44,700 bases of DNA, from NCBI GenBank assembly GCA_015063165.1, contig SUSZ01000015.1:1-44700 (forward strand). The letters are read 5' to 3'. Below the pieces are notes generated by a model. That model was not told where the DNA came from and ran no database searches. It saw only the letters and a program-made list of their open reading frames with translations. The translations under genes were made by a program, and so were the position numbers. The stretch is from Thermoplasmata archaeon (GTDB lineage Archaea > Thermoplasmatota > Thermoplasmata > Methanomassiliicoccales > Methanomethylophilaceae). Of the stretch, positions 1 through 44,700 are shown piece by piece. Each line of letters opens with the position of its first letter. Positions within the stretch are counted from its first letter, which is position 1.

Positions 1-8
1 CCATCGGT

Positions 9-51
9 TATACCACAATGGCGGTATAGCTGTCCCGACGTTGATCGGGAC
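9..51. other. Two adjacent short hairpins at the window edge
   Basis: Two inverted repeats lie side by side: TATACC / GGTATA (9-14 and 23-28, 8-nt loop) and a perfect GTCCCGA / TCGGGAC (32-38 and 45-51, 6-nt loop). No open frame covers them. They could be the end of a transcript entering from the left or an operator. The rest of 52-198 shows only the promoter of the next gene. Confidence 0.3.
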
Positions 52-168
52 ATGGCCAGACATACGGGCACCTGGAGAAAGAGCATCAATCGAGGGATGT
101 ATACCATCAAAATCGGGAGTTAGAGTTGCAATACAAATTCAGAACACCGAGCTAACTGCGATAGAATC

Positions 169-178
169 AAAAATATAC
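169..178 (+). promoter_or_regulatory. TATA box of the exonuclease gene
   Basis: An AAAATATACG stretch lies about 25 nt before the ATG at 199 and no Shine-Dalgarno is seen, which fits a leaderless archaeal transcript. Confidence 0.45.
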
Positions 179-198
179 GCCTCTTAATATTCGCAATC

Positions 199-816
199 AT
201 GAGCCCTACGTTCACACTAGACGACATTCCCCCCGACGAGATATACGTCCTCGACACAGAGACCACAGGACTGGACGGGGCGCCGATGGATCTGGTTCTG
301 GACATAGGGATATGCAAGGTCAGCCTCCGCGAAGGCACCGTCGAAGACTGGTACAGCTCCGTCCTCGGATACGACGTCGAATGGTGGGACGACCGCCTTC
401 TGAACTCCTGGATATTCCAGAACTCGGACCTGACGGTGGACGACATAGCTTTCGCCAGGAAGTCCGCCATGCAGGTCATAGACGAGGTGAGGAGGCTTCT
501 GAAGGGCAAGAACGTCACCACCTACAACACAGTCTACGACCTCGGGAAGTTCCTCTACCAGGAGCCTTGGAGCATGAGGGGATGGTTCAACGAGTGCACC
601 GACATCATGAAGGCGGCGACACCGGTGTGCAAGGTCCCCAGCACCCGCGGCTACAGCGACTACCAGTATCCCAGGCTGGAGGTAGCTTACGAGAAGATAA
701 CCGAGGGAGACCCCGCCGGACTCCACGGGAAACAGGACCACAGAGCCCTCTCCGACGCGCGGGCGGCCTCCTGGGTGATGATACAGATGTTCAAGGACGG
801 AACATACCGCCCGTAA
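199..816 (+). CDS. DEDDh-type 3'-5' exonuclease
   Basis: A 205-residue protein of the DnaQ-like RNase T fold. The three exonuclease motifs are visible: DTETTG near residue 19 (motif I), TYNTVYDLGKFL near residue 113 (motif II) and HRALSDA near residue 181, where His-x4-Asp marks the DEDDh subclass. It is close to a bare catalytic domain, with no polymerase or helicase attached. Such enzymes remove nucleotides from 3' ends of DNA or RNA using two metal ions; the substrate cannot be read from sequence. A degenerate paralogue lies at 1333-1911 and an AddAB-like pair follows, so a DNA repair role is a reasonable inference. Ends in TAA. Confidence 0.85.
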   Translation: MSPTFTLDDIPPDEIYVLDTETTGLDGAPMDLVLDIGICKVSLREGTVEDWYSSVLGYDVEWWDDRLLNSWIFQNSDLTVDDIAFARKSAMQVIDEVRRLLKGKNVTTYNTVYDLGKFLYQEPWSMRGWFNECTDIMKAATPVCKVPSTRGYSDYQYPRLEVAYEKITEGDPAGLHGKQDHRALSDARAASWVMIQMFKDGTYRP

Positions 817-826
817 AATCAAGAAG

Positions 827-875
827 TTTTTAAGCAGAGCCTGTAATGACAACACAGGAGTCGCACTAGCTGCGA
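827..875 (+). promoter_or_regulatory. Promoter and leader hairpins of the zinc-ribbon gene
   Basis: A TTTTTAAG element at about 828-836 is a weak TATA candidate. Two small hairpins follow: CCTGT/ACAGG (840-844 and 854-858) and TCGCA/TGCGA (861-865 and 871-875). AGGTTGA just before the ATG at 898 can serve as ribosome binding site. Confidence 0.3.
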
Positions 876-897
876 TCATCCAGGATTAGGTTGAGAA

Positions 898-1323
898 ATG
901 GCCGACAGATACTGTCCTTACTGCGGGGAACTGGTACCTTCCACTTCCCTGACCTGCCCCAAGTGCTACAAGAAGATCCCCAACGTAAAGCCTGAGACGC
1001 GCTCTTCGGAAGGGAGCGGAGGCTCTTCCCCCAAGAGCTCCGGAACCAAGACGAAAGGAGGCACCAGCGACGGAATAGCCCTCCTTCTGGCTATTATCCC
1101 CGGGATCTTCGGCATACTCGGACTGGGAATGATCTACAAGAATCACTCGTCCCGCACGGGAATCATATTCCTCATTTTGGGAATACTGACGTTCATAGTG
1201 ATGCTTCTGATATTCTCGTCCTCGATACCGATACTCAACATCCTGTTCGCGATACCCTTCGGCATCATATACGGGCTGCTGTTCCTCGGGAACATCTTCC
1301 TGACGATTTCGTCGAGAGTCTGA
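898..1323 (+). CDS. Zinc-ribbon membrane protein with TM2-like segment
   Basis: A 141-residue protein. It opens with a zinc ribbon, CPYCGE followed by CPKCYKK (residues 6-26), then a Ser/Gly/Lys-rich linker to about residue 60, then hydrophobic segments at roughly 60-80, 85-105 and 110-135. The GIFGILGLGMIYKNHSSRTG stretch resembles the TM2 family. The ribbon should face the cytoplasm. Function is unknown; such proteins are common in Thermoplasmata and may act as membrane sensors or scaffolds. The start has an AGGTTGA ribosome binding site. The next gene is convergent, 9 nt away. Confidence 0.65.
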   Translation: MADRYCPYCGELVPSTSLTCPKCYKKIPNVKPETRSSEGSGGSSPKSSGTKTKGGTSDGIALLLAIIPGIFGILGLGMIYKNHSSRTGIIFLILGILTFIVMLLIFSSSIPILNILFAIPFGIIYGLLFLGNIFLTISSRV

Positions 1324-1332
1324 CACCGGCTT

Positions 1333-1911
1333 TCAGAAGAGACCGGCGCGGATGAGGGCTGAGAGAACCGAAGCCGACATCTGCGCCCTCTCGAAAGCCC
1401 CTTTTCCTTCCCCGACGCCTGCTATGTCGCCGGGGCACATTATATCATAGGCCTTGCGGAGAGGGTCCACGTTCTCGTCCTCCAAAGCCACAGCCGGGGC
1501 TGGAAGGAATCTGGACATAGACGGGTAGAGAGTCACCAGGCCGTTGAGGTTCCAAGGCTCATAGCAGAGGTACGCCCCGAACGTGCTCACGTTGAACGAG
1601 ATGCATTCCGCTCCGGCGACCGCATCGATGACGCGATCGACGACATCGTCCACCTCGCTGCCCATGTACAAGGTCTCGGCGTTTATACCGTACGTGTCCG
1701 AAAGGTGATCCAAGGACTTCTTTCCGAGGTCGAGGGGATCCTCTTTGATCGATTCCGAGAGAACCGTCTCATAGAAACCGGTCTCGGTGTCGACCTTGCA
1801 GATTGCTATCTGCACTACCTTTCCCCAGGGGAGGCCTCTGGGATCCGTCTCAGCGATCTCCGTTACAAGGATGCCGTCCATAATCACCGTATGCGGAACT
1901 TGAATATCCAT
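1333..1911 (-). CDS. Degenerate paralogue of the DEDDh exonuclease (predicted inactive)
   Basis: A 192-residue protein whose frame matches the exonuclease at 199-816: VVQIAICKV pairs with VLDIGICKV, FNVSTFGAYLCYEPWNLNG with YNTVYDLGKFLYQEPWSMRG, and the C-terminal helix also aligns. The catalytic positions are lost. DTETTG is replaced around TEIAETD, the motif II Asp has become a Phe/Gly context, and the His-x4-Asp of motif III reads Ala-x4-Gln. It is therefore probably a structural or binding protein, or a decaying duplicate, although the frame is intact and ends in TGA. It shares an AT-rich divergent promoter with the addB-like gene. Confidence 0.6.
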   Translation of the reverse strand: MDIQVPHTVIMDGILVTEIAETDPRGLPWGKVVQIAICKVDTETGFYETVLSESIKEDPLDLGKKSLDHLSDTYGINAETLYMGSEVDDVVDRVIDAVAGAECISFNVSTFGAYLCYEPWNLNGLVTLYPSMSRFLPAPAVALEDENVDPLRKAYDIMCPGDIAGVGEGKGAFERAQMSASVLSALIRAGLF

Positions 1912-1933
1912 ATGACGGGTGTATTACAGTCAA

Positions 1934-1944
1934 TTTACTATATT
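1934..1944. promoter_or_regulatory. Shared AT-rich element of a divergent promoter
   Basis: TTTACTATATT sits about 25 nt before the ATG at 1965 (plus strand) and about 25 nt before the start at 1911 (minus strand). It can serve as TATA box for either direction. Confidence 0.45.
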
Positions 1945-1964
1945 CGTAGGACGATTGGCCTACC

Positions 1965-4616
1965 ATGCGGCGTGTGAAGACCATAGACGAGATCTATTCG
2001 GAAGTATCGGACTGCTCTTTGGTGGTGACGAACGACGTCGCCCTCATGACCGCCCTCAACGCCAGGGTGGACAAGCCGATCATAGGCTCGTTCGCGGTGA
2101 CGCCGCAGCACATCGCCAGGATGCTGTCTTCCGAGATCCTCGGGAAGCAGGTCATGAGCGACATCGCCCTTGTGACAGCCATATGCGACGATACCGGCCT
2201 GGACTTCCGCATAGTCCACGGCGAGGTCATGAACATCCGCGAGATAAGGAGATACACCGCTGACGTCCGCAAATATCTGACCACGCGCTCCGCCAAGAAG
2301 GTCTACGACTCCTTCGAGAGCCTCCCTACGCTGGAGAGGGTGATGGCCTCTTTCGATGCCAGCACCAACGGATTCTTCCTGCATCAGCCGGGAGAGGTCG
2401 CTGTGGTCGGGGTGGACCTGTTCAACGACCTGGACAAGCACTTCATCCCTCTGGATTTCAGGGACGTCGACATCTTCGCGTACGGCGAGGAGTACACCAT
2501 CAAAGAGATCCGCCAGGTGGGAAACGACAGGCAGATAGCCGAGAACGTGGCAGACCTGATCACCAGGGAGAACGCCGACGACTGCGCCATAGTGCTGGAC
2601 GCCAGCGGCCAGATAGCCGATTCCATCAGGTCCGCCCTGTACGCCAACGGGATACCGTTCTACAACCGTCTGGACGTGAGAGACCTTGCGCAGATACGCG
2701 ACTATCTCCAGTTCGTCACCCTCGCATTATCCTACGAGACCCTCCGCGTGAAGAACGTCAAGGAGCTGTTCTCGAACTACAACGGGTTCTTCGTGAAAGG
2801 AGTAGAGAGCTACCTCCTGGGAAGGCTGGACCCTTCCGACATGAGGAGCAGGGCCGCGGAGCTCAGGGGCCTTATGAAGAACATCCGCGACATGACCTTC
2901 GGGGAGCTCAGGGACGCCCTCTGCGACAGGCGCGCCAGGATCCAGGTGGGGATAGTCATCATCGACCTCGGCATCAGGGACGAGAGAATCTCGTCGGATC
3001 TGGTGAGCAGGCTGAACTACGCCGTGGAGAACATATCCGACCTGCACCACAACGAGGAGGTCCCCATAGAGGAGAAGAGCGGTGTGCTTCTGGCGGACTG
3101 CAAGAACTCCGTCTTCGTGGACCGTCCTCTGGTCTTCTACGTGGAGATGGACCACAGCTGGGACGTCCAGGTCGCGGGGAAGAGGTACATCGACTCCGAG
3201 GACGAGACGGACAGGAACGTCAAGAAGCTGACCGCCCTGATACAGCAGGGGGAGGCCCGCGTCTACATAGTCAACAGCACCAAGAACGGGAAGCCGGCGC
3301 GCCCGGCTATGGCTTTCGATGATATCATCGGAAAGTCCACCCAGGGGTTCAAAGACATCTGCAGCAGTCTGGTGAACGGCAGATGGTTCAATCCCGGAAA
3401 AGAGGTGCGCACCGAGAGGGGCGAGGAATGCCTGGACGTTGCCGGAAGGATCGTCGGGAAGTTCTCCAAGTCGGCGTTCGACGCCTACTTCTGCTGCCCT
3501 CGCAAATACTTCTACAAGAAGCTGATAAACCTGCCGGATGAGACGCACACCGAGTTCGGAAACCTAGTGCACGAGTTCGCCCAGCTGTACATCTGCTATC
3601 CGGACGTCGTCCAGGAGGTTGGGTTCGAGAACCTCATCGACATCGTCTCGGACAGGTACGCCGGCCTCTCCACGCCTCTGATGACGAGGCTGGACCATGA
3701 CAGGATCGCATGCGCCATGCGCAACATAGCGAAGTACATAGACGCCAGGATTGACAAGGACGTACCGCTGGACCGCCCCTCGGACGAGGCTTATGGCAAC
3801 AGGTTCTTCGACCGCTACGGGCTCGAGTACTGGAGCAGCACCAGCGAGGTCGGGGTCAGCTCCCGCAAGCATCCGATGTACGGCAAGTTCGACGCCTTCT
3901 CCGACGGACTGGTCCTCGATTACAAGACCGGGAAGGCCCAGACAGGGAAGGACATCTGCAAGAAGATGGACACTGACAAGCCGGACAAGTACCCCGAGTT
4001 CCAGCCCATCCTGTACACTATCCTATCCAAGGAGACCGGAGGTAGGGGGGAGATGGAGCTGTTCTACGCCCTGGCGAACGACACCGACTCCCTGGACGAC
4101 TCCTACGACATAAACAACAGCGTACGTAGGGTACGCATCCTGGAAGAGAACCTGTCCGAAGCCATGAGGCAGGACGCCATCCTGGTGAAGAACCTGGTGA
4201 CAACGCTAGCGAAGGATTTCAAAGATAAGGTGCTGACGCTCCTGGAGGCCATCTCGCAGAGCTACGGGAACACCGTGCCCTCCAGATGGAAGGAGGACGA
4301 GGTCATCATCCAAGCGGTCCTGAAAGCCATGAACATGAAGGATGGCGATACGAACAGGAAAAAGGTGAAGGGCGCTATAGGAAAGGTCGCCAAGGAGCTG
4401 GCGGGATTCATGATCAGCGACGAGCGCGTCGTTGAGATCCCGCTGAATGCATGCAACGACTTCTAGGACATGCTGGAGAGGATGCACGATGATGCGGTGA
4501 GATACGCATGCACCAGCTATCCTGCCGAGCCCAGAGGGAACTGCAAGGACTGCGAGTACTTCCCGTTCTGCACCGCGGACATAGTCAAGATCGAAGAGGA
4601 GGATGATGAGGAATGA
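1965..4616 (+). CDS. addB: AddB-like PD-(D/E)XK nuclease with in-frame TAG (probable pyrrolysine readthrough)
   Basis: The frame from ATG 1965 meets TAG at 4464-4466 (codon 834) and continues for 49 more codons to TGA at 4614-4616. The C-terminal nuclease shows GNLVHEF near residue 535 and DYKTG with D652/K654. The 4Fe-4S cluster of AddB and Cas4 nucleases needs one Cys before the domain and C-x2-C-x5-C after it. Here the first is C511 (CCPRKYFY) and the last three are C860, C863 and C869, all beyond the TAG. The extended stop overlaps the next ATG as ATGA, a tight coupling that is lost if translation ends at the TAG. No helicase P-loop is seen in the N-terminal half, as in AddB. The partner is the helicase-nuclease at 4613. 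Protein size is 883 residues if the TAG is decoded. Readthrough is an inference from frame, motif and coupling. Confidence 0.8.
4464..4466 (+). other. In-frame amber codon inside the addB-like gene
   Basis: TAG is codon 834 of an 884-codon frame. It is the only amber codon found at the end of, or inside, a real gene in this window; the others use TGA or TAA. Methanomassiliicoccales are known to encode pyrrolysine and decode some TAG codons. The alternative is a shortened protein lacking the Fe-S cysteines. Confidence 0.7.
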
Positions 4617-7501
4617 GCGAGCTGAACGAGGCCCAGGCGAAGATAGCGCAGCACTCCGAAGGGCTGCTCGTAGTGGACGCCGGACCTGGAACGGGAAAGA
4701 CCCACACCATCGTCCAGCGCTACGTGAACATCATCTCCAAGCCGGACGTCAGGCCGGACGAGGTCATGCTTCTGACCTTCACGAACAACGCCGCAGACGA
4801 GATGGAGGAGCGCATAAAAGGGGAGCTGATGTCCATCGGCAAGTCCAGGATGAACAAGGACGTCAGGGCGATGACCTTCGACGCGTTCTGCCTCTCTGTC
4901 GTGATGGAATACGCAGAGGGCGTGAGCGACTTCTTCGGCTTCAAGGAGAGACTGTCGCGTTCGGCCAGGATGGAGACGAACGAGACCTTGAACAAGCAGT
5001 ACTTCGAGAGGTTCTTCGACGAGTTCAACAACAACCGCGGAGAGGACTACGGAGACTCCGCGGTGGTGCTCTCCCAGAAGTCGGACGACGTCATGGACCT
5101 GTTGTCCAAGCTGATGTCCAAGGGGATCATGCCGCTGAAGAGGGGCTGGTTCGGCATTGACGCCGAGAAGACCGTCAGGGGAGACCTTGTGGCCTTGAGG
5201 GAGGCGCTGACCGAGCTCAACCAGCCGGTCGCCAAGAAGACCAAGGTGACCGACTCCATGGCCAAGAGCATACTGGAGAAGATCAAACCCGAGCTCCGCG
5301 AGAGCGACTTCCCGGACACGTCCATCATGCAGATATCCGAGGAGGACCTGGATTCCGCCGCGATGGAGGACAGGGAGGAGCTCATCGGATACATCCACGA
5401 CATCTATCTGGCCTTCATCCGCAGGAGCATCATGGACAACCGCCTCACCTTCGGCCTCAACGCCATGTTCGCCTTCGTCCTCCTGTACAGCGACGAGAAG
5501 GCCAGGAACGAGAACAAGTTCAGGTACCTGATGATCGACGAGTTCCAGGACACGAACGCCAACCAGCTGATGATCTGCCTGATGATCCTCTCCGAGCCCA
5601 ACCTGTGCGTGGTCGGAGACTGGAAGCAGGGGATATACGGGTTCAGGTACGTCTCCACCGAGAACATCACCGACTTCGAGAAGAGGACCGTGATGTTCAG
5701 AAGGTTCCTCAACGACGACATCATGAGGGTCCGCTTCAGCCTACCCGAGACCACCAGGATCCCGCTGAGCATCAATTACCGCTCGTCGCAGACGGTCATC
5801 GACCATTCGTTCCACTGCCTCGAGCTCAAAGGCACGGAGGATGACGAGATCGACAGAGCCTACCTGGACAAGAACGTGGTCAAGCTCGCCCAGGGAAGAA
5901 CTGACATTGGAGAGGGCGACACCGAGGTCAGGTTCGTTAAAACCGCCCCGGCGGACGAGACCAAGGACGTCATCAGATGCATCAACGAATACCTCTGGTC
6001 CGGGAACTACGAGGTCGTGAAGGGAGAGACGCGCAGGCCTGTCAGAAGGAAGGACATCGCCGTCATATGCAGGTCCGTCAGGTGCTGCCGCATGGTCTAC
6101 GAGGCCGCCGTTGCCGCGAAGATACCCGCCTACCTCCAGGGGGACATACAGGTCATGTCCACCAGAGAGGGAAAGCTGACACTGGCCTGGATACGCTACG
6201 TGAACAACGAGCGCGACGAGAGCGGATACGCCACCATCATGGCCGATATGGGCTGTCCCCTGACAGCCATCAAGCGGGTCAAGGAAAACTATGCCGAGAA
6301 CATCCCGCCGGAGATCGACGCCCAGCGCAAGGAGCTCTACAGGAAGAGGCGCAGGGTCACCGACCTTCTCACGCACCTGTTCTCGTTCTACAACCTGGAC
6401 AACGACATCACCCATGCGATCGTGACCATCCTGTCGCAGGCGCACCGCAGCTCCCTGATGACCCTGTCGGACCTGGCGATGCTCATAGACGAGGACATCC
6501 GCAACGGAACCTCCTACCCGGTGGAGGGGGACATCAACAGCGACGCCGTCACCATCATGACCATGCACAAGTCCAAGGGTCTGGAGTACCCGGTGGTCAT
6601 CATCCCGTACATAGACACGTCCATCATGCCGCCTGTGGTGAGGAGCAGCAGCGAGCTCCTGTACGACGACCTTTACGGCATCAGATGCGTCGGATCCGTC
6701 GGAAGGTTCGGCGGATACTCCAAGATATGCAAATCATGGAGGACGGCGCTGGTGAATGGGGTCCTGAAGAAGGACTACAGCGAGGAGAGGCGCCTGATGT
6801 TCGTGGCGATGTCGCGCGCCAAGCAATACGTCACCGTCATATCCGGACGCCCTTCGTCCTTCATGAAGGGCATGCTCAACGGAGAGGGGTCCAGCATAAA
6901 GGATGTCACGATCCCGCCTGAGGCCAGCATGCAGCCGGTGGCGGACAAGCCCGAGGTCACTGGATACAAGCCCAGAAGGAAGAAGCTGGGGGTCCACGAA
7001 ATCCTCCACCTCAACACTGGGGACGGATGGGAGGCCTCCGAGGACTGCGACGAGTTCTGCAGCAAAGGGATGCAGTACGGAATTGACGTGCACGAAGACG
7101 CCGAAAGGATGTTCATGGGGCTCCCGCTCCAGAGGGACCTCCCCGAGCACGCCGAGATAAAGAAAGTGCTGGACGACACCTCCGGAGCCGATCTCAGATA
7201 CGCGGAGAGGGAGTGCGGCCTTCCGTTCAACGACCTCGACGTCACCCTGAGAGGGGTCATCGACCTGATAGCCGTGTATCCGGACAGGATCGAGATCCAC
7301 GACTACAAGACGGACGAGGTGGACCGCTTCGAGGAGGAGTACAAGATTCAGCTGTCGGTGTACGCCTACTCCGCATCCGGCTTCTACGGCGGCAGGAGAG
7401 CCGAATGCTTCATCGACTACGTCTCGCAAGGACGCTCAGTGAGGTTCGACCCGGTGCCTTTGGACAGGATAAGAGAGAGAATCCTCGAAAGGATAGGGTG
7501 A
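4613..7501 (+). CDS. addA: AddA/RecB-like UvrD-family helicase-nuclease
   Basis: A 962-residue superfamily 1A helicase with a C-terminal PD-(D/E)XK nuclease. Visible motifs: Walker A GPGTGKT (residues 24-30), motif Ia LLTFTNNAADEM, Walker B MIDEFQDTNANQ, motif III VVGDWKQGIYGFR, motif V TIMTMHKSKGLEYP and motif VI EERRLMFVAMSRAKQY. The nuclease residues are D884 (GVIDLI) and D897-Y-K899 with a following QLSVYAY helix. AddAB complexes unwind and resect DNA double-strand ends. Its ATG lies within the ATGA that ends the readthrough form of the addB-like gene, so the two are probably translationally coupled. AddAB is mainly bacterial, so transfer from bacteria is plausible. Ends in TGA. Confidence 0.85.
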   Translation: MSELNEAQAKIAQHSEGLLVVDAGPGTGKTHTIVQRYVNIISKPDVRPDEVMLLTFTNNAADEMEERIKGELMSIGKSRMNKDVRAMTFDAFCLSVVMEYAEGVSDFFGFKERLSRSARMETNETLNKQYFERFFDEFNNNRGEDYGDSAVVLSQKSDDVMDLLSKLMSKGIMPLKRGWFGIDAEKTVRGDLVALREALTELNQPVAKKTKVTDSMAKSILEKIKPELRESDFPDTSIMQISEEDLDSAAMEDREELIGYIHDIYLAFIRRSIMDNRLTFGLNAMFAFVLLYSDEKARNENKFRYLMIDEFQDTNANQLMICLMILSEPNLCVVGDWKQGIYGFRYVSTENITDFEKRTVMFRRFLNDDIMRVRFSLPETTRIPLSINYRSSQTVIDHSFHCLELKGTEDDEIDRAYLDKNVVKLAQGRTDIGEGDTEVRFVKTAPADETKDVIRCINEYLWSGNYEVVKGETRRPVRRKDIAVICRSVRCCRMVYEAAVAAKIPAYLQGDIQVMSTREGKLTLAWIRYVNNERDESGYATIMADMGCPLTAIKRVKENYAENIPPEIDAQRKELYRKRRRVTDLLTHLFSFYNLDNDITHAIVTILSQAHRSSLMTLSDLAMLIDEDIRNGTSYPVEGDINSDAVTIMTMHKSKGLEYPVVIIPYIDTSIMPPVVRSSSELLYDDLYGIRCVGSVGRFGGYSKICKSWRTALVNGVLKKDYSEERRLMFVAMSRAKQYVTVISGRPSSFMKGMLNGEGSSIKDVTIPPEASMQPVADKPEVTGYKPRRKKLGVHEILHLNTGDGWEASEDCDEFCSKGMQYGIDVHEDAERMFMGLPLQRDLPEHAEIKKVLDDTSGADLRYAERECGLPFNDLDVTLRGVIDLIAVYPDRIEIHDYKTDEVDRFEEEYKIQLSVYAYSASGFYGGRRAECFIDYVSQGRSVRFDPVPLDRIRERILERIG

Positions 7502-7544
7502 GACCTCCCGAATCCCCAAAGCGCGTCTAAGCGATTTCGTTAGG

Positions 7545-7552
7545 TTATATAT
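7545..7552 (+). promoter_or_regulatory. TATA box of the P-type ATPase gene
   Basis: TTATATAT lies about 25 nt before the ATG at 7575, with no Shine-Dalgarno near the start, consistent with a leaderless mRNA. Confidence 0.55.
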
Positions 7553-7574
7553 GGGATGACGAAATCGAGACCGC

Positions 7575-10130
7575 ATGAGAGGCCTCACGTCGGAAGAGGT
7601 GAAACAGGAGATCGCCGCAGGCCACGTCAACGACTCGGAGGTCAAGACGGGCAGAACGTACACACAGATACTGATAAAGAACGCTATAACCCCGTTCAAC
7701 TGCATCCTGTTCCTTCTGGGAGCGCTGCTGCTGCTCTGCAACGACATTGTCAGCGCAGTCTCCGCGACGGGCATCATCATAATCAACATCTTCGTCTCCA
7801 CGATCCAGGAGATGAAGGCCAAACGCAGGCTGGACAAGATCGCCCTTCTGACGCGCCCCAAAGCCACCGTGCTGCGCGACGGCGAAGAGAAGGTCATCCA
7901 GCACAACGAGCTGGTCCTCAACGACGTCGTCATCCTCCGCGCAGGCGACCAGGCTCTCGTCGACGGAGAGCTTCTGGAGTGCAGATCGCTGGAGATGGAC
8001 GAATCCCTTCTGACAGGGGAGTCCAGCAGCGTCAGGAAAGAGCCCGGGGACCAGATCCTGTCCGGATCGGTCTGCATCGCCGGAGAGGGGTACTACAAGG
8101 TCACCGCGTTCGGAACCGACACCTACGCCTCCAAGCTCCTGTCCAGCGCGAAGAAGATGAAGGCCAAGAAGACGCCTCTCGAGATGGAGACCACTTCGAT
8201 CACCAACATCCTCATGGCTATCGCCGGGTTCCTCATGGTGATCTCTGTCGTTGTAGAGATCCTCATCAGGCACAACTCCTGGGAGCATACCCTCCAGCTG
8301 TTCGTCGTCTGTCTGGACATAGTCCCGATAGCCCTGTTCCTTCTGATCACGCTGACATACATGATCGCGGCCGTCAGGATGGCGGACAAAGGGGTTCTCC
8401 TCCAAAACGCCAACTCCGTCGAGTCCCTGAGCCATGTGGACACCGTCTGCATGGACAAGACCGGCACGATCACCACCAACAAGCTCAAGTTCGAGTCCTC
8501 TGAGAAGTTCGCAGAAGACGCCGAGCACCTGGTCTCGATGTTCGCCACGGCCACCGGGAGCAAGAACAAGACCGTCATCACCCTTCTGGAGAAGTACGGG
8601 GAGACCCCCTGCGAGCTCCTGGAGGAGGTCCAATTCGTCTCCAAGAGAAAGTTCAGCGCCGTGAGGGTGAAGGACGAGAGCGGCGAGCATTCGCTGTACA
8701 TGGGCGCATGGAACGTCATAGGGCCCCACTGCGCCCAGTCCGACAGGATATCCCGGATAATTACCGCGGAGTCCTCTAAAGGCCTCCGTACCGTCGTCCT
8801 GTGCGAAGGGAAGGGGCCCCTCTACGAGAACGACGAACCCGTCATACCCGACCTCGAACCCGTCATGGCCATCTCCATCAGGGACGAGGTCAGACCGGAC
8901 TGCAGAGACACCATCGAGGTGTTCCTGGAGAACAAGATGGACCTCAAGGTCATATCCGGAGACGACCCCGCCACAGTCGATGCGCTGTTCTCCCTTGCCA
9001 ACATCCCCGGCAGCAGGAAGCTCATCACCGGAGCTGAGCTGGACGCTCTCGAAGGCGAGGAGAAGGAGAAGGCAGTTCTGGAATCCAACATATTCGGAAG
9101 GATGAGGCCCGACGACAAGGAGCAGGTCGTGGAGATTCTTAAGAAGAACGGACGCTACGTCGCCATGATAGGGGACGGAGTCAACGACGTCAGATCCCTG
9201 AAGGCCGCCCAGGTCGGCGTAGCGCTCGAGAGCGGCTCCAACGCGGCCAGAGGAGTGGCGGACATGGTCCTGGTCAAAGACGCGTTCTCCGCGCTTCCCA
9301 AGGCCCTCATAGAAGGCCGCAAGACCATCTCCGGAATGAGGGACATCCTGAAGCTGTACCTCACCAGGAACTTCGCCCTCGCGGTGATGTTCATCACGGT
9401 CTACCTGGTCCTCGGGAACATACCCCTGGTGCCTATCCAGAACACCTTCTACGCGTTCTTCTCCGTATCAGCGATAGCGTTCTTCATGACCCTGTTCGCC
9501 AAGCCGGACAACAACAAGAGCCTGATCCTGCCGGATGTGCTGAGATTCGCGATTCCGTCCGCGGTATACATAGCGCTGTTCGGACTGGCGATGTACGCTC
9601 TCACATGGGTGGCCATATCCAGCGGCAGCCTCAACCCCGACTTCGAGTGGATGGCCTCCGTAGCAGGATTCGACGACGTCGAAGAGCTTCTAGATCATCT
9701 GTCGTGGTCCGGATCCGAGGTCGAAGAGATCTGCGCAAGGTCCTCCCTCGTCCTGTTCGCCACACTGGCTGGAATGGGCCAGATCCTTCTCGTCTGCCCC
9801 CGCTACAAGTTCCTGTCGCTAGACGGAAGGGTCAACAAGAGCCTCGTGCCGCTATTCGTCATCGGGCTCCTGTCATTGACGCTCTTCGCAGGGTACTACT
9901 GGTTCCCGGGATTGATGGTCTGGCTCGTCAACCTCGTCATATTCCCCCTGGAATACTACGCTGTGCTGGCCGTCATGCTGATAATCTGGTTCTTCTCGGA
10001 GAGGTTCATCCTGAAGCGCGGATTCTTCAGCAAGATCTCCGATTTCTTCGAGAGAAGATACGAGAGGAAGCTCCACGAGGAATACACCAAGAACTACGAC
10101 GAGGACGACTACAGGACGAAGAAGATCTGA
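7575..10130 (+). CDS. Cation-transporting P-type ATPase
   Basis: An 851-residue membrane pump. It has an actuator TGES (near residue 150), the phosphorylation motif DKTGT with Asp294, a MIGDGVND hinge beginning near residue 531, two N-terminal hairpins of membrane helices and about six C-terminal helices. The membrane helix before DKTGT reads VPIAL; there is no CPC/SPC metal motif and no N-terminal heavy-metal domain, so it is not a P1B copper or zinc pump. The layout resembles the CtpE-like and P2-type cation pumps, which makes Ca2+ or another light cation the best guess, but specificity is unproven. It appears to be transcribed alone from the TATA at 7545. Ends in TGA. Confidence 0.8.
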   Translation: MRGLTSEEVKQEIAAGHVNDSEVKTGRTYTQILIKNAITPFNCILFLLGALLLLCNDIVSAVSATGIIIINIFVSTIQEMKAKRRLDKIALLTRPKATVLRDGEEKVIQHNELVLNDVVILRAGDQALVDGELLECRSLEMDESLLTGESSSVRKEPGDQILSGSVCIAGEGYYKVTAFGTDTYASKLLSSAKKMKAKKTPLEMETTSITNILMAIAGFLMVISVVVEILIRHNSWEHTLQLFVVCLDIVPIALFLLITLTYMIAAVRMADKGVLLQNANSVESLSHVDTVCMDKTGTITTNKLKFESSEKFAEDAEHLVSMFATATGSKNKTVITLLEKYGETPCELLEEVQFVSKRKFSAVRVKDESGEHSLYMGAWNVIGPHCAQSDRISRIITAESSKGLRTVVLCEGKGPLYENDEPVIPDLEPVMAISIRDEVRPDCRDTIEVFLENKMDLKVISGDDPATVDALFSLANIPGSRKLITGAELDALEGEEKEKAVLESNIFGRMRPDDKEQVVEILKKNGRYVAMIGDGVNDVRSLKAAQVGVALESGSNAARGVADMVLVKDAFSALPKALIEGRKTISGMRDILKLYLTRNFALAVMFITVYLVLGNIPLVPIQNTFYAFFSVSAIAFFMTLFAKPDNNKSLILPDVLRFAIPSAVYIALFGLAMYALTWVAISSGSLNPDFEWMASVAGFDDVEELLDHLSWSGSEVEEICARSSLVLFATLAGMGQILLVCPRYKFLSLDGRVNKSLVPLFVIGLLSLTLFAGYYWFPGLMVWLVNLVIFPLEYYAVLAVMLIIWFFSERFILKRGFFSKISDFFERRYERKLHEEYTKNYDEDDYRTKKI

Positions 10131-10178
10131 CCAGGCGGATAGCAACAGATATAACCAGAATACGCAGATTCCTGGCGC

Positions 10179-10499
10179 ATGGAAGATATCGAACGCAAAG
10201 ACCTGAAGGTGCTCTGCGCACTATGTCTGGCATCCGGATTCTTGGACATAGTGACAGGGCTGCTGGTTTTCCTGCCTCTTGTCATCATAGGGGCAGCCTT
10301 CGTGGTCGTGGCCATAGGCTGCAAGAAGCTGTCTCGGGCCGCATGGTACGGCGGTCTCGCCGTCTCGGCCATCAGCATAGCGGCCACTCTCCTGACGGTA
10401 CCTTTCCCGCTCGGACTCGTTCCCCTCGTGTTCGGGCTCCTCGTCATCTACTATCTCTTTAAATCCGATGTAAAGCCTCTGTTCTTCATAGAGATATGA
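10179..10499 (+). CDS. Small membrane protein of unknown function
   Basis: A 106-residue protein with about four hydrophobic segments (roughly residues 9-30, 32-47, 55-75 and 78-95) and a short charged N-terminus. I do not recognise a family. A CAGATATAACC TATA box lies about 25 nt before the ATG. Its TGA overlaps the ATG of the next gene as ATGA, so the two are likely co-translated. Confidence 0.55.
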   Translation: MEDIERKDLKVLCALCLASGFLDIVTGLLVFLPLVIIGAAFVVVAIGCKKLSRAAWYGGLAVSAISIAATLLTVPFPLGLVPLVFGLLVIYYLFKSDVKPLFFIEI

Positions 10500-10960
10500 A
10501 CCTGTTGGAACGTTTGGGGCTTCGCAAGCCGAAGAAGACGGAGGATCCTCTGCAAGGATCCAGCAAGACGGACAAATTGATCTTCAGCTGCGGCTATAGG
10601 CTGGGCGGGGGCATGGAAGGAGGCCACGAGGCCTACGACCTGTGCAAATACGAATCCGGTCGCAAAGAGCTGACGTACAGCCGTCAGAGATACAACGGTG
10701 ACAAGATAGTTTCCGGCGAGATGGAACCGTCTGAAGAGCTCATAGATAAGATCCTCTACATCTACGAGATGGCCGGAGTCAAGGACTACGGCGAACTGGA
10801 GAAAAGCGATCTGATAGCACTTGACGCTCCGTCGATATCGATTTGGTTCCTTGTCAACGGTAAAGAGACCATGATTTCTGACTCGGATGTAATTCCTGAG
10901 CGTGGAAAGGGGATAATCAGCTCCATACAAGAGACGTTCTACCACTATGTATTTAAGTGA
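10496..10960 (+). CDS. Hypothetical soluble protein
   Basis: A 154-residue soluble protein with no signal peptide or membrane segment. Features are a basic N-terminus, the glycine-rich phrase GGGMEGGHEAYDL near residue 37 and an acidic central helix (SEELIDKILYIYEMAG). Similar proteins of unknown role occur in gut and rumen microbes, as far as I recall. It overlaps the preceding membrane protein gene by 4 nt (ATGA), implying a shared process. No catalytic motif is evident. Confidence 0.5.
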   Translation: MNLLERLGLRKPKKTEDPLQGSSKTDKLIFSCGYRLGGGMEGGHEAYDLCKYESGRKELTYSRQRYNGDKIVSGEMEPSEELIDKILYIYEMAGVKDYGELEKSDLIALDAPSISIWFLVNGKETMISDSDVIPERGKGIISSIQETFYHYVFK

Positions 10961-10994
10961 ATGATGAACGATTACGGTAATCAGGAGAAAGAAG

Positions 10995-11558
10995 ATGGGT
11001 TTGCTGGACAACATCAAGAACGCCGTCAACGATGTGGTCAAGACGGCACAGGCAACCGGTAAAACAGAGGAAATCGTGTTCGATCACATCCCTGGATCTC
11101 TGGAGGAGTTCACCGCTCTTCCGCAGGCCGAGATGGCGACTCCCTTCGAGACCGCCGCGCTCACCGTGCTGGCTCTGAGCACCTATCCAAAGGACAAGGA
11201 CCTCTGCTACGCCATGCTGGACTATCTCAGGGGAGCCCGTCCCATGAACAACGTGGAGAGGCATCTCATCGCCGACCACTTCACCCAGCAGAGCTACATT
11301 CCCAGGTCGTACTTCCAGGGAGCCATCCCCGAGAACGACTACACTCCCACCGAGCCTTACACCGTCCGCGTCTCCGACGACCAGATGTCGTACGTCAACA
11401 ACGGCCATGCGACTCTGAACCTGAAGTCGAGCGGAGCCGAGAGCCCCAGGAAGATCAACCTCCGCAAGGGCGAGGACGACAAGTGGTACCTCTGGGAGCA
11501 GTTCCTTCTGGTCGGAGTCGAGGTTCCGCCAGAGAAGAAAATGGAAGAACGCATCTGA
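10995..11558 (+). CDS. DUF6935-like protein
   Basis: A 187-residue protein that I recognise as the DUF6935 type. It has an N-terminal amphipathic region (LLDNIKNAVNDVVKTAQ), the phrases LPQAEMATPFETAALTVLAL and NNVERHLIADHF, and a KWYLWEQFLLVG C-terminal strand. Members are found in gut bacteria and archaea; function is unknown. The start has a CAGGAGAAA ribosome binding site 6-10 nt upstream. A TATTTAAG element in the end of the preceding gene could provide its own promoter. Ends in TGA; the next gene is convergent. Confidence 0.6.
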   Translation: MGLLDNIKNAVNDVVKTAQATGKTEEIVFDHIPGSLEEFTALPQAEMATPFETAALTVLALSTYPKDKDLCYAMLDYLRGARPMNNVERHLIADHFTQQSYIPRSYFQGAIPENDYTPTEPYTVRVSDDQMSYVNNGHATLNLKSSGAESPRKINLRKGEDDKWYLWEQFLLVGVEVPPEKKMEERI

Positions 11559-11610
11559 GAGTGATACGCTCGAATGGCGTCTCGGAGCGGTCCGCCCCAG
11601 GACAGCCAGA

Positions 11611-12039
11611 TCATTTTCTGAGCATGAACGAGGTGCAGGTGGCGGAGGCTATGAGCTTGCCCTCCTCGGAGAACACCTTCACGGCGTACACCTCGAGCGA
11701 GCGGGACCTGTTTATCGGCACCGCCTCGGCCGTCAGCTTCCCGGAAGCCGGCCTGTAGAACTTCACCTCGGTGCTCTGACCGGTTCCGTCCGCGACCATG
11801 TTGGCTGCTATGGCGAACGTATGGTCTATGAGAGTGTATATAGCAGCACCGTGGCCTCTGCCCATGCTGTTCATCATCACGGGCGTGAGCTCCATCGAAC
11901 AGACCACGCGATCCTTCTCGATCCTCTCGATCTCGACCCCCATGGCCCTCGCGAACGGCGCTCCGTACATCGCCATGACCCTGTCCGCGTATTCGACGAC
12001 GTCGTCTGCCATCCTGGTCTTGAGCTCTTCGATATCCAT
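11611..12039 (-). CDS. PaaI-type hotdog-fold thioesterase
   Basis: A 142-residue hotdog protein. The conserved helix region reads MMNSMGRGHGAAIYTLIDHTFAIAAN (about residues 54-79), with Asn, Gly-His-Gly and Asp positions typical of PaaI and YbgC-like acyl-CoA thioesterases. A second strand block follows (TEVKFYRPASGKLTAEA). It likely hydrolyses an acyl- or aryl-CoA; the substrate is not predictable. It is transcribed divergently from xseA, and each side has its own AT-rich promoter. Ends in TGA. Confidence 0.75.
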   Translation of the reverse strand: MDIEELKTRMADDVVEYADRVMAMYGAPFARAMGVEIERIEKDRVVCSMELTPVMMNSMGRGHGAAIYTLIDHTFAIAANMVADGTGQSTEVKFYRPASGKLTAEAVPINRSRSLEVYAVKVFSEEGKLIASATCTSFMLRK

Positions 12040-12060
12040 GCCCCCGCACCATGATTTTAG

Positions 12061-12101
12061 CTATTAATACAATATCCTGTGGAACCGTACAAATATTAAA
12101 A
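12061..12101. promoter_or_regulatory. Divergent promoter region, thioesterase and xseA
   Basis: AAATATTAAAA (12091-12101) lies about 25 nt before the xseA ATG at 12123. CTATTAATACAATAT (12061-12075) read on the minus strand gives a TATA box 25-35 nt before the thioesterase start at 12039. Confidence 0.45.
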
Positions 12102-12122
12102 CCATGAGACGATAGCCCGCCG

Positions 12123-13655
12123 ATGTCCGAAACGGTGACCGTCTTACAGCTTAACAACAGGGTGAAGACCCTGCTGAACCATGCGAGCGTGAGGGACATC
12201 TGGGTCTCCGGAGAGATATCCGGGCTCAAGAAGTACGCTTCGGGACACTATTATTTCACTTTGAAGGACGAGAAGAGCTCCGTCGCCGCCGTCCTGTTCT
12301 CTAGCTACCGCGCGAACATGTCCTTCGAGCCCAGAGAAGGCGACAAGGTGGAAGCCTTTGGACGCGTGGACCTGTACACCCAGAGCGGGAAGTACCAGTT
12401 CGTGGTCAACGCCATGAGGCATTCGGGAATCGGAGAGCTCTACATCAGGTTCGAGGAGCTCAAGAACAAGCTGAAGGACGAGGGCCTGTTCGACGAGTCA
12501 AGAAAGCGCAAGCTGCCTCGGTATCCCAGAAGGATCGGAGTCGTCACCTCCCAGAGCGGAGCCGTCATCCACGATATAATCACGACCTCTGCCAGCAGGT
12601 TCCCTGCCGACATCTTCCTGGCGCCGTCGCAGGTGCAGGGGGAGGGGGCCGCCAAGACGATCGTAGCGGGCATAGAGCTGCTCGATCGCTTCGGGGTGGA
12701 CATCATCATCGTAGCGAGGGGAGGAGGCTCCCTGGAAGACCTATGGCCGTTCAACGAGGAGATCGTCGCGAGAGCCATAGCGGCCTCGAAGACCCCCGTG
12801 GTTTCCGCAGTTGGTCACGAGACCGACTTCACTATAGCGGATTTCGTGTCTGACATGCGCGCTCCGACACCGACCGGAGCGGCTGCCCTGATTCTCAGGG
12901 ACAGATTAGAGACAGTCTCCGAAGTGGAGTCCCTGATGCAACGCGCGTCAAGGTCCCTGGAGCAGAAGTCCGTGTCAATGGAGGAGCGTCTGGACAACAT
13001 CAACAAGAGGATATCCCTCCAAGCGGCTATAGACGGCCTCTACGACAAAATGATTCATCTGGACGAGATCTTCGACAGGGCCGACAGGGCTATGGACGTC
13101 ACCTTCGAGAGGGCCCACAACCGCGTTGACATGGCAGCGAACAAGATGTCCGCAGGGCGCACCGAGGATTGGATCGGGAACAAGGCGAAGTCTCTAGACG
13201 ACCTGTCCGCTCGCGCGATCAGAGCCCTCAGGAACAGATCAGAATCGGCCCTGGCGAGATACAGCCTGGCATCCGCTAGGATAATGCCCAGCAGCATAAA
13301 GGCCGACATGAACGCCAAGGGCATGAGAGTGGATTCCCTTCTTGACAAGGTGTCTGCGACCGTATCCGACAGGATGAACGTCTGCAGGACGCGCATGATA
13401 GCGATAGGCTCCAGGCCGGACAAGGCCATCGGAAGCATCACGGAGAGGTCCACGGCCCATCTGGAAACGGCCTCCAGAAACCTGGAAGGCCTGAATCCGC
13501 TGAACATCCTCAGCAGAGGATACGGATTCATAACATCGGCGGAGGGAGACGTCCTCACCTCGGCCGGATCGATGTCGAAAGGCGACAGAGTGACCATCCA
13601 CATGAGGGACGGCTCAGCCACCGCCGAGATCAAGGACAAGGAGATGAAGAAATGA
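12123..13655 (+). CDS. xseA: Exodeoxyribonuclease VII large subunit
   Basis: A 510-residue protein, near the usual 400-500. An N-terminal OB fold (about residues 5-105, including VSGEISGLKKYASGHYYFTLKD) is followed by the catalytic region with IGVVTSQSGAVIHDI, IIVARGGGSLEDLWPFNEE and GHETDFTIADFVSDMRAPTPTGAA, then a long helical domain (about 265-440) and a C-terminal tail containing LSRGYGFITSAEGD. With XseB it degrades single-stranded DNA to oligonucleotides from both ends. The small subunit gene overlaps by 4 nt. The enzyme is typical of bacteria and less common in archaea. Confidence 0.93.
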   Translation: MSETVTVLQLNNRVKTLLNHASVRDIWVSGEISGLKKYASGHYYFTLKDEKSSVAAVLFSSYRANMSFEPREGDKVEAFGRVDLYTQSGKYQFVVNAMRHSGIGELYIRFEELKNKLKDEGLFDESRKRKLPRYPRRIGVVTSQSGAVIHDIITTSASRFPADIFLAPSQVQGEGAAKTIVAGIELLDRFGVDIIIVARGGGSLEDLWPFNEEIVARAIAASKTPVVSAVGHETDFTIADFVSDMRAPTPTGAAALILRDRLETVSEVESLMQRASRSLEQKSVSMEERLDNINKRISLQAAIDGLYDKMIHLDEIFDRADRAMDVTFERAHNRVDMAANKMSAGRTEDWIGNKAKSLDDLSARAIRALRNRSESALARYSLASARIMPSSIKADMNAKGMRVDSLLDKVSATVSDRMNVCRTRMIAIGSRPDKAIGSITERSTAHLETASRNLEGLNPLNILSRGYGFITSAEGDVLTSAGSMSKGDRVTIHMRDGSATAEIKDKEMKK

Positions 13656-13903
13656 ACGAGGAAGAAAGCGCGAAATTCGCCGAAGAAGTCAGCAAGATGT
13701 CGTTCGAGGAGAGCATACAGCAGCTCGAATCCCTGGTGGAGAAGCTCGAAGCCGGTGGAACGGACCTCGACCAGAGCCTCGAGATATATGAGAAAGCTGT
13801 CGTGCTCAGGAACCACTGCAAAGAGGTCCTCGACGACGGCCAGAGGAGGATCAAGAAGATCCTCGAGACCTCCAACGGCATCACCGAGACCGATTTCCAG
13901 TGA
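13652..13903 (+). CDS. xseB: Exodeoxyribonuclease VII small subunit
   Basis: An 83-residue helical protein with the family signature SFEESIQQLESLVEKLEAG followed by the LDQSLEIYEKAVVLRNHCKEVLDDGQRRI region. Its ATG overlaps the xseA TGA (ATGA), giving coupled synthesis of the subunits. An acidic N-terminal extension of about 15 residues precedes the core. Ends in TGA, convergent with the chelatase gene 17 nt away. Confidence 0.92.
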   Translation: MNEEESAKFAEEVSKMSFEESIQQLESLVEKLEAGGTDLDQSLEIYEKAVVLRNHCKEVLDDGQRRIKKILETSNGITETDFQ

Positions 13904-13919
13904 TTTATTGCGGGAGGGC

Positions 13920-16900
13920 TCAGCGGTCCGTCAGGTCCTCGAGCCTTCCCTCGATATCCGTCGCGATGGCGTCCAGCTTCTCCTTCATGTCGTCGTCGGC
14001 GTCCCATAATCCCCTATAGACCGCTTCCTCCAGACGGTCCAGCATGTTCATCATGGCGTAGGGGTTCTCCTTCATCACCCATTCTCTCGTGGCCTCGTCC
14101 AGGACGAACCTGTTGGCCAGGGACTCGTACATCCATCCGTCTATGACGCCGGATGTCGCGCTCCATCCCATGACGTAGTCGAAGAGCTGGGAGATGTCCT
14201 GCGCTCCCCTGAAACCATGCCTCTTGAGGCCTTCCAGCCATTTGGGGTTGTTCACCTTGCTGCGGAACACGAAGGCGCATTCCTCGTGGAGCGTCCTGGA
14301 CTTGAGATTCTCCGTGTCCGACGAGTCTCCCATGAAAGCCTCGGCATCTCCCCCTGACGCCTTCACTGCGGCAAGCATCCCGCCCAGGAAGTCGTAGTCG
14401 TCGTCCATGTCGAACAGGTCGTTCTCCCTGTTGTTATGGTTCTTCACAGCCACATCGAGGGATCCCATCCTCTTCCTGAACTGGGAGGGCATGGCCTGTC
14501 CGTCGTAGCCTTTGCCGTAACCGTAGCATCCGTGGTCGATGTAGGATTCTCCGAGATCGTTCACAGTCTTCCACTGGCCGTTGGTGATCAGGGTGTTCAC
14601 CCCGCATCCGTAGCGTCCGGGAGCATCTCCGAACACCCTTATCTGGGCGTCCCTCCTGGCTTGGTCCTCAGGGATTCCGGAAAGGACAGCTTCCAGCACA
14701 TCCTTCCTGAGATTCGCTGCAAGAGCGTTGTCCTCGTCCGACTCCTCCAATGTGGAGATGGTCTTCACGCCTTCATCGATCAGGTATACCAGATTGGGGA
14801 ACGCGTCGCGGAACAGCCCGCTTATCCTCAGCGTTACGTCTACCCTGGGACGTCCCAGCTCGGACAGAGGGACCGCCTCGAGGCCGACGACCCTGCCTCC
14901 GAACTCCGTCCAGACAGGACGAAGGCCCATCAGCCAGAGCACATAGGAGATGTCGTCTCCGCCCGTCCTCATGGTGTCGGTGGCCCATACGACCACTCCG
15001 ACCGATCTCGGATATGCCCCGTTGGACTCCACGTACCTCTCGATCATCTGGTCGGCCATCTTACAGCCTATCTCCCAGCTGGAGGTCCAAGGGATCCCGT
15101 CCGGGTCTATGGAATAGAAGTTGCGTCCGGTCGGGAGCACTCTGGCTCTTCCGCGGGTGGGGCATCCAGACGGTCCAGGCTCCACATACCCTCCGTCCAG
15201 AGCCTTCAGGACGCTGGTTATCTCGTCGCCCGTTCTGCCTATCGCAGGGATCAAGAAACTCTTGATGAAATCCACCACGGGGACGGTGCGCTGGCCCGGA
15301 AGGACCACGTCCTGGCCGTCGGCGATGCATCCGATGATTCTGCGGCATTCGGCATCGACCTCGTCCACCAGATCTCCGTTCAGACGGCCTTCTGTGGTTC
15401 CCGAGGGGTCATGAAGAAGGCTCTGGAAGTCCAGCCCCATATCCTCGGCAACTGCGCTTCTCATAGACGGGACGTCGCCGTTGGAGTTCCTGACCATGCT
15501 GTAGACGGACTCCTTGAGGAGGTCCCCTTCCGGAGCCTTGCCCAGGATATGAAGTCCGTCAGCTATGAGGGCGTCCTTCACCTCGACGACGTAGTCGTAG
15601 ATGTCGTCGACCCTCTCGGCCACGCCTTCGACCATGTCCGGTAGGTCCAGATCCGAACCCATATCCATGGCTTGGACTATCTCGAAGATCTTCTCCTCGG
15701 CCTTCCTGACGCTCTCCTCCATGTTGGTAGCCTTGGCGCGGAGCCTCAGCTGGATGGCCGATTCCAGTTCGGAGATCTCGTCATAGGTCTCCGCCCTGGT
15801 CATGGCAGGCACCATATGGGTGACGACAGCGGCATATCCCCTGCGCTTGGCCTGCATCCCCTCTCCGGGGTTGTCGATGATGTACGGATAGATGTCCGGA
15901 AGAGAGTCCAGCGTGGCGTCCGGGAAGCAGTCTCTGGACAGTCCGACACTCTTTCCCGGGAGCCATTCCTGAGTCCCGTGGGTTCCCACGTGGATGACGG
16001 CATCTGCTCCGAATTTGTGCTTGAGCCATCTGTAGAAGGCCAGGTACTGATGGGGCGGAGCGAGCTCGGGGTCGTGGTAGGCGGAGGCGTCGCACTTTCC
16101 ACGGTCGGGCTGGAACCCCACGAATATGTTGCCGTTTATCAGCCCCGGTATCAGCATGTCGCCGTCTATGACGTGCACGTTCCCGGGAGGCTCGCCCCAT
16201 CCCTCTTTCAAGGCCCCTGAGATGGCCTCTGGCGCTTCCGAGAGCCACCCCTGGTAGTCGGATGCCTTTATCCTCTCCGAGGCCCTGCGGCGTATCTCCT
16301 GGTCCGAGAGCCATGAGTTGTCGTTGGTTATCCCTTCCAGGAGCCTGTCCGCGAGCTCCCTCCCGTCGTTTGGGACCCAGTCCAGGGTATAGCCCGCGGA
16401 GGCCATCGACTGCAGGAGGCTGGCCACGCTCTCCATGGTGTCCAGGCCTGAGGCTCCTCCTGCTAGGTCGTTCCTCGGAGGGTACATGTACAGGAGTATG
16501 GCCGCCTTCTTCTCGGACTCCGGCTTCCTCCTCAGATTGGCCCACATGTATGCCATATCGGCCACCATGCGGCATCTGTCCTCTAGGGGGATGTACCTGC
16601 GACGGCCGTCGTCCATGACCTCGTATCCTGCGATAGGCACCGTGATCAGCTGTCCGTCGTACTCGGGTGAGACCACCGCTCCGGCTATCTCCGAGCCGGT
16701 GAGCCCGTATACGCTGTCCTTCCACTTCTTGGAGGTGCCGTACAGATGGATCGCCTGTATCACCGGCACGCCCAGCCTGGCGAACATGTCGTCGTCGCAG
16801 GACTGCTCGAACGCGTCCGCCCTCGGTCTCAGCGTCTGGGAGAAGCCCATCGTCTGGACGACGCAGTCCACCAGCGGCTTCCCGTCCTTTAACAGAAATC

Positions 16901-17606
16901 TGTCGATCAGGGCGCCTATGCCCATGGAGTTCACGGCGTCGTCCGGATAGGTCATGGTGAAGATACCTATCGCATCTGCGCCGCGGTCGCGGAGGGCTTT
17001 CAGCATGCCGTCCACGCCCCCACAGTTCTTGGACACCCAGAACCTCTGGTGGAAGATGACGCAGATGCGCGGGCGATCCTGCCTCATGGAAGCGACCGCC
17101 TCGTCTATCTCCAGATAGCTCTCCTCCAGAGTGTATGCGCCCTGCGCCGGCAATAGCAACGGCTCCGGAATCTCCACGTCCACGCCGTCGCATGTCTTGA
17201 GAGCCCATAGCAAAAGGGACCTGTAGTTCTCGTCCCCTCCAGAAGCCATGAACCTGGTTATCAATTCGAAGTCCTCGTCCGATCCTAGGAAAAGACTCCT
17301 ATGCTCGTCGGTGACGCGGACCTCGCTGTCGCACATCAGATAGGTGTTGATCCTGCTGGATTCCACCGTCTTCTCGAAGGCGGCGAACCTCTTGAAGTAG
17401 GTCACGTCGCCGTGAACCCTCATGAACACGATGTCGCTGTGGCGGACCTCGTCCAGGATCCTCTCGTTGAACAAGATGTCCGAGTCCATGTCGCAGGAGT
17501 CGGCTCCCACGATCTCCACGTTGTAACCCTCTTCCCTGAGGCCTCTGGCAGCGTCGTCCATGACATGCCCGTGATTGGCTCCTACCGAGATGCAGACGGC
17601 TCTCAT
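13920..17606 (-). CDS. cobN: CobN/ChlH-type chelatase large subunit, paralogue A
   Basis: A 1228-residue protein of the CobN/BchH family, of full family length. The core holds the conserved block VIHVGTHGTQEWLPGK, then [17 protein letters not shown], and a C-terminal region with LPTGRNFYSIDP, VVWATDTMRTGGDDISYVLWLMG and [18 protein letters not shown]. The family binds the tetrapyrrole and inserts Mg2+ or Co2+ with help of ChlI/ChlD-type AAA+ partners, which are encoded divergently at 21439-24350. The start is preceded by GGAGGATGAA. The neighbouring paralogue lies 41 nt upstream on the same strand, so the two are probably one transcript. Metal and substrate are not determined by sequence; cobalt insertion is the usual annotation. 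Confidence 0.88.
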   Translation of the reverse strand: MRAVCISVGANHGHVMDDAARGLREEGYNVEIVGADSCDMDSDILFNERILDEVRHSDIVFMRVHGDVTYFKRFAAFEKTVESSRINTYLMCDSEVRVTDEHRSLFLGSDEDFELITRFMASGGDENYRSLLLWALKTCDGVDVEIPEPLLLPAQGAYTLEESYLEIDEAVASMRQDRPRICVIFHQRFWVSKNCGGVDGMLKALRDRGADAIGIFTMTYPDDAVNSMGIGALIDRFLLKDGKPLVDCVVQTMGFSQTLRPRADAFEQSCDDDMFARLGVPVIQAIHLYGTSKKWKDSVYGLTGSEIAGAVVSPEYDGQLITVPIAGYEVMDDGRRRYIPLEDRCRMVADMAYMWANLRRKPESEKKAAILLYMYPPRNDLAGGASGLDTMESVASLLQSMASAGYTLDWVPNDGRELADRLLEGITNDNSWLSDQEIRRRASERIKASDYQGWLSEAPEAISGALKEGWGEPPGNVHVIDGDMLIPGLINGNIFVGFQPDRGKCDASAYHDPELAPPHQYLAFYRWLKHKFGADAVIHVGTHGTQEWLPGKSVGLSRDCFPDATLDSLPDIYPYIIDNPGEGMQAKRRGYAAVVTHMVPAMTRAETYDEISELESAIQLRLRAKATNMEESVRKAEEKIFEIVQAMDMGSDLDLPDMVEGVAERVDDIYDYVVEVKDALIADGLHILGKAPEGDLLKESVYSMVRNSNGDVPSMRSAVAEDMGLDFQSLLHDPSGTTEGRLNGDLVDEVDAECRRIIGCIADGQDVVLPGQRTVPVVDFIKSFLIPAIGRTGDEITSVLKALDGGYVEPGPSGCPTRGRARVLPTGRNFYSIDPDGIPWTSSWEIGCKMADQMIERYVESNGAYPRSVGVVVWATDTMRTGGDDISYVLWLMGLRPVWTEFGGRVVGLEAVPLSELGRPRVDVTLRISGLFRDAFPNLVYLIDEGVKTISTLEESDEDNALAANLRKDVLEAVLSGIPEDQARRDAQIRVFGDAPGRYGCGVNTLITNGQWKTVNDLGESYIDHGCYGYGKGYDGQAMPSQFRKRMGSLDVAVKNHNNRENDLFDMDDDYDFLGGMLAAVKASGGDAEAFMGDSSDTENLKSRTLHEECAFVFRSKVNNPKWLEGLKRHGFRGAQDISQLFDYVMGWSATSGVIDGWMYESLANRFVLDEATREWVMKENPYAMMNMLDRLEEAVYRGLWDADDDMKEKLDAIATDIEGRLEDLTDR

Positions 17607-17647
17607 TTCATCCTCCTATTATGTGTTAATACCTTTAATCATTACCA

Positions 17648-20600
17648 TCAGGGACGGTCGGTGAGGTCCTCCAGCTTCTCCTCTGCCTCGTTCCAGAGCT
17701 CTTCCAGCTTGCGCCTCATGTCGTCGTCGGCCTCCCACATCCCGCGGGATATGGCCTCGTCCAGACGGTCCAGGATCTCCGCCGCGGCGTAGGGGTTCTC
17801 GCGCTCCATCCAGTCCCAGGTATCCTTGTCCAGCAGATATTTCTCAGCGATGCCGTCGTACATCCACTTGTCCATGACGTCCGAGGTCGCATCCATTCCG
17901 AAGGCGTGCTCGATGACGTTCACCATCTCGGCCGCTCCGCGGTATCCGTGCCTCTTCATCCCTTCGATGTACTTCGGGTTGAGGAGCTTGCTGCGGAAGA
18001 CGAACTTCATCTCCTCCTCCAGGCTCCTCAGCTTGGTCTTGTTCGGATCGGAGCCGTCGCCCATATAGGACACGGCATCGGCGTCCCCGTAGGCCTTGAC
18101 GAAGGCGTTCATCCCTCCAAGATACCCGTAGACGTCGTCTATGTCCAGCAGGTCGATCTCCCTGTCCGGCATGTTCTTGACCGTAGCCGACACCTTGGAG
18201 AACCTCCTTACGAACTCGTCCTTCATCGACACCCCGGAGAAGCCTCTCCCGTAAGCGTAGCTGCCCCAGGCGACGTAGGAGTCCGCCAGGTCCTTCACGG
18301 TCTTCCAGTTGCTGGATTCTATCAGATGGTTCACTCCGGGACCGTAGGCTCCCGGCGGGCATCCGAAAATCCTCACGGACGAGCGCTTGCGGGCCTCGTC
18401 GTCGGGGATTCCTTCCCTTATGCGCTCCGCCAGGTCCTTCCTGAGATTCGCAGCCAGAGCGTTGTCCTCGTCCGACTCGTCGAGGGCCATGACCATCCTC
18501 GCGGCGTCGTCCAGAAGGTCAATCAGGTTGGAGAACGCGTCCCTGAACAGGCCTGTTATGCGAACCGTCACGTCGACCCTGGGACGGCCCAGCTCCTCCA
18601 GCGGGACGACCTCCAGGCCCGTGACGGTAGGTCCGTCCGGCGACCATACCGGCCTCACTCCCATCAGCCAGAGGATGTACGCGACGTCGTCTCCGCCGCT
18701 CTTGAAAGTGTCGGTGGCCCAGATGATGAATCCGATCTCCCTGGGGAATCCGCCCTTGTCCTCTATGTGGCGCTCGATCATCTGGTCTGCCATGCTCTTC
18801 CCGACCTCCCATGCCGAGCGTGTCGGGACAGTGTCCGGATCCAGACCGTAATAGTTCCTTCCTGTGGGCAGTATGTGGACCCCTCCACGGGTGGGGGCGC
18901 CGGAAGGCCCGGGCAGAACGTAACCGCCTGCGAGCGCGTCCAAGGCGGATCCGATCTCCCCTGCCGTCCCTTCCAGAGCAGGATAGACCCTATCGCAGAC
19001 GAACCTGACGGCCTTCAGAAGCCCTTCCGTGCTCCCGGGGACCATCTCCCTGCATGCCTTCTCCGCCTCGTCCCTGTCGAATCCCAGGGTGCGTATGCGT
19101 TCGATGAGCTCGAACGTCCTCGCATCAACCTCGTCTAGGTCGTCCTCCGACGTCTTCCCCATCGATTCTGCCACGGCGTCCCTCAGAGACGGTACGTCAC
19201 CGTTAGCCAGCCTGGTAAGCGAATAGACGGATTCGGTCATCAGCTCGCCCTCGGGCACGCGGCCGAGGATGTGCAGCCCGTCCCTGATCAGGGCGTCCTT
19301 CGCCTCGGTGACCAGGTCGTGCAGCTTCCAGATGTTCTCCCTGAGGTCGTCTATGCTGGACTCGGGGGTCAGACCGATGTCCTCCAGCAGGTTTTCCTCC
19401 GCGGCTGCTTCCAGAATCTCCCTCAGAACGGCGTCCTTTCTGGGCGCGGTGCCTGCTCCCATAGCCACGAGCTCCTGGATGAGCGAATCGATCCTCATGA
19501 GCCCGTCGTGGAGGCCGGCGCGGGTCATCACGGCGTTCAGATGCCCTATCAGGACGGCTTCCGAGCGCCTCTTGGCCTGCATGCCCTCCCCGGGATCGTC
19601 GATCATGTACGGGTAGATGTTCGGGATGGAATCCAGGACAACGTCCGGATAGCACTTGCCAGACAGCATCGAGGTCCTTCCGGGCAGCCATTCGAGGGTG
19701 CCATGGGTGCCCATATGGATCACGGCGTCGACACCGAAAGACCTGTCCAGCCATCTGTAGAAGGCCAGATACTGGTGGTGAGGGGGCAGCACCGGATCAT
19801 GGACGAGCTCGTCAGCGCCCTCGCCCCATCCTCTGGGCGGCTGCAGGGTGACGATCACGTTCCCTGAGACGAATCCGGGCACTATCATCCTGTTCTTAGC
19901 GGATGCGATATATCCGGGGGCGTCTCCCCAGCGCTCCCTGATCTGCCCCTTGTTGAATTCGGGAACCTTGTCGAACCACTCCGAATACTCTTCGGCCGAT
20001 ATGGCGGCTGGTGCCTTCTCCACTATCTGGGAATCGGTCCAGTTGCCGAAATCGTATGTGACCCCCGACAGAATCCTCTCCATGAGGGCCTTGGAATCGT
20101 CGGGAACGTCCCCTAGCGTGTATCCGGCGTCCCTCATGGCCTTCATTAGCTCCACCGTGCTCGCAGGAGCGTCCAGAGGTCCTGCGTTCCCTATGCGCTC
20201 GGAGCCGGGGCTCACCTGATACATGATTATGGCGACCTTCCTCTCCGAGGGCTTCTTGCGTCCCAGCCTGGCCCATCCTGCGGCCAGCTTGCAGACATGC
20301 TCCACCCTGTCCGGGATAGGCTCGGCCCGCTTCATCTTGCTCTTGTTCTCTGCGTAGGGGACGCCTATGATCTGGCCGTCGAGCTCGGGCCAGCACACCA
20401 TCGCTTTCAGGTCGCCCTTCACAGGCCCGTCGGCGGATTCCTCGTAGTCGGGGAGCCTTCCGGAGTAGGACATGACCTGTATCGCCGGAACTCCCAGCAC
20501 CGTCTTGAAGAAGTTCAGCTCGGGCGGGACATCAGCCGTCCCGGTTATCGAGATCAGCTGCGAGAACGGAGAGCAGACCAGAAGGACGTCGATGATCGTC

Positions 20601-21331
20601 CTCCCGTCCTTCTTGAAGTACTGCTCCGCGATCTCCGAGGAATGCCTGTTCTCCGAGGAGGATCCGGCGGAAGGGGTGTAGAACACGGGTATGACGTCCA
20701 AGCCGTTCTTCTCGAGGCGCTCTATCAGGAAGTCCACGTGCTGCATGTTCCCGTACAGCCAGAGGTTCGAAGGGAACATGATACCCACGACGGCGCGGTC
20801 TCCCTTCAGCGAATCGAGATAATCCTCCTCGGTGACGTCTATCGGGAACCCGCTGTGGTATATGCCGTCTGACCTGTTGACGATAGGCTCGGGAACGTCC
20901 GCTCCTGTCCCTCCCAGCATCCTGTAAGCGTAGAGGAGCAGGCCCTTGTCGTTGTCCCTCCCCTTCATGTCCGCGTATAGACACAGCTGGAGGAAGTCCT
21001 CGTCCTCTCCCACGAACAGGTCCTTGTACAGGAGACGGACCTCGGGGTTCTTGGAATGGAACAGCACCCTGCCGGTGCATTCCCTCAGGACCTTCTCGTA
21101 GTCCTCGAACCTGCGGAACTTGTACGGGTCCGCCATGCATCTGATGAGGATGAAGTCCGCCTTCAGGCTCTCCTCCACAAGCTCGCGGTAAACCAGAGGG
21201 TCGGATTCCACCACGTCGTGGTTGTATCCGAAGACCGTGAGGTCTATGCCCTGCTCTAAGCGGATCTCTTCCGCCAGCTCAGGAAAAACGGTCGCATCCA
21301 TGGATTGGATAGAAAGGCAAACGAACCTCAA
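17648..21331 (-). CDS. cobN: CobN/ChlH-type chelatase large subunit, paralogue B
   Basis: About 1227 residues, paralogous to the gene at 13920 over its whole length. Core blocks are [68 protein letters not shown] and [19 protein letters not shown] chose TTG at 21331 as start because it gives an N-terminus (MRFVCLSI) matching paralogue A (MRAVCISV) and sits 9 nt after GAGGGGA. A GTG at 21340 is the alternative, but its spacing to that site is too short. First gene of the minus-strand chelatase transcript, with a bidirectional promoter shared with the ChlI-type gene. Two adjacent large subunits with one ChlI/ChlD set suggest two substrates or metals, or a two-headed complex. Confidence 0.87.
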
Positions 21332-21390
21332 CGGCAGCACTCCCCTCTCGCAGTCAGACGTCCCATGTTATCGAGGGTCCATGCGTTTGG

Positions 21391-21402
21391 TTTATATTAA
21401 TA
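21391..21402. promoter_or_regulatory. Bidirectional TATA region between cobN and chlI-type genes
   Basis: TTTATATTAATA is the only AT-rich element in the 100-nt divergent spacer. On the plus strand it sits about 40 nt before the GTG at 21439, and on the minus strand about 60 nt before the TTG at 21331. Both genes also have ribosome binding sites, so short leaders are expected. Confidence 0.5.
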
Positions 21403-21438
21403 CGGACATTACATCCACCTCGTAATCGGAGGAATAAC

Positions 21439-22467
21439 GTGAGTCGCGTTTCCACTGTGTTCCCATTCGTCGATATCGTAGGTCAGGAAGAGATGAAGAG
21501 GGCCTTGATTCTCAATGTCATAGACCCGGGAATCGGGGGCGTCCTGCTCAAAGGAGAGAAAGGAACCGCCAAATCCACCTCTGTGAGGTCCCTGGGCGGA
21601 GTCCTTCCCATGAGGAAGTCCGTGAAGGGCTGCAGGTTCCATTGCGATCCTCGCGACCCGGATTCCATGTGCGAATCCTGCAAGAGCCTACTGAACGGAC
21701 CCGGATTCGAGACCGAGGAGGTCCCCATGGAGGTCGTCGAGCTTCCTCTGGGAGCCACCGAGGACAGGGTCGCCGGCACGATCGACATCGAGCACGCCCT
21801 GAAGACCGGAGAGAAGAGGTTCGAGCCAGGAGTCCTCGCCAACGCCAACGGGAACCTGCTCTACATAGACGAGGTGAACCTCCTCGACGACCACATCGTG
21901 GACATGCTTCTCGATTCCGCCGCGATGGGAGTCAACTACGTCGAGAGGGAAGGCATCTCGTTCTCACACCCCTCCAGATTCGTTCTCGTAGGAACCATGA
22001 ACCCCGAGGAAGGGGACCTCAGGCCCCAGCTTCTGGACAGGTTCGGACTGTCGGTGGACATCAAAGGCGAACACGACCCCAAGACAAGGGCCGAGATCGT
22101 CAGGAGGAGGCTGGCTTACGACGACGCGCCTGAGAAGTATGTTGAATCCCGCTCCGAAGAGACGGAGAAGCTCCGCTCCCGCATCGTGGATGCCAAGTCC
22201 CGCGTGCGCTCGATCGCCATCGGCCCGGAGGTCCTGGACGCGGTGGTCACGATAACATCGCATTTCGGCATAGACGGGCACAGGGCGGACATCGTCATGA
22301 TAAAAGCGGCCAGAGCCAACGCCGCCTTCGAAGGAAGGGACCGCATCATCTCGGACGACATAGTGGCCGTAGCAGGGCTCGTCCTCTCCCACCGCATGAG
22401 AAGGCGCCCGTTCGAGGACTCTTCCATCGACCGCGAGGAGCTCGAGAAATGCCTGAAGGACATCTAA
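21439..22467 (+). CDS. chlI: ChlI/BchI-type AAA+ chelatase subunit
   Basis: A 342-residue AAA+ ATPase starting at GTG after GGAGGA (21428-21433). Walker A is GEKGTAKST (residues 39-47), Walker [11 protein letters not shown] and the sensor region [21 protein letters not shown]. Four cysteines (C65, C69, C78, C81) form the CxxxC...CxxC insertion often seen in ChlI/BchI-type proteins. It should form the ATP-driven motor ring that acts with the ChlD-type protein on the CobN-type subunits. The next gene overlaps by 19 nt in another frame. Ends in TAA. Confidence 0.9.
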
Positions 22468-24350
22468 GCTACCCTTTCTCCGCCGTCTACGGCATGGAGG
22501 CGGCCAAGAACGCGATAAGATGCGCCATCTGCAGCCCCGGGATCCGCACCGTTCTCATAAGAGGGCCCTCCGGTTCGGCCAAGACGGTGCTCTGCAGGTC
22601 GCTCGACGGCCTCTCCGGGAAGAGATCGGTCAACATACCCTCCGGAGCCGACATCGACAGACTGTTCGGTTCCGTGGACATGGAGAGCCTCCTTGACACA
22701 GGCGAAGCCCGCCTGGAAAAAGGCCTCATCGCCGAAGCGGACGGAGGATACACTTTCGTAGACGACATCAACCTGATGGACGAACGTCTGTCCGTCTCTT
22801 TGCTCGACGCCGTCACCTCAGGAACCGTCCGCACCGAGCGCGACGGCATATCGAACGTATCGGCTGTCAATGTTGTCCTCGTGGCCACCATGAACCCCGA
22901 GGAGCGCGAGATGAGCGACCATCTGCTGGACCGCTTCGACATCTGCGTGAGCGTCGCTCCGGACGACGAGACGGAAGCCAGGAAGGAGATCGTCGCCCGC
23001 CGCATAGCATACGAGGACTCCCCCAAGAATTTCAACCAATCCTACGAAGAGGAGCAGGAGAAGGAGCGCAAGGCCATCGACGACGCCAGGAAGATCATAC
23101 CGCTGGTGAGCATCTCGGACGAACTCCGCCTCATCATCGCCGAACTCTGCGACAAGGTAGGCGCAGAAGGCATACGCGGGGATATAGCTGTCACCAACAC
23201 CGCGATAGCGTTGGCGGCCCTCGACAGGCGCGATTCCGTCACCAGGAGCGACGTGGAACGCGCCGCGGCCATGTGCTTGGTACATAGACGCCGCTACGAC
23301 CCCGAGCCCCCTCAGGAGCCTCCTGAGCCCGAGGAGGAGGATCCTCCGGAAGACCAGGAGCAGGAGCAGAGCGAGGACCAGGATCAGGACCAGAAGCCAC
23401 CTGAGAACAACGATGACGATCAGAAGGATGAGGAGCCTCCCGAAGAGGACGACAAGGACCAGGACAAAGGCATAGACCTGCCTCGCATAGACGACATGAT
23501 GTTCGAGGTCGGACGCCAGTTCAGGGTGATAGACTATCTCGGAAAGGGGAAGACCTCCGTCAAGCCGAACAGCAGCCGCAAGGGACGCCGTTCGGAGTTC
23601 GAATGCACAGGGACTTCCGGGAGGCAGGTCTCCGCCAGGATCCCTGAAGGCAAGACCCGCGACATCGCCTTCGCAGCCACAATGAGGGCCGCCGCCCTGT
23701 CTCAGAGAGGAAGGGAGCCCGGCTCCATGCGCATTATCGTCGAGGACAGCGACATCAGGGAGAAGATCAGGAGGGCCCGCACAGGATGCACCGTGATGTT
23801 CCTGGTGGACGCCAGCGGCTCCATAGGAGCCAGGAGGAGGATGTCCGCAGTCAAGGGGGCCGTCCTCTCGATGCTCAAGGACAGCTACGTCAAGCGCGAC
23901 AAGGTCGGCCTGATGGTGTTCAGAAGGAGGACGGCGGAAGTCATCCTGCCGCCCACCCGTTCCGTCGAGTACGGATACAAGCTCCTAGAGGACATCCCCA
24001 CAGGAGGAAGGACGCCTCTCGCCGCCGCGATGATAACCGCCAGCGACTACATGACCTCCTATTCCAGATCCCACCCGGGCGAGAGGTGCTACATCGTCCT
24101 GATGACCGACGGCAGGTCCAACGTCCCTTACATCGAAGGGAAGGACCCCAACCAGGAGGTGAAGGACCTGGCGGAGACCCTTGACGTCCCCGGGATCCAG
24201 TGGATCGTGGTGAACACAGGGAACGGATTCAGATTCTTCGACAGCGCCTCCGAGCTGGCATCCCACCTGGGTGCGCTATACTTCAACCTCGAAGAGCTGG
24301 ATGCCGATGCTCTCGCCACGAACGTGCGCGCAGCCGCCAACCTGGGATGA
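22449..24350 (+). CDS. chlD: ChlD/BchD-type AAA+ and VWA chelatase subunit
   Basis: A 633-residue protein: an AAA+ domain (about 1-260) with P-loop GPSGSAKT (39-46) and [11 protein letters not shown]; a long Pro/Glu/Asp/Gln-rich linker (about 280-345); and a C-terminal von Willebrand A domain with a complete MIDAS DASGS (454-458) and LMTDGRSN. The ChlD type bridges the ChlI-type ring and the large subunit through the VWA domain. The P-loop here looks intact, whereas many ChlD proteins have degraded ones. Overlaps the chlI-type gene by 19 nt, so translation is coupled. Ends in TGA. Confidence 0.9.
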
Positions 24351-24359
24351 GGATGAGGC

Positions 24360-24376
24360 CCCGGATTCCCTCCGGG
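24360..24376 (+). terminator. Hairpin after the chlD-type gene
   Basis: CCCGGA / TCCGGG with a 5-nt loop lies 10 nt after the chlD-type stop. There is no strong T-run behind it, so it may be a weak terminator or a 3'-end stabiliser. Confidence 0.4.
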
Positions 24377-24393
24377 ACGGAATAAAGAAAAAA

Positions 24394-24408
24394 GGGCCGT
24401 GCTGGCCC
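24394..24408 (-). terminator. Terminator of the repeat-protein gene
   Basis: GGGCC / GGCCC with a 5-nt loop. On the minus strand it is followed directly by TTTTTTCTTTATT, so it looks like a hairpin plus T-run terminator for the gene ending at 24416. Confidence 0.6.
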
Positions 24409-24415
24409 AGGAGTT

Positions 24416-26797
24416 TCATTCCGCCGTGTAGACAGCGGTCACTATGACGGTGTCGTCTTCCTTGGAGTAGTGCCACTCGCCGGTGAATCCGGGCTTCTCA
24501 GGGACCTTGGGCACGACGGAAGGGTCGTCCTCGACGGTCATGACAGCCTCGGCGTACTTCTCTCCGTCCACGTAGAAGATCATGTTGTACTCGATCGGCT
24601 CGTAGACAGCCACTACATCCGCGGTGTCGTCTCCGGTCTCGGTATACTCCCACCTTCCGACATAGTCGTCCTTGATGGGGACAGGAGGCAGGGAATCGAG
24701 GTCCGCATCGGAGGCCAGGTCCTTCTCCATGTACTTCTTTCCGTCGACGTAGAAGGTCACATGGTACCTCTCCCCGTCGGACTCTCCGAGGGGGGTGTAC
24801 ACCGCGTCCACCCTTGCGGAGTTGCCGTCGATGACGGTGTAGGCCCACTGTCCGGAGAAGCCTTCCTTCTCGGGAACCGCAGGGAGAGCGGGCTCGCCCA
24901 GCGCGGGGCACATCTTCATCTCGTTGTACTTGACGTCGTCCACGAAGAACACGATATCGTATTCGGTAGGGGTGTAGACCGCCTCCACCTTCACGACGCC
25001 GTCCTTGCAGGGCTCGTACTGCCACTCGCCGTCGTAGTCCTCCTTGTATGGGACCTCTGGGGCCTGGAATCCGGATTCTGCGTCTGCCTCGGCCTCGCAG
25101 ACCTTGGCCCCGTCGGCGAAGAACTGGAGCTTGTACTTGATGGGAGTGTACACGGCATCGATCCTGGCCGCGTTGCCTCCCATGACGGTGTAGGCCCACT
25201 CTCCGATGTAGTCCTCCTTCTCGGGAACCGCAGGAAGGTCGATGTCCTCGTCGGTGGCGACCTTCATCTGCGCATACTTCTGGTCGTCCACGAAGAACAG
25301 GAGGTCGTAAGCGGTGGGAACATAGACAGCATCGAGGCGGACGGTGCCGTCGTCGAGCTTCTCGTAGTACCACTCTCCCTTGAAGTCCTCCCTCTCTGGG
25401 ACCTCGGGGATGGCGAAATCGGCTCCTTCGCACGCGGTGGTCTCGGCGTACTCCTCTCCATCCACGTAGAACTTCAGATTGTACACCTTGGGGGTGTAGA
25501 ACGCGTCGATCCTCGCGGAGTTCCCGTCGATGACGGTGTAGACCCACTCGCCGTCGTAGTCCTCCTTCTCTGGAACCGGAGGGATGCCGGAGACGTCGTC
25601 AGCAGAAGCCTTCACCTCGGCGTACTTGACGTCATCCACGAAGAACACCAGATCGTAGACGATGGGGGTGTAGACCGCCTCCACCCTCACGACGCCGTCC
25701 TTGCAGGGCTCGTACTGCCACTCGCCGTCATAGTCCTCCTTGTAGGGGACCTCAGGGGCCTGGAATCCGGATTCGGCGTCAGCATCGGCCTCGAATACCT
25801 TGGCCCCGTCGGCGAAGAACTGGAGCTTATATTTCACGGGCTTGTACAGGGCGTCGATCCTCGCAGAGTTGCCGTCGATGAGGGTGACGACCCACTCGCC
25901 TTCGTAGTCCTCCCTCTCGGGTACAGGGATGGCGGAGATCTCATCCTTGGGAGCCTTCACCTCGGCGTACTTCACATCGTCGACGAAGTACATGAGGTCG
26001 TACTCTTTAGGAGTATAGACAGCAGTGACGATGATGTCGTTGTCTCCGACATCCTCGTACTGCCACTCGGCATCGAAACCTTCCTTGTCAGGTATCGCAG
26101 GAATCTTGTCGGCATCGGCCTCGGAAGCCATGACGGCTTTGGATATGACCTCTCCGTCGGCTACGAAGGCGACGTTGTAGGTCGTCGACTCCTTGACGGC
26201 GACCATGGCATCGTCCAGCTTCTTCTTGGCCTCAGCGATCTTGTCATCGACTGCCAGATTAGCTGCATTGAAGGAAGCAAGACCAGCTTCGATTCCTCCG
26301 GAGGTGACCTCGTTGTTCTTGACCATCTCCTCGAACTTCTTCAGAGTCTTCTCCGCCTCCTGGAACTTCGCCTCCTTCTCGGCTGCGAGGTCCTGGAAGG
26401 ATTTCAGAGCCTCCTTGGACTTGGCTATCTCCTCGTCCTTGAGCTTCAGGGTGTCTCCTAGCTTTGCCACCTCCGCCTCCTTGGCGGCAAGATCGGCCTT
26501 CACAGACGCCAAGGAGCTCTCCAGGGACTGGAGCTTGGAGGTGAAATCGGCTTTCTCTTTCTGAGCCGCGTCTGCTGTCGCCTTGAGCAGCTTGTTGTTC
26601 TCTGCAAGGCTCTTGAGCTCGGCCTCCTTGGATTCCAGGGAAGACAGGAGCTCGGACTTCGTGGCAAACGCTTGCTTCTGGAAATCCTTCAGATCTTCTT
26701 GGGAGTCAACGAGGAGGTCCTTGGATGCTTTCAGCTCCGCCTCCGTGTCGGAGAGCTTCTTCTTGAGCCCTTCAATCAGCTTCTTCTTACCGAACAT
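24416..26797 (-). CDS. Coiled-coil protein with ten tandem beta-type repeats
   Basis: A 793-residue protein with two halves. Residues 1 to about 200 are a Lys/Glu/Ala-rich coiled coil with heptad character. Residues 207-793 are ten repeats of about 57 residues. Each begins Y-x-hydrophobic-x-FxVDGxxY-E, has a PxVPxKxDYxGEW core and ends VxAVYTP, resembling the Listeria-Bacteroides/InlB-B repeat fold. Such repeats are normally on cell-surface proteins, but no signal peptide, membrane anchor or sorting motif is seen; the N-terminus is MFGKKKLIEGLKKKL. It would thus be cytoplasmic unless exported by an unusual route. A CTTAAAAAACC TATA box lies 26-34 nt before the start. Function unknown. Confidence 0.75.
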   Translation of the reverse strand: MFGKKKLIEGLKKKLSDTEAELKASKDLLVDSQEDLKDFQKQAFATKSELLSSLESKEAELKSLAENNKLLKATADAAQKEKADFTSKLQSLESSLASVKADLAAKEAEVAKLGDTLKLKDEEIAKSKEALKSFQDLAAEKEAKFQEAEKTLKKFEEMVKNNEVTSGGIEAGLASFNAANLAVDDKIAEAKKKLDDAMVAVKESTTYNVAFVADGEVISKAVMASEADADKIPAIPDKEGFDAEWQYEDVGDNDIIVTAVYTPKEYDLMYFVDDVKYAEVKAPKDEISAIPVPEREDYEGEWVVTLIDGNSARIDALYKPVKYKLQFFADGAKVFEADADAESGFQAPEVPYKEDYDGEWQYEPCKDGVVRVEAVYTPIVYDLVFFVDDVKYAEVKASADDVSGIPPVPEKEDYDGEWVYTVIDGNSARIDAFYTPKVYNLKFYVDGEEYAETTACEGADFAIPEVPEREDFKGEWYYEKLDDGTVRLDAVYVPTAYDLLFFVDDQKYAQMKVATDEDIDLPAVPEKEDYIGEWAYTVMGGNAARIDAVYTPIKYKLQFFADGAKVCEAEADAESGFQAPEVPYKEDYDGEWQYEPCKDGVVKVEAVYTPTEYDIVFFVDDVKYNEMKMCPALGEPALPAVPEKEGFSGQWAYTVIDGNSARVDAVYTPLGESDGERYHVTFYVDGKKYMEKDLASDADLDSLPPVPIKDDYVGRWEYTETGDDTADVVAVYEPIEYNMIFYVDGEKYAEAVMTVEDDPSVVPKVPEKPGFTGEWHYSKEDDTVIVTAVYTAE
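24419..26179 (-). repeat. Ten tandem repeats of about 57 codons, with a duplicated block
   Basis: Repeat starts are recognisable by YNVAFVADG, YDLMYFVDD, YKLQFFADG, YDLVFFVDD, YNLKFYVDG, YDLLFFVDD, YKLQFFADG, YDIVFFVDD, YHVTFYVDG and YNMIFYVDG. Repeats 3 and 7 are almost identical, and 2 and 4 resemble 6 and 8, so a block of several repeats about 690 bp long was probably duplicated in tandem. Near-identical DNA is found around 24970-25140 and 25655-25835. Confidence 0.75.
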
Positions 26798-27115
26798 ACT
26801 ATCACAGGAAAAGAGGTATAGGGTTTTTTAAGCAGGTTTCAGACTCCGTCCGACAGTTGGTTGACCGTAGATCAGACGATTTGACAGCATCAAACGGGCC
26901 GCGTTTTTCTCGGTAATGAGCATGCGCCGCACAGAAAAAGGTGCGACATTCGAATTGCAGGGCTGAACGTCTGAAGGAACCAGAAGAGCCGTCAAGAAAA
27001 CGGCCAATTCAATCATGGACGACAGCCACTTTAACACGTGTCCGTAATTCGCTGTAATAAGTATATAGTTTCGGTTATGAACGGAACGACGAATCGTGTG
27101 ATAATTAAACGTAAA

Positions 27116-27145
27116 TTCATCTGTTAATTACAATTAACAGATGAA
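27116..27145. repeat. Perfect 14-bp inverted repeat with 2-nt centre
   Basis: Arms TTCATCTGTTAATT and AATTAACAGATGAA flank AC. As RNA it gives a long stem with almost no loop; as DNA it is a near-palindrome suited to a dimeric regulator or a cruciform. Confidence 0.6.
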
Positions 27146-27170
27146 ACATATCAATTTTTGATTTAATAAT

Positions 27171-27204
27171 TTTTATTTTGATGTGTAATACATCGAAAAT
27201 AAAA
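27171..27204. repeat. AT-rich hairpin with one bulge
   Basis: TTTTATTTTGATGT pairs with ACATC, a bulged G, then AAAATAAAA, around a 5-nt loop GTAAT. It could be a terminator, attenuator or protein site in the long spacer. Confidence 0.5.
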
Positions 27205-27398
27205 TAAAATTGCCCTGTTGGAGCATATGTTCATTCCAATCGTCACATAAACCTGCGACAAGCGACAACCAGCGATTCTTCATCATAAAACAAAACACAA
27301 CGTGAATTTTCATATTCGAAAGGATAATTTTAAATAAAAGCACTAAAAGCGGCTATACCTGAATACTCTGGCCCGAATCGATACCGATAAATAGTGTG

Positions 27399-27419
27399 CC
27401 GTGCTAACATATAGCACGG
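27399..27419 (+). promoter_or_regulatory. Leader hairpin before the aldolase-family gene
   Basis: A perfect 8-bp inverted repeat CCGTGCTA / TAGCACGG with 5-nt loop ACATA ends 8 nt before the ATG at 27428. It covers an alternative GTG start at 27401, so if the hairpin is functional the GTG is unlikely to be used. Confidence 0.5.
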
Positions 27420-27427
27420 TAATTGAA

Positions 27428-28219
27428 ATGTTCGGCAAGAAGATCAGGATTGAGCGCATAATCGACAGAAACAGCGGAAATGCAGTGGTCGTGCCCCTGG
27501 ATCACGGAATCAGCATTGGTCCCGTTCCTGGAATAGTCGACCTTCGCAAGACCGTCAACGATGTCGCGGAGGGAGGCGCAACAGCTGTCCTGATGCACAA
27601 AGGTATGGTCCCCCAAGGACACAGGACATCCGGTAACGACGTCGGGCTCATCCTTCATATGTCTGCTTCAACGGACATCGGCGTGAACTCCACCAACAAG
27701 GTGCTGGTAGCCACCGTCGAGGACGGCCTCAAGCTGGGAGCCGACGCGGTCTCCATCCATGTGAACGTGGGAGCTGAGAGCGAACCCCACATGCTCGAGG
27801 ACTTCGGAAGGGTATCGAGCGAATGCATGGAATGGGGGATGCCCCTCGTAGCGATGGTTTACCCCCGCGGGCCTTCGATACCCAACTCCTACGATCCCAA
27901 GGCCATCGCGCACTCCGTCAGGGTTGCCGCAGAGCTCGGAGCCGACGTGATCAAATGCAGCTACACCGGGGACATCGACTCGTTCAGCAAGGTCGTCGAG
28001 GGCTCCATGGTGCCCGTCCTCATCGCCGGCGGACCCAAGATGGACTCCGACATGGACATCCTGAACATGGTCCACGACTCCCTCGAAGCCGGAGGACACG
28101 GAGTCTCCATCGGCAGGAACGTCTTCCAGCACCAGAACGTCAGGGGAATGATGTCCGCGATCTCCGACATCGTCCTCCACGGAGCGACCGTGAAAGAGGC
28201 CGCCGAGCATCTGAACTGA
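27428..28219 (+). CDS. 2-amino-3,7-dideoxy-D-threo-hept-6-ulosonate synthase (class I aldolase family)
   Basis: A 263-residue (beta/alpha)8 protein of the DhnA/MJ0400 type. The N-terminal block [18 protein letters not shown] and the phrase [15 protein letters not shown] are typical; [11 protein letters not shown] carries the probable Schiff-base Lys. In methanogens this enzyme makes the precursor for dehydroquinate in the alternative aromatic amino acid pathway. A fructose-bisphosphate aldolase role is the main alternative within the family. I chose ATG 27428 over GTG 27401 because it gives the usual family length and an [11 protein letters not shown] start, and because the upstream start lies inside a perfect hairpin. 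Ends in TGA. Confidence 0.8.
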
Positions 28220-28260
28220 TGAAACCTTTCCCTCTCCCTCGCCGGAGAGGGGTTCTCTTC

Positions 28261-28968
28261 TCATTCGCAGCCTGGATCCAGGCATCTGCTGCAGCTCGTG
28301 GACACCATCTCCGGGACGTCCCCGAACATAGCGACCTTCCCGGCGCACACCGCGACGCATCCTTTCACGCCCTCTATCGAGCCCACGGACTCCACCGCCT
28401 CGGCCAGGCAATCGGGGCCCTTCACCTTGTTCCCCAGAAGGGTGGCACAGCAGTCTGCGAGGATGACGTCGTCGGAAAAGACAGTGCACAGGTCGCTGGC
28501 TCCGAGGGACACGGACGGACCTATCTTGGCTGAGGAGGAGCAGATGCCGGTGACGATGTCCGATCTTATCAGGAATCCCACGTCCTTGAACACGCTGTCG
28601 TCTGCGTAGATCCCGATGGGGACCGACCTCCAGGAATAGAACGCGATGTCGCCCCCGTTCTCCACGATGGCTTCCGGAGCGCCTGCCGCGACCATCCTCT
28701 CGACCACATGGACGGCCACAGCGCCTGCCACGCCGGCCATAGGGCCCACTCCGGAACGCACGGATGCCCTGCACATCCTGCGGACTATGTCGTCGTCCTT
28801 CGGATCCTCCGGATAGGGCTCGTATGTGATCCCGAAGAAGGGGTCCTCGGCGATCTTCCTCTCGATGGAGGACCTGGCTTCGAAGACGGCCGCCTTCGCT
28901 GGCGGCAGATACTCATCGTCGCATACGATGGTTAGGATGGTCTCCGAGACCTGGAACCTGTGCCTCAT
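28261..28968 (-). CDS. UPF0280 (COG2122) protein, sulfide assimilation partner
   Basis: A 235-residue ApbE-like UPF0280 protein (MA1715 type). Typical phrases are PMAGVAGAVAVHVVERM, VENGGDIAFYS and GICSSSAKIGPSVSLG. The start at 28968 is fixed by an ATGA overlap with the NIL-ferredoxin gene; a longer upstream frame is not needed. In Methanosarcina this family helps assimilate sulfide at low concentration, alongside the DUF39/NIL pair encoded upstream here. The last residues, SCSRCLDPGCE, add three closely spaced cysteines that could bind metal or carry a persulfide. Ends in TGA. Confidence 0.8.
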   Translation of the reverse strand: MRHRFQVSETILTIVCDDEYLPPAKAAVFEARSSIERKIAEDPFFGITYEPYPEDPKDDDIVRRMCRASVRSGVGPMAGVAGAVAVHVVERMVAAGAPEAIVENGGDIAFYSWRSVPIGIYADDSVFKDVGFLIRSDIVTGICSSSAKIGPSVSLGASDLCTVFSDDVILADCCATLLGNKVKGPDCLAEAVESVGSIEGVKGCVAVCAGKVAMFGDVPEMVSTSCSRCLDPGCE

Positions 28969-29369
28969 ATGTTCAGCTTGAGGGCCTTGACCGGACAGCT
29001 GTTGATGCACGACCCGCATGCGATGCAGGTGTCGATGTCCAGATGGACCTCCCAGGTGACCGGGTCGTAGGTGAACGACTTGGTGGGGCAGATGGAGATG
29101 CATGCTCCGCAGCTCCAGCAGCTGGCCTTGTCGCGGGTGATGTGCTTCTCCAGGTCCCTGACGCCGAATCCCATCGACTTCAGCCTCTTCATGGCATTGT
29201 CAAGGACGTCCGGCTCGCCGTCGACGATGAATATCATCAGACCGCTGCTGTCGTCGTTGATCTGGGCCTTTACGATGTTGGGCTTGAGCGCGAACTCGGT
29301 CGCGAGTATGTATGTGACAGACTCCTGGACGTTTATCTCGTCGAAATCTACCCTTATCTTTCTGCGCAT
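28965..29369 (-). CDS. NIL-domain ferredoxin of the homocysteine-forming system
   Basis: A 134-residue protein: an N-terminal NIL domain (about 1-75) and two 4Fe-4S motifs, CWSCGACISICP (C84, C87, C90, C94) and CIACGSCINSCP (C115, C118, C121, C125). It matches the MA1822 type, which works with the DUF39 protein to convert aspartate semialdehyde plus sulfide to homocysteine in methanogens lacking the usual route. Its ATG lies 16 nt inside the end of the DUF39 gene and its TGA overlaps the UPF0280 start, so all three are tightly coupled. Confidence 0.9.
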   Translation of the reverse strand: MRRKIRVDFDEINVQESVTYILATEFALKPNIVKAQINDDSSGLMIFIVDGEPDVLDNAMKRLKSMGFGVRDLEKHITRDKASCWSCGACISICPTKSFTYDPVTWEVHLDIDTCIACGSCINSCPVKALKLNI

Positions 29370-30523
29370 CGTCTCGCCTCCCTAACATTCAGGGGTTTGA
29401 CAGCACCCTCTCTGGGCAGCATGAGGCTGGGGGCGTTGAGGAGGAACTCCCCGCTCTCGATCCAGTCCTTCAGCTGCGCGGCGACCTTCTTGGCTCCCGC
29501 GTAGGAGGACATGGAGGACGTCCTGATCGTCTTGCCGTCGTACTCGATCTTTCCGGACCTCAGCTGGGCGTAGCTGTACCGGGCCATAGGGACGCGTCCG
29601 GACGGCAGGCTGTAATCGACCATCTCGGCGAACAGCTCGTCGTCGGATAAGGAGGCCCTCTTGACGACGCCCTTGTTCAAGACGGGCAGCGGGATTCCGA
29701 TCCCCAGCGCCAGCGAGATGCCGTAGCCGTGGATGTCCAGTCCGCGTACGAAGTAGGGGTCCATCTGCTTCATGTCTCCGATGACGGCGAGGGTCCTGGC
29801 CCCTGCGACGGGGACGCCGTTGACCTCCTCGACGTTGGTCTTGAACTGGGTTCCCTGCCAGGAGACGTATCCCTCTCCTCCACCCAGAAAGATCCTGGTC
29901 CCGATGCCTATGACGTCGCAGTGAGGGTCGTTGAGAAGGGGCGAGAGCTGTCCCGCGGAGCTGTAGGACGCGTTCTTCATCCTGGGCAGGAGCTTTCCCA
30001 TATAGGTGTGGATCGTCTTGTCGGAGGTGTTCGTGGCGACGCCGTAGTTCTGGTAGGAGTTGCGGGGATTGTACAGGTACGCCTCGTTCATGTCTTCGAG
30101 GGAGATGTAAGTGTCTATGTCCTTCCTGACATAGCAGTCGGTTCCAGGACCCCAGGCATGGAGGTGGATGTCTTTGCCTTTGATGAGGTCCTCAATGACA
30201 TGCGCGCCGCCGTATCCCTTCTCGGGGTCCTCGGTCATCTGGGTGGCGCCGATGTAGGTGTCCACGGCTGCCAGGCCCCCGTAGGCCTGGACGTCGTTGA
30301 GGAGGATGTTGGTCATCCTGATGGGAGGGGTCGAGTGTCCGAAGTTGAGGAAAGCGCCCGAGGAGCACATCGCGCCGAAGGTCCCAGTGGTGATGACGTC
30401 CACCTCTTCGGCGACCTTGTCCACACCCTTCTTCCTGACGAGGTCCACGACCTCTTCGGCGGTGCAGACGACCGCTTTTCTCGCTTTTATCTTCTCGTTG
30501 ATCTCCTCATAGGTTTTAGACAC
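29354..30523 (-). CDS. DUF39 (COG1900) homocysteine biosynthesis protein
   Basis: A 389-residue protein of the DUF39 family (MA1821 type). Two cysteines stand in conserved settings: C53 in GTFGAMCSSGAFLNFGHSTP and C130 in GTDCYVRKD; as I recall, two cysteines are important in MA1821. With the NIL-ferredoxin it makes homocysteine from aspartate semialdehyde and sulfide. I chose GTG 30523 as start because GGGGGGAATTCA precedes it closely and the upstream in-frame stretch from 30577 lacks family character. A CTATAAATG TATA box on the minus strand near 30576-30584 gives a leader of a few tens of nt. Ends in TAA. Confidence 0.88.
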   Translation of the reverse strand: MSKTYEEINEKIKARKAVVCTAEEVVDLVRKKGVDKVAEEVDVITTGTFGAMCSSGAFLNFGHSTPPIRMTNILLNDVQAYGGLAAVDTYIGATQMTEDPEKGYGGAHVIEDLIKGKDIHLHAWGPGTDCYVRKDIDTYISLEDMNEAYLYNPRNSYQNYGVATNTSDKTIHTYMGKLLPRMKNASYSSAGQLSPLLNDPHCDVIGIGTRIFLGGGEGYVSWQGTQFKTNVEEVNGVPVAGARTLAVIGDMKQMDPYFVRGLDIHGYGISLALGIGIPLPVLNKGVVKRASLSDDELFAEMVDYSLPSGRVPMARYSYAQLRSGKIEYDGKTIRTSSMSSYAGAKKVAAQLKDWIESGEFLLNAPSLMLPREGAVKPLNVREARRCAER

Positions 30524-30687
30524 TGAATTCCCCCCGCGCCAGAACGCCAAGATACCTGGTGATATTGCTACACCCATTTATAGCCATTTTCAGTGAAAAA
30601 CCATTGAACGGTGATTGGATGAAATATCCTCGCCCTTCTGGAAGATACGGATGCGAACCGAGAAACGGCCTTCGCGACAGGACTGGG

Positions 30688-30695
30688 TTAAATAT
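30688..30695 (+). promoter_or_regulatory. TATA box of the C/D box sRNA
   Basis: TTAAATAT, flanked by GGG on the left, predicts a transcription start near 30716-30722, just before the terminal stem of the sRNA. Confidence 0.55.
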
Positions 30696-30723
30696 CGGCC
30701 TTACGTTCAACTGGAAGGAACGA

Positions 30724-30781
30724 GACCGAGTGATGATTGACCGTGGCTGATCCGTGATGAGCCCTATGAGTTCTGACGGTC
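30724..30781 (+). ncRNA. C/D box sRNA (2'-O-methylation guide)
   Basis: All four boxes are present in order: C GTGATGA (30730-30736), D' CTGA (30747-30750), C' GTGATGA (30754-30760) and D CTGA (30773-30776). The guides are TTGACCGTGG (10 nt, before D') and GCCCTATGAGTT (12 nt, before D); the D'-C' spacer is 3 nt. A terminal stem GACCG / CGGTC (30724-30728 and 30777-30781) closes the kink-turn. A TATA box lies at the right distance upstream. Such RNAs guide fibrillarin with L7Ae and Nop5 to rRNA or tRNA. The targets (complements of the guides) could not be searched here. It lies between a divergent gene and a convergent one. Confidence 0.85.
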
Positions 30782-30786
30782 GTTCC

Positions 30787-31323
30787 TCATACGGCTGAGT
30801 AGTCGGACATGCTCAGGTAGAGGAACATGTCGGACAGCTTCATGCCCTCCTCCCAGCGCATTATGTAGTTCCCTTCGGAGGTGGTGCCGATCTTGGGCAT
30901 CCTCCTGTACAACGTGGCATGGCGGCCCTTGTACTCGTGGTCGGTGGGTATCGTGAAGACCCTCCAGGGATCTCCGTGGACGCCTTTGAGCCTGAACGCG
31001 TATATAGGCACCAGATGGGACCTCTTGCAGTCGTCCAGCATCTTGTCCGCCTGGTCGGTGAGCCTCTGGCTCTTGCTGAAATGCAGAGTGGAATCGGAAG
31101 AGCTCTTGACCTCGATGGGGAAGGAGAAGTCCCAGCGGAGGGCGACGAGGTCCACTCCCAGGGATCCAGCGGCTCTGATCACGAGGAAAGGCTCCAGAGA
31201 AATACGCATGTAGCCGGCGGTCTCCATGGCGTTGCAGGTCTTGACCATCTTGGTCACAGCCTTCTTGTCACCCGTAAGAAGAGCCTTGAGCTCCCTCTCG
31301 TAAATATCGCCTGGCGCAGCCAT
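30787..31323 (-). CDS. hjc: Hjc-like Holliday junction resolvase family nuclease
   Basis: A 178-residue protein with the archaeal Hjc PD-(D/E)XK pattern: YERELKALL near residue 8, then D58 in GVDLVAL and E71-V-K73 in PIEVKSS. A Ser/Thr-rich loop and a helix with LTDQADKMLDD follow, and a C-terminal extension makes it longer than the usual 120-130 residues. Hjc cuts four-way DNA junctions. The start at 31323 gives a leaderless mRNA from TATATAA at 31351. Upstream in-frame codons lack conservation-like character and cross the promoter. Ends in TGA, converging on the sRNA. Confidence 0.75.
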   Translation of the reverse strand: MAAPGDIYERELKALLTGDKKAVTKMVKTCNAMETAGYMRISLEPFLVIRAAGSLGVDLVALRWDFSFPIEVKSSSDSTLHFSKSQRLTDQADKMLDDCKRSHLVPIYAFRLKGVHGDPWRVFTIPTDHEYKGRHATLYRRMPKIGTTSEGNYIMRWEEGMKLSDMFLYLSMSDYSAV

Positions 31324-31348
31324 CCTATCGTTTGCATAAAAATCAGGT

Positions 31349-31357
31349 GATATATAA
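31349..31357 (-). promoter_or_regulatory. TATA box of the Hjc-like gene
   Basis: Read on the minus strand this is TTATATATC, about 26-34 nt before the ATG at 31323. No Shine-Dalgarno is present. Confidence 0.5.
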
Positions 31358-31387
31358 GGGTGGAAGGGGGGATGGCCGAAAGTGTTT

Positions 31388-31405
31388 GAGGGGGAATCCC
31401 CCCTC
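31388..31405 (-). terminator. GC-rich hairpin after aspS
   Basis: GAGGGGG / CCCCCTC around a 4-nt loop lies 8-25 nt past the aspS stop on the minus strand. The T-run behind it is weak. It also precedes the Hjc promoter. Confidence 0.5.
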
Positions 31406-31412
31406 TTTGAAA

Positions 31413-32717
31413 TCAAGGCGAAAGCCTGCTGGGGTCCCTGGGGAAGAGGATCGCTTCCCTGATGTTGGGAAGGTCCAGCATCTTGACCAGAAGCCTCTCG
31501 ATGCCGATTCCCCATCCGCCGTGGGGAGGCATCCCGTACTTGAACGCGTCGAGGTAGAAGGAGAAGTCATCGGGGTTGAGTCCCTTCTTCTCCATCCTGG
31601 CGACGAGCCTGTCGTACCTGTGCTCCCTCTGGCCTCCGGAGGAGATCTCCTGGCCGCGGTAGTCGAGGTCGAACGAGAACGAGTATGGAGTTCCGTCCTT
31701 CTCCATGATGTAGAAGGGCTTGGCCTCCTCTGGGTACTCGGCGATGAAGTAGAGGTCCACTCCCTTCCCGGCCATGACGTCTCCGACGATCTTCTCTCCC
31801 TCGGTTCCGAGGTCGTCGCCCTCCTTGAGAGGCAATCCGCCGTCGTTGACGATCTTCAGGCACTCGGAGTAGGTGAGGATGGGGTAGGGGCGGGCGGGGA
31901 CGTTGATCTCCTTTCCGAGGATCTCCAGCTGCTTCTTTCCCCTCTCCTTGAGGCCGACGAGCACGTGGTCGATGATCTCCTCGATCATTGCCATGACCTG
32001 CTCCTCGTTCTCGATCCAGGACATCTCTCCGTCGAAGGAGATGAACTCGGTGACGTGACGGTTGGTGTTGGAGCGCTCGGCACGGAAGGCGGGAGCTATC
32101 TCGTAGATGCGGTCCAGACCGGTGCTCATGAGGATCTGCTTGTAGAGCTGGGGGGACTGTGCGAGGTAGGCGGGCCTGTCGAAGTACTGGACCTGGAACA
32201 GCTCGGCTCCTCCCTCCGCACCTGCGGCGGAGATCTTGGGGGTGTACACCTGGACGAATCCGTTGCCGCGGACGGCCTCCTCGATGAGCTCGACCATGAG
32301 GGCCTTGAGCTCGAAGATGGCCCTGACCTCGGGCTTCCTGAGGTCCATGAACCTGTTGTTAAGACGAGTGTCCATCTCGACGTTGACCTTGTCGATGACT
32401 CCCATAGGGAGGGGGACGGCCGCCTCGCTGAGGACCTCCGCGGATGCGGGGATGATCTCGAGCCCCAGAGCGGTCTGGTTGCTCGCTTTGACCTCTCCGG
32501 TGACGGAGACGACGGTCTCCCTGGAGAGCTTGGTGAGAAGCCCGAAGAGTTCGGGGTCGATCTTCTTCTTGGGCATGGTGATCTGGATGGTCCCGTACCT
32601 GTCGCGCAGGGTGAGGAACGAGATGCCTCCCATGTTCCTGATGTCTTGGACCCATCCGCTCACGGTAGCGGTTCCGTCCTCGACCTTGATGTTGCTCGAG
32701 TCTCTGATGACTGCCAT
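31413..32717 (-). CDS. aspS: Aspartyl-tRNA synthetase, archaeal type
   Basis: A 434-residue class II synthetase of the short archaeal/eukaryal type, without the bacterial GAD insertion. An N-terminal OB anticodon-binding domain (about 10-100) is followed by motif 1 (NNRFMDLRKPEVRAIF), the flipping region PKISAAGAEGGAELF, motif 2 (FRAERSNTNRHVTEF) and motif 3 (GGWGIGIERLLVKML). It charges tRNA-Asp, possibly also tRNA-Asn; sequence inspection alone did not settle this. I chose ATG 32717, which lies about 25 nt after TATA AATATAAG (minus strand) for a leaderless mRNA. Ends in TGA. Confidence 0.95.
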   Translation of the reverse strand: MAVIRDSSNIKVEDGTATVSGWVQDIRNMGGISFLTLRDRYGTIQITMPKKKIDPELFGLLTKLSRETVVSVTGEVKASNQTALGLEIIPASAEVLSEAAVPLPMGVIDKVNVEMDTRLNNRFMDLRKPEVRAIFELKALMVELIEEAVRGNGFVQVYTPKISAAGAEGGAELFQVQYFDRPAYLAQSPQLYKQILMSTGLDRIYEIAPAFRAERSNTNRHVTEFISFDGEMSWIENEEQVMAMIEEIIDHVLVGLKERGKKQLEILGKEINVPARPYPILTYSECLKIVNDGGLPLKEGDDLGTEGEKIVGDVMAGKGVDLYFIAEYPEEAKPFYIMEKDGTPYSFSFDLDYRGQEISSGGQREHRYDRLVARMEKKGLNPDDFSFYLDAFKYGMPPHGGWGIGIERLLVKMLDLPNIREAILFPRDPSRLSP

Positions 32718-32739
32718 AATGGGTTCGCAATAGCTATTC

Positions 32740-32747
32740 AATATAAG
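32740..32747 (-). promoter_or_regulatory. TATA box of aspS
   Basis: CTTATATT on the minus strand, 23-30 nt before the ATG at 32717. Confidence 0.5.
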
Positions 32748-32783
32748 ACCGTTGACACTGAAAAGGGCAAAGAAACAAAAATA

Positions 32784-32838
32784 CTATAGTGATACCTATA
32801 GTGATAAGAAAGATGGAAACAGTTTAAGACTATAGTCT
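32784..32838. repeat. CTATAG direct repeats and a 12-bp palindrome
   Basis: CTATAGTGATA occurs twice, at 32784-32794 and 32796-32806 (12-nt period). AGACTATAGTCT at 32827-32838 is a perfect palindrome sharing the CTATAG core. They lie between the end of the ABC ATPase gene and the aspS promoter, and could be operator sites or a decayed repeat array. Confidence 0.5.
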
Positions 32839-32844
32839 AACTAT

Positions 32845-33627
32845 TCAGTCCTCGTCCATTGGAACAGCGTCCCTGAGTATCACATGCGGACGTCCTTGGT
32901 CCTCGATGACCTTGCACTCCACCTGGTAGACCACCTTCAGGTTCTCCTCATTGATGACCTCGTCCGGAGTCCCGACAGCGTAGATGGAGCCGCCGTGGAG
33001 CATGATGATCTCGTCGGAATACTTCGCGGCTATGTTGATGTCATGGCTTATCATGATTACGAGGATGTCCTTCTCCTCCGTCAATCTCTTCAGCATCTTG
33101 GTGACATCGAGCTGGTGCCTGACATCGAGGTTCGAGGTGGGCTCGTCCAAAAGCAGAATCTCGGGCTCCTGGACCAAGCCCCTGGCGAGCATCACCTTCT
33201 GATGCTGTCCAGCCGAGAGCTCGTTGAACGAACGCATGGCGAGATGGGAGATGCCCAGCATCTTCAGGGTATCGTGGACTATGTCCAGATCCTGATCAAG
33301 AGTTCCCCATTTGCTATACGGATGCCTCCCCATCAGCACGGTGTCCACAACGCTCAGCGGGAAGGTATCGTTAGCGGAATACGGCACATAGCCCACCATC
33401 TTGGCCATCTCCTTGATGCTTATGTCGGAGACATTCCTGTCGTCGAGCATGATGGTCCCTGTCGTCGGAGACAATATCTTGTTGATGCAATGGATGAGAG
33501 TAGACTTCCCCACGCCGTTAGGCCCCAGTATAGATACGAACCTTGGTCCTGTGAGGTCTGCTGTAATATCGTGCAGAACCGGAACGCTGCCGTAAGCGAA
33601 GTCTATGTCGTTTATCTTTATACGCAT
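32845..33627 (-). CDS. FecE/BtuD-type ABC transporter ATPase
   Basis: A 260-residue ATPase of the iron-siderophore/cobalamin importer family. Walker A is GPNGVGKST (about 35-43), the Q-loop region lies near GYVPYSANDTFPLSV, the signature is LSAGQHQKV, Walker B ILLLDEPTSNLD, and the switch is the ISHD histidine. It should power the two permeases at 37534-39725. It is the last gene of the minus-strand cluster, 82 nt after the binding-protein gene, with a hairpin between. Substrate class (siderophore, haem, corrinoid, other metal chelate) cannot be fixed by the ATPase. Ends in TGA. Confidence 0.9.
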   Translation of the reverse strand: MRIKINDIDFAYGSVPVLHDITADLTGPRFVSILGPNGVGKSTLIHCINKILSPTTGTIMLDDRNVSDISIKEMAKMVGYVPYSANDTFPLSVVDTVLMGRHPYSKWGTLDQDLDIVHDTLKMLGISHLAMRSFNELSAGQHQKVMLARGLVQEPEILLLDEPTSNLDVRHQLDVTKMLKRLTEEKDILVIMISHDINIAAKYSDEIIMLHGGSIYAVGTPDEVINEENLKVVYQVECKVIEDQGRPHVILRDAVPMDED

Positions 33628-33659
33628 CTTATCACCGTATGCCTGCTGATGTGTGGAAC

Positions 33660-33677
33660 CCCGCCAGGAAGGGCGGG
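33660..33677 (-). terminator. Intercistronic hairpin between binding-protein and ATPase genes
   Basis: CCCGCC / GGCGGG around a 6-nt loop. A GC-rich stem without a T-run between cistrons often sets different mRNA levels, here plausibly more binding protein than ATPase. Confidence 0.45.
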
Positions 33678-33709
33678 TAAACGGTTTCGAAATAGGTTTC
33701 AGGAAGGTC

Positions 33710-36700
33710 TCAGTTCAACGCGGATGCCAGAGCGGACATCATGGCGTCGATCTCTTCGGAGGTTGCGGCGGCGTTCCTATGGAGCTGGTACGAGCTGTAT
33801 CCGTCCACGAACACATCGCTTTCATAGACCGTGAAGAACAGCATGGTGAATGCGGAAGGTCCCATCGCCATGGTCACTGCCTTTCCGTAGAATCCGTCGA
33901 AGGAAGCTGTGGTAGTCACTTCGGTGGCAGGCATCCCCATATCCGCGATCATGGAATCCATCGTGGTCTTTGCCTCTTCGAAACGGACGGAAGCATCTGT
34001 ACATCCGTAGAACGCAACGGCAGTGGTCGGAGCCACTCTGGAACCGGTCTCGAATAGCGCTATCGCGAGCATGTCGTTGCTGCCCTCAGCTATCGACATC
34101 GTTCCGAAGGTGGAAACAGAGGAGTAGCTGGAGACGAACTTAGCAGCTACATCGTCCACATCTGCAGAGACCACGGTCTGGTGATCCATCGCGGACTTCA
34201 GAGCATTGAAGAATCCGTCAAACAGAGCGTCGGAGGATGCCCCGCGATAGGACTGGATCTTCAGGGTTCCGTCGACAGCCATGTTGCCCTCGGTCACCGC
34301 GAAGTACATCCAGGTCATGGTGCCGCCCATGCTGACAGTGTAGGTGCATGCGTTGGAGTTGTCGAATCCATACTTGGAGAGGTCTAGAGCGACCTTGGCT
34401 CCGTTAGCGTACGGATCTGGCTTGGCATCGACGGATGCGGACAGGGTCTCGAACAGGTCATCGGCATCATAGCTACCGAGGATGCGGAAATAGTGGCTGC
34501 CGTCGCTGACCATAGCAGAAGAACCGTCGGAATCGGACTCGACGAAGTAGGTTCCGAACATTCCTGACCCATAGCTGGACACGAACGCCGCGGCGACCTT
34601 GTCAGCTCCGGCGTTCAAGATGGTCTCGGGAAGCACATTGACGGTGCATTCGGCCTTGACATCTCCGACGGCGGCTGTGATGACAGCGGTTCCGTAGGCG
34701 ACTCCGGTGATGCTGCCATCTGCTATAATGGCGATCGACTCGTCGCTGGATGACCAGGTGACCGAAGAACCATCGCTGACGGTGGCCTCTATTCCGACGC
34801 TGTCACCGGCCACCAGACTGATGGTCGTCTCGGAGAGGTCAATGGAAGCAGGAGCAGAGGGCTTGTTCGAGCCTCCGGACGTTCCAACAGCCTTGGCAAG
34901 CGCGTCGAGCAGCTCTTTGATCTCCTCATCGGTCGCGAGATTTCCAGCATGGTACTGCCAGACCGTATATCCGTCGATGTAGACGTTTCCGTAATAGGCT
35001 GCGAACTTGAGAGCAGTGAACTTGGCCATGGCGGAAGCCTCGTGCTTGTACGCATAGCATCCGTCGAATCCTCCGCTGTAAACGAATTCGGTAGCAGTCT
35101 CCCCGGGCATTCCAAGAAGAGCCTCGATCTCTCCGGAGGAGACAGCGTTGTTGTATAGGGTCTCCGCAGCAGAGTTGACCCTGAAGACTATCGAAGGAGC
35201 CCTGGTTCCGATGGTGGCGACAGCAGTTGCGCTGGAATCGCTGGATCCAGCATCGACAGAATAGGTTCCGAAGGAGCCTGCTCCGTATGCGGAAACGAAA
35301 GCGGCGGCGATCTCGTCCGCTCCCATGACAGGGGTGACGGCTCCGGATTCGCTGGGATCGGAGACGGAGGAGGCGACCGCATCGACGAACTCCTTGAGCT
35401 CGTCATCGGTTGCCAGAGCCGAGGGGCGATACTGCCAAGTATCGTATCCGTTGACGAAAACGTTGCCATCGTATGCGGCGAACTTGAGCGCGGTGAATGT
35501 CGCCATGGCAGTAGCCTCGTGCTTGTATCCGCAGAATCCGTCGAAGGTTCCGGTGTAAGAGTACTCGCTGATGGTCTCGCCAGGCATTCCGAGGGGAGCC
35601 TCGATGGCTCCGCTGTTCACAGCGTCCTCATACATGGAGGCAGCCTCGATGTTCCCATCGAAGACTATAGTGAACGTCCTGGAGCCGCTGACCGCGGAAA
35701 CGCTGGCGTGCTTGGAGGTCGCGCCGGGATCAAGGGTGTAGGTTCCGAAGACACCATTGTACTTGGAGACGAAAGAGGAAGCGATCTTGTCCGCATCCGC
35801 ATCGCAGACGGTCTTGGTGTAGTCCTTCACGCTGTCGTCGATTACTGTGACGGTGCACTGGGTGCTGAGGCTTCCGATGGTGAGGGTGATGGTGGCGGTT
35901 CCTGCCGCGACACCGGTCACGGTTCCAGCGTCTACGGTGGCGACGGATGTGTCGCTGGACTTCCAGACAGTGGTTCCGGTGGCCTTGGAGCCGGCTGGAG
36001 CGGTGACATAGGACAGGAGCTTGGACTCGCCGATCTTGATCTCGGCGGTGTCAACATACATTGATATGGAAGTCGCTACTCCGCTCTCCCCAGACTCTCC
36101 ACCGAAGTCCTTCTTTCCGATGCAGAATCCGTGCTCGGAGACCTCGTAGTCGCTTCCGAGGTTCTGGATATAGCATATCTCGACCCATTTCTGGTTGATG
36201 TCGTCGCCGTATCCGGAGCTGACGTAGCTTCCGTACATGCATTCGACCGCGTATGCAACCTTGCAGATGAAGGGCATGCCGTACATGAAGAGGAACGTCC
36301 TGTCGGGACAGGCGTCCATCAAGGAAAGGGTGCTGGTGCTTCCGGTGGTGCTCTCCCAGACGGACTTCCAGTCTTCCTTGTCGTCGAGATAGCTGACAGA
36401 TGTCCTCACGGGAGCGAGGATGAAGTCCCCATTGTACTTGTCGTCGAGGATTCCGACAGTTCCGGAGGTGATATCCATGCTTCCGTCGGGGATCTCGATG
36501 AGGTCTCCGCCAGCGGCAGGGATAAAAGCCGAGACGGATGCGGCCGAAGAGGCATAGAATCCGGTTCCCATGCTTCCGGTCACCCAGCAGCATAGGACCG
36601 TGGGCTTTTCGCCAGCATCCTTGACGGCCTTGTCGACGGTCTCGTAGACGCTGTCCATCAGCCCTACGACCTTCTTCGCCTTGTCATCAGCTCCGCAGAG

Positions 36701-37441
36701 GAATCCGAGGGTGAGGTAGTAGTTCTCCTCCCCCTTGACATCGAACTTCATGGTGATGGTCTGAGTTCCGAGCTTAGACAGCTCCGCTTCGGTGTCAGAG
36801 TCGATGGGAGCCCCCATGCCTCCGTTGTTCTGGATGATGGCGTCGATTCCTCCGGAGACCTTGTCCGCCACGTTGGAGAACAGGGAGATGTCAAAATCGA
36901 CCATGGTGGAACTCACTGCAGGCTTGGACCAGATGTCCTTGTAGATTACATCGTTGGTTTGGGAGGTTCCGCTGCGTCCGTAGACGATGTCGGAGAGCCC
37001 AAGGGACTGTGCGGCGGTGAAGGTGGCGGTTCCGAGGACGCAGATGCTCTTGACCGGGTACTCGACGCTTTTGACATCGCTGTTCCCGTCAAGGTAGTAG
37101 ACGGTGGTCCCCTCCTTGCGGTCAGCGAGGTTCTGTGCGACCGTCGCATCGGCGGAATCTACCTTGCCGTCGTTGTTCGCGTCGGCGTAAGGGTAGAGCT
37201 TCTTCCAGTCGATGTCGTTAGACGAGTCGCTATCGCTGTTCTTGCTGACGATATTCTTGATCAGCGTGATATCGTCGGCGTTCAGATAGTCATCGTTGTT
37301 CGCGTTGCCGTAGACCTGGAGACGACCGTCGGAGTTCCCTACGATCTTCTCGGTATCATTGTTCTGCAAGAGAAGGAACGCTCCTATCCCTGCGACGATG
37401 ATTATCGCAGCTGCGACAACAGCCAGTATTTTCATGTTCAT
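33710..37441 (-). CDS. Giant anchored substrate-binding protein with dockerin-like, BIG2 and four novel repeat domains
   Basis: A 1243-residue exported protein. Residues 4-25 form an N-terminal membrane anchor or signal. Two dockerin-like Ca2+ motifs follow (GNANNDDYLNADD near 45 and DANNDGKVDSADA near 87). About 112-445 resembles a FecB/BtuF-type substrate-binding domain (SICVLGTATFTAAQSLGLSD, later SSAASVSAFIPAAGGDLIE). A BIG2-type Ig domain lies near 457-535 and another near 858-935. Four copies of an unrecognised domain of about 145 residues start near 548, 705, 938 and 1090, each with a phrase like ADKIAAAFVSxYGxxxFGTY and ending in a helix like ELLDALAKAV. Standard binding proteins have 300-400 residues, so about 800 are extra. 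It probably captures the substrate for the adjacent permeases, and the extra domains may bind cell-surface or polymeric material. Ribosome site AGGTGA lies before ATG. Confidence 0.8.
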   Translation of the reverse strand: MNMKILAVVAAAIIIVAGIGAFLLLQNNDTEKIVGNSDGRLQVYGNANNDDYLNADDITLIKNIVSKNSDSDSSNDIDWKKLYPYADANNDGKVDSADATVAQNLADRKEGTTVYYLDGNSDVKSVEYPVKSICVLGTATFTAAQSLGLSDIVYGRSGTSQTNDVIYKDIWSKPAVSSTMVDFDISLFSNVADKVSGGIDAIIQNNGGMGAPIDSDTEAELSKLGTQTITMKFDVKGEENYYLTLGFLCGADDKAKKVVGLMDSVYETVDKAVKDAGEKPTVLCCWVTGSMGTGFYASSAASVSAFIPAAGGDLIEIPDGSMDITSGTVGILDDKYNGDFILAPVRTSVSYLDDKEDWKSVWESTTGSTSTLSLMDACPDRTFLFMYGMPFICKVAYAVECMYGSYVSSGYGDDINQKWVEICYIQNLGSDYEVSEHGFCIGKKDFGGESGESGVATSISMYVDTAEIKIGESKLLSYVTAPAGSKATGTTVWKSSDTSVATVDAGTVTGVAAGTATITLTIGSLSTQCTVTVIDDSVKDYTKTVCDADADKIASSFVSKYNGVFGTYTLDPGATSKHASVSAVSGSRTFTIVFDGNIEAASMYEDAVNSGAIEAPLGMPGETISEYSYTGTFDGFCGYKHEATAMATFTALKFAAYDGNVFVNGYDTWQYRPSALATDDELKEFVDAVASSVSDPSESGAVTPVMGADEIAAAFVSAYGAGSFGTYSVDAGSSDSSATAVATIGTRAPSIVFRVNSAAETLYNNAVSSGEIEALLGMPGETATEFVYSGGFDGCYAYKHEASAMAKFTALKFAAYYGNVYIDGYTVWQYHAGNLATDEEIKELLDALAKAVGTSGGSNKPSAPASIDLSETTISLVAGDSVGIEATVSDGSSVTWSSSDESIAIIADGSITGVAYGTAVITAAVGDVKAECTVNVLPETILNAGADKVAAAFVSSYGSGMFGTYFVESDSDGSSAMVSDGSHYFRILGSYDADDLFETLSASVDAKPDPYANGAKVALDLSKYGFDNSNACTYTVSMGGTMTWMYFAVTEGNMAVDGTLKIQSYRGASSDALFDGFFNALKSAMDHQTVVSADVDDVAAKFVSSYSSVSTFGTMSIAEGSNDMLAIALFETGSRVAPTTAVAFYGCTDASVRFEEAKTTMDSMIADMGMPATEVTTTASFDGFYGKAVTMAMGPSAFTMLFFTVYESDVFVDGYSSYQLHRNAAATSEEIDAMMSALASALN

Positions 37442-37460
37442 TCGATTTCACCTGTTTTTT

Positions 37461-37484
37461 CTAAAAAGTTTAGGAATACCGAAA
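37461..37484 (-). promoter_or_regulatory. Possible operator before the binding-protein gene
   Basis: CTAAA-N3-TTTAG (37461-37473) is joined to TTTAG-GAATAC-CGAAA (37469-37484), one mismatch from the TTTAG-N6-CTAAA motif found before the flavodoxin and fusion genes. An A/T-rich AAAAAATAATTT stretch just upstream could be the TATA box. Confidence 0.4.
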
Positions 37485-37533
37485 TTATTTTTTGTTCAGA
37501 GCGCAGGCTATCGTCCAAGAGATTCTACCCCGT

Positions 37534-38610
37534 TCAGACGAAATGCTCGCGCTTGTACTGCTTGACCAGTATGAACAGGAACAGTGGCCCTCCGACCACG
37601 GACATTATCACTCCGACCGGGAGAGCCAGCACCTTTGCCAGAGCATCGGACGCCACGAGCAGGACAGCCCCTACAGCGAACGAGCCCAGCAGCATGTACC
37701 GGGTGTTGGTCCCCATGGTCAGACGCACCACATGAGGTGCGACGATGCCGACGAACCCGATGGTGCCGGTGAAGGCGACCACGACTGCCACCATCATCGA
37801 CGTCAGCAGGAGACAGATGAAACGGACCCGGTTGGGATCCTCTCCCATCGTGAACGCTCCCCTATCCCCGGCGTTCATCACGTTGAGCTTGTCGGACATC
37901 AGCAGAATCGCAGCGCTTCCAATGACGGTCGCGCCGACGATTATGGGCATTTTCTCCCATCCCACGCTCTCGAGGTGTCCCAGACCCCATCTGAACGCTC
38001 CGGACAGATCCGAGGGATTGGCCCAGAGCATGAAGACGGTCGAAGCGGCCCCGAAGAAGTACATGATGCCTATTCCGACCAGGATCAGCTCCGCAGGGGA
38101 GGTCTTCCTGAACATCATCACCGCTATCATGGCGGCGGTCGGCACCAGGGACAGGATGAAGGCGTTCACGACGACGGCCCAATCCCCGGTGAGTCCAGGG
38201 ACGAGCGATATTCCCATGGCTATGGCGATGGTTGCTCCGAATCCTGCTCCGGAGGATATGCCTGTCGTGTAAGGGTCTGCCAAAGGGTTGCGGAACACAA
38301 TCTGCATCACGCATCCGCCTATGGCCAGAGCGCCTCCGACGAAAGCGGCGTTTATCGCTCTTGGCAGGAGCCTGTCCCAGAAGATCATATCGGTGAACCT
38401 TCCGGAAGGAGCCTCGAACCCGAACAGATGGTGCCCCAGGACGGCGTAGGAGGTCCAGTAGGACTGGCTCGTGTTGTTGCTGAACCCGTAGAGCGCTATC
38501 ACGCAGACTGCCGCCAGGATCAGGAACCCTATGCAGACCAGCTTCTGCTTCCTCAAGAAGGAGTGATAATAGGTCCTGACCTCGTTTGTAGCTTCGACAT
38601 CCTTCGACAT
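37534..38610 (-). CDS. FecCD/BtuC-type ABC permease 2
   Basis: A 358-residue permease with about ten membrane helices and the family phrases GGALAIGGCVMQIVFRNPLADPYTTG, GISSGAGFGA and TGTIGFVGIVAPHVVRLTMG (the coupling-helix region for the ATPase). I chose ATG 38610, giving an N-terminus MSKDVEATNEV before the first helix. It overlaps the end of permease 1 by 58 nt, so the two form a coupled pair. With permease 1 it should form a heterodimeric channel for a metal chelate or corrinoid-like molecule. Ends in TGA. Confidence 0.88.
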   Translation of the reverse strand: MSKDVEATNEVRTYYHSFLRKQKLVCIGFLILAAVCVIALYGFSNNTSQSYWTSYAVLGHHLFGFEAPSGRFTDMIFWDRLLPRAINAAFVGGALAIGGCVMQIVFRNPLADPYTTGISSGAGFGATIAIAMGISLVPGLTGDWAVVVNAFILSLVPTAAMIAVMMFRKTSPAELILVGIGIMYFFGAASTVFMLWANPSDLSGAFRWGLGHLESVGWEKMPIIVGATVIGSAAILLMSDKLNVMNAGDRGAFTMGEDPNRVRFICLLLTSMMVAVVVAFTGTIGFVGIVAPHVVRLTMGTNTRYMLLGSFAVGAVLLVASDALAKVLALPVGVIMSVVGGPLFLFILVKQYKREHFV

Positions 38611-39725
38611 CGGTACATCATCCTCCTTCCGCGTCTTCCGAGCAGTATGTAAAGGAATATCGGCGAGCCGACGAACATCATGACGATCCCCACAGGCAGG
38701 TCCACCTCGGCCAGGAACCTGGATATGGTATCCGCGAACAGCAGGATCACCGGACCCAGAAGCATGGACGCCGGGATCACGTACCTGTTGTCCGCTCCCA
38801 GGATGGTCCTGACCATATGAGGGGCCAGTAGTCCGATGAATCCGATGATGCCTGTGAACGACAGGATGACCGCGACCATCAGGGATGAGACGATCAGGAT
38901 CGTGTACCGGACCTTGTTGACATCCACCCCCAGGCTGGTGGCGGATTTGTCTCCCAAGGCCAGCGCGTTGAGGTACTTGGTCGTCAGCATCAGGATGGCC
39001 GTGCATACCACGGTCCCGATGAGGATTATCCAGATGTTGTTCCAGTCGATGTCCGTAAGGCTCCCTATCTGCCAGCGGAACGACGATGTGAGGGTGTCGT
39101 CGTCCGTCCTGACCATCATCAGAGTGGTCAGTCCGCTGAAGAAATACGATATCGCTGTTCCGGCGAGGATCATCGTCACTGGAGAGATCCCTTTCATCAC
39201 ACCCACCAGCACTATGATCATCGCGCATGGGACGAGGGCGAAGATGAAGGCGTTGCCGATTATCCCATAGGTCCCTATGTTTCCGAAGGTGAATCCGAGG
39301 ATGATGGCCAGACAAGCTCCGAACACTGCTCCCGAGGACACTCCGAGGGTGTAAGGCTCTGCCAGGGGGTTGTTCAGAACGACCTGCATGGCCGCTCCGC
39401 ACACCGCCAGACCGGCACCGCATACGATGGCCCCAAGGACGCGGGGCATGGTGCTGTTCCAGACGATGTAATCGTTCCAGAACTTCACCGGCTCCTCTAT
39501 CCTGTCGTAGGAGACACCCATGATATGGTCAACGATGGCCATTATGCCGTCCCAGAACGTCATGTCCCTCCCGCTGACGGTGACCGAGTATCCCAGAAGG
39601 ATGAACATTGCAACAGCCAGGAGTATAATGAACAGCACCTTGCGCCAGATGTAGTTCTTGTACTCCGCGCGGAAGCCTTCGTCGGTGTCCGCCTCGGGTG
39701 TGGGATGACGCTTCAGGAAGCTCAA
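38553..39725 (-). CDS. FecCD/BtuC-type ABC permease 1
   Basis: A 390-residue permease with about ten helices and the family phrases CGAGLAVCGAAMQVVLNNPLAEPYTLG, GVSSGAVFGA and TGIIGFIGLLAPHMVRTILG. The start is a TTG at 39725 preceded by GGAGGGTGA, giving MSFLKRH. The C-terminus runs on with a basic tail (GRRGRRMMYRCRRM) that overlaps permease 2 in another frame. It follows the NifK/E-like gene by 44 nt on the same strand, which ties the importer to the nitrogenase-like proteins. Ends in TGA. Confidence 0.87.
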   Translation of the reverse strand: MSFLKRHPTPEADTDEGFRAEYKNYIWRKVLFIILLAVAMFILLGYSVTVSGRDMTFWDGIMAIVDHIMGVSYDRIEEPVKFWNDYIVWNSTMPRVLGAIVCGAGLAVCGAAMQVVLNNPLAEPYTLGVSSGAVFGACLAIILGFTFGNIGTYGIIGNAFIFALVPCAMIIVLVGVMKGISPVTMILAGTAISYFFSGLTTLMMVRTDDDTLTSSFRWQIGSLTDIDWNNIWIILIGTVVCTAILMLTTKYLNALALGDKSATSLGVDVNKVRYTILIVSSLMVAVILSFTGIIGFIGLLAPHMVRTILGADNRYVIPASMLLGPVILLFADTISRFLAEVDLPVGIVMMFVGSPIFLYILLGRRGRRMMYRCRRMSKLQTRSGPIITPS

Positions 39726-39769
39726 TCGGTCACCCTCCGTCTGTCTGTCTGCGACCCCATCATGATCCC

Positions 39770-41017
39770 TCAGAAGCGATTGATCACTCTCTCGAGAATG
39801 TACAGGGTGCCGACAGCTCCGAAAAGAGGCTGTGGGAGGAACTCCACGTTCATCATCGAGGGGAACCTAAGATCCACCCCGCGAAGGCAGTGATTGGACC
39901 TGGCATACATGTCGGCGGTGTTCCCGTCCGTGCACAGGATCTCCGTATACTCGGGAACGTCAGCATCCAAGGCATCAACCCATCCAATTCTCTCCAGGAA
40001 CTCTCCCATGAGTTCCTCCGAAGGCTCGTACGAGATGCCGTTGTACCTCAGGCACTTGGGAACCATCTGAAGGTTGTCGTAGAAGAACTTGGCAAGCGGG
40101 TAGCAGATCGACGGCTCCGCGTCTATAGAGAAAGAGAACGCGTCGGTGTCGAACCTTGCCGCCATCATGCGACGGTAGGCCTTCTTGCGTATCCTATCGA
40201 CATACTCCAGAGCCTTGGATGGGTCGTTACCGGTCCTCTCTGCGACCAGCTTGATCCACCTGTCGGTGTACTCGAACCCCACAGGGGAGCACTCCGGGAT
40301 AATGGTGGACATGCCGTACCTCTCGTGGTAGTAGTCGGCTGTCCTCAGGGCGTACTCCGGGCACACGGCGATGGCGTACTCCGCATCCACCGAGTCGCGG
40401 ATCTCCTGAACGGAGGAACCTGCTCCGAGGCAGCATATGACCTCTATCCCCATGAGCTCCAGGATGTGCGACATCTCCTCGTTCACGGATTCCCAATCCT
40501 TCTGCAGGACATGGTTCCCCAGGAGAACGGCCGTGTTCTTCCTGACGCCCTTAGCAGGCTGATTAAGCTTCTCCAGTACCCTCATGAGGGTGAGGTCTAT
40601 CCCCACGTTGATGGGCTTGGAGCTCAGGTCTGCGTCCAGAACTATAGCCCTGTCGCTAAGGCCGGTCTCCTCAATCGCCTTATTGCAGTCATCTCCGATG
40701 AGCGACGCTCCTGGAGAGCAGACGACCGCCACGAATCTGGTATCGCGCTCTTTTATGTACTGGAGAGCATCGAACACGCGGTCGTATGCGCCGTAGATGT
40801 AGTCGCTGGACTCCAGGTCGGTGCAGGGTATCCTGGCGCTTCCCCTGTAGTAGGGCGTCATCCTGCTGACCGACTTGTCCTTGCGAGGGTACACCTTGTT
40901 CGTAAGGGCCCAAAGGTTCTTCCTACATCCTTCGGGTCCATGCATGAGAACTGTGGAGTCCTTGATGCCTTCGATGGCCATCGTGACTCCGAAGAATCCG
41001 TCCGGTTTCACTATCAT
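39770..41017 (-). CDS. Nitrogenase component-1-like protein (NifK/NifE type)
   Basis: A 415-residue oxidoreductase-nitrogenase component 1 protein. The N-terminus is short. C31 in MHGPEGC corresponds to the second P-cluster Cys of NifK and C100 in VVCSPGASLIGDD to the third. The position of the first, 25 residues before C31, is Asp6. C65 lies in IPCTDLESSDYIYGA, the NifK-like block before the third Cys. It pairs most naturally with the NifD-type half of the upstream fusion. Spacing to that gene is 1 nt (TGA-C-ATG), with an AGGAGG site inside its end, so stoichiometric synthesis is likely. Length is below nitrogenase subunits (about 450-520) and near that of dark-operative protochlorophyllide reductase or NifE-type proteins. 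Ends in TGA. Confidence 0.85.
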   Translation of the reverse strand: MIVKPDGFFGVTMAIEGIKDSTVLMHGPEGCRKNLWALTNKVYPRKDKSVSRMTPYYRGSARIPCTDLESSDYIYGAYDRVFDALQYIKERDTRFVAVVCSPGASLIGDDCNKAIEETGLSDRAIVLDADLSSKPINVGIDLTLMRVLEKLNQPAKGVRKNTAVLLGNHVLQKDWESVNEEMSHILELMGIEVICCLGAGSSVQEIRDSVDAEYAIAVCPEYALRTADYYHERYGMSTIIPECSPVGFEYTDRWIKLVAERTGNDPSKALEYVDRIRKKAYRRMMAARFDTDAFSFSIDAEPSICYPLAKFFYDNLQMVPKCLRYNGISYEPSEELMGEFLERIGWVDALDADVPEYTEILCTDGNTADMYARSNHCLRGVDLRFPSMMNVEFLPQPLFGAVGTLYILERVINRF

Positions 41018-41018
41018 G

Positions 41019-43364
41019 TCAGTGGCCTCCTGTCATGGATTTGATCATCTGGAGCATGTCTGGAGGGACCCCCTCAGGCATCTTGCCCTCCTTCATCTGG
41101 TTGAGGGCAGCCTCCATCTTAAGAGGCATGTGGCCTCCCATCATCGCCTTGATGGCTTCGATCTGCTGCTGGGTGATCTTCACAGGCTCGGCCTTGCCCG
41201 TCTCCGGCTTCGATTCTTCCTCGCCCTCCCAGCTCCTCCATCCCATCGTAGGGGCGCTGGTCATCATCGTATGCATGTAGTCCAGATACTCGATCGAAGC
41301 GTAATGGGTGAAGCACTGGTAGTCGCGGCTGAACTCCTTGAACTGCTGCCCGTGCCATCCTATCATTACCCCGCCTATGACCATGTCTGGGTTGCTCTCC
41401 TGGACAGCCATCTTTATCTCCAAGGGGTTGGACATCTCGCGCACGTTGAGCCTGTCCTTGTAGCGAGACTCGAAATCTGGGCTGGGTCCGCTCCCTCCTC
41501 CGATCCTCATCCTGAAGACGTAATAATTCCTGATCTGGACGCCCGCATCGATAAGTACCTCGATCATCCAGTCGTCGTCTCCCAGGATCCCCGAGATTAT
41601 ATCCGCGGTCTTCCCCTCGAAGAACGGCCTGTGCCTCTCGAGGGCCTCCGCATACTGCTGCTTGATCTTTTCAGAAACGGCCTGAGAACGTTCCTCGATG
41701 CCGTACTCCTTTCCGACCTTCTCCACCCATGCCAGGGTGTCCGAGTACCCCTTCGGGAGGGGTTCGGAGAAGATCTTCATGCCCTTCTTCTCGGCCATGG
41801 CGTCGGCCATTCCGTTCACGGTAGGGTCGTCAAAGGTTCTGACGTTCAGAATGTTCTTCTTGCAGCCGACGACCTCGTCCAGGAACACGTTGTCTATGAT
41901 CTTGTGAACCTTGGAGAAACCGAGGTCCTTGAGCAGCCTGTTGGTCCATTCGCTGTTCCTTCCTGAAGAATACACGATGAAATTGTCGTCGATCAGGTTG
42001 CATTCCATGTCGACAGGCTCGCGAGCCTCGTCGATGAAGTCGATTATAGCCTGCATGGCCATAAGACGGCCCTCTTCGGATCCCCCGGTGAGGTTCCCAT
42101 CGGCCTTCACGACCACGAGATTGAGCCCGGGGTACTCCTCCTCGGCCTTCTTCTTGATGAGGTCCAGGTTGTCCCCTATCATTCCAGGGACGCAGGTGGT
42201 GATTACCATGATGGTCCTCTTTCCCTTGTTGGCTTCAGCGCGGATTATGCGCATGAGGTCCTCATGCCCTCCGAAGATGGATGAGTCGTTGCTCATGCGT
42301 GTGGACTGGATGTTGTTCCTCAGGATACCGACGGTGCTGGGATTCGTTCCCATCTCGGTGAGGAAATGGACGTCCTGCGTGTGGGACATGACATAGCCAC
42401 AGCTCGCAGGCCCGTGGATGATGATCGGGAGGTCGTTGACCCTTCCTGCAGCGAATACCGCTCCACGGCTCGCGCAGGAACCCGTTCCCCTACGGACCTT
42501 GTTGCAGTGGCAGGCTTCTCGCTTGAAGTTGCCCAGAACGGTTATGGCCTTGCCAGCGGCCAGATCGTTGAGCTGGGCGTCGCTGAGAGGATGAGGGTCG
42601 TAAAGCTTCCTTACGCCGGTGCTGATCGCTATGACGTCGTTAGCCAGCTGCCCATAGATGGAGGCGGGAACAGAATCGGGGAAAGCTTCGGAAACGGTCT
42701 TCCCGAGCCGCTCAGCCTCGATGAACTCATCGGAACGGGGGATGTCGACCACTATAGGGAGACCCACCCCGTCAGAGAACCTCTCCACGATCTCGCGTTC
42801 ATTCTCAACATTCCTCCTGTTCAGAATGATCCCGGCTACCCTAGGACGGGCGGAGCCGAAATTGAGCAGCCCGCGGAGTATGTTATTGGCCGCATAGATG
42901 GCCATGAACTCCCCTGACGTGACGATGTAGACGGCATCGGCGTATTCGTTCCTCATAGGGACCGCGAAACCGCCGCACACGACGTCTCCGAGAACGTCGT
43001 AAAGTGTGATGTCCTTATCGATCTCGTTGATTCCCATCTTCTCGATGGTGTCGAAGGTCGTGAGAATCCCTCTTCCAGCACATCCTATGCCGGGTTCAGG
43101 GCCTCCAGCCTCGATACACATGACACCGCCGGAACCTTCGAGCATGATGTCTTCGAGCTTCCTCTGTGACGGAGGAGTGCTTCTGATGTAATCCAGAACC
43201 GTCGTCTGCTCCTTGCCGTTGATAAGATACTTGGTGGAATCGTGCTTGGGATCGCATCCCACCTGAAGCACCTTCACCCCTTTTTTCGCCAGGGTGAACG
43301 AGAGGTTCGAAGACGTCGTGGATTTGCCGATACCGCCTTTACCGTATACTGCGACTTGCAACAT
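41019..43364 (-). CDS. NifH-NifD fusion: nitrogenase-like reductase
   Basis: A 781-residue single chain. Residues 1-255 are a NifH/BchL/CfbC-type ATPase: P-loop GKGGIGKST (8-16), switch GCDPKHDST (36-44) and the cluster cysteines C95 ([12 protein letters not shown]) and C130 (GDVVCGG). After a short linker, residues 275-700 are NifD-like: C297, C322 (HGPASCGY) and C391 ([11 protein letters not shown]) match the three P-cluster cysteines in spacing. The region of the FeMo-cofactor Cys reads YSSGRNSEW without Cys. A Met-rich tail (720-781) has two IK(A/S)M(M/T)GGH motifs. NifH and component 1 are normally separate, docking transiently. The reading frame is continuous with no stop or shift. It cannot be the ordinary F430 enzyme pair CfbC/CfbD, where the subunits are separate and there is no NifK-type partner. 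TATA AATATTTAAAT lies 22-32 nt before ATG. Confidence 0.9.
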
Positions 43365-43385
43365 CTATCCGAGTGAGTCAAAGTC

Positions 43386-43430
43386 AATATTTAAATTTTG
43401 GTTAGACTAAATATTTTTAGAATATCCTAA
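43386..43430 (-). promoter_or_regulatory. Promoter and candidate operators of the NifH-NifD fusion
   Basis: TATA AATATTTAAAT (43386-43396) gives a nearly leaderless mRNA. Just upstream on the plus strand lie GGTTAGACTAAATAT (43400-43414), 13/15 identical to a site before the flavodoxin gene, and TTTAG-AATATC-CTAA (43416-43430). TTAG/CTAA arms resemble DtxR-type metal regulator sites; this is an inference. Confidence 0.5.
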
Positions 43431-43598
43431 TAGTTTTTAGTTTATCGACAAACCAAATATCGGATTACCATGAAGAAGATTCACTAGTTTATAACTAAAT
43501 ATATCAATTATGTAATAAAAATTTAAATAATGATTATAAATGCCATTATTTACAATTAATTCAAAAATAATTATTATAAAAAGTTTTAGATAGGTCCA
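43431..43598. other. AT-rich spacer between fusion and flavodoxin genes
   Basis: No gene is seen. An AAATAATG / CATTATTT hairpin (43525-43532 and 43544-43551) lies beyond the flavodoxin stop and may end that transcript. A further ACTAAATATAT stretch near 43494-43504 recalls the promoter motif. Confidence 0.4.
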
Positions 43599-44144
43599 TT
43601 ATGCATCCATCCAACGGCTTCTTGCAAGCCAGCGCTTCACCGAATCTCCGCACGACTTCACGTCCGTGCCGCGGATGGGCAGGCCTTCAGCGATGTTAGC
43701 ACCAGGTGCGCAGGTCGCTATCATCTCGACGCTGGTTCCCATGCCACTCCCTTCATTGGTACATAGGGGATGTATGGTCTTCCCTTCCCAGCTGTTCCTC
43801 TCTAGGAACGTCGCCACTGGCATCGGGATGGTCCCGCACCAGTTTGGATAGCACAGATAGACGTCATCGTATCCCGAGATATCCGGACAAGACCTGAGCG
43901 CCGGGCGATGAGACTCGACCCATTCCTTCTTAGCACGCTCCACCTGGCCCCGGTATTTCCTGGAGTACAGGTCCTTGGGGACTATCTCCATAGACAGACA
44001 GTCGAGCTCCATTGACAAAATGGTGGCAGCAACCTTGGTATTCCCCGGATCGCGCTCCTCGTACTTTCCGTTCACATATGTTTCTCCGGGCACGGAGAAG
44101 AAAACCACGCAGCGCGATCCTTTTCCAGAGGTTACATCCATCAT
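43599..44144 (-). CDS. Flavodoxin-like protein
   Basis: A 181-residue flavodoxin fold. The N-terminal strand is RCVVFFSVPGETYVNGKYEE, where the usual phosphate loop TxTGxT is modified to SVPGETYVNG. The central block YDDVYLCYPNWCGTIPMPVATFLE and the following GKTIHPLCTNEGSGMG are typical of the flavodoxin_4 group, binding the FMN ring. It could supply low-potential electrons to the NifH half of the fusion next door, as flavodoxins do for nitrogenase. It has its own promoter, and a 234-nt spacer separates it from the fusion gene. Ends in TAA. Confidence 0.85.
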   Translation of the reverse strand: MMDVTSGKGSRCVVFFSVPGETYVNGKYEERDPGNTKVAATILSMELDCLSMEIVPKDLYSRKYRGQVERAKKEWVESHRPALRSCPDISGYDDVYLCYPNWCGTIPMPVATFLERNSWEGKTIHPLCTNEGSGMGTSVEMIATCAPGANIAEGLPIRGTDVKSCGDSVKRWLARSRWMDA

Positions 44145-44145
44145 A

Positions 44146-44188
44146 TTTAGGAGGAACTAAATTATATTTATTTATATTTAGTCAATCC
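44146..44188 (-). promoter_or_regulatory. Flavodoxin promoter with shared operator motifs
   Basis: TTTAG-GAGGAA-CTAAA (44146-44161) lies between the TATA-like A/T stretch (44161-44173) and the ATG at 44144. GGATTGACTAAATAT (minus strand, 44188-44174) lies upstream of the TATA and matches the fusion promoter site at 13 of 15 bases. The A/T block could also drive a transcript on the plus strand into 44205 onward. Confidence 0.5.
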
Positions 44189-44700
44189 TTAATATCCAAC
44201 GTCGGTCAGGCTTGGGACGAAATAGAATGCGACTCTGCTAGCAGAGGTTCCGAGGGCCTCCTCTGACGAATCGTGCTACGGCATCAAGATCCCATTTTCC
44301 CTGAAAAGGGTCCCTCTCGTAAAAACGAGCAAGCCTCTCTGCCGATCCTCAGTTTCGAATCGCATCCCCCTCATGTCTCCGCGGAGATAGCAGCTCTGAA
44401 GGAGGAGGACAGCCCCTCCCCTTAACTGTGTTGGACATGGAGGCTCGTACAAATCTGGGAGGGAACGGATACAGGACGCTCATGGCCAGATCGCCAAGGA
44501 ACGACGGCGCGCCCGTTGCAAACATAGGGACGACAGAAACCAGACAAGCTGGATAAGGCGTTTTGGATGCCAGAAGACTGTGTGTAACAACCTCCATTGA
44601 AGTATCGACCCGGAAACAACCGCTAGACAAATGTCCATCAGATCCCCGAGGTCATGTGCTTCAGAATCAGTCCCCTGTGAATAGCATAAAGAGCGTACCT
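44189..44700. other. Non-coding stretch with many hairpins, possible structured RNA
   Basis: This is about half a kilobase without a frame of convincing coding character. It is richer in GC than the spacers around it and contains several stems: CTCTGCTAGCAGAG (44233-44246, perfect palindrome), CCCT/AGGG with loop GAAA (near 44310), CTCGT/ACGAG with loop AAAA (near 44326) and TCTCCGCGGAGA (44376-44387, perfect palindrome). A TATA-like TTTATATTTA (44171-44180) upstream would fit a plus-strand start near 44205. I could not assign it to RNase P RNA, SRP RNA, rRNA or tRNA. The window ends within it. Confidence 0.35.

Follow-up and report, generated by a model that had tools for sequence, protein, structure and literature searches.

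Does the TAG that separates an AddB-like nuclease gene from the cysteines of its presumed iron-sulfur cluster end translation, or is it read as an amino acid? The question is raised by a contig of a Thermoplasmata archaeon of the family Methanomethylophilaceae (GenBank assembly GCA_015063165.1, contig SUSZ01000015.1), of which we analyzed the stretch from position 1 to 44,700, hereafter the window. A first-pass annotation made from the letters alone had proposed amber readthrough, most simply with pyrrolysine (Pyl), in a DNA repair protein rather than in a methylamine methyltransferase.

Results

The frame begins at an ATG at position 1965 on the forward strand (frame +1) and runs for 833 codons to a TAG at 4464–4466 (codon 834), beyond which it continues for another 49 codons (4467–4613, +) and closes at a TGA at 4614–4616. 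Read through, the gene (1965–4616, +) would encode 883 residues, with residue 834 predicted to be Pyl and placed within a predicted helix spanning residues 827–850. The tail carries C860, C863 and C869, and together with C511 (3495–3497, +), the presumed fourth ligand, these form the pattern C...C-x2-C-x5-C; D652-Y653-K654 (3918–3926, +) reads as the presumed PD-(D/E)XK catalytic motif. The extended stop overlaps the ATG of an addA-like helicase-nuclease gene (4613–7501, +) as ATGA at 4613–4616. All of these positions agreed with the first-pass annotation, and codon-usage gene calling bore out its further claim that no other gene in the window ends in TAG: the sole called frame ending in TAG was 1965–4466, the other 29 ended in TGA or TAA, and one of the 29 was the tail alone (4470–4616). 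The addB frame read through the TAG was otherwise free of lesions across its 2,649 bases, and no RNA structure 3′ of the TAG, PYLIS-like or other, rose above background (z −0.98).

Elsewhere in the window, two tandem CobN/magnesium-chelatase large-subunit genes (13920–21340, −) are adjoined by a ChlI/ChlD-like AAA+VWA gene (22449–24350). The segment at 39770–43364 (−) holds a 781-residue fusion of a NifH-like part (residues 3–270) and a nitrogenase-component-1-like part (residues 297–669), followed by a second nitrogenase-component-1-like gene; these genes may serve coenzyme F430 synthesis.

We assessed the identity of the read-through protein by profile and by fold. Pfam PDDEXK_1 matched residues 500–717 (34.2 bits, cut-off 22), placing a PD-(D/E)XK nuclease domain in the C-terminal part, and the NCBIfam cas4 model touched residues 807–870 at 23 bits, under its cut-off of 65. 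The NCBIfam addB and rexB models gave no match at E 0.001, nor did PDB chains searched by sequence profile at E 0.1, and we therefore call the protein AddB-like, a distant relative. A structure predicted from 11 sequences (mean pLDDT 77.7, pTM 0.48; the cysteine region at low confidence, pLDDT about 51) had AddB chains of AddAB as its top five PDB fold matches (E 3e-14 to 6e-13, TM 0.33–0.37 by query). The addA neighbor was matched by the addA_Gpos (141.9 bits, under its cut-off of 707.65), recB (145.7 bits) and UvrD-helicase (157.8 bits) models.

Bacillus subtilis AddB resembles the protein in fold (matches 4ceh_B, 3u44_B and 3u4q_B), in being paired with AddA, and in having a nuclease at its C-terminus that bears a four-cysteine staple (PMC3466216), but it is longer, at about 1150 residues versus 883, and only 10–11% identical. 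Cas4 and Csa1 nucleases likewise combine one upstream cysteine with three C-terminal ones (PMC3466216); they differ in being short, stand-alone nucleases, and the match here fell below the cas4 cut-off. AddB and Cas4 both bind an iron-sulfur cluster through these four cysteines, and the staple is described as essential for the structural integrity of AddB (PMC3466216). By analogy, a product of 833 residues would probably lack stability.

Next, we looked for the means of decoding TAG, as the first-pass annotation had suggested, and found them on another contig of the same genome (C34). ARAGORN detected a tRNA-Pyl with the anticodon CUA, and profile searches identified PylS (TIGR02367, 255.3 bits, cut-off 178.15) and PylD (203.7 bits, cut-off 150.05); between pylS and pylD lie PylB- and PylC-like frames, named by reading and without a model match. 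The PylS N-terminal domain was absent from this genome and from seven of seven genomes checked; a shortened PylS has been described for this order (PMC3941956). An Rfam scan of the pyl region returned no match at the gathering score. TAG interrupts two copies of mtmB and one of mttB in the genome, and the full Pfam models span the TAG once it is read as a residue. A nitroreductase-family gene near the pyl genes (L004:8452-8961 (-), G000:C34) also has a TAG, at codon 81, with Pfam matches on either side.

To place the addB codon in its genomic setting, we counted stops across 661,014 bases (29% of the genome) with genes called by codon usage. Among 487 called stops, TGA accounted for 404, TAA for 55 and TAG for 28 (5.7%), whereas base composition alone would predict TAG as ~37% of stop triplets. 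Coding character continued past 17 of the 28 TAGs, compared with 59/404 for TGA and 3/55 for TAA (Fisher p about 1e-7), and under a stricter score for coding extension past 14/28 versus 22/459 for the other stops. Among the 17 are this addB, the three methyltransferase genes and a gene that enters the count twice, once for each of its two TAGs. For the remaining 11, no extension scored as coding above the limit, and three of them reach the next stop within 9 codons. A Pyl-lacking control genome (G117) tempers both measures: TAG made up only 30 of its 311 stops, so that a low share of TAG is not in itself diagnostic, and 8 of those 30 TAG frames ran on by the same score, so that part of the 17/28 is background. 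The contrast in run-on between the two genomes is real but moderate (p 0.009).

Six of the 16 other read-through proteins had no match in a Pfam scan. In one gene, codon 267 is an in-frame TAG that falls inside a protein kinase domain (residues 33–285; L056:7155-8522 (-), G000:C11). A 997-codon frame contains two in-frame TAGs with coding sequence on either side of each and no Pfam match (L062:4984-7974 (-), G000:C17).

We then searched the read-through protein against 147 genomes of the order and obtained matches in 98. The alignment comprised 35 distinct sequences (10 named loci, the 30 best unnamed and one more, less six duplicates), two of which stop before the tail where the available sequence ends. 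At column 834 the other orthologues have sense codons, mostly for leucine or methionine (L 16, M 9, V 2, one each of H, I, Y, R and S, and two gaps). In G092, the nearest relative (77% identical), the codon is CAC, for histidine, and the tail is the same. Of the 98 genomes, five had an in-frame TAG in addB, and no two of them shared a column (172, 349, 718, 798 and 834). By column entropy these sites rank between the 58th and 95th percentiles and so are variable, the pattern expected if TAG had drifted into ordinary positions. In addA, at least five copies in at least four genomes carried in-frame TAGs, among 114 genomes with a match. PylS exceeded its cut-off in eight of the nine TAG-bearing addA/addB genomes among the matches listed; the ninth (G084, an assembly 82% complete) gave a match to PylD but none to PylS above the cut-off. 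PylS is so common in the order (91 of 147 genomes over the cut-off) that this co-occurrence is weak evidence taken alone. One relative has a second addBA copy (G073:C1:713406-719035), the addA of which carries two in-frame TAGs.

The position of the break, directly before the cluster cysteines, raises a special case of Pyl decoding, in which the TAG would act as a regulated switch that yields full-length Fe-S AddB only when Pyl is plentiful. Double-strand-break repair would then be gated by Pyl supply, with clusterless AddB at low supply and the complete enzyme at high supply; if Pyl supply tracks methylamine use, as we infer, such gating would couple the repair capacity of this species to its methylamine metabolism. 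The TAG is, however, conserved in no aligned orthologue, the other addA/addB TAGs lie at unrelated positions, and TAG is present in many unrelated genes of the genome. We thus regard both the switch and the gating of repair as highly improbable.

If instead the TAG were a true stop, the 833-residue protein would work without an Fe-S staple, or the tail would be a relic. The body (residues 1–833) does contain the PD-(D/E)XK domain, and certain other TAGs in the genome do seem to be terminators. The orthologues point the other way. None of those aligned stops at the position of the TAG, and all three tail cysteines are kept in 33 of the 33 orthologues that reach the region, as is C511 in 35 of 35, so that the four-cysteine pattern is invariant in the alignment; the cluster that it would hold is presumed. 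In genera that gave no PylS match above the cut-off (g5, g11, g12 and the greater part of g10), an addB ending at this point would have counted against readthrough; full-length addB matches there reach query residues 870–882. Compared with G092, the tail is identical at 35 of 49 residues and the body at 643 of 833, and dN/dS is 0.176/0.703 (~0.25) for the tail and 0.153/0.746 (~0.21) for the body, values that average both lineages since their split, whatever the age of the TAG. On these comparisons the tail is under purifying selection and evolves like the body. The gene junction gives the same indication: the end of addB overlaps the start of addA in 32 of 33 readable junctions (seven in the 4-base ATGA form, the window included), whereas termination at 4466 would leave a gap of 146 bases to addA. 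A true stop is therefore very hard to credit. A search of phages for AddB gave no match.

An assembly or sequencing error could also have created the TAG from a sense codon, given that the sequence comes from a single assembly of 67 contigs. Random errors would yield TGA and TAA as well, yet TAG accounts for almost every internal stop in the full-length addA/addB relatives (five addB matches and at least five addA matches carry it). The exceptions were one addB match with two TGAs and one TAA, in a genome with no PylS over the cut-off (G109), and, for internal TGA among the listed addA matches, one short helicase fragment. This bias toward TAG speaks against error, which we consider just as implausible as a true stop. 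Least probable of all is a recent nonsense mutation in an addB on its way to becoming a pseudogene: the absence of the TAG from the 77%-identical relative means that it may be young, but there is no second lesion, dN/dS is low on either side of the TAG, the downstream addA is intact, and orthologues bearing TAGs at other sites are otherwise intact.

Discussion

Taken together, codon 834 of this addB is almost certainly read as pyrrolysine and not as a stop, a conclusion drawn from coding sequence, conservation and the pyl genes. The gene is best understood as an archaeal addB, part of an addBA operon in a gut-type methanogen of the Candidatus Methanomethylophilaceae. This archaeon would make pyrrolysine and a tRNA-Pyl with a CUA anticodon, and TAG 4464–4466 would be decoded as Pyl; the ribosome would continue for 49 codons, adding the three C-terminal cysteines of the putative iron-sulfur staple, and translation would end at the TGA lying across the start of addA. 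The likeliest origin of the TAG is drift at a helix position that tolerates change, since the lineage has largely abandoned TAG as a stop. We consider this account as a whole, a Pyl-read TAG in the addBA operon, a tail with Fe-S cysteines and an origin by drift, to be very probable.

The original proposal of Pyl readthrough in a repair protein is thus supported, although the site is not the singular case that it appeared to be: the genome overall makes little use of TAG for termination and has numerous internal TAGs, and the addA and addB genes of relatives carry theirs at different sites. The codon is one of the many TAGs that would be read as Pyl in this genome, here probably near-neutral in effect and with no special role as a repair switch. 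The scatter of TAGs over addA and addB suggests drift into ordinary genes once TAG no longer serves as a terminator. Kivenson et al. (Science, 2025) have reportedly described an archaeal "Pyl code", in which TAG means Pyl genome-wide in related archaea, with proteomic support.

The closest published parallel to our case is Candidatus Methanomethylophilus alvus, which belongs to the same order and likewise has pyl genes and rare TAG stops, TAG accounting for 1.6% of its stops (Borrel et al. 2014, PMC4153887). Sixteen of its non-methyltransferase genes are described as having an in-frame TAG, including that of the DNA-acting nuclease Cas1, and half of the candidates have TAG-free homologues in relatives (PMC4153887). 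AddB is not named in Table 7 of that paper (PMC4153887). No paper on Pyl in AddB was found, judged by title or the opening of the abstract, in the literature searched, which covered few subscription journals.

The Pyl codon in addB is accordingly a real but expected case of an altered code that these archaea are already known to use. With it, the predicted pyrrolysine proteins gain an enzyme of DNA repair. Standard annotation of these archaea will shorten such genes, and in this one the Fe-S ligands are lost.

Follow-up and report, generated by a model that had tools for sequence, protein, structure and literature searches.

The window, i.e. the whole 44,700-nt stretch analysed here (Thermoplasmata archaeon, Methanomethylophilaceae; assembly GCA_015063165.1, contig SUSZ01000015.1, positions 1 to 44,700), carries a gene encoding a NifH-type ATPase and a NifD/E-type subunit in one chain, followed by a partner subunit of the same superfamily (Table 1). 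Stop codons interrupt the plus strand at 41019–43364; the open frame of the fusion exists on the minus strand only. The partner gene starts on the same strand, 1 nt after the stop codon of the fusion, and has a ribosome-site-like motif, GGAGG.

Table 1. Features of the window discussed in the text (positions in nt)
Feature	Coordinates	Strand	Remarks
CobN-type class I chelatase large subunit	13920..17606	minus	PF02514 1191.9 bits; TIGR02257 930.8 (cut-off 822)
Second CobN-type chelatase large subunit	17648..21340	minus	PF02514 1168.8 bits; TIGR02257 884.2 (cut-off 822)
ChlI/BchI-like chelatase AAA ATPase	21439..22467	plus	profile matches
ChlD/BchD-like AAA plus VWA chelatase subunit	22449..24350	plus	profile matches
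BtuD/FecE-type ABC ATPase	32845..33627	minus	profile matches
Large protein, 1243 aa, Ig-like (Big_2) repeats and weak BtuF-type match	33710..37441	minus	PF02368; PF01497
Second BtuC/FecCD-type permease	37534..38610	minus	PF01032 246.6 bits; start inferred at internal ATG
BtuC/FecCD-type permease	38553..39725	minus	PF01032 283.9 bits
NifK/N/BchB-like partner subunit, 415 aa	39770..41017	minus	Oxidored_nitro 139.8 bits; conserved C31, D6
NifH-NifD fusion gene	41019..43364	minus	unbroken frame, 781 aa
C-terminal tail, residues 706-781	41022..41249	minus	from alignment and predicted model
NifD/E-type domain	41250..42476	minus	cluster cysteines C297, C322, C391; FeMoco Cys and His absent
Linker, residues 273-296	42477..42548	minus	short, flexible; length differs across fusion family
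NifH-type ATPase domain, residues 1-272	42549..43364	minus	P-loop 8-16; C95 and C130 for 4Fe-4S cluster; R98
Flavodoxin, possible electron donor	43599..44144	minus	PF12682 47.3 bits

The original prediction of a single chain running unbroken from a NifH-type to a NifD-type domain, with a separate NifK/E-like gene 1 nt downstream, was borne out by the frame, by the Oxidored_nitro match of the partner and by the Pfam domains of the fusion: Fer4_NifH (PF00142) over residues 3–270 (299.7 bits) and Oxidored_nitro (PF00148) over residues 297–669 (144.1 bits). The P-loop and all five cluster cysteines (C95, C130, C297, C322 and C391) were also located where they had been predicted. In an alignment of 19 fusions, C95, C130, C322 and C391 do not vary and C297 is almost invariant; the nucleotide motifs of the normal Fe-protein cycle are conserved in the fusion along with R98 (in GCAGRG), which we take to be the equivalent of the nitrogenase docking arginine. 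The NifH domain matches nitrogenase Fe proteins with a TM score of about 0.90 (Foldseek). In the AlphaFold2 model of the fusion (pTM 0.54) both domains are well folded and the linker is disordered (pLDDT < 50 at residues 284–294); the domain arrangement is of low confidence and no docking geometry was taken from the model. Beyond the NifD domain the chain ends in a helical tail of 76 residues, which is restricted to about three to four of the closest orthologues (L027–L029).

Among the other genes, the 1243-aa protein joins Ig-like repeats with a weak binding-protein domain (PF01497, 23.9 bits, under the cut-off of 27.5) inside the transporter operon. A flavodoxin gene lies upstream of the fusion not only in the window but likewise in three other genomes (G026, G025 and G001). 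The window also encodes a methanogenesis marker 16-type protein and, at 13920–24350, a complete class I metallochelatase, with two CobN genes in tandem and ChlI and ChlD on the opposite strand. The marker 16-type protein, the named relatives and the abundance of BtuC-type genes all suggest that the host belongs to the Methanomassiliicoccales.

Distribution and family membership of the fusions

The host genome (2.28 Mb) contains six full-length NifH-type genes. One of them, CfbC, is a stand-alone gene coding for 268 residues and shares its contig (C50) with CfbD; the other five are fusions with frames of 687 to 781 residues, each adjoining a K-type gene. The same fusion was sought in other genomes and found widely: the relatives have dozens of copies, many of them at 34–91% identity with no break at the junction, and among 60 relatives scanned most genomes of the host genus have one to seven copies. 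In a single scan of named genomes, fusions outside the order were detected in Methanococcoides, Methanosarcina and Methanoregula, as well as in bacteria (Clostridium tetanomorphum, Sporobacter, Peptococcaceae, Lachnospiraceae, Eubacteriaceae, Treponema and Myxococcota). That an assembly or annotation artefact joined two genes has a negligible likelihood, given that the frame is unbroken here and in dozens of independent genomes from several phyla; five fusions in the host genome and intact junctions in relatives exclude chance or artefact as the origin of this architecture.

Several variants of the architecture were observed. A Myxococcota MAG encodes a chain of 1085 aa (L095, 2627–5884) with the order NifH-NifH-NifD, in which both NifH copies retain the P-loop and the cluster cysteines; genes for a binding protein, a FecCD permease and an ATPase lie downstream. 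In Schwartzia succinivorans (L158, 10756–13131) a locus of the unfused type has D and K subunits in one 791-aa chain. Seven fusion genes of relatives (L032, L052 and L171–L175) contain an in-frame TAG, a codon that members of Methanomassiliicoccales reportedly read as pyrrolysine (PMC4153887). We considered and rejected a switch in which pyrrolysine at the junction would decide between free NifH and the fusion; the in-frame TAGs are scattered and only two of the seven are at the NifH–NifD junction.

Both halves were placed in trees. The NifH tree (82 rows, including one CfbC and few Bch references) places the fused rows in one branch (support 97/90), along with four others that are separate or truncated; the tandem NifH copies of the myxobacterial chain are the only fused rows to fall elsewhere. 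In the NifD tree (67 rows, few Bch references) all fused rows, the myxobacterial one included, together with two secondarily split rows fall into a single branch (87/96) that is distinct from NifD, BchY, the CfbD of contig C50 and the clostridial set. Bch rows, few in number and on long branches, stay outside the fusion branch in both trees. Since both trees have several long branches and few references, their supported result is that the fusions are not inside known families. Profile scores are below family cut-offs: 306.9 against 394 for NifH (TIGR01287), 64.3 against 654 for NifD (TIGR01282) and 320.9 against 402 for CfbC (NF033200), and the fusion is far below the cut-offs for BchL, BchX, BchN and BchY.

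The claim that the system is neither nitrogenase nor CfbCD is thus upheld by the position outside the references in both trees (with the one CfbC in the NifH tree), by sub-cut-off scores and by the absence of FeMoco ligands. CfbCD is itself a nitrogenase-like tetrapyrrole reductase of methanogens, similar in this respect to the role we propose for the fusion, and is present in the host genome as a separate pair. It differs in having a separate CfbC and a homodimeric CfbD with no K subunit, whereas a distinct K gene adjoins all five host fusions and nearly all other fusions examined. The host CfbC (L013) groups on another branch, with unfused clostridial and Treponema NifH such as L076 and L113 (100/97). 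A duplicate of F430 biosynthesis was accordingly rejected as an explanation, as the host has separate CfbC and CfbD and both scores and tree placement differ.

The unfused NifH-D-K sets of Clostridia and Treponema (e.g. L076 and L113) share with the fusions the FecCD importer neighbours and the single K-side cysteine, but they are separate genes, lie on another branch in both trees and have often lost the first NifD cysteine. There are hints, from the grouping with CfbC, that these unfused sets may also act on tetrapyrroles; importer genes adjoin L076, L113 and other NifH relatives in this group. Among characterised enzymes, COR (BchX, BchY, BchZ) resembles the fusions in having 3+1 cysteines for one 4Fe-4S cluster and no FeMoco, and it is a tetrapyrrole enzyme whose pathway also includes a class I chelatase (BchH, BchI, BchD); it differs in that BchX is a separate protein, the substrate is a chlorophyll and the tree distance is large. 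DPOR (BchL, BchN, BchB) is likewise an ATP-driven tetrapyrrole reductase with no FeMoco, but BchL is separate and the C95 position is occupied by Asp in BchB and by Cys in the fusion partner.

The original prediction had put the system forward as a candidate for an undescribed one, which did not hold. Dos Santos et al. (2012) mentioned fused NifH/NifE-like plus NifN-like proteins in one phrase and proposed a link to metal transport (PMC3464626), and Borrel et al. (2014) listed a ‘fused nifH/nifE’ in a Methanomassiliicoccales genome (PMC4153887). The fusions of those papers (Archaea, Firmicutes, Deltaproteobacteria) have the same architecture and gene order as ours; the papers give no ligands, clade, context or function for them. 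Functional work on the fusions was not found in the literature searched, in which subscription papers were few, and in the PDB no chain covers NifH and NifD together among the best 60 of 128 matching sequences. The analysis confirms the tethered nitrogenase-like reductases as an essentially single-branch family, mentioned in print and uncharacterised.

Cluster ligands

NifD domains of 64 fusions and 63 partner proteins were aligned together with BchY and BchZ references. On the fusion side, the equivalents of NifD C62, C88 and C154 are conserved in 63, 64 and 64 of the 64 sequences, respectively. FeMoco Cys275 is present in none of the 64, and the His442 column is a gap in all of them. Of the 63 partner sequences, 61 have Cys at the position of NifK C95, 58 have Asp at that of C70 and 59 have Pro at that of C153. 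D6 and C31 of the window partner are 25 residues apart, like C70 and C95 in NifK, so the spacing supports the alignment. The window partner also has C100 two residues before the C153 position, outside the conserved columns.

The ligand set of the nitrogenase P-cluster, three cysteines from D and three from K, is thus complete on the D side and reduced to one cysteine on the K side (in 61 of the 63 partners). The BchY/BchZ references in the same alignment have this 3+1 pattern, and with three cysteines in the catalytic half and one in the partner a single 4Fe-4S cluster of the BchYZ kind is expected rather than a P-cluster. The earlier statement that three cysteines occur at P-cluster spacing therefore stands for the cysteines and not for a P-cluster, as the partner keeps one of the three K-side cysteines. 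Judged from the residues, the pattern points to one 4Fe-4S cluster bridging D and K, next to an empty cavity that could hold a bound substrate. Tetrapyrrole-reducing members of the family carry only 4Fe-4S clusters (PMC12552129).

Gene neighbourhoods and co-occurrence with CobN

Clusters with the order CbiZ-ChlI-ChlD-permease-ATPase-fusion-K-CobN occur at three loci of Methanomassiliicoccaceae (L063, L065, L066); CbiZ, ChlI, ChlD and CobN of L065 and CobN of L066 were assigned by Pfam, the remaining genes by similarity and gene order. By similarity, the same CbiZ-to-CobN set was found in Methanococcoides (L081) and Methanoregula (L086). Elsewhere the neighbours are different genes: a CbiA/CobB-type protein, a BtuR adenosyltransferase and a tetrapyrrole methylase near the pair at L064; a CbiK-type chelatase next to the host paralogue on contig C40; CobT and CobS in a Treponema MAG (L093), where they follow genes for a binding protein, permease, ATPase, fusion, K and one more protein; and, after the fusion of a Sporobacter MAG (L087), CbiX, a class III aminotransferase (HemL-type), HemB, CobA-HemD and HemC. 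No recognised tetrapyrrole gene was found near the bacterial fusions L085, L088, L092 and L104. CobN lies at most 10 kb from 14 of 81 fusions; the expected number is 5.1, itself an overestimate. The signal that the neighbourhoods have in common across lineages is tetrapyrrole metabolism.

The host genome (G000) has 31 FecCD/BtuC-type permease matches, six CobN genes and five fusion pairs. Adjacency to FecCD genes was considered as main evidence and then downgraded, because 31 such genes in the genome make chance neighbours common. Expansion of BtuC in Methanomassiliicoccales has been tied to B12 handling (PMC10804542).

Co-occurrence was counted in 60 Methanomassiliicoccales genomes. All 34 genomes with CobN have a fusion, seen in a few of them only as contig-end fragments; of the 26 CobN-less genomes, 24 have none and two (G033 and G040) have one. 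The Fisher p values (9e-15 overall, 2e-4 within the host genus and 6e-5 outside it) are uncorrected for kinship and too small, since the compared genomes are related. Within the genus, the CobN-less genomes G008, G014 and G022 all have no fusion, and G014 is a single-contig genome. Contrasts in the same direction were observed in several genera (G031/G032, G034/G035, G046/G043, G049/G052 and G059/G055). Outside the order the link is looser: 6 of 12 fusion-bearing genomes have CobN, as does 1 of 10 that have unfused sets only. A general role of the fusion as a stand-in for the missing B12 enzyme CbiJ was rejected, since the host and nearly all of its genus encode CbiJ as well.

Proposed function and alternative explanations

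We propose that the fusion and its partner form a low-potential reductase of the tetrapyrrole type that is nitrogenase-like, driven by ATP and comparable in its working to DPOR, COR and CfbCD, and whose substrate would likely be a corrinoid or close tetrapyrrole handled together with importers and a chelatase; we give this reading a probability of roughly 55%. The substrate class is suggested by gene context and by the behaviour of family members with no FeMoco. Against it counts that the chelatase genes of the window are ~17 kb from the fusion, in a separate operon, and so do the fusions of the CobN-less genomes G033 and G040, the looser link to CobN outside the order and the bacterial fusions with no recognised tetrapyrrole neighbour. 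Within the literature searched, this substrate hypothesis appears to be new.

The oligomer, electron path and reaction may be pictured as follows. NifH domains would pair around a shared 4Fe-4S cluster (C95, C130), bind ATP through the P-loop, dock on the NifD/K face and hydrolyse ATP. Electrons would pass one at a time to the single bridging 4Fe-4S cluster, held by C297, C322 and C391 of the NifD domain and C31 of the partner with D6 beside it, and from there to a substrate held directly in the NifD/K cavity with no FeMoco-type cofactor. The substrate, most likely a corrinoid or close tetrapyrrole, would enter through BtuFCD-type importers and be processed with the CobN-ChlI-ChlD chelatase. 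Its ring or metal would be reduced for salvage, remetallation or rebuilding; the reaction could be a ring reduction or a lowering of the metal oxidation state before exchange or adenosylation. The tether would hold the Fe protein at its partner. As each chain has one NifH and docking needs two, the other would have to be supplied by a second chain, a neighbouring half-complex or free CfbC; in the myxobacterial NifH-NifH-NifD protein both copies are on one chain. It is a fair inference that the covalent tether changes the docking mechanism of the Fe protein.

The strongest competitor, in our view a distinctly less probable one, is metallophore or metal-chelate processing, in which an imported Fe, Ni or Co chelate would be reduced by the tethered reductase to free the metal. 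Importers of the FecCD type adjoin the window pair, the Treponema and Myxococcota fusions and, likewise, the unfused clostridial relatives, and the link to metal transport suggested by Dos Santos (2012) points the same way; however, such genes are very common in the host genome (31), and this explanation accounts neither for the CobN, ChlI/ChlD, CbiZ, CobT/CobS, Hem and CbiX neighbours nor for the co-occurrence with CobN. Breakdown of heme or another porphyrin, with a CobN-type protein removing the metal and the fusion reducing the freed or metallated macrocycle, is suggested by HmuS, a CobN-family heme de-chelatase of gut bacteria (PMC12583661) and one of the PDB matches of the window CobN; guts are also the source of many host genomes. 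We regard it as improbable, since true CobN (709.8 bits) is a closer match to the window CobN than HmuS is (396.3 bits), the window CobN is above the CobN equivalog cut-off, the neighbours of the fusions are mostly corrinoid genes, and ChlI/ChlD are present in the window, whereas de-chelation by HmuS is ATP-independent (PMC12583661).

Two further explanations invoke other branches of the superfamily. The NifD half resembles NifE in sequence, and NifEN also has a 4Fe-4S site of 3+1 cysteines, so that the pair could be a scaffold for the assembly of a metal cofactor rather than a catalyst. NifB, which would fit such a scaffold, scores above the cut-off on host contig 38 (L161) in a genome that has no nitrogenase; there it probably serves the clusters of MCR activation, which explains NifB in methanogens (PMC12176620). 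The Oxidored_nitro genes found in the host are the five pairs and CfbD, which leaves a scaffold with no client nitrogenase, and G014, a single-contig genome from the host genus, has no fusions; a scaffold role is quite improbable. Slightly less probable still is a reductase of organosulfur compounds or sulfonates like MarHDK or IsrHDK, which belong to the same superfamily; a cysteine-synthase-like gene, judged by eye, lies beside the bacterial fusion L104. The P-cluster cysteines of Mar number 3+3 and the enzyme binds an Fe8S9C cluster (PMC12552129), and the fusions have neither the K-side cysteine set nor the FeMoco ligands. Among the window genes scanned, neither NifB, O-acetylhomoserine sulfhydrylase nor other sulfur-metabolism neighbours of Mar/Isr (group IV) were found.

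If the reading of the pair as a reductase acting on corrinoids or close tetrapyrroles is carried over to the whole family, the fusions may, tentatively, represent a new branch of corrinoid/tetrapyrrole reductases that depend on ATP and have the Fe protein covalently attached. This branch would have multiplied in gut methanogens, together with CobN chelatases and BtuFCD importers, into a system for the salvage or metal exchange of scavenged corrinoids; its delivery cycle would be intramolecular, with NifH-NifH-NifD as the extreme form. Characterised nitrogenase-family enzymes have a free Fe protein that docks and then leaves. With a tethered family, which in one case has two consecutive NifH domains, it becomes possible to examine to what extent this cycle requires full dissociation. 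The analysis also gives a candidate substrate class to a protein family known for more than 10 years with no function assigned. If the substrate prediction is true, corrinoid-dependent gut methanogens would carry a tetrapyrrole reductase of this kind in several copies per genome.
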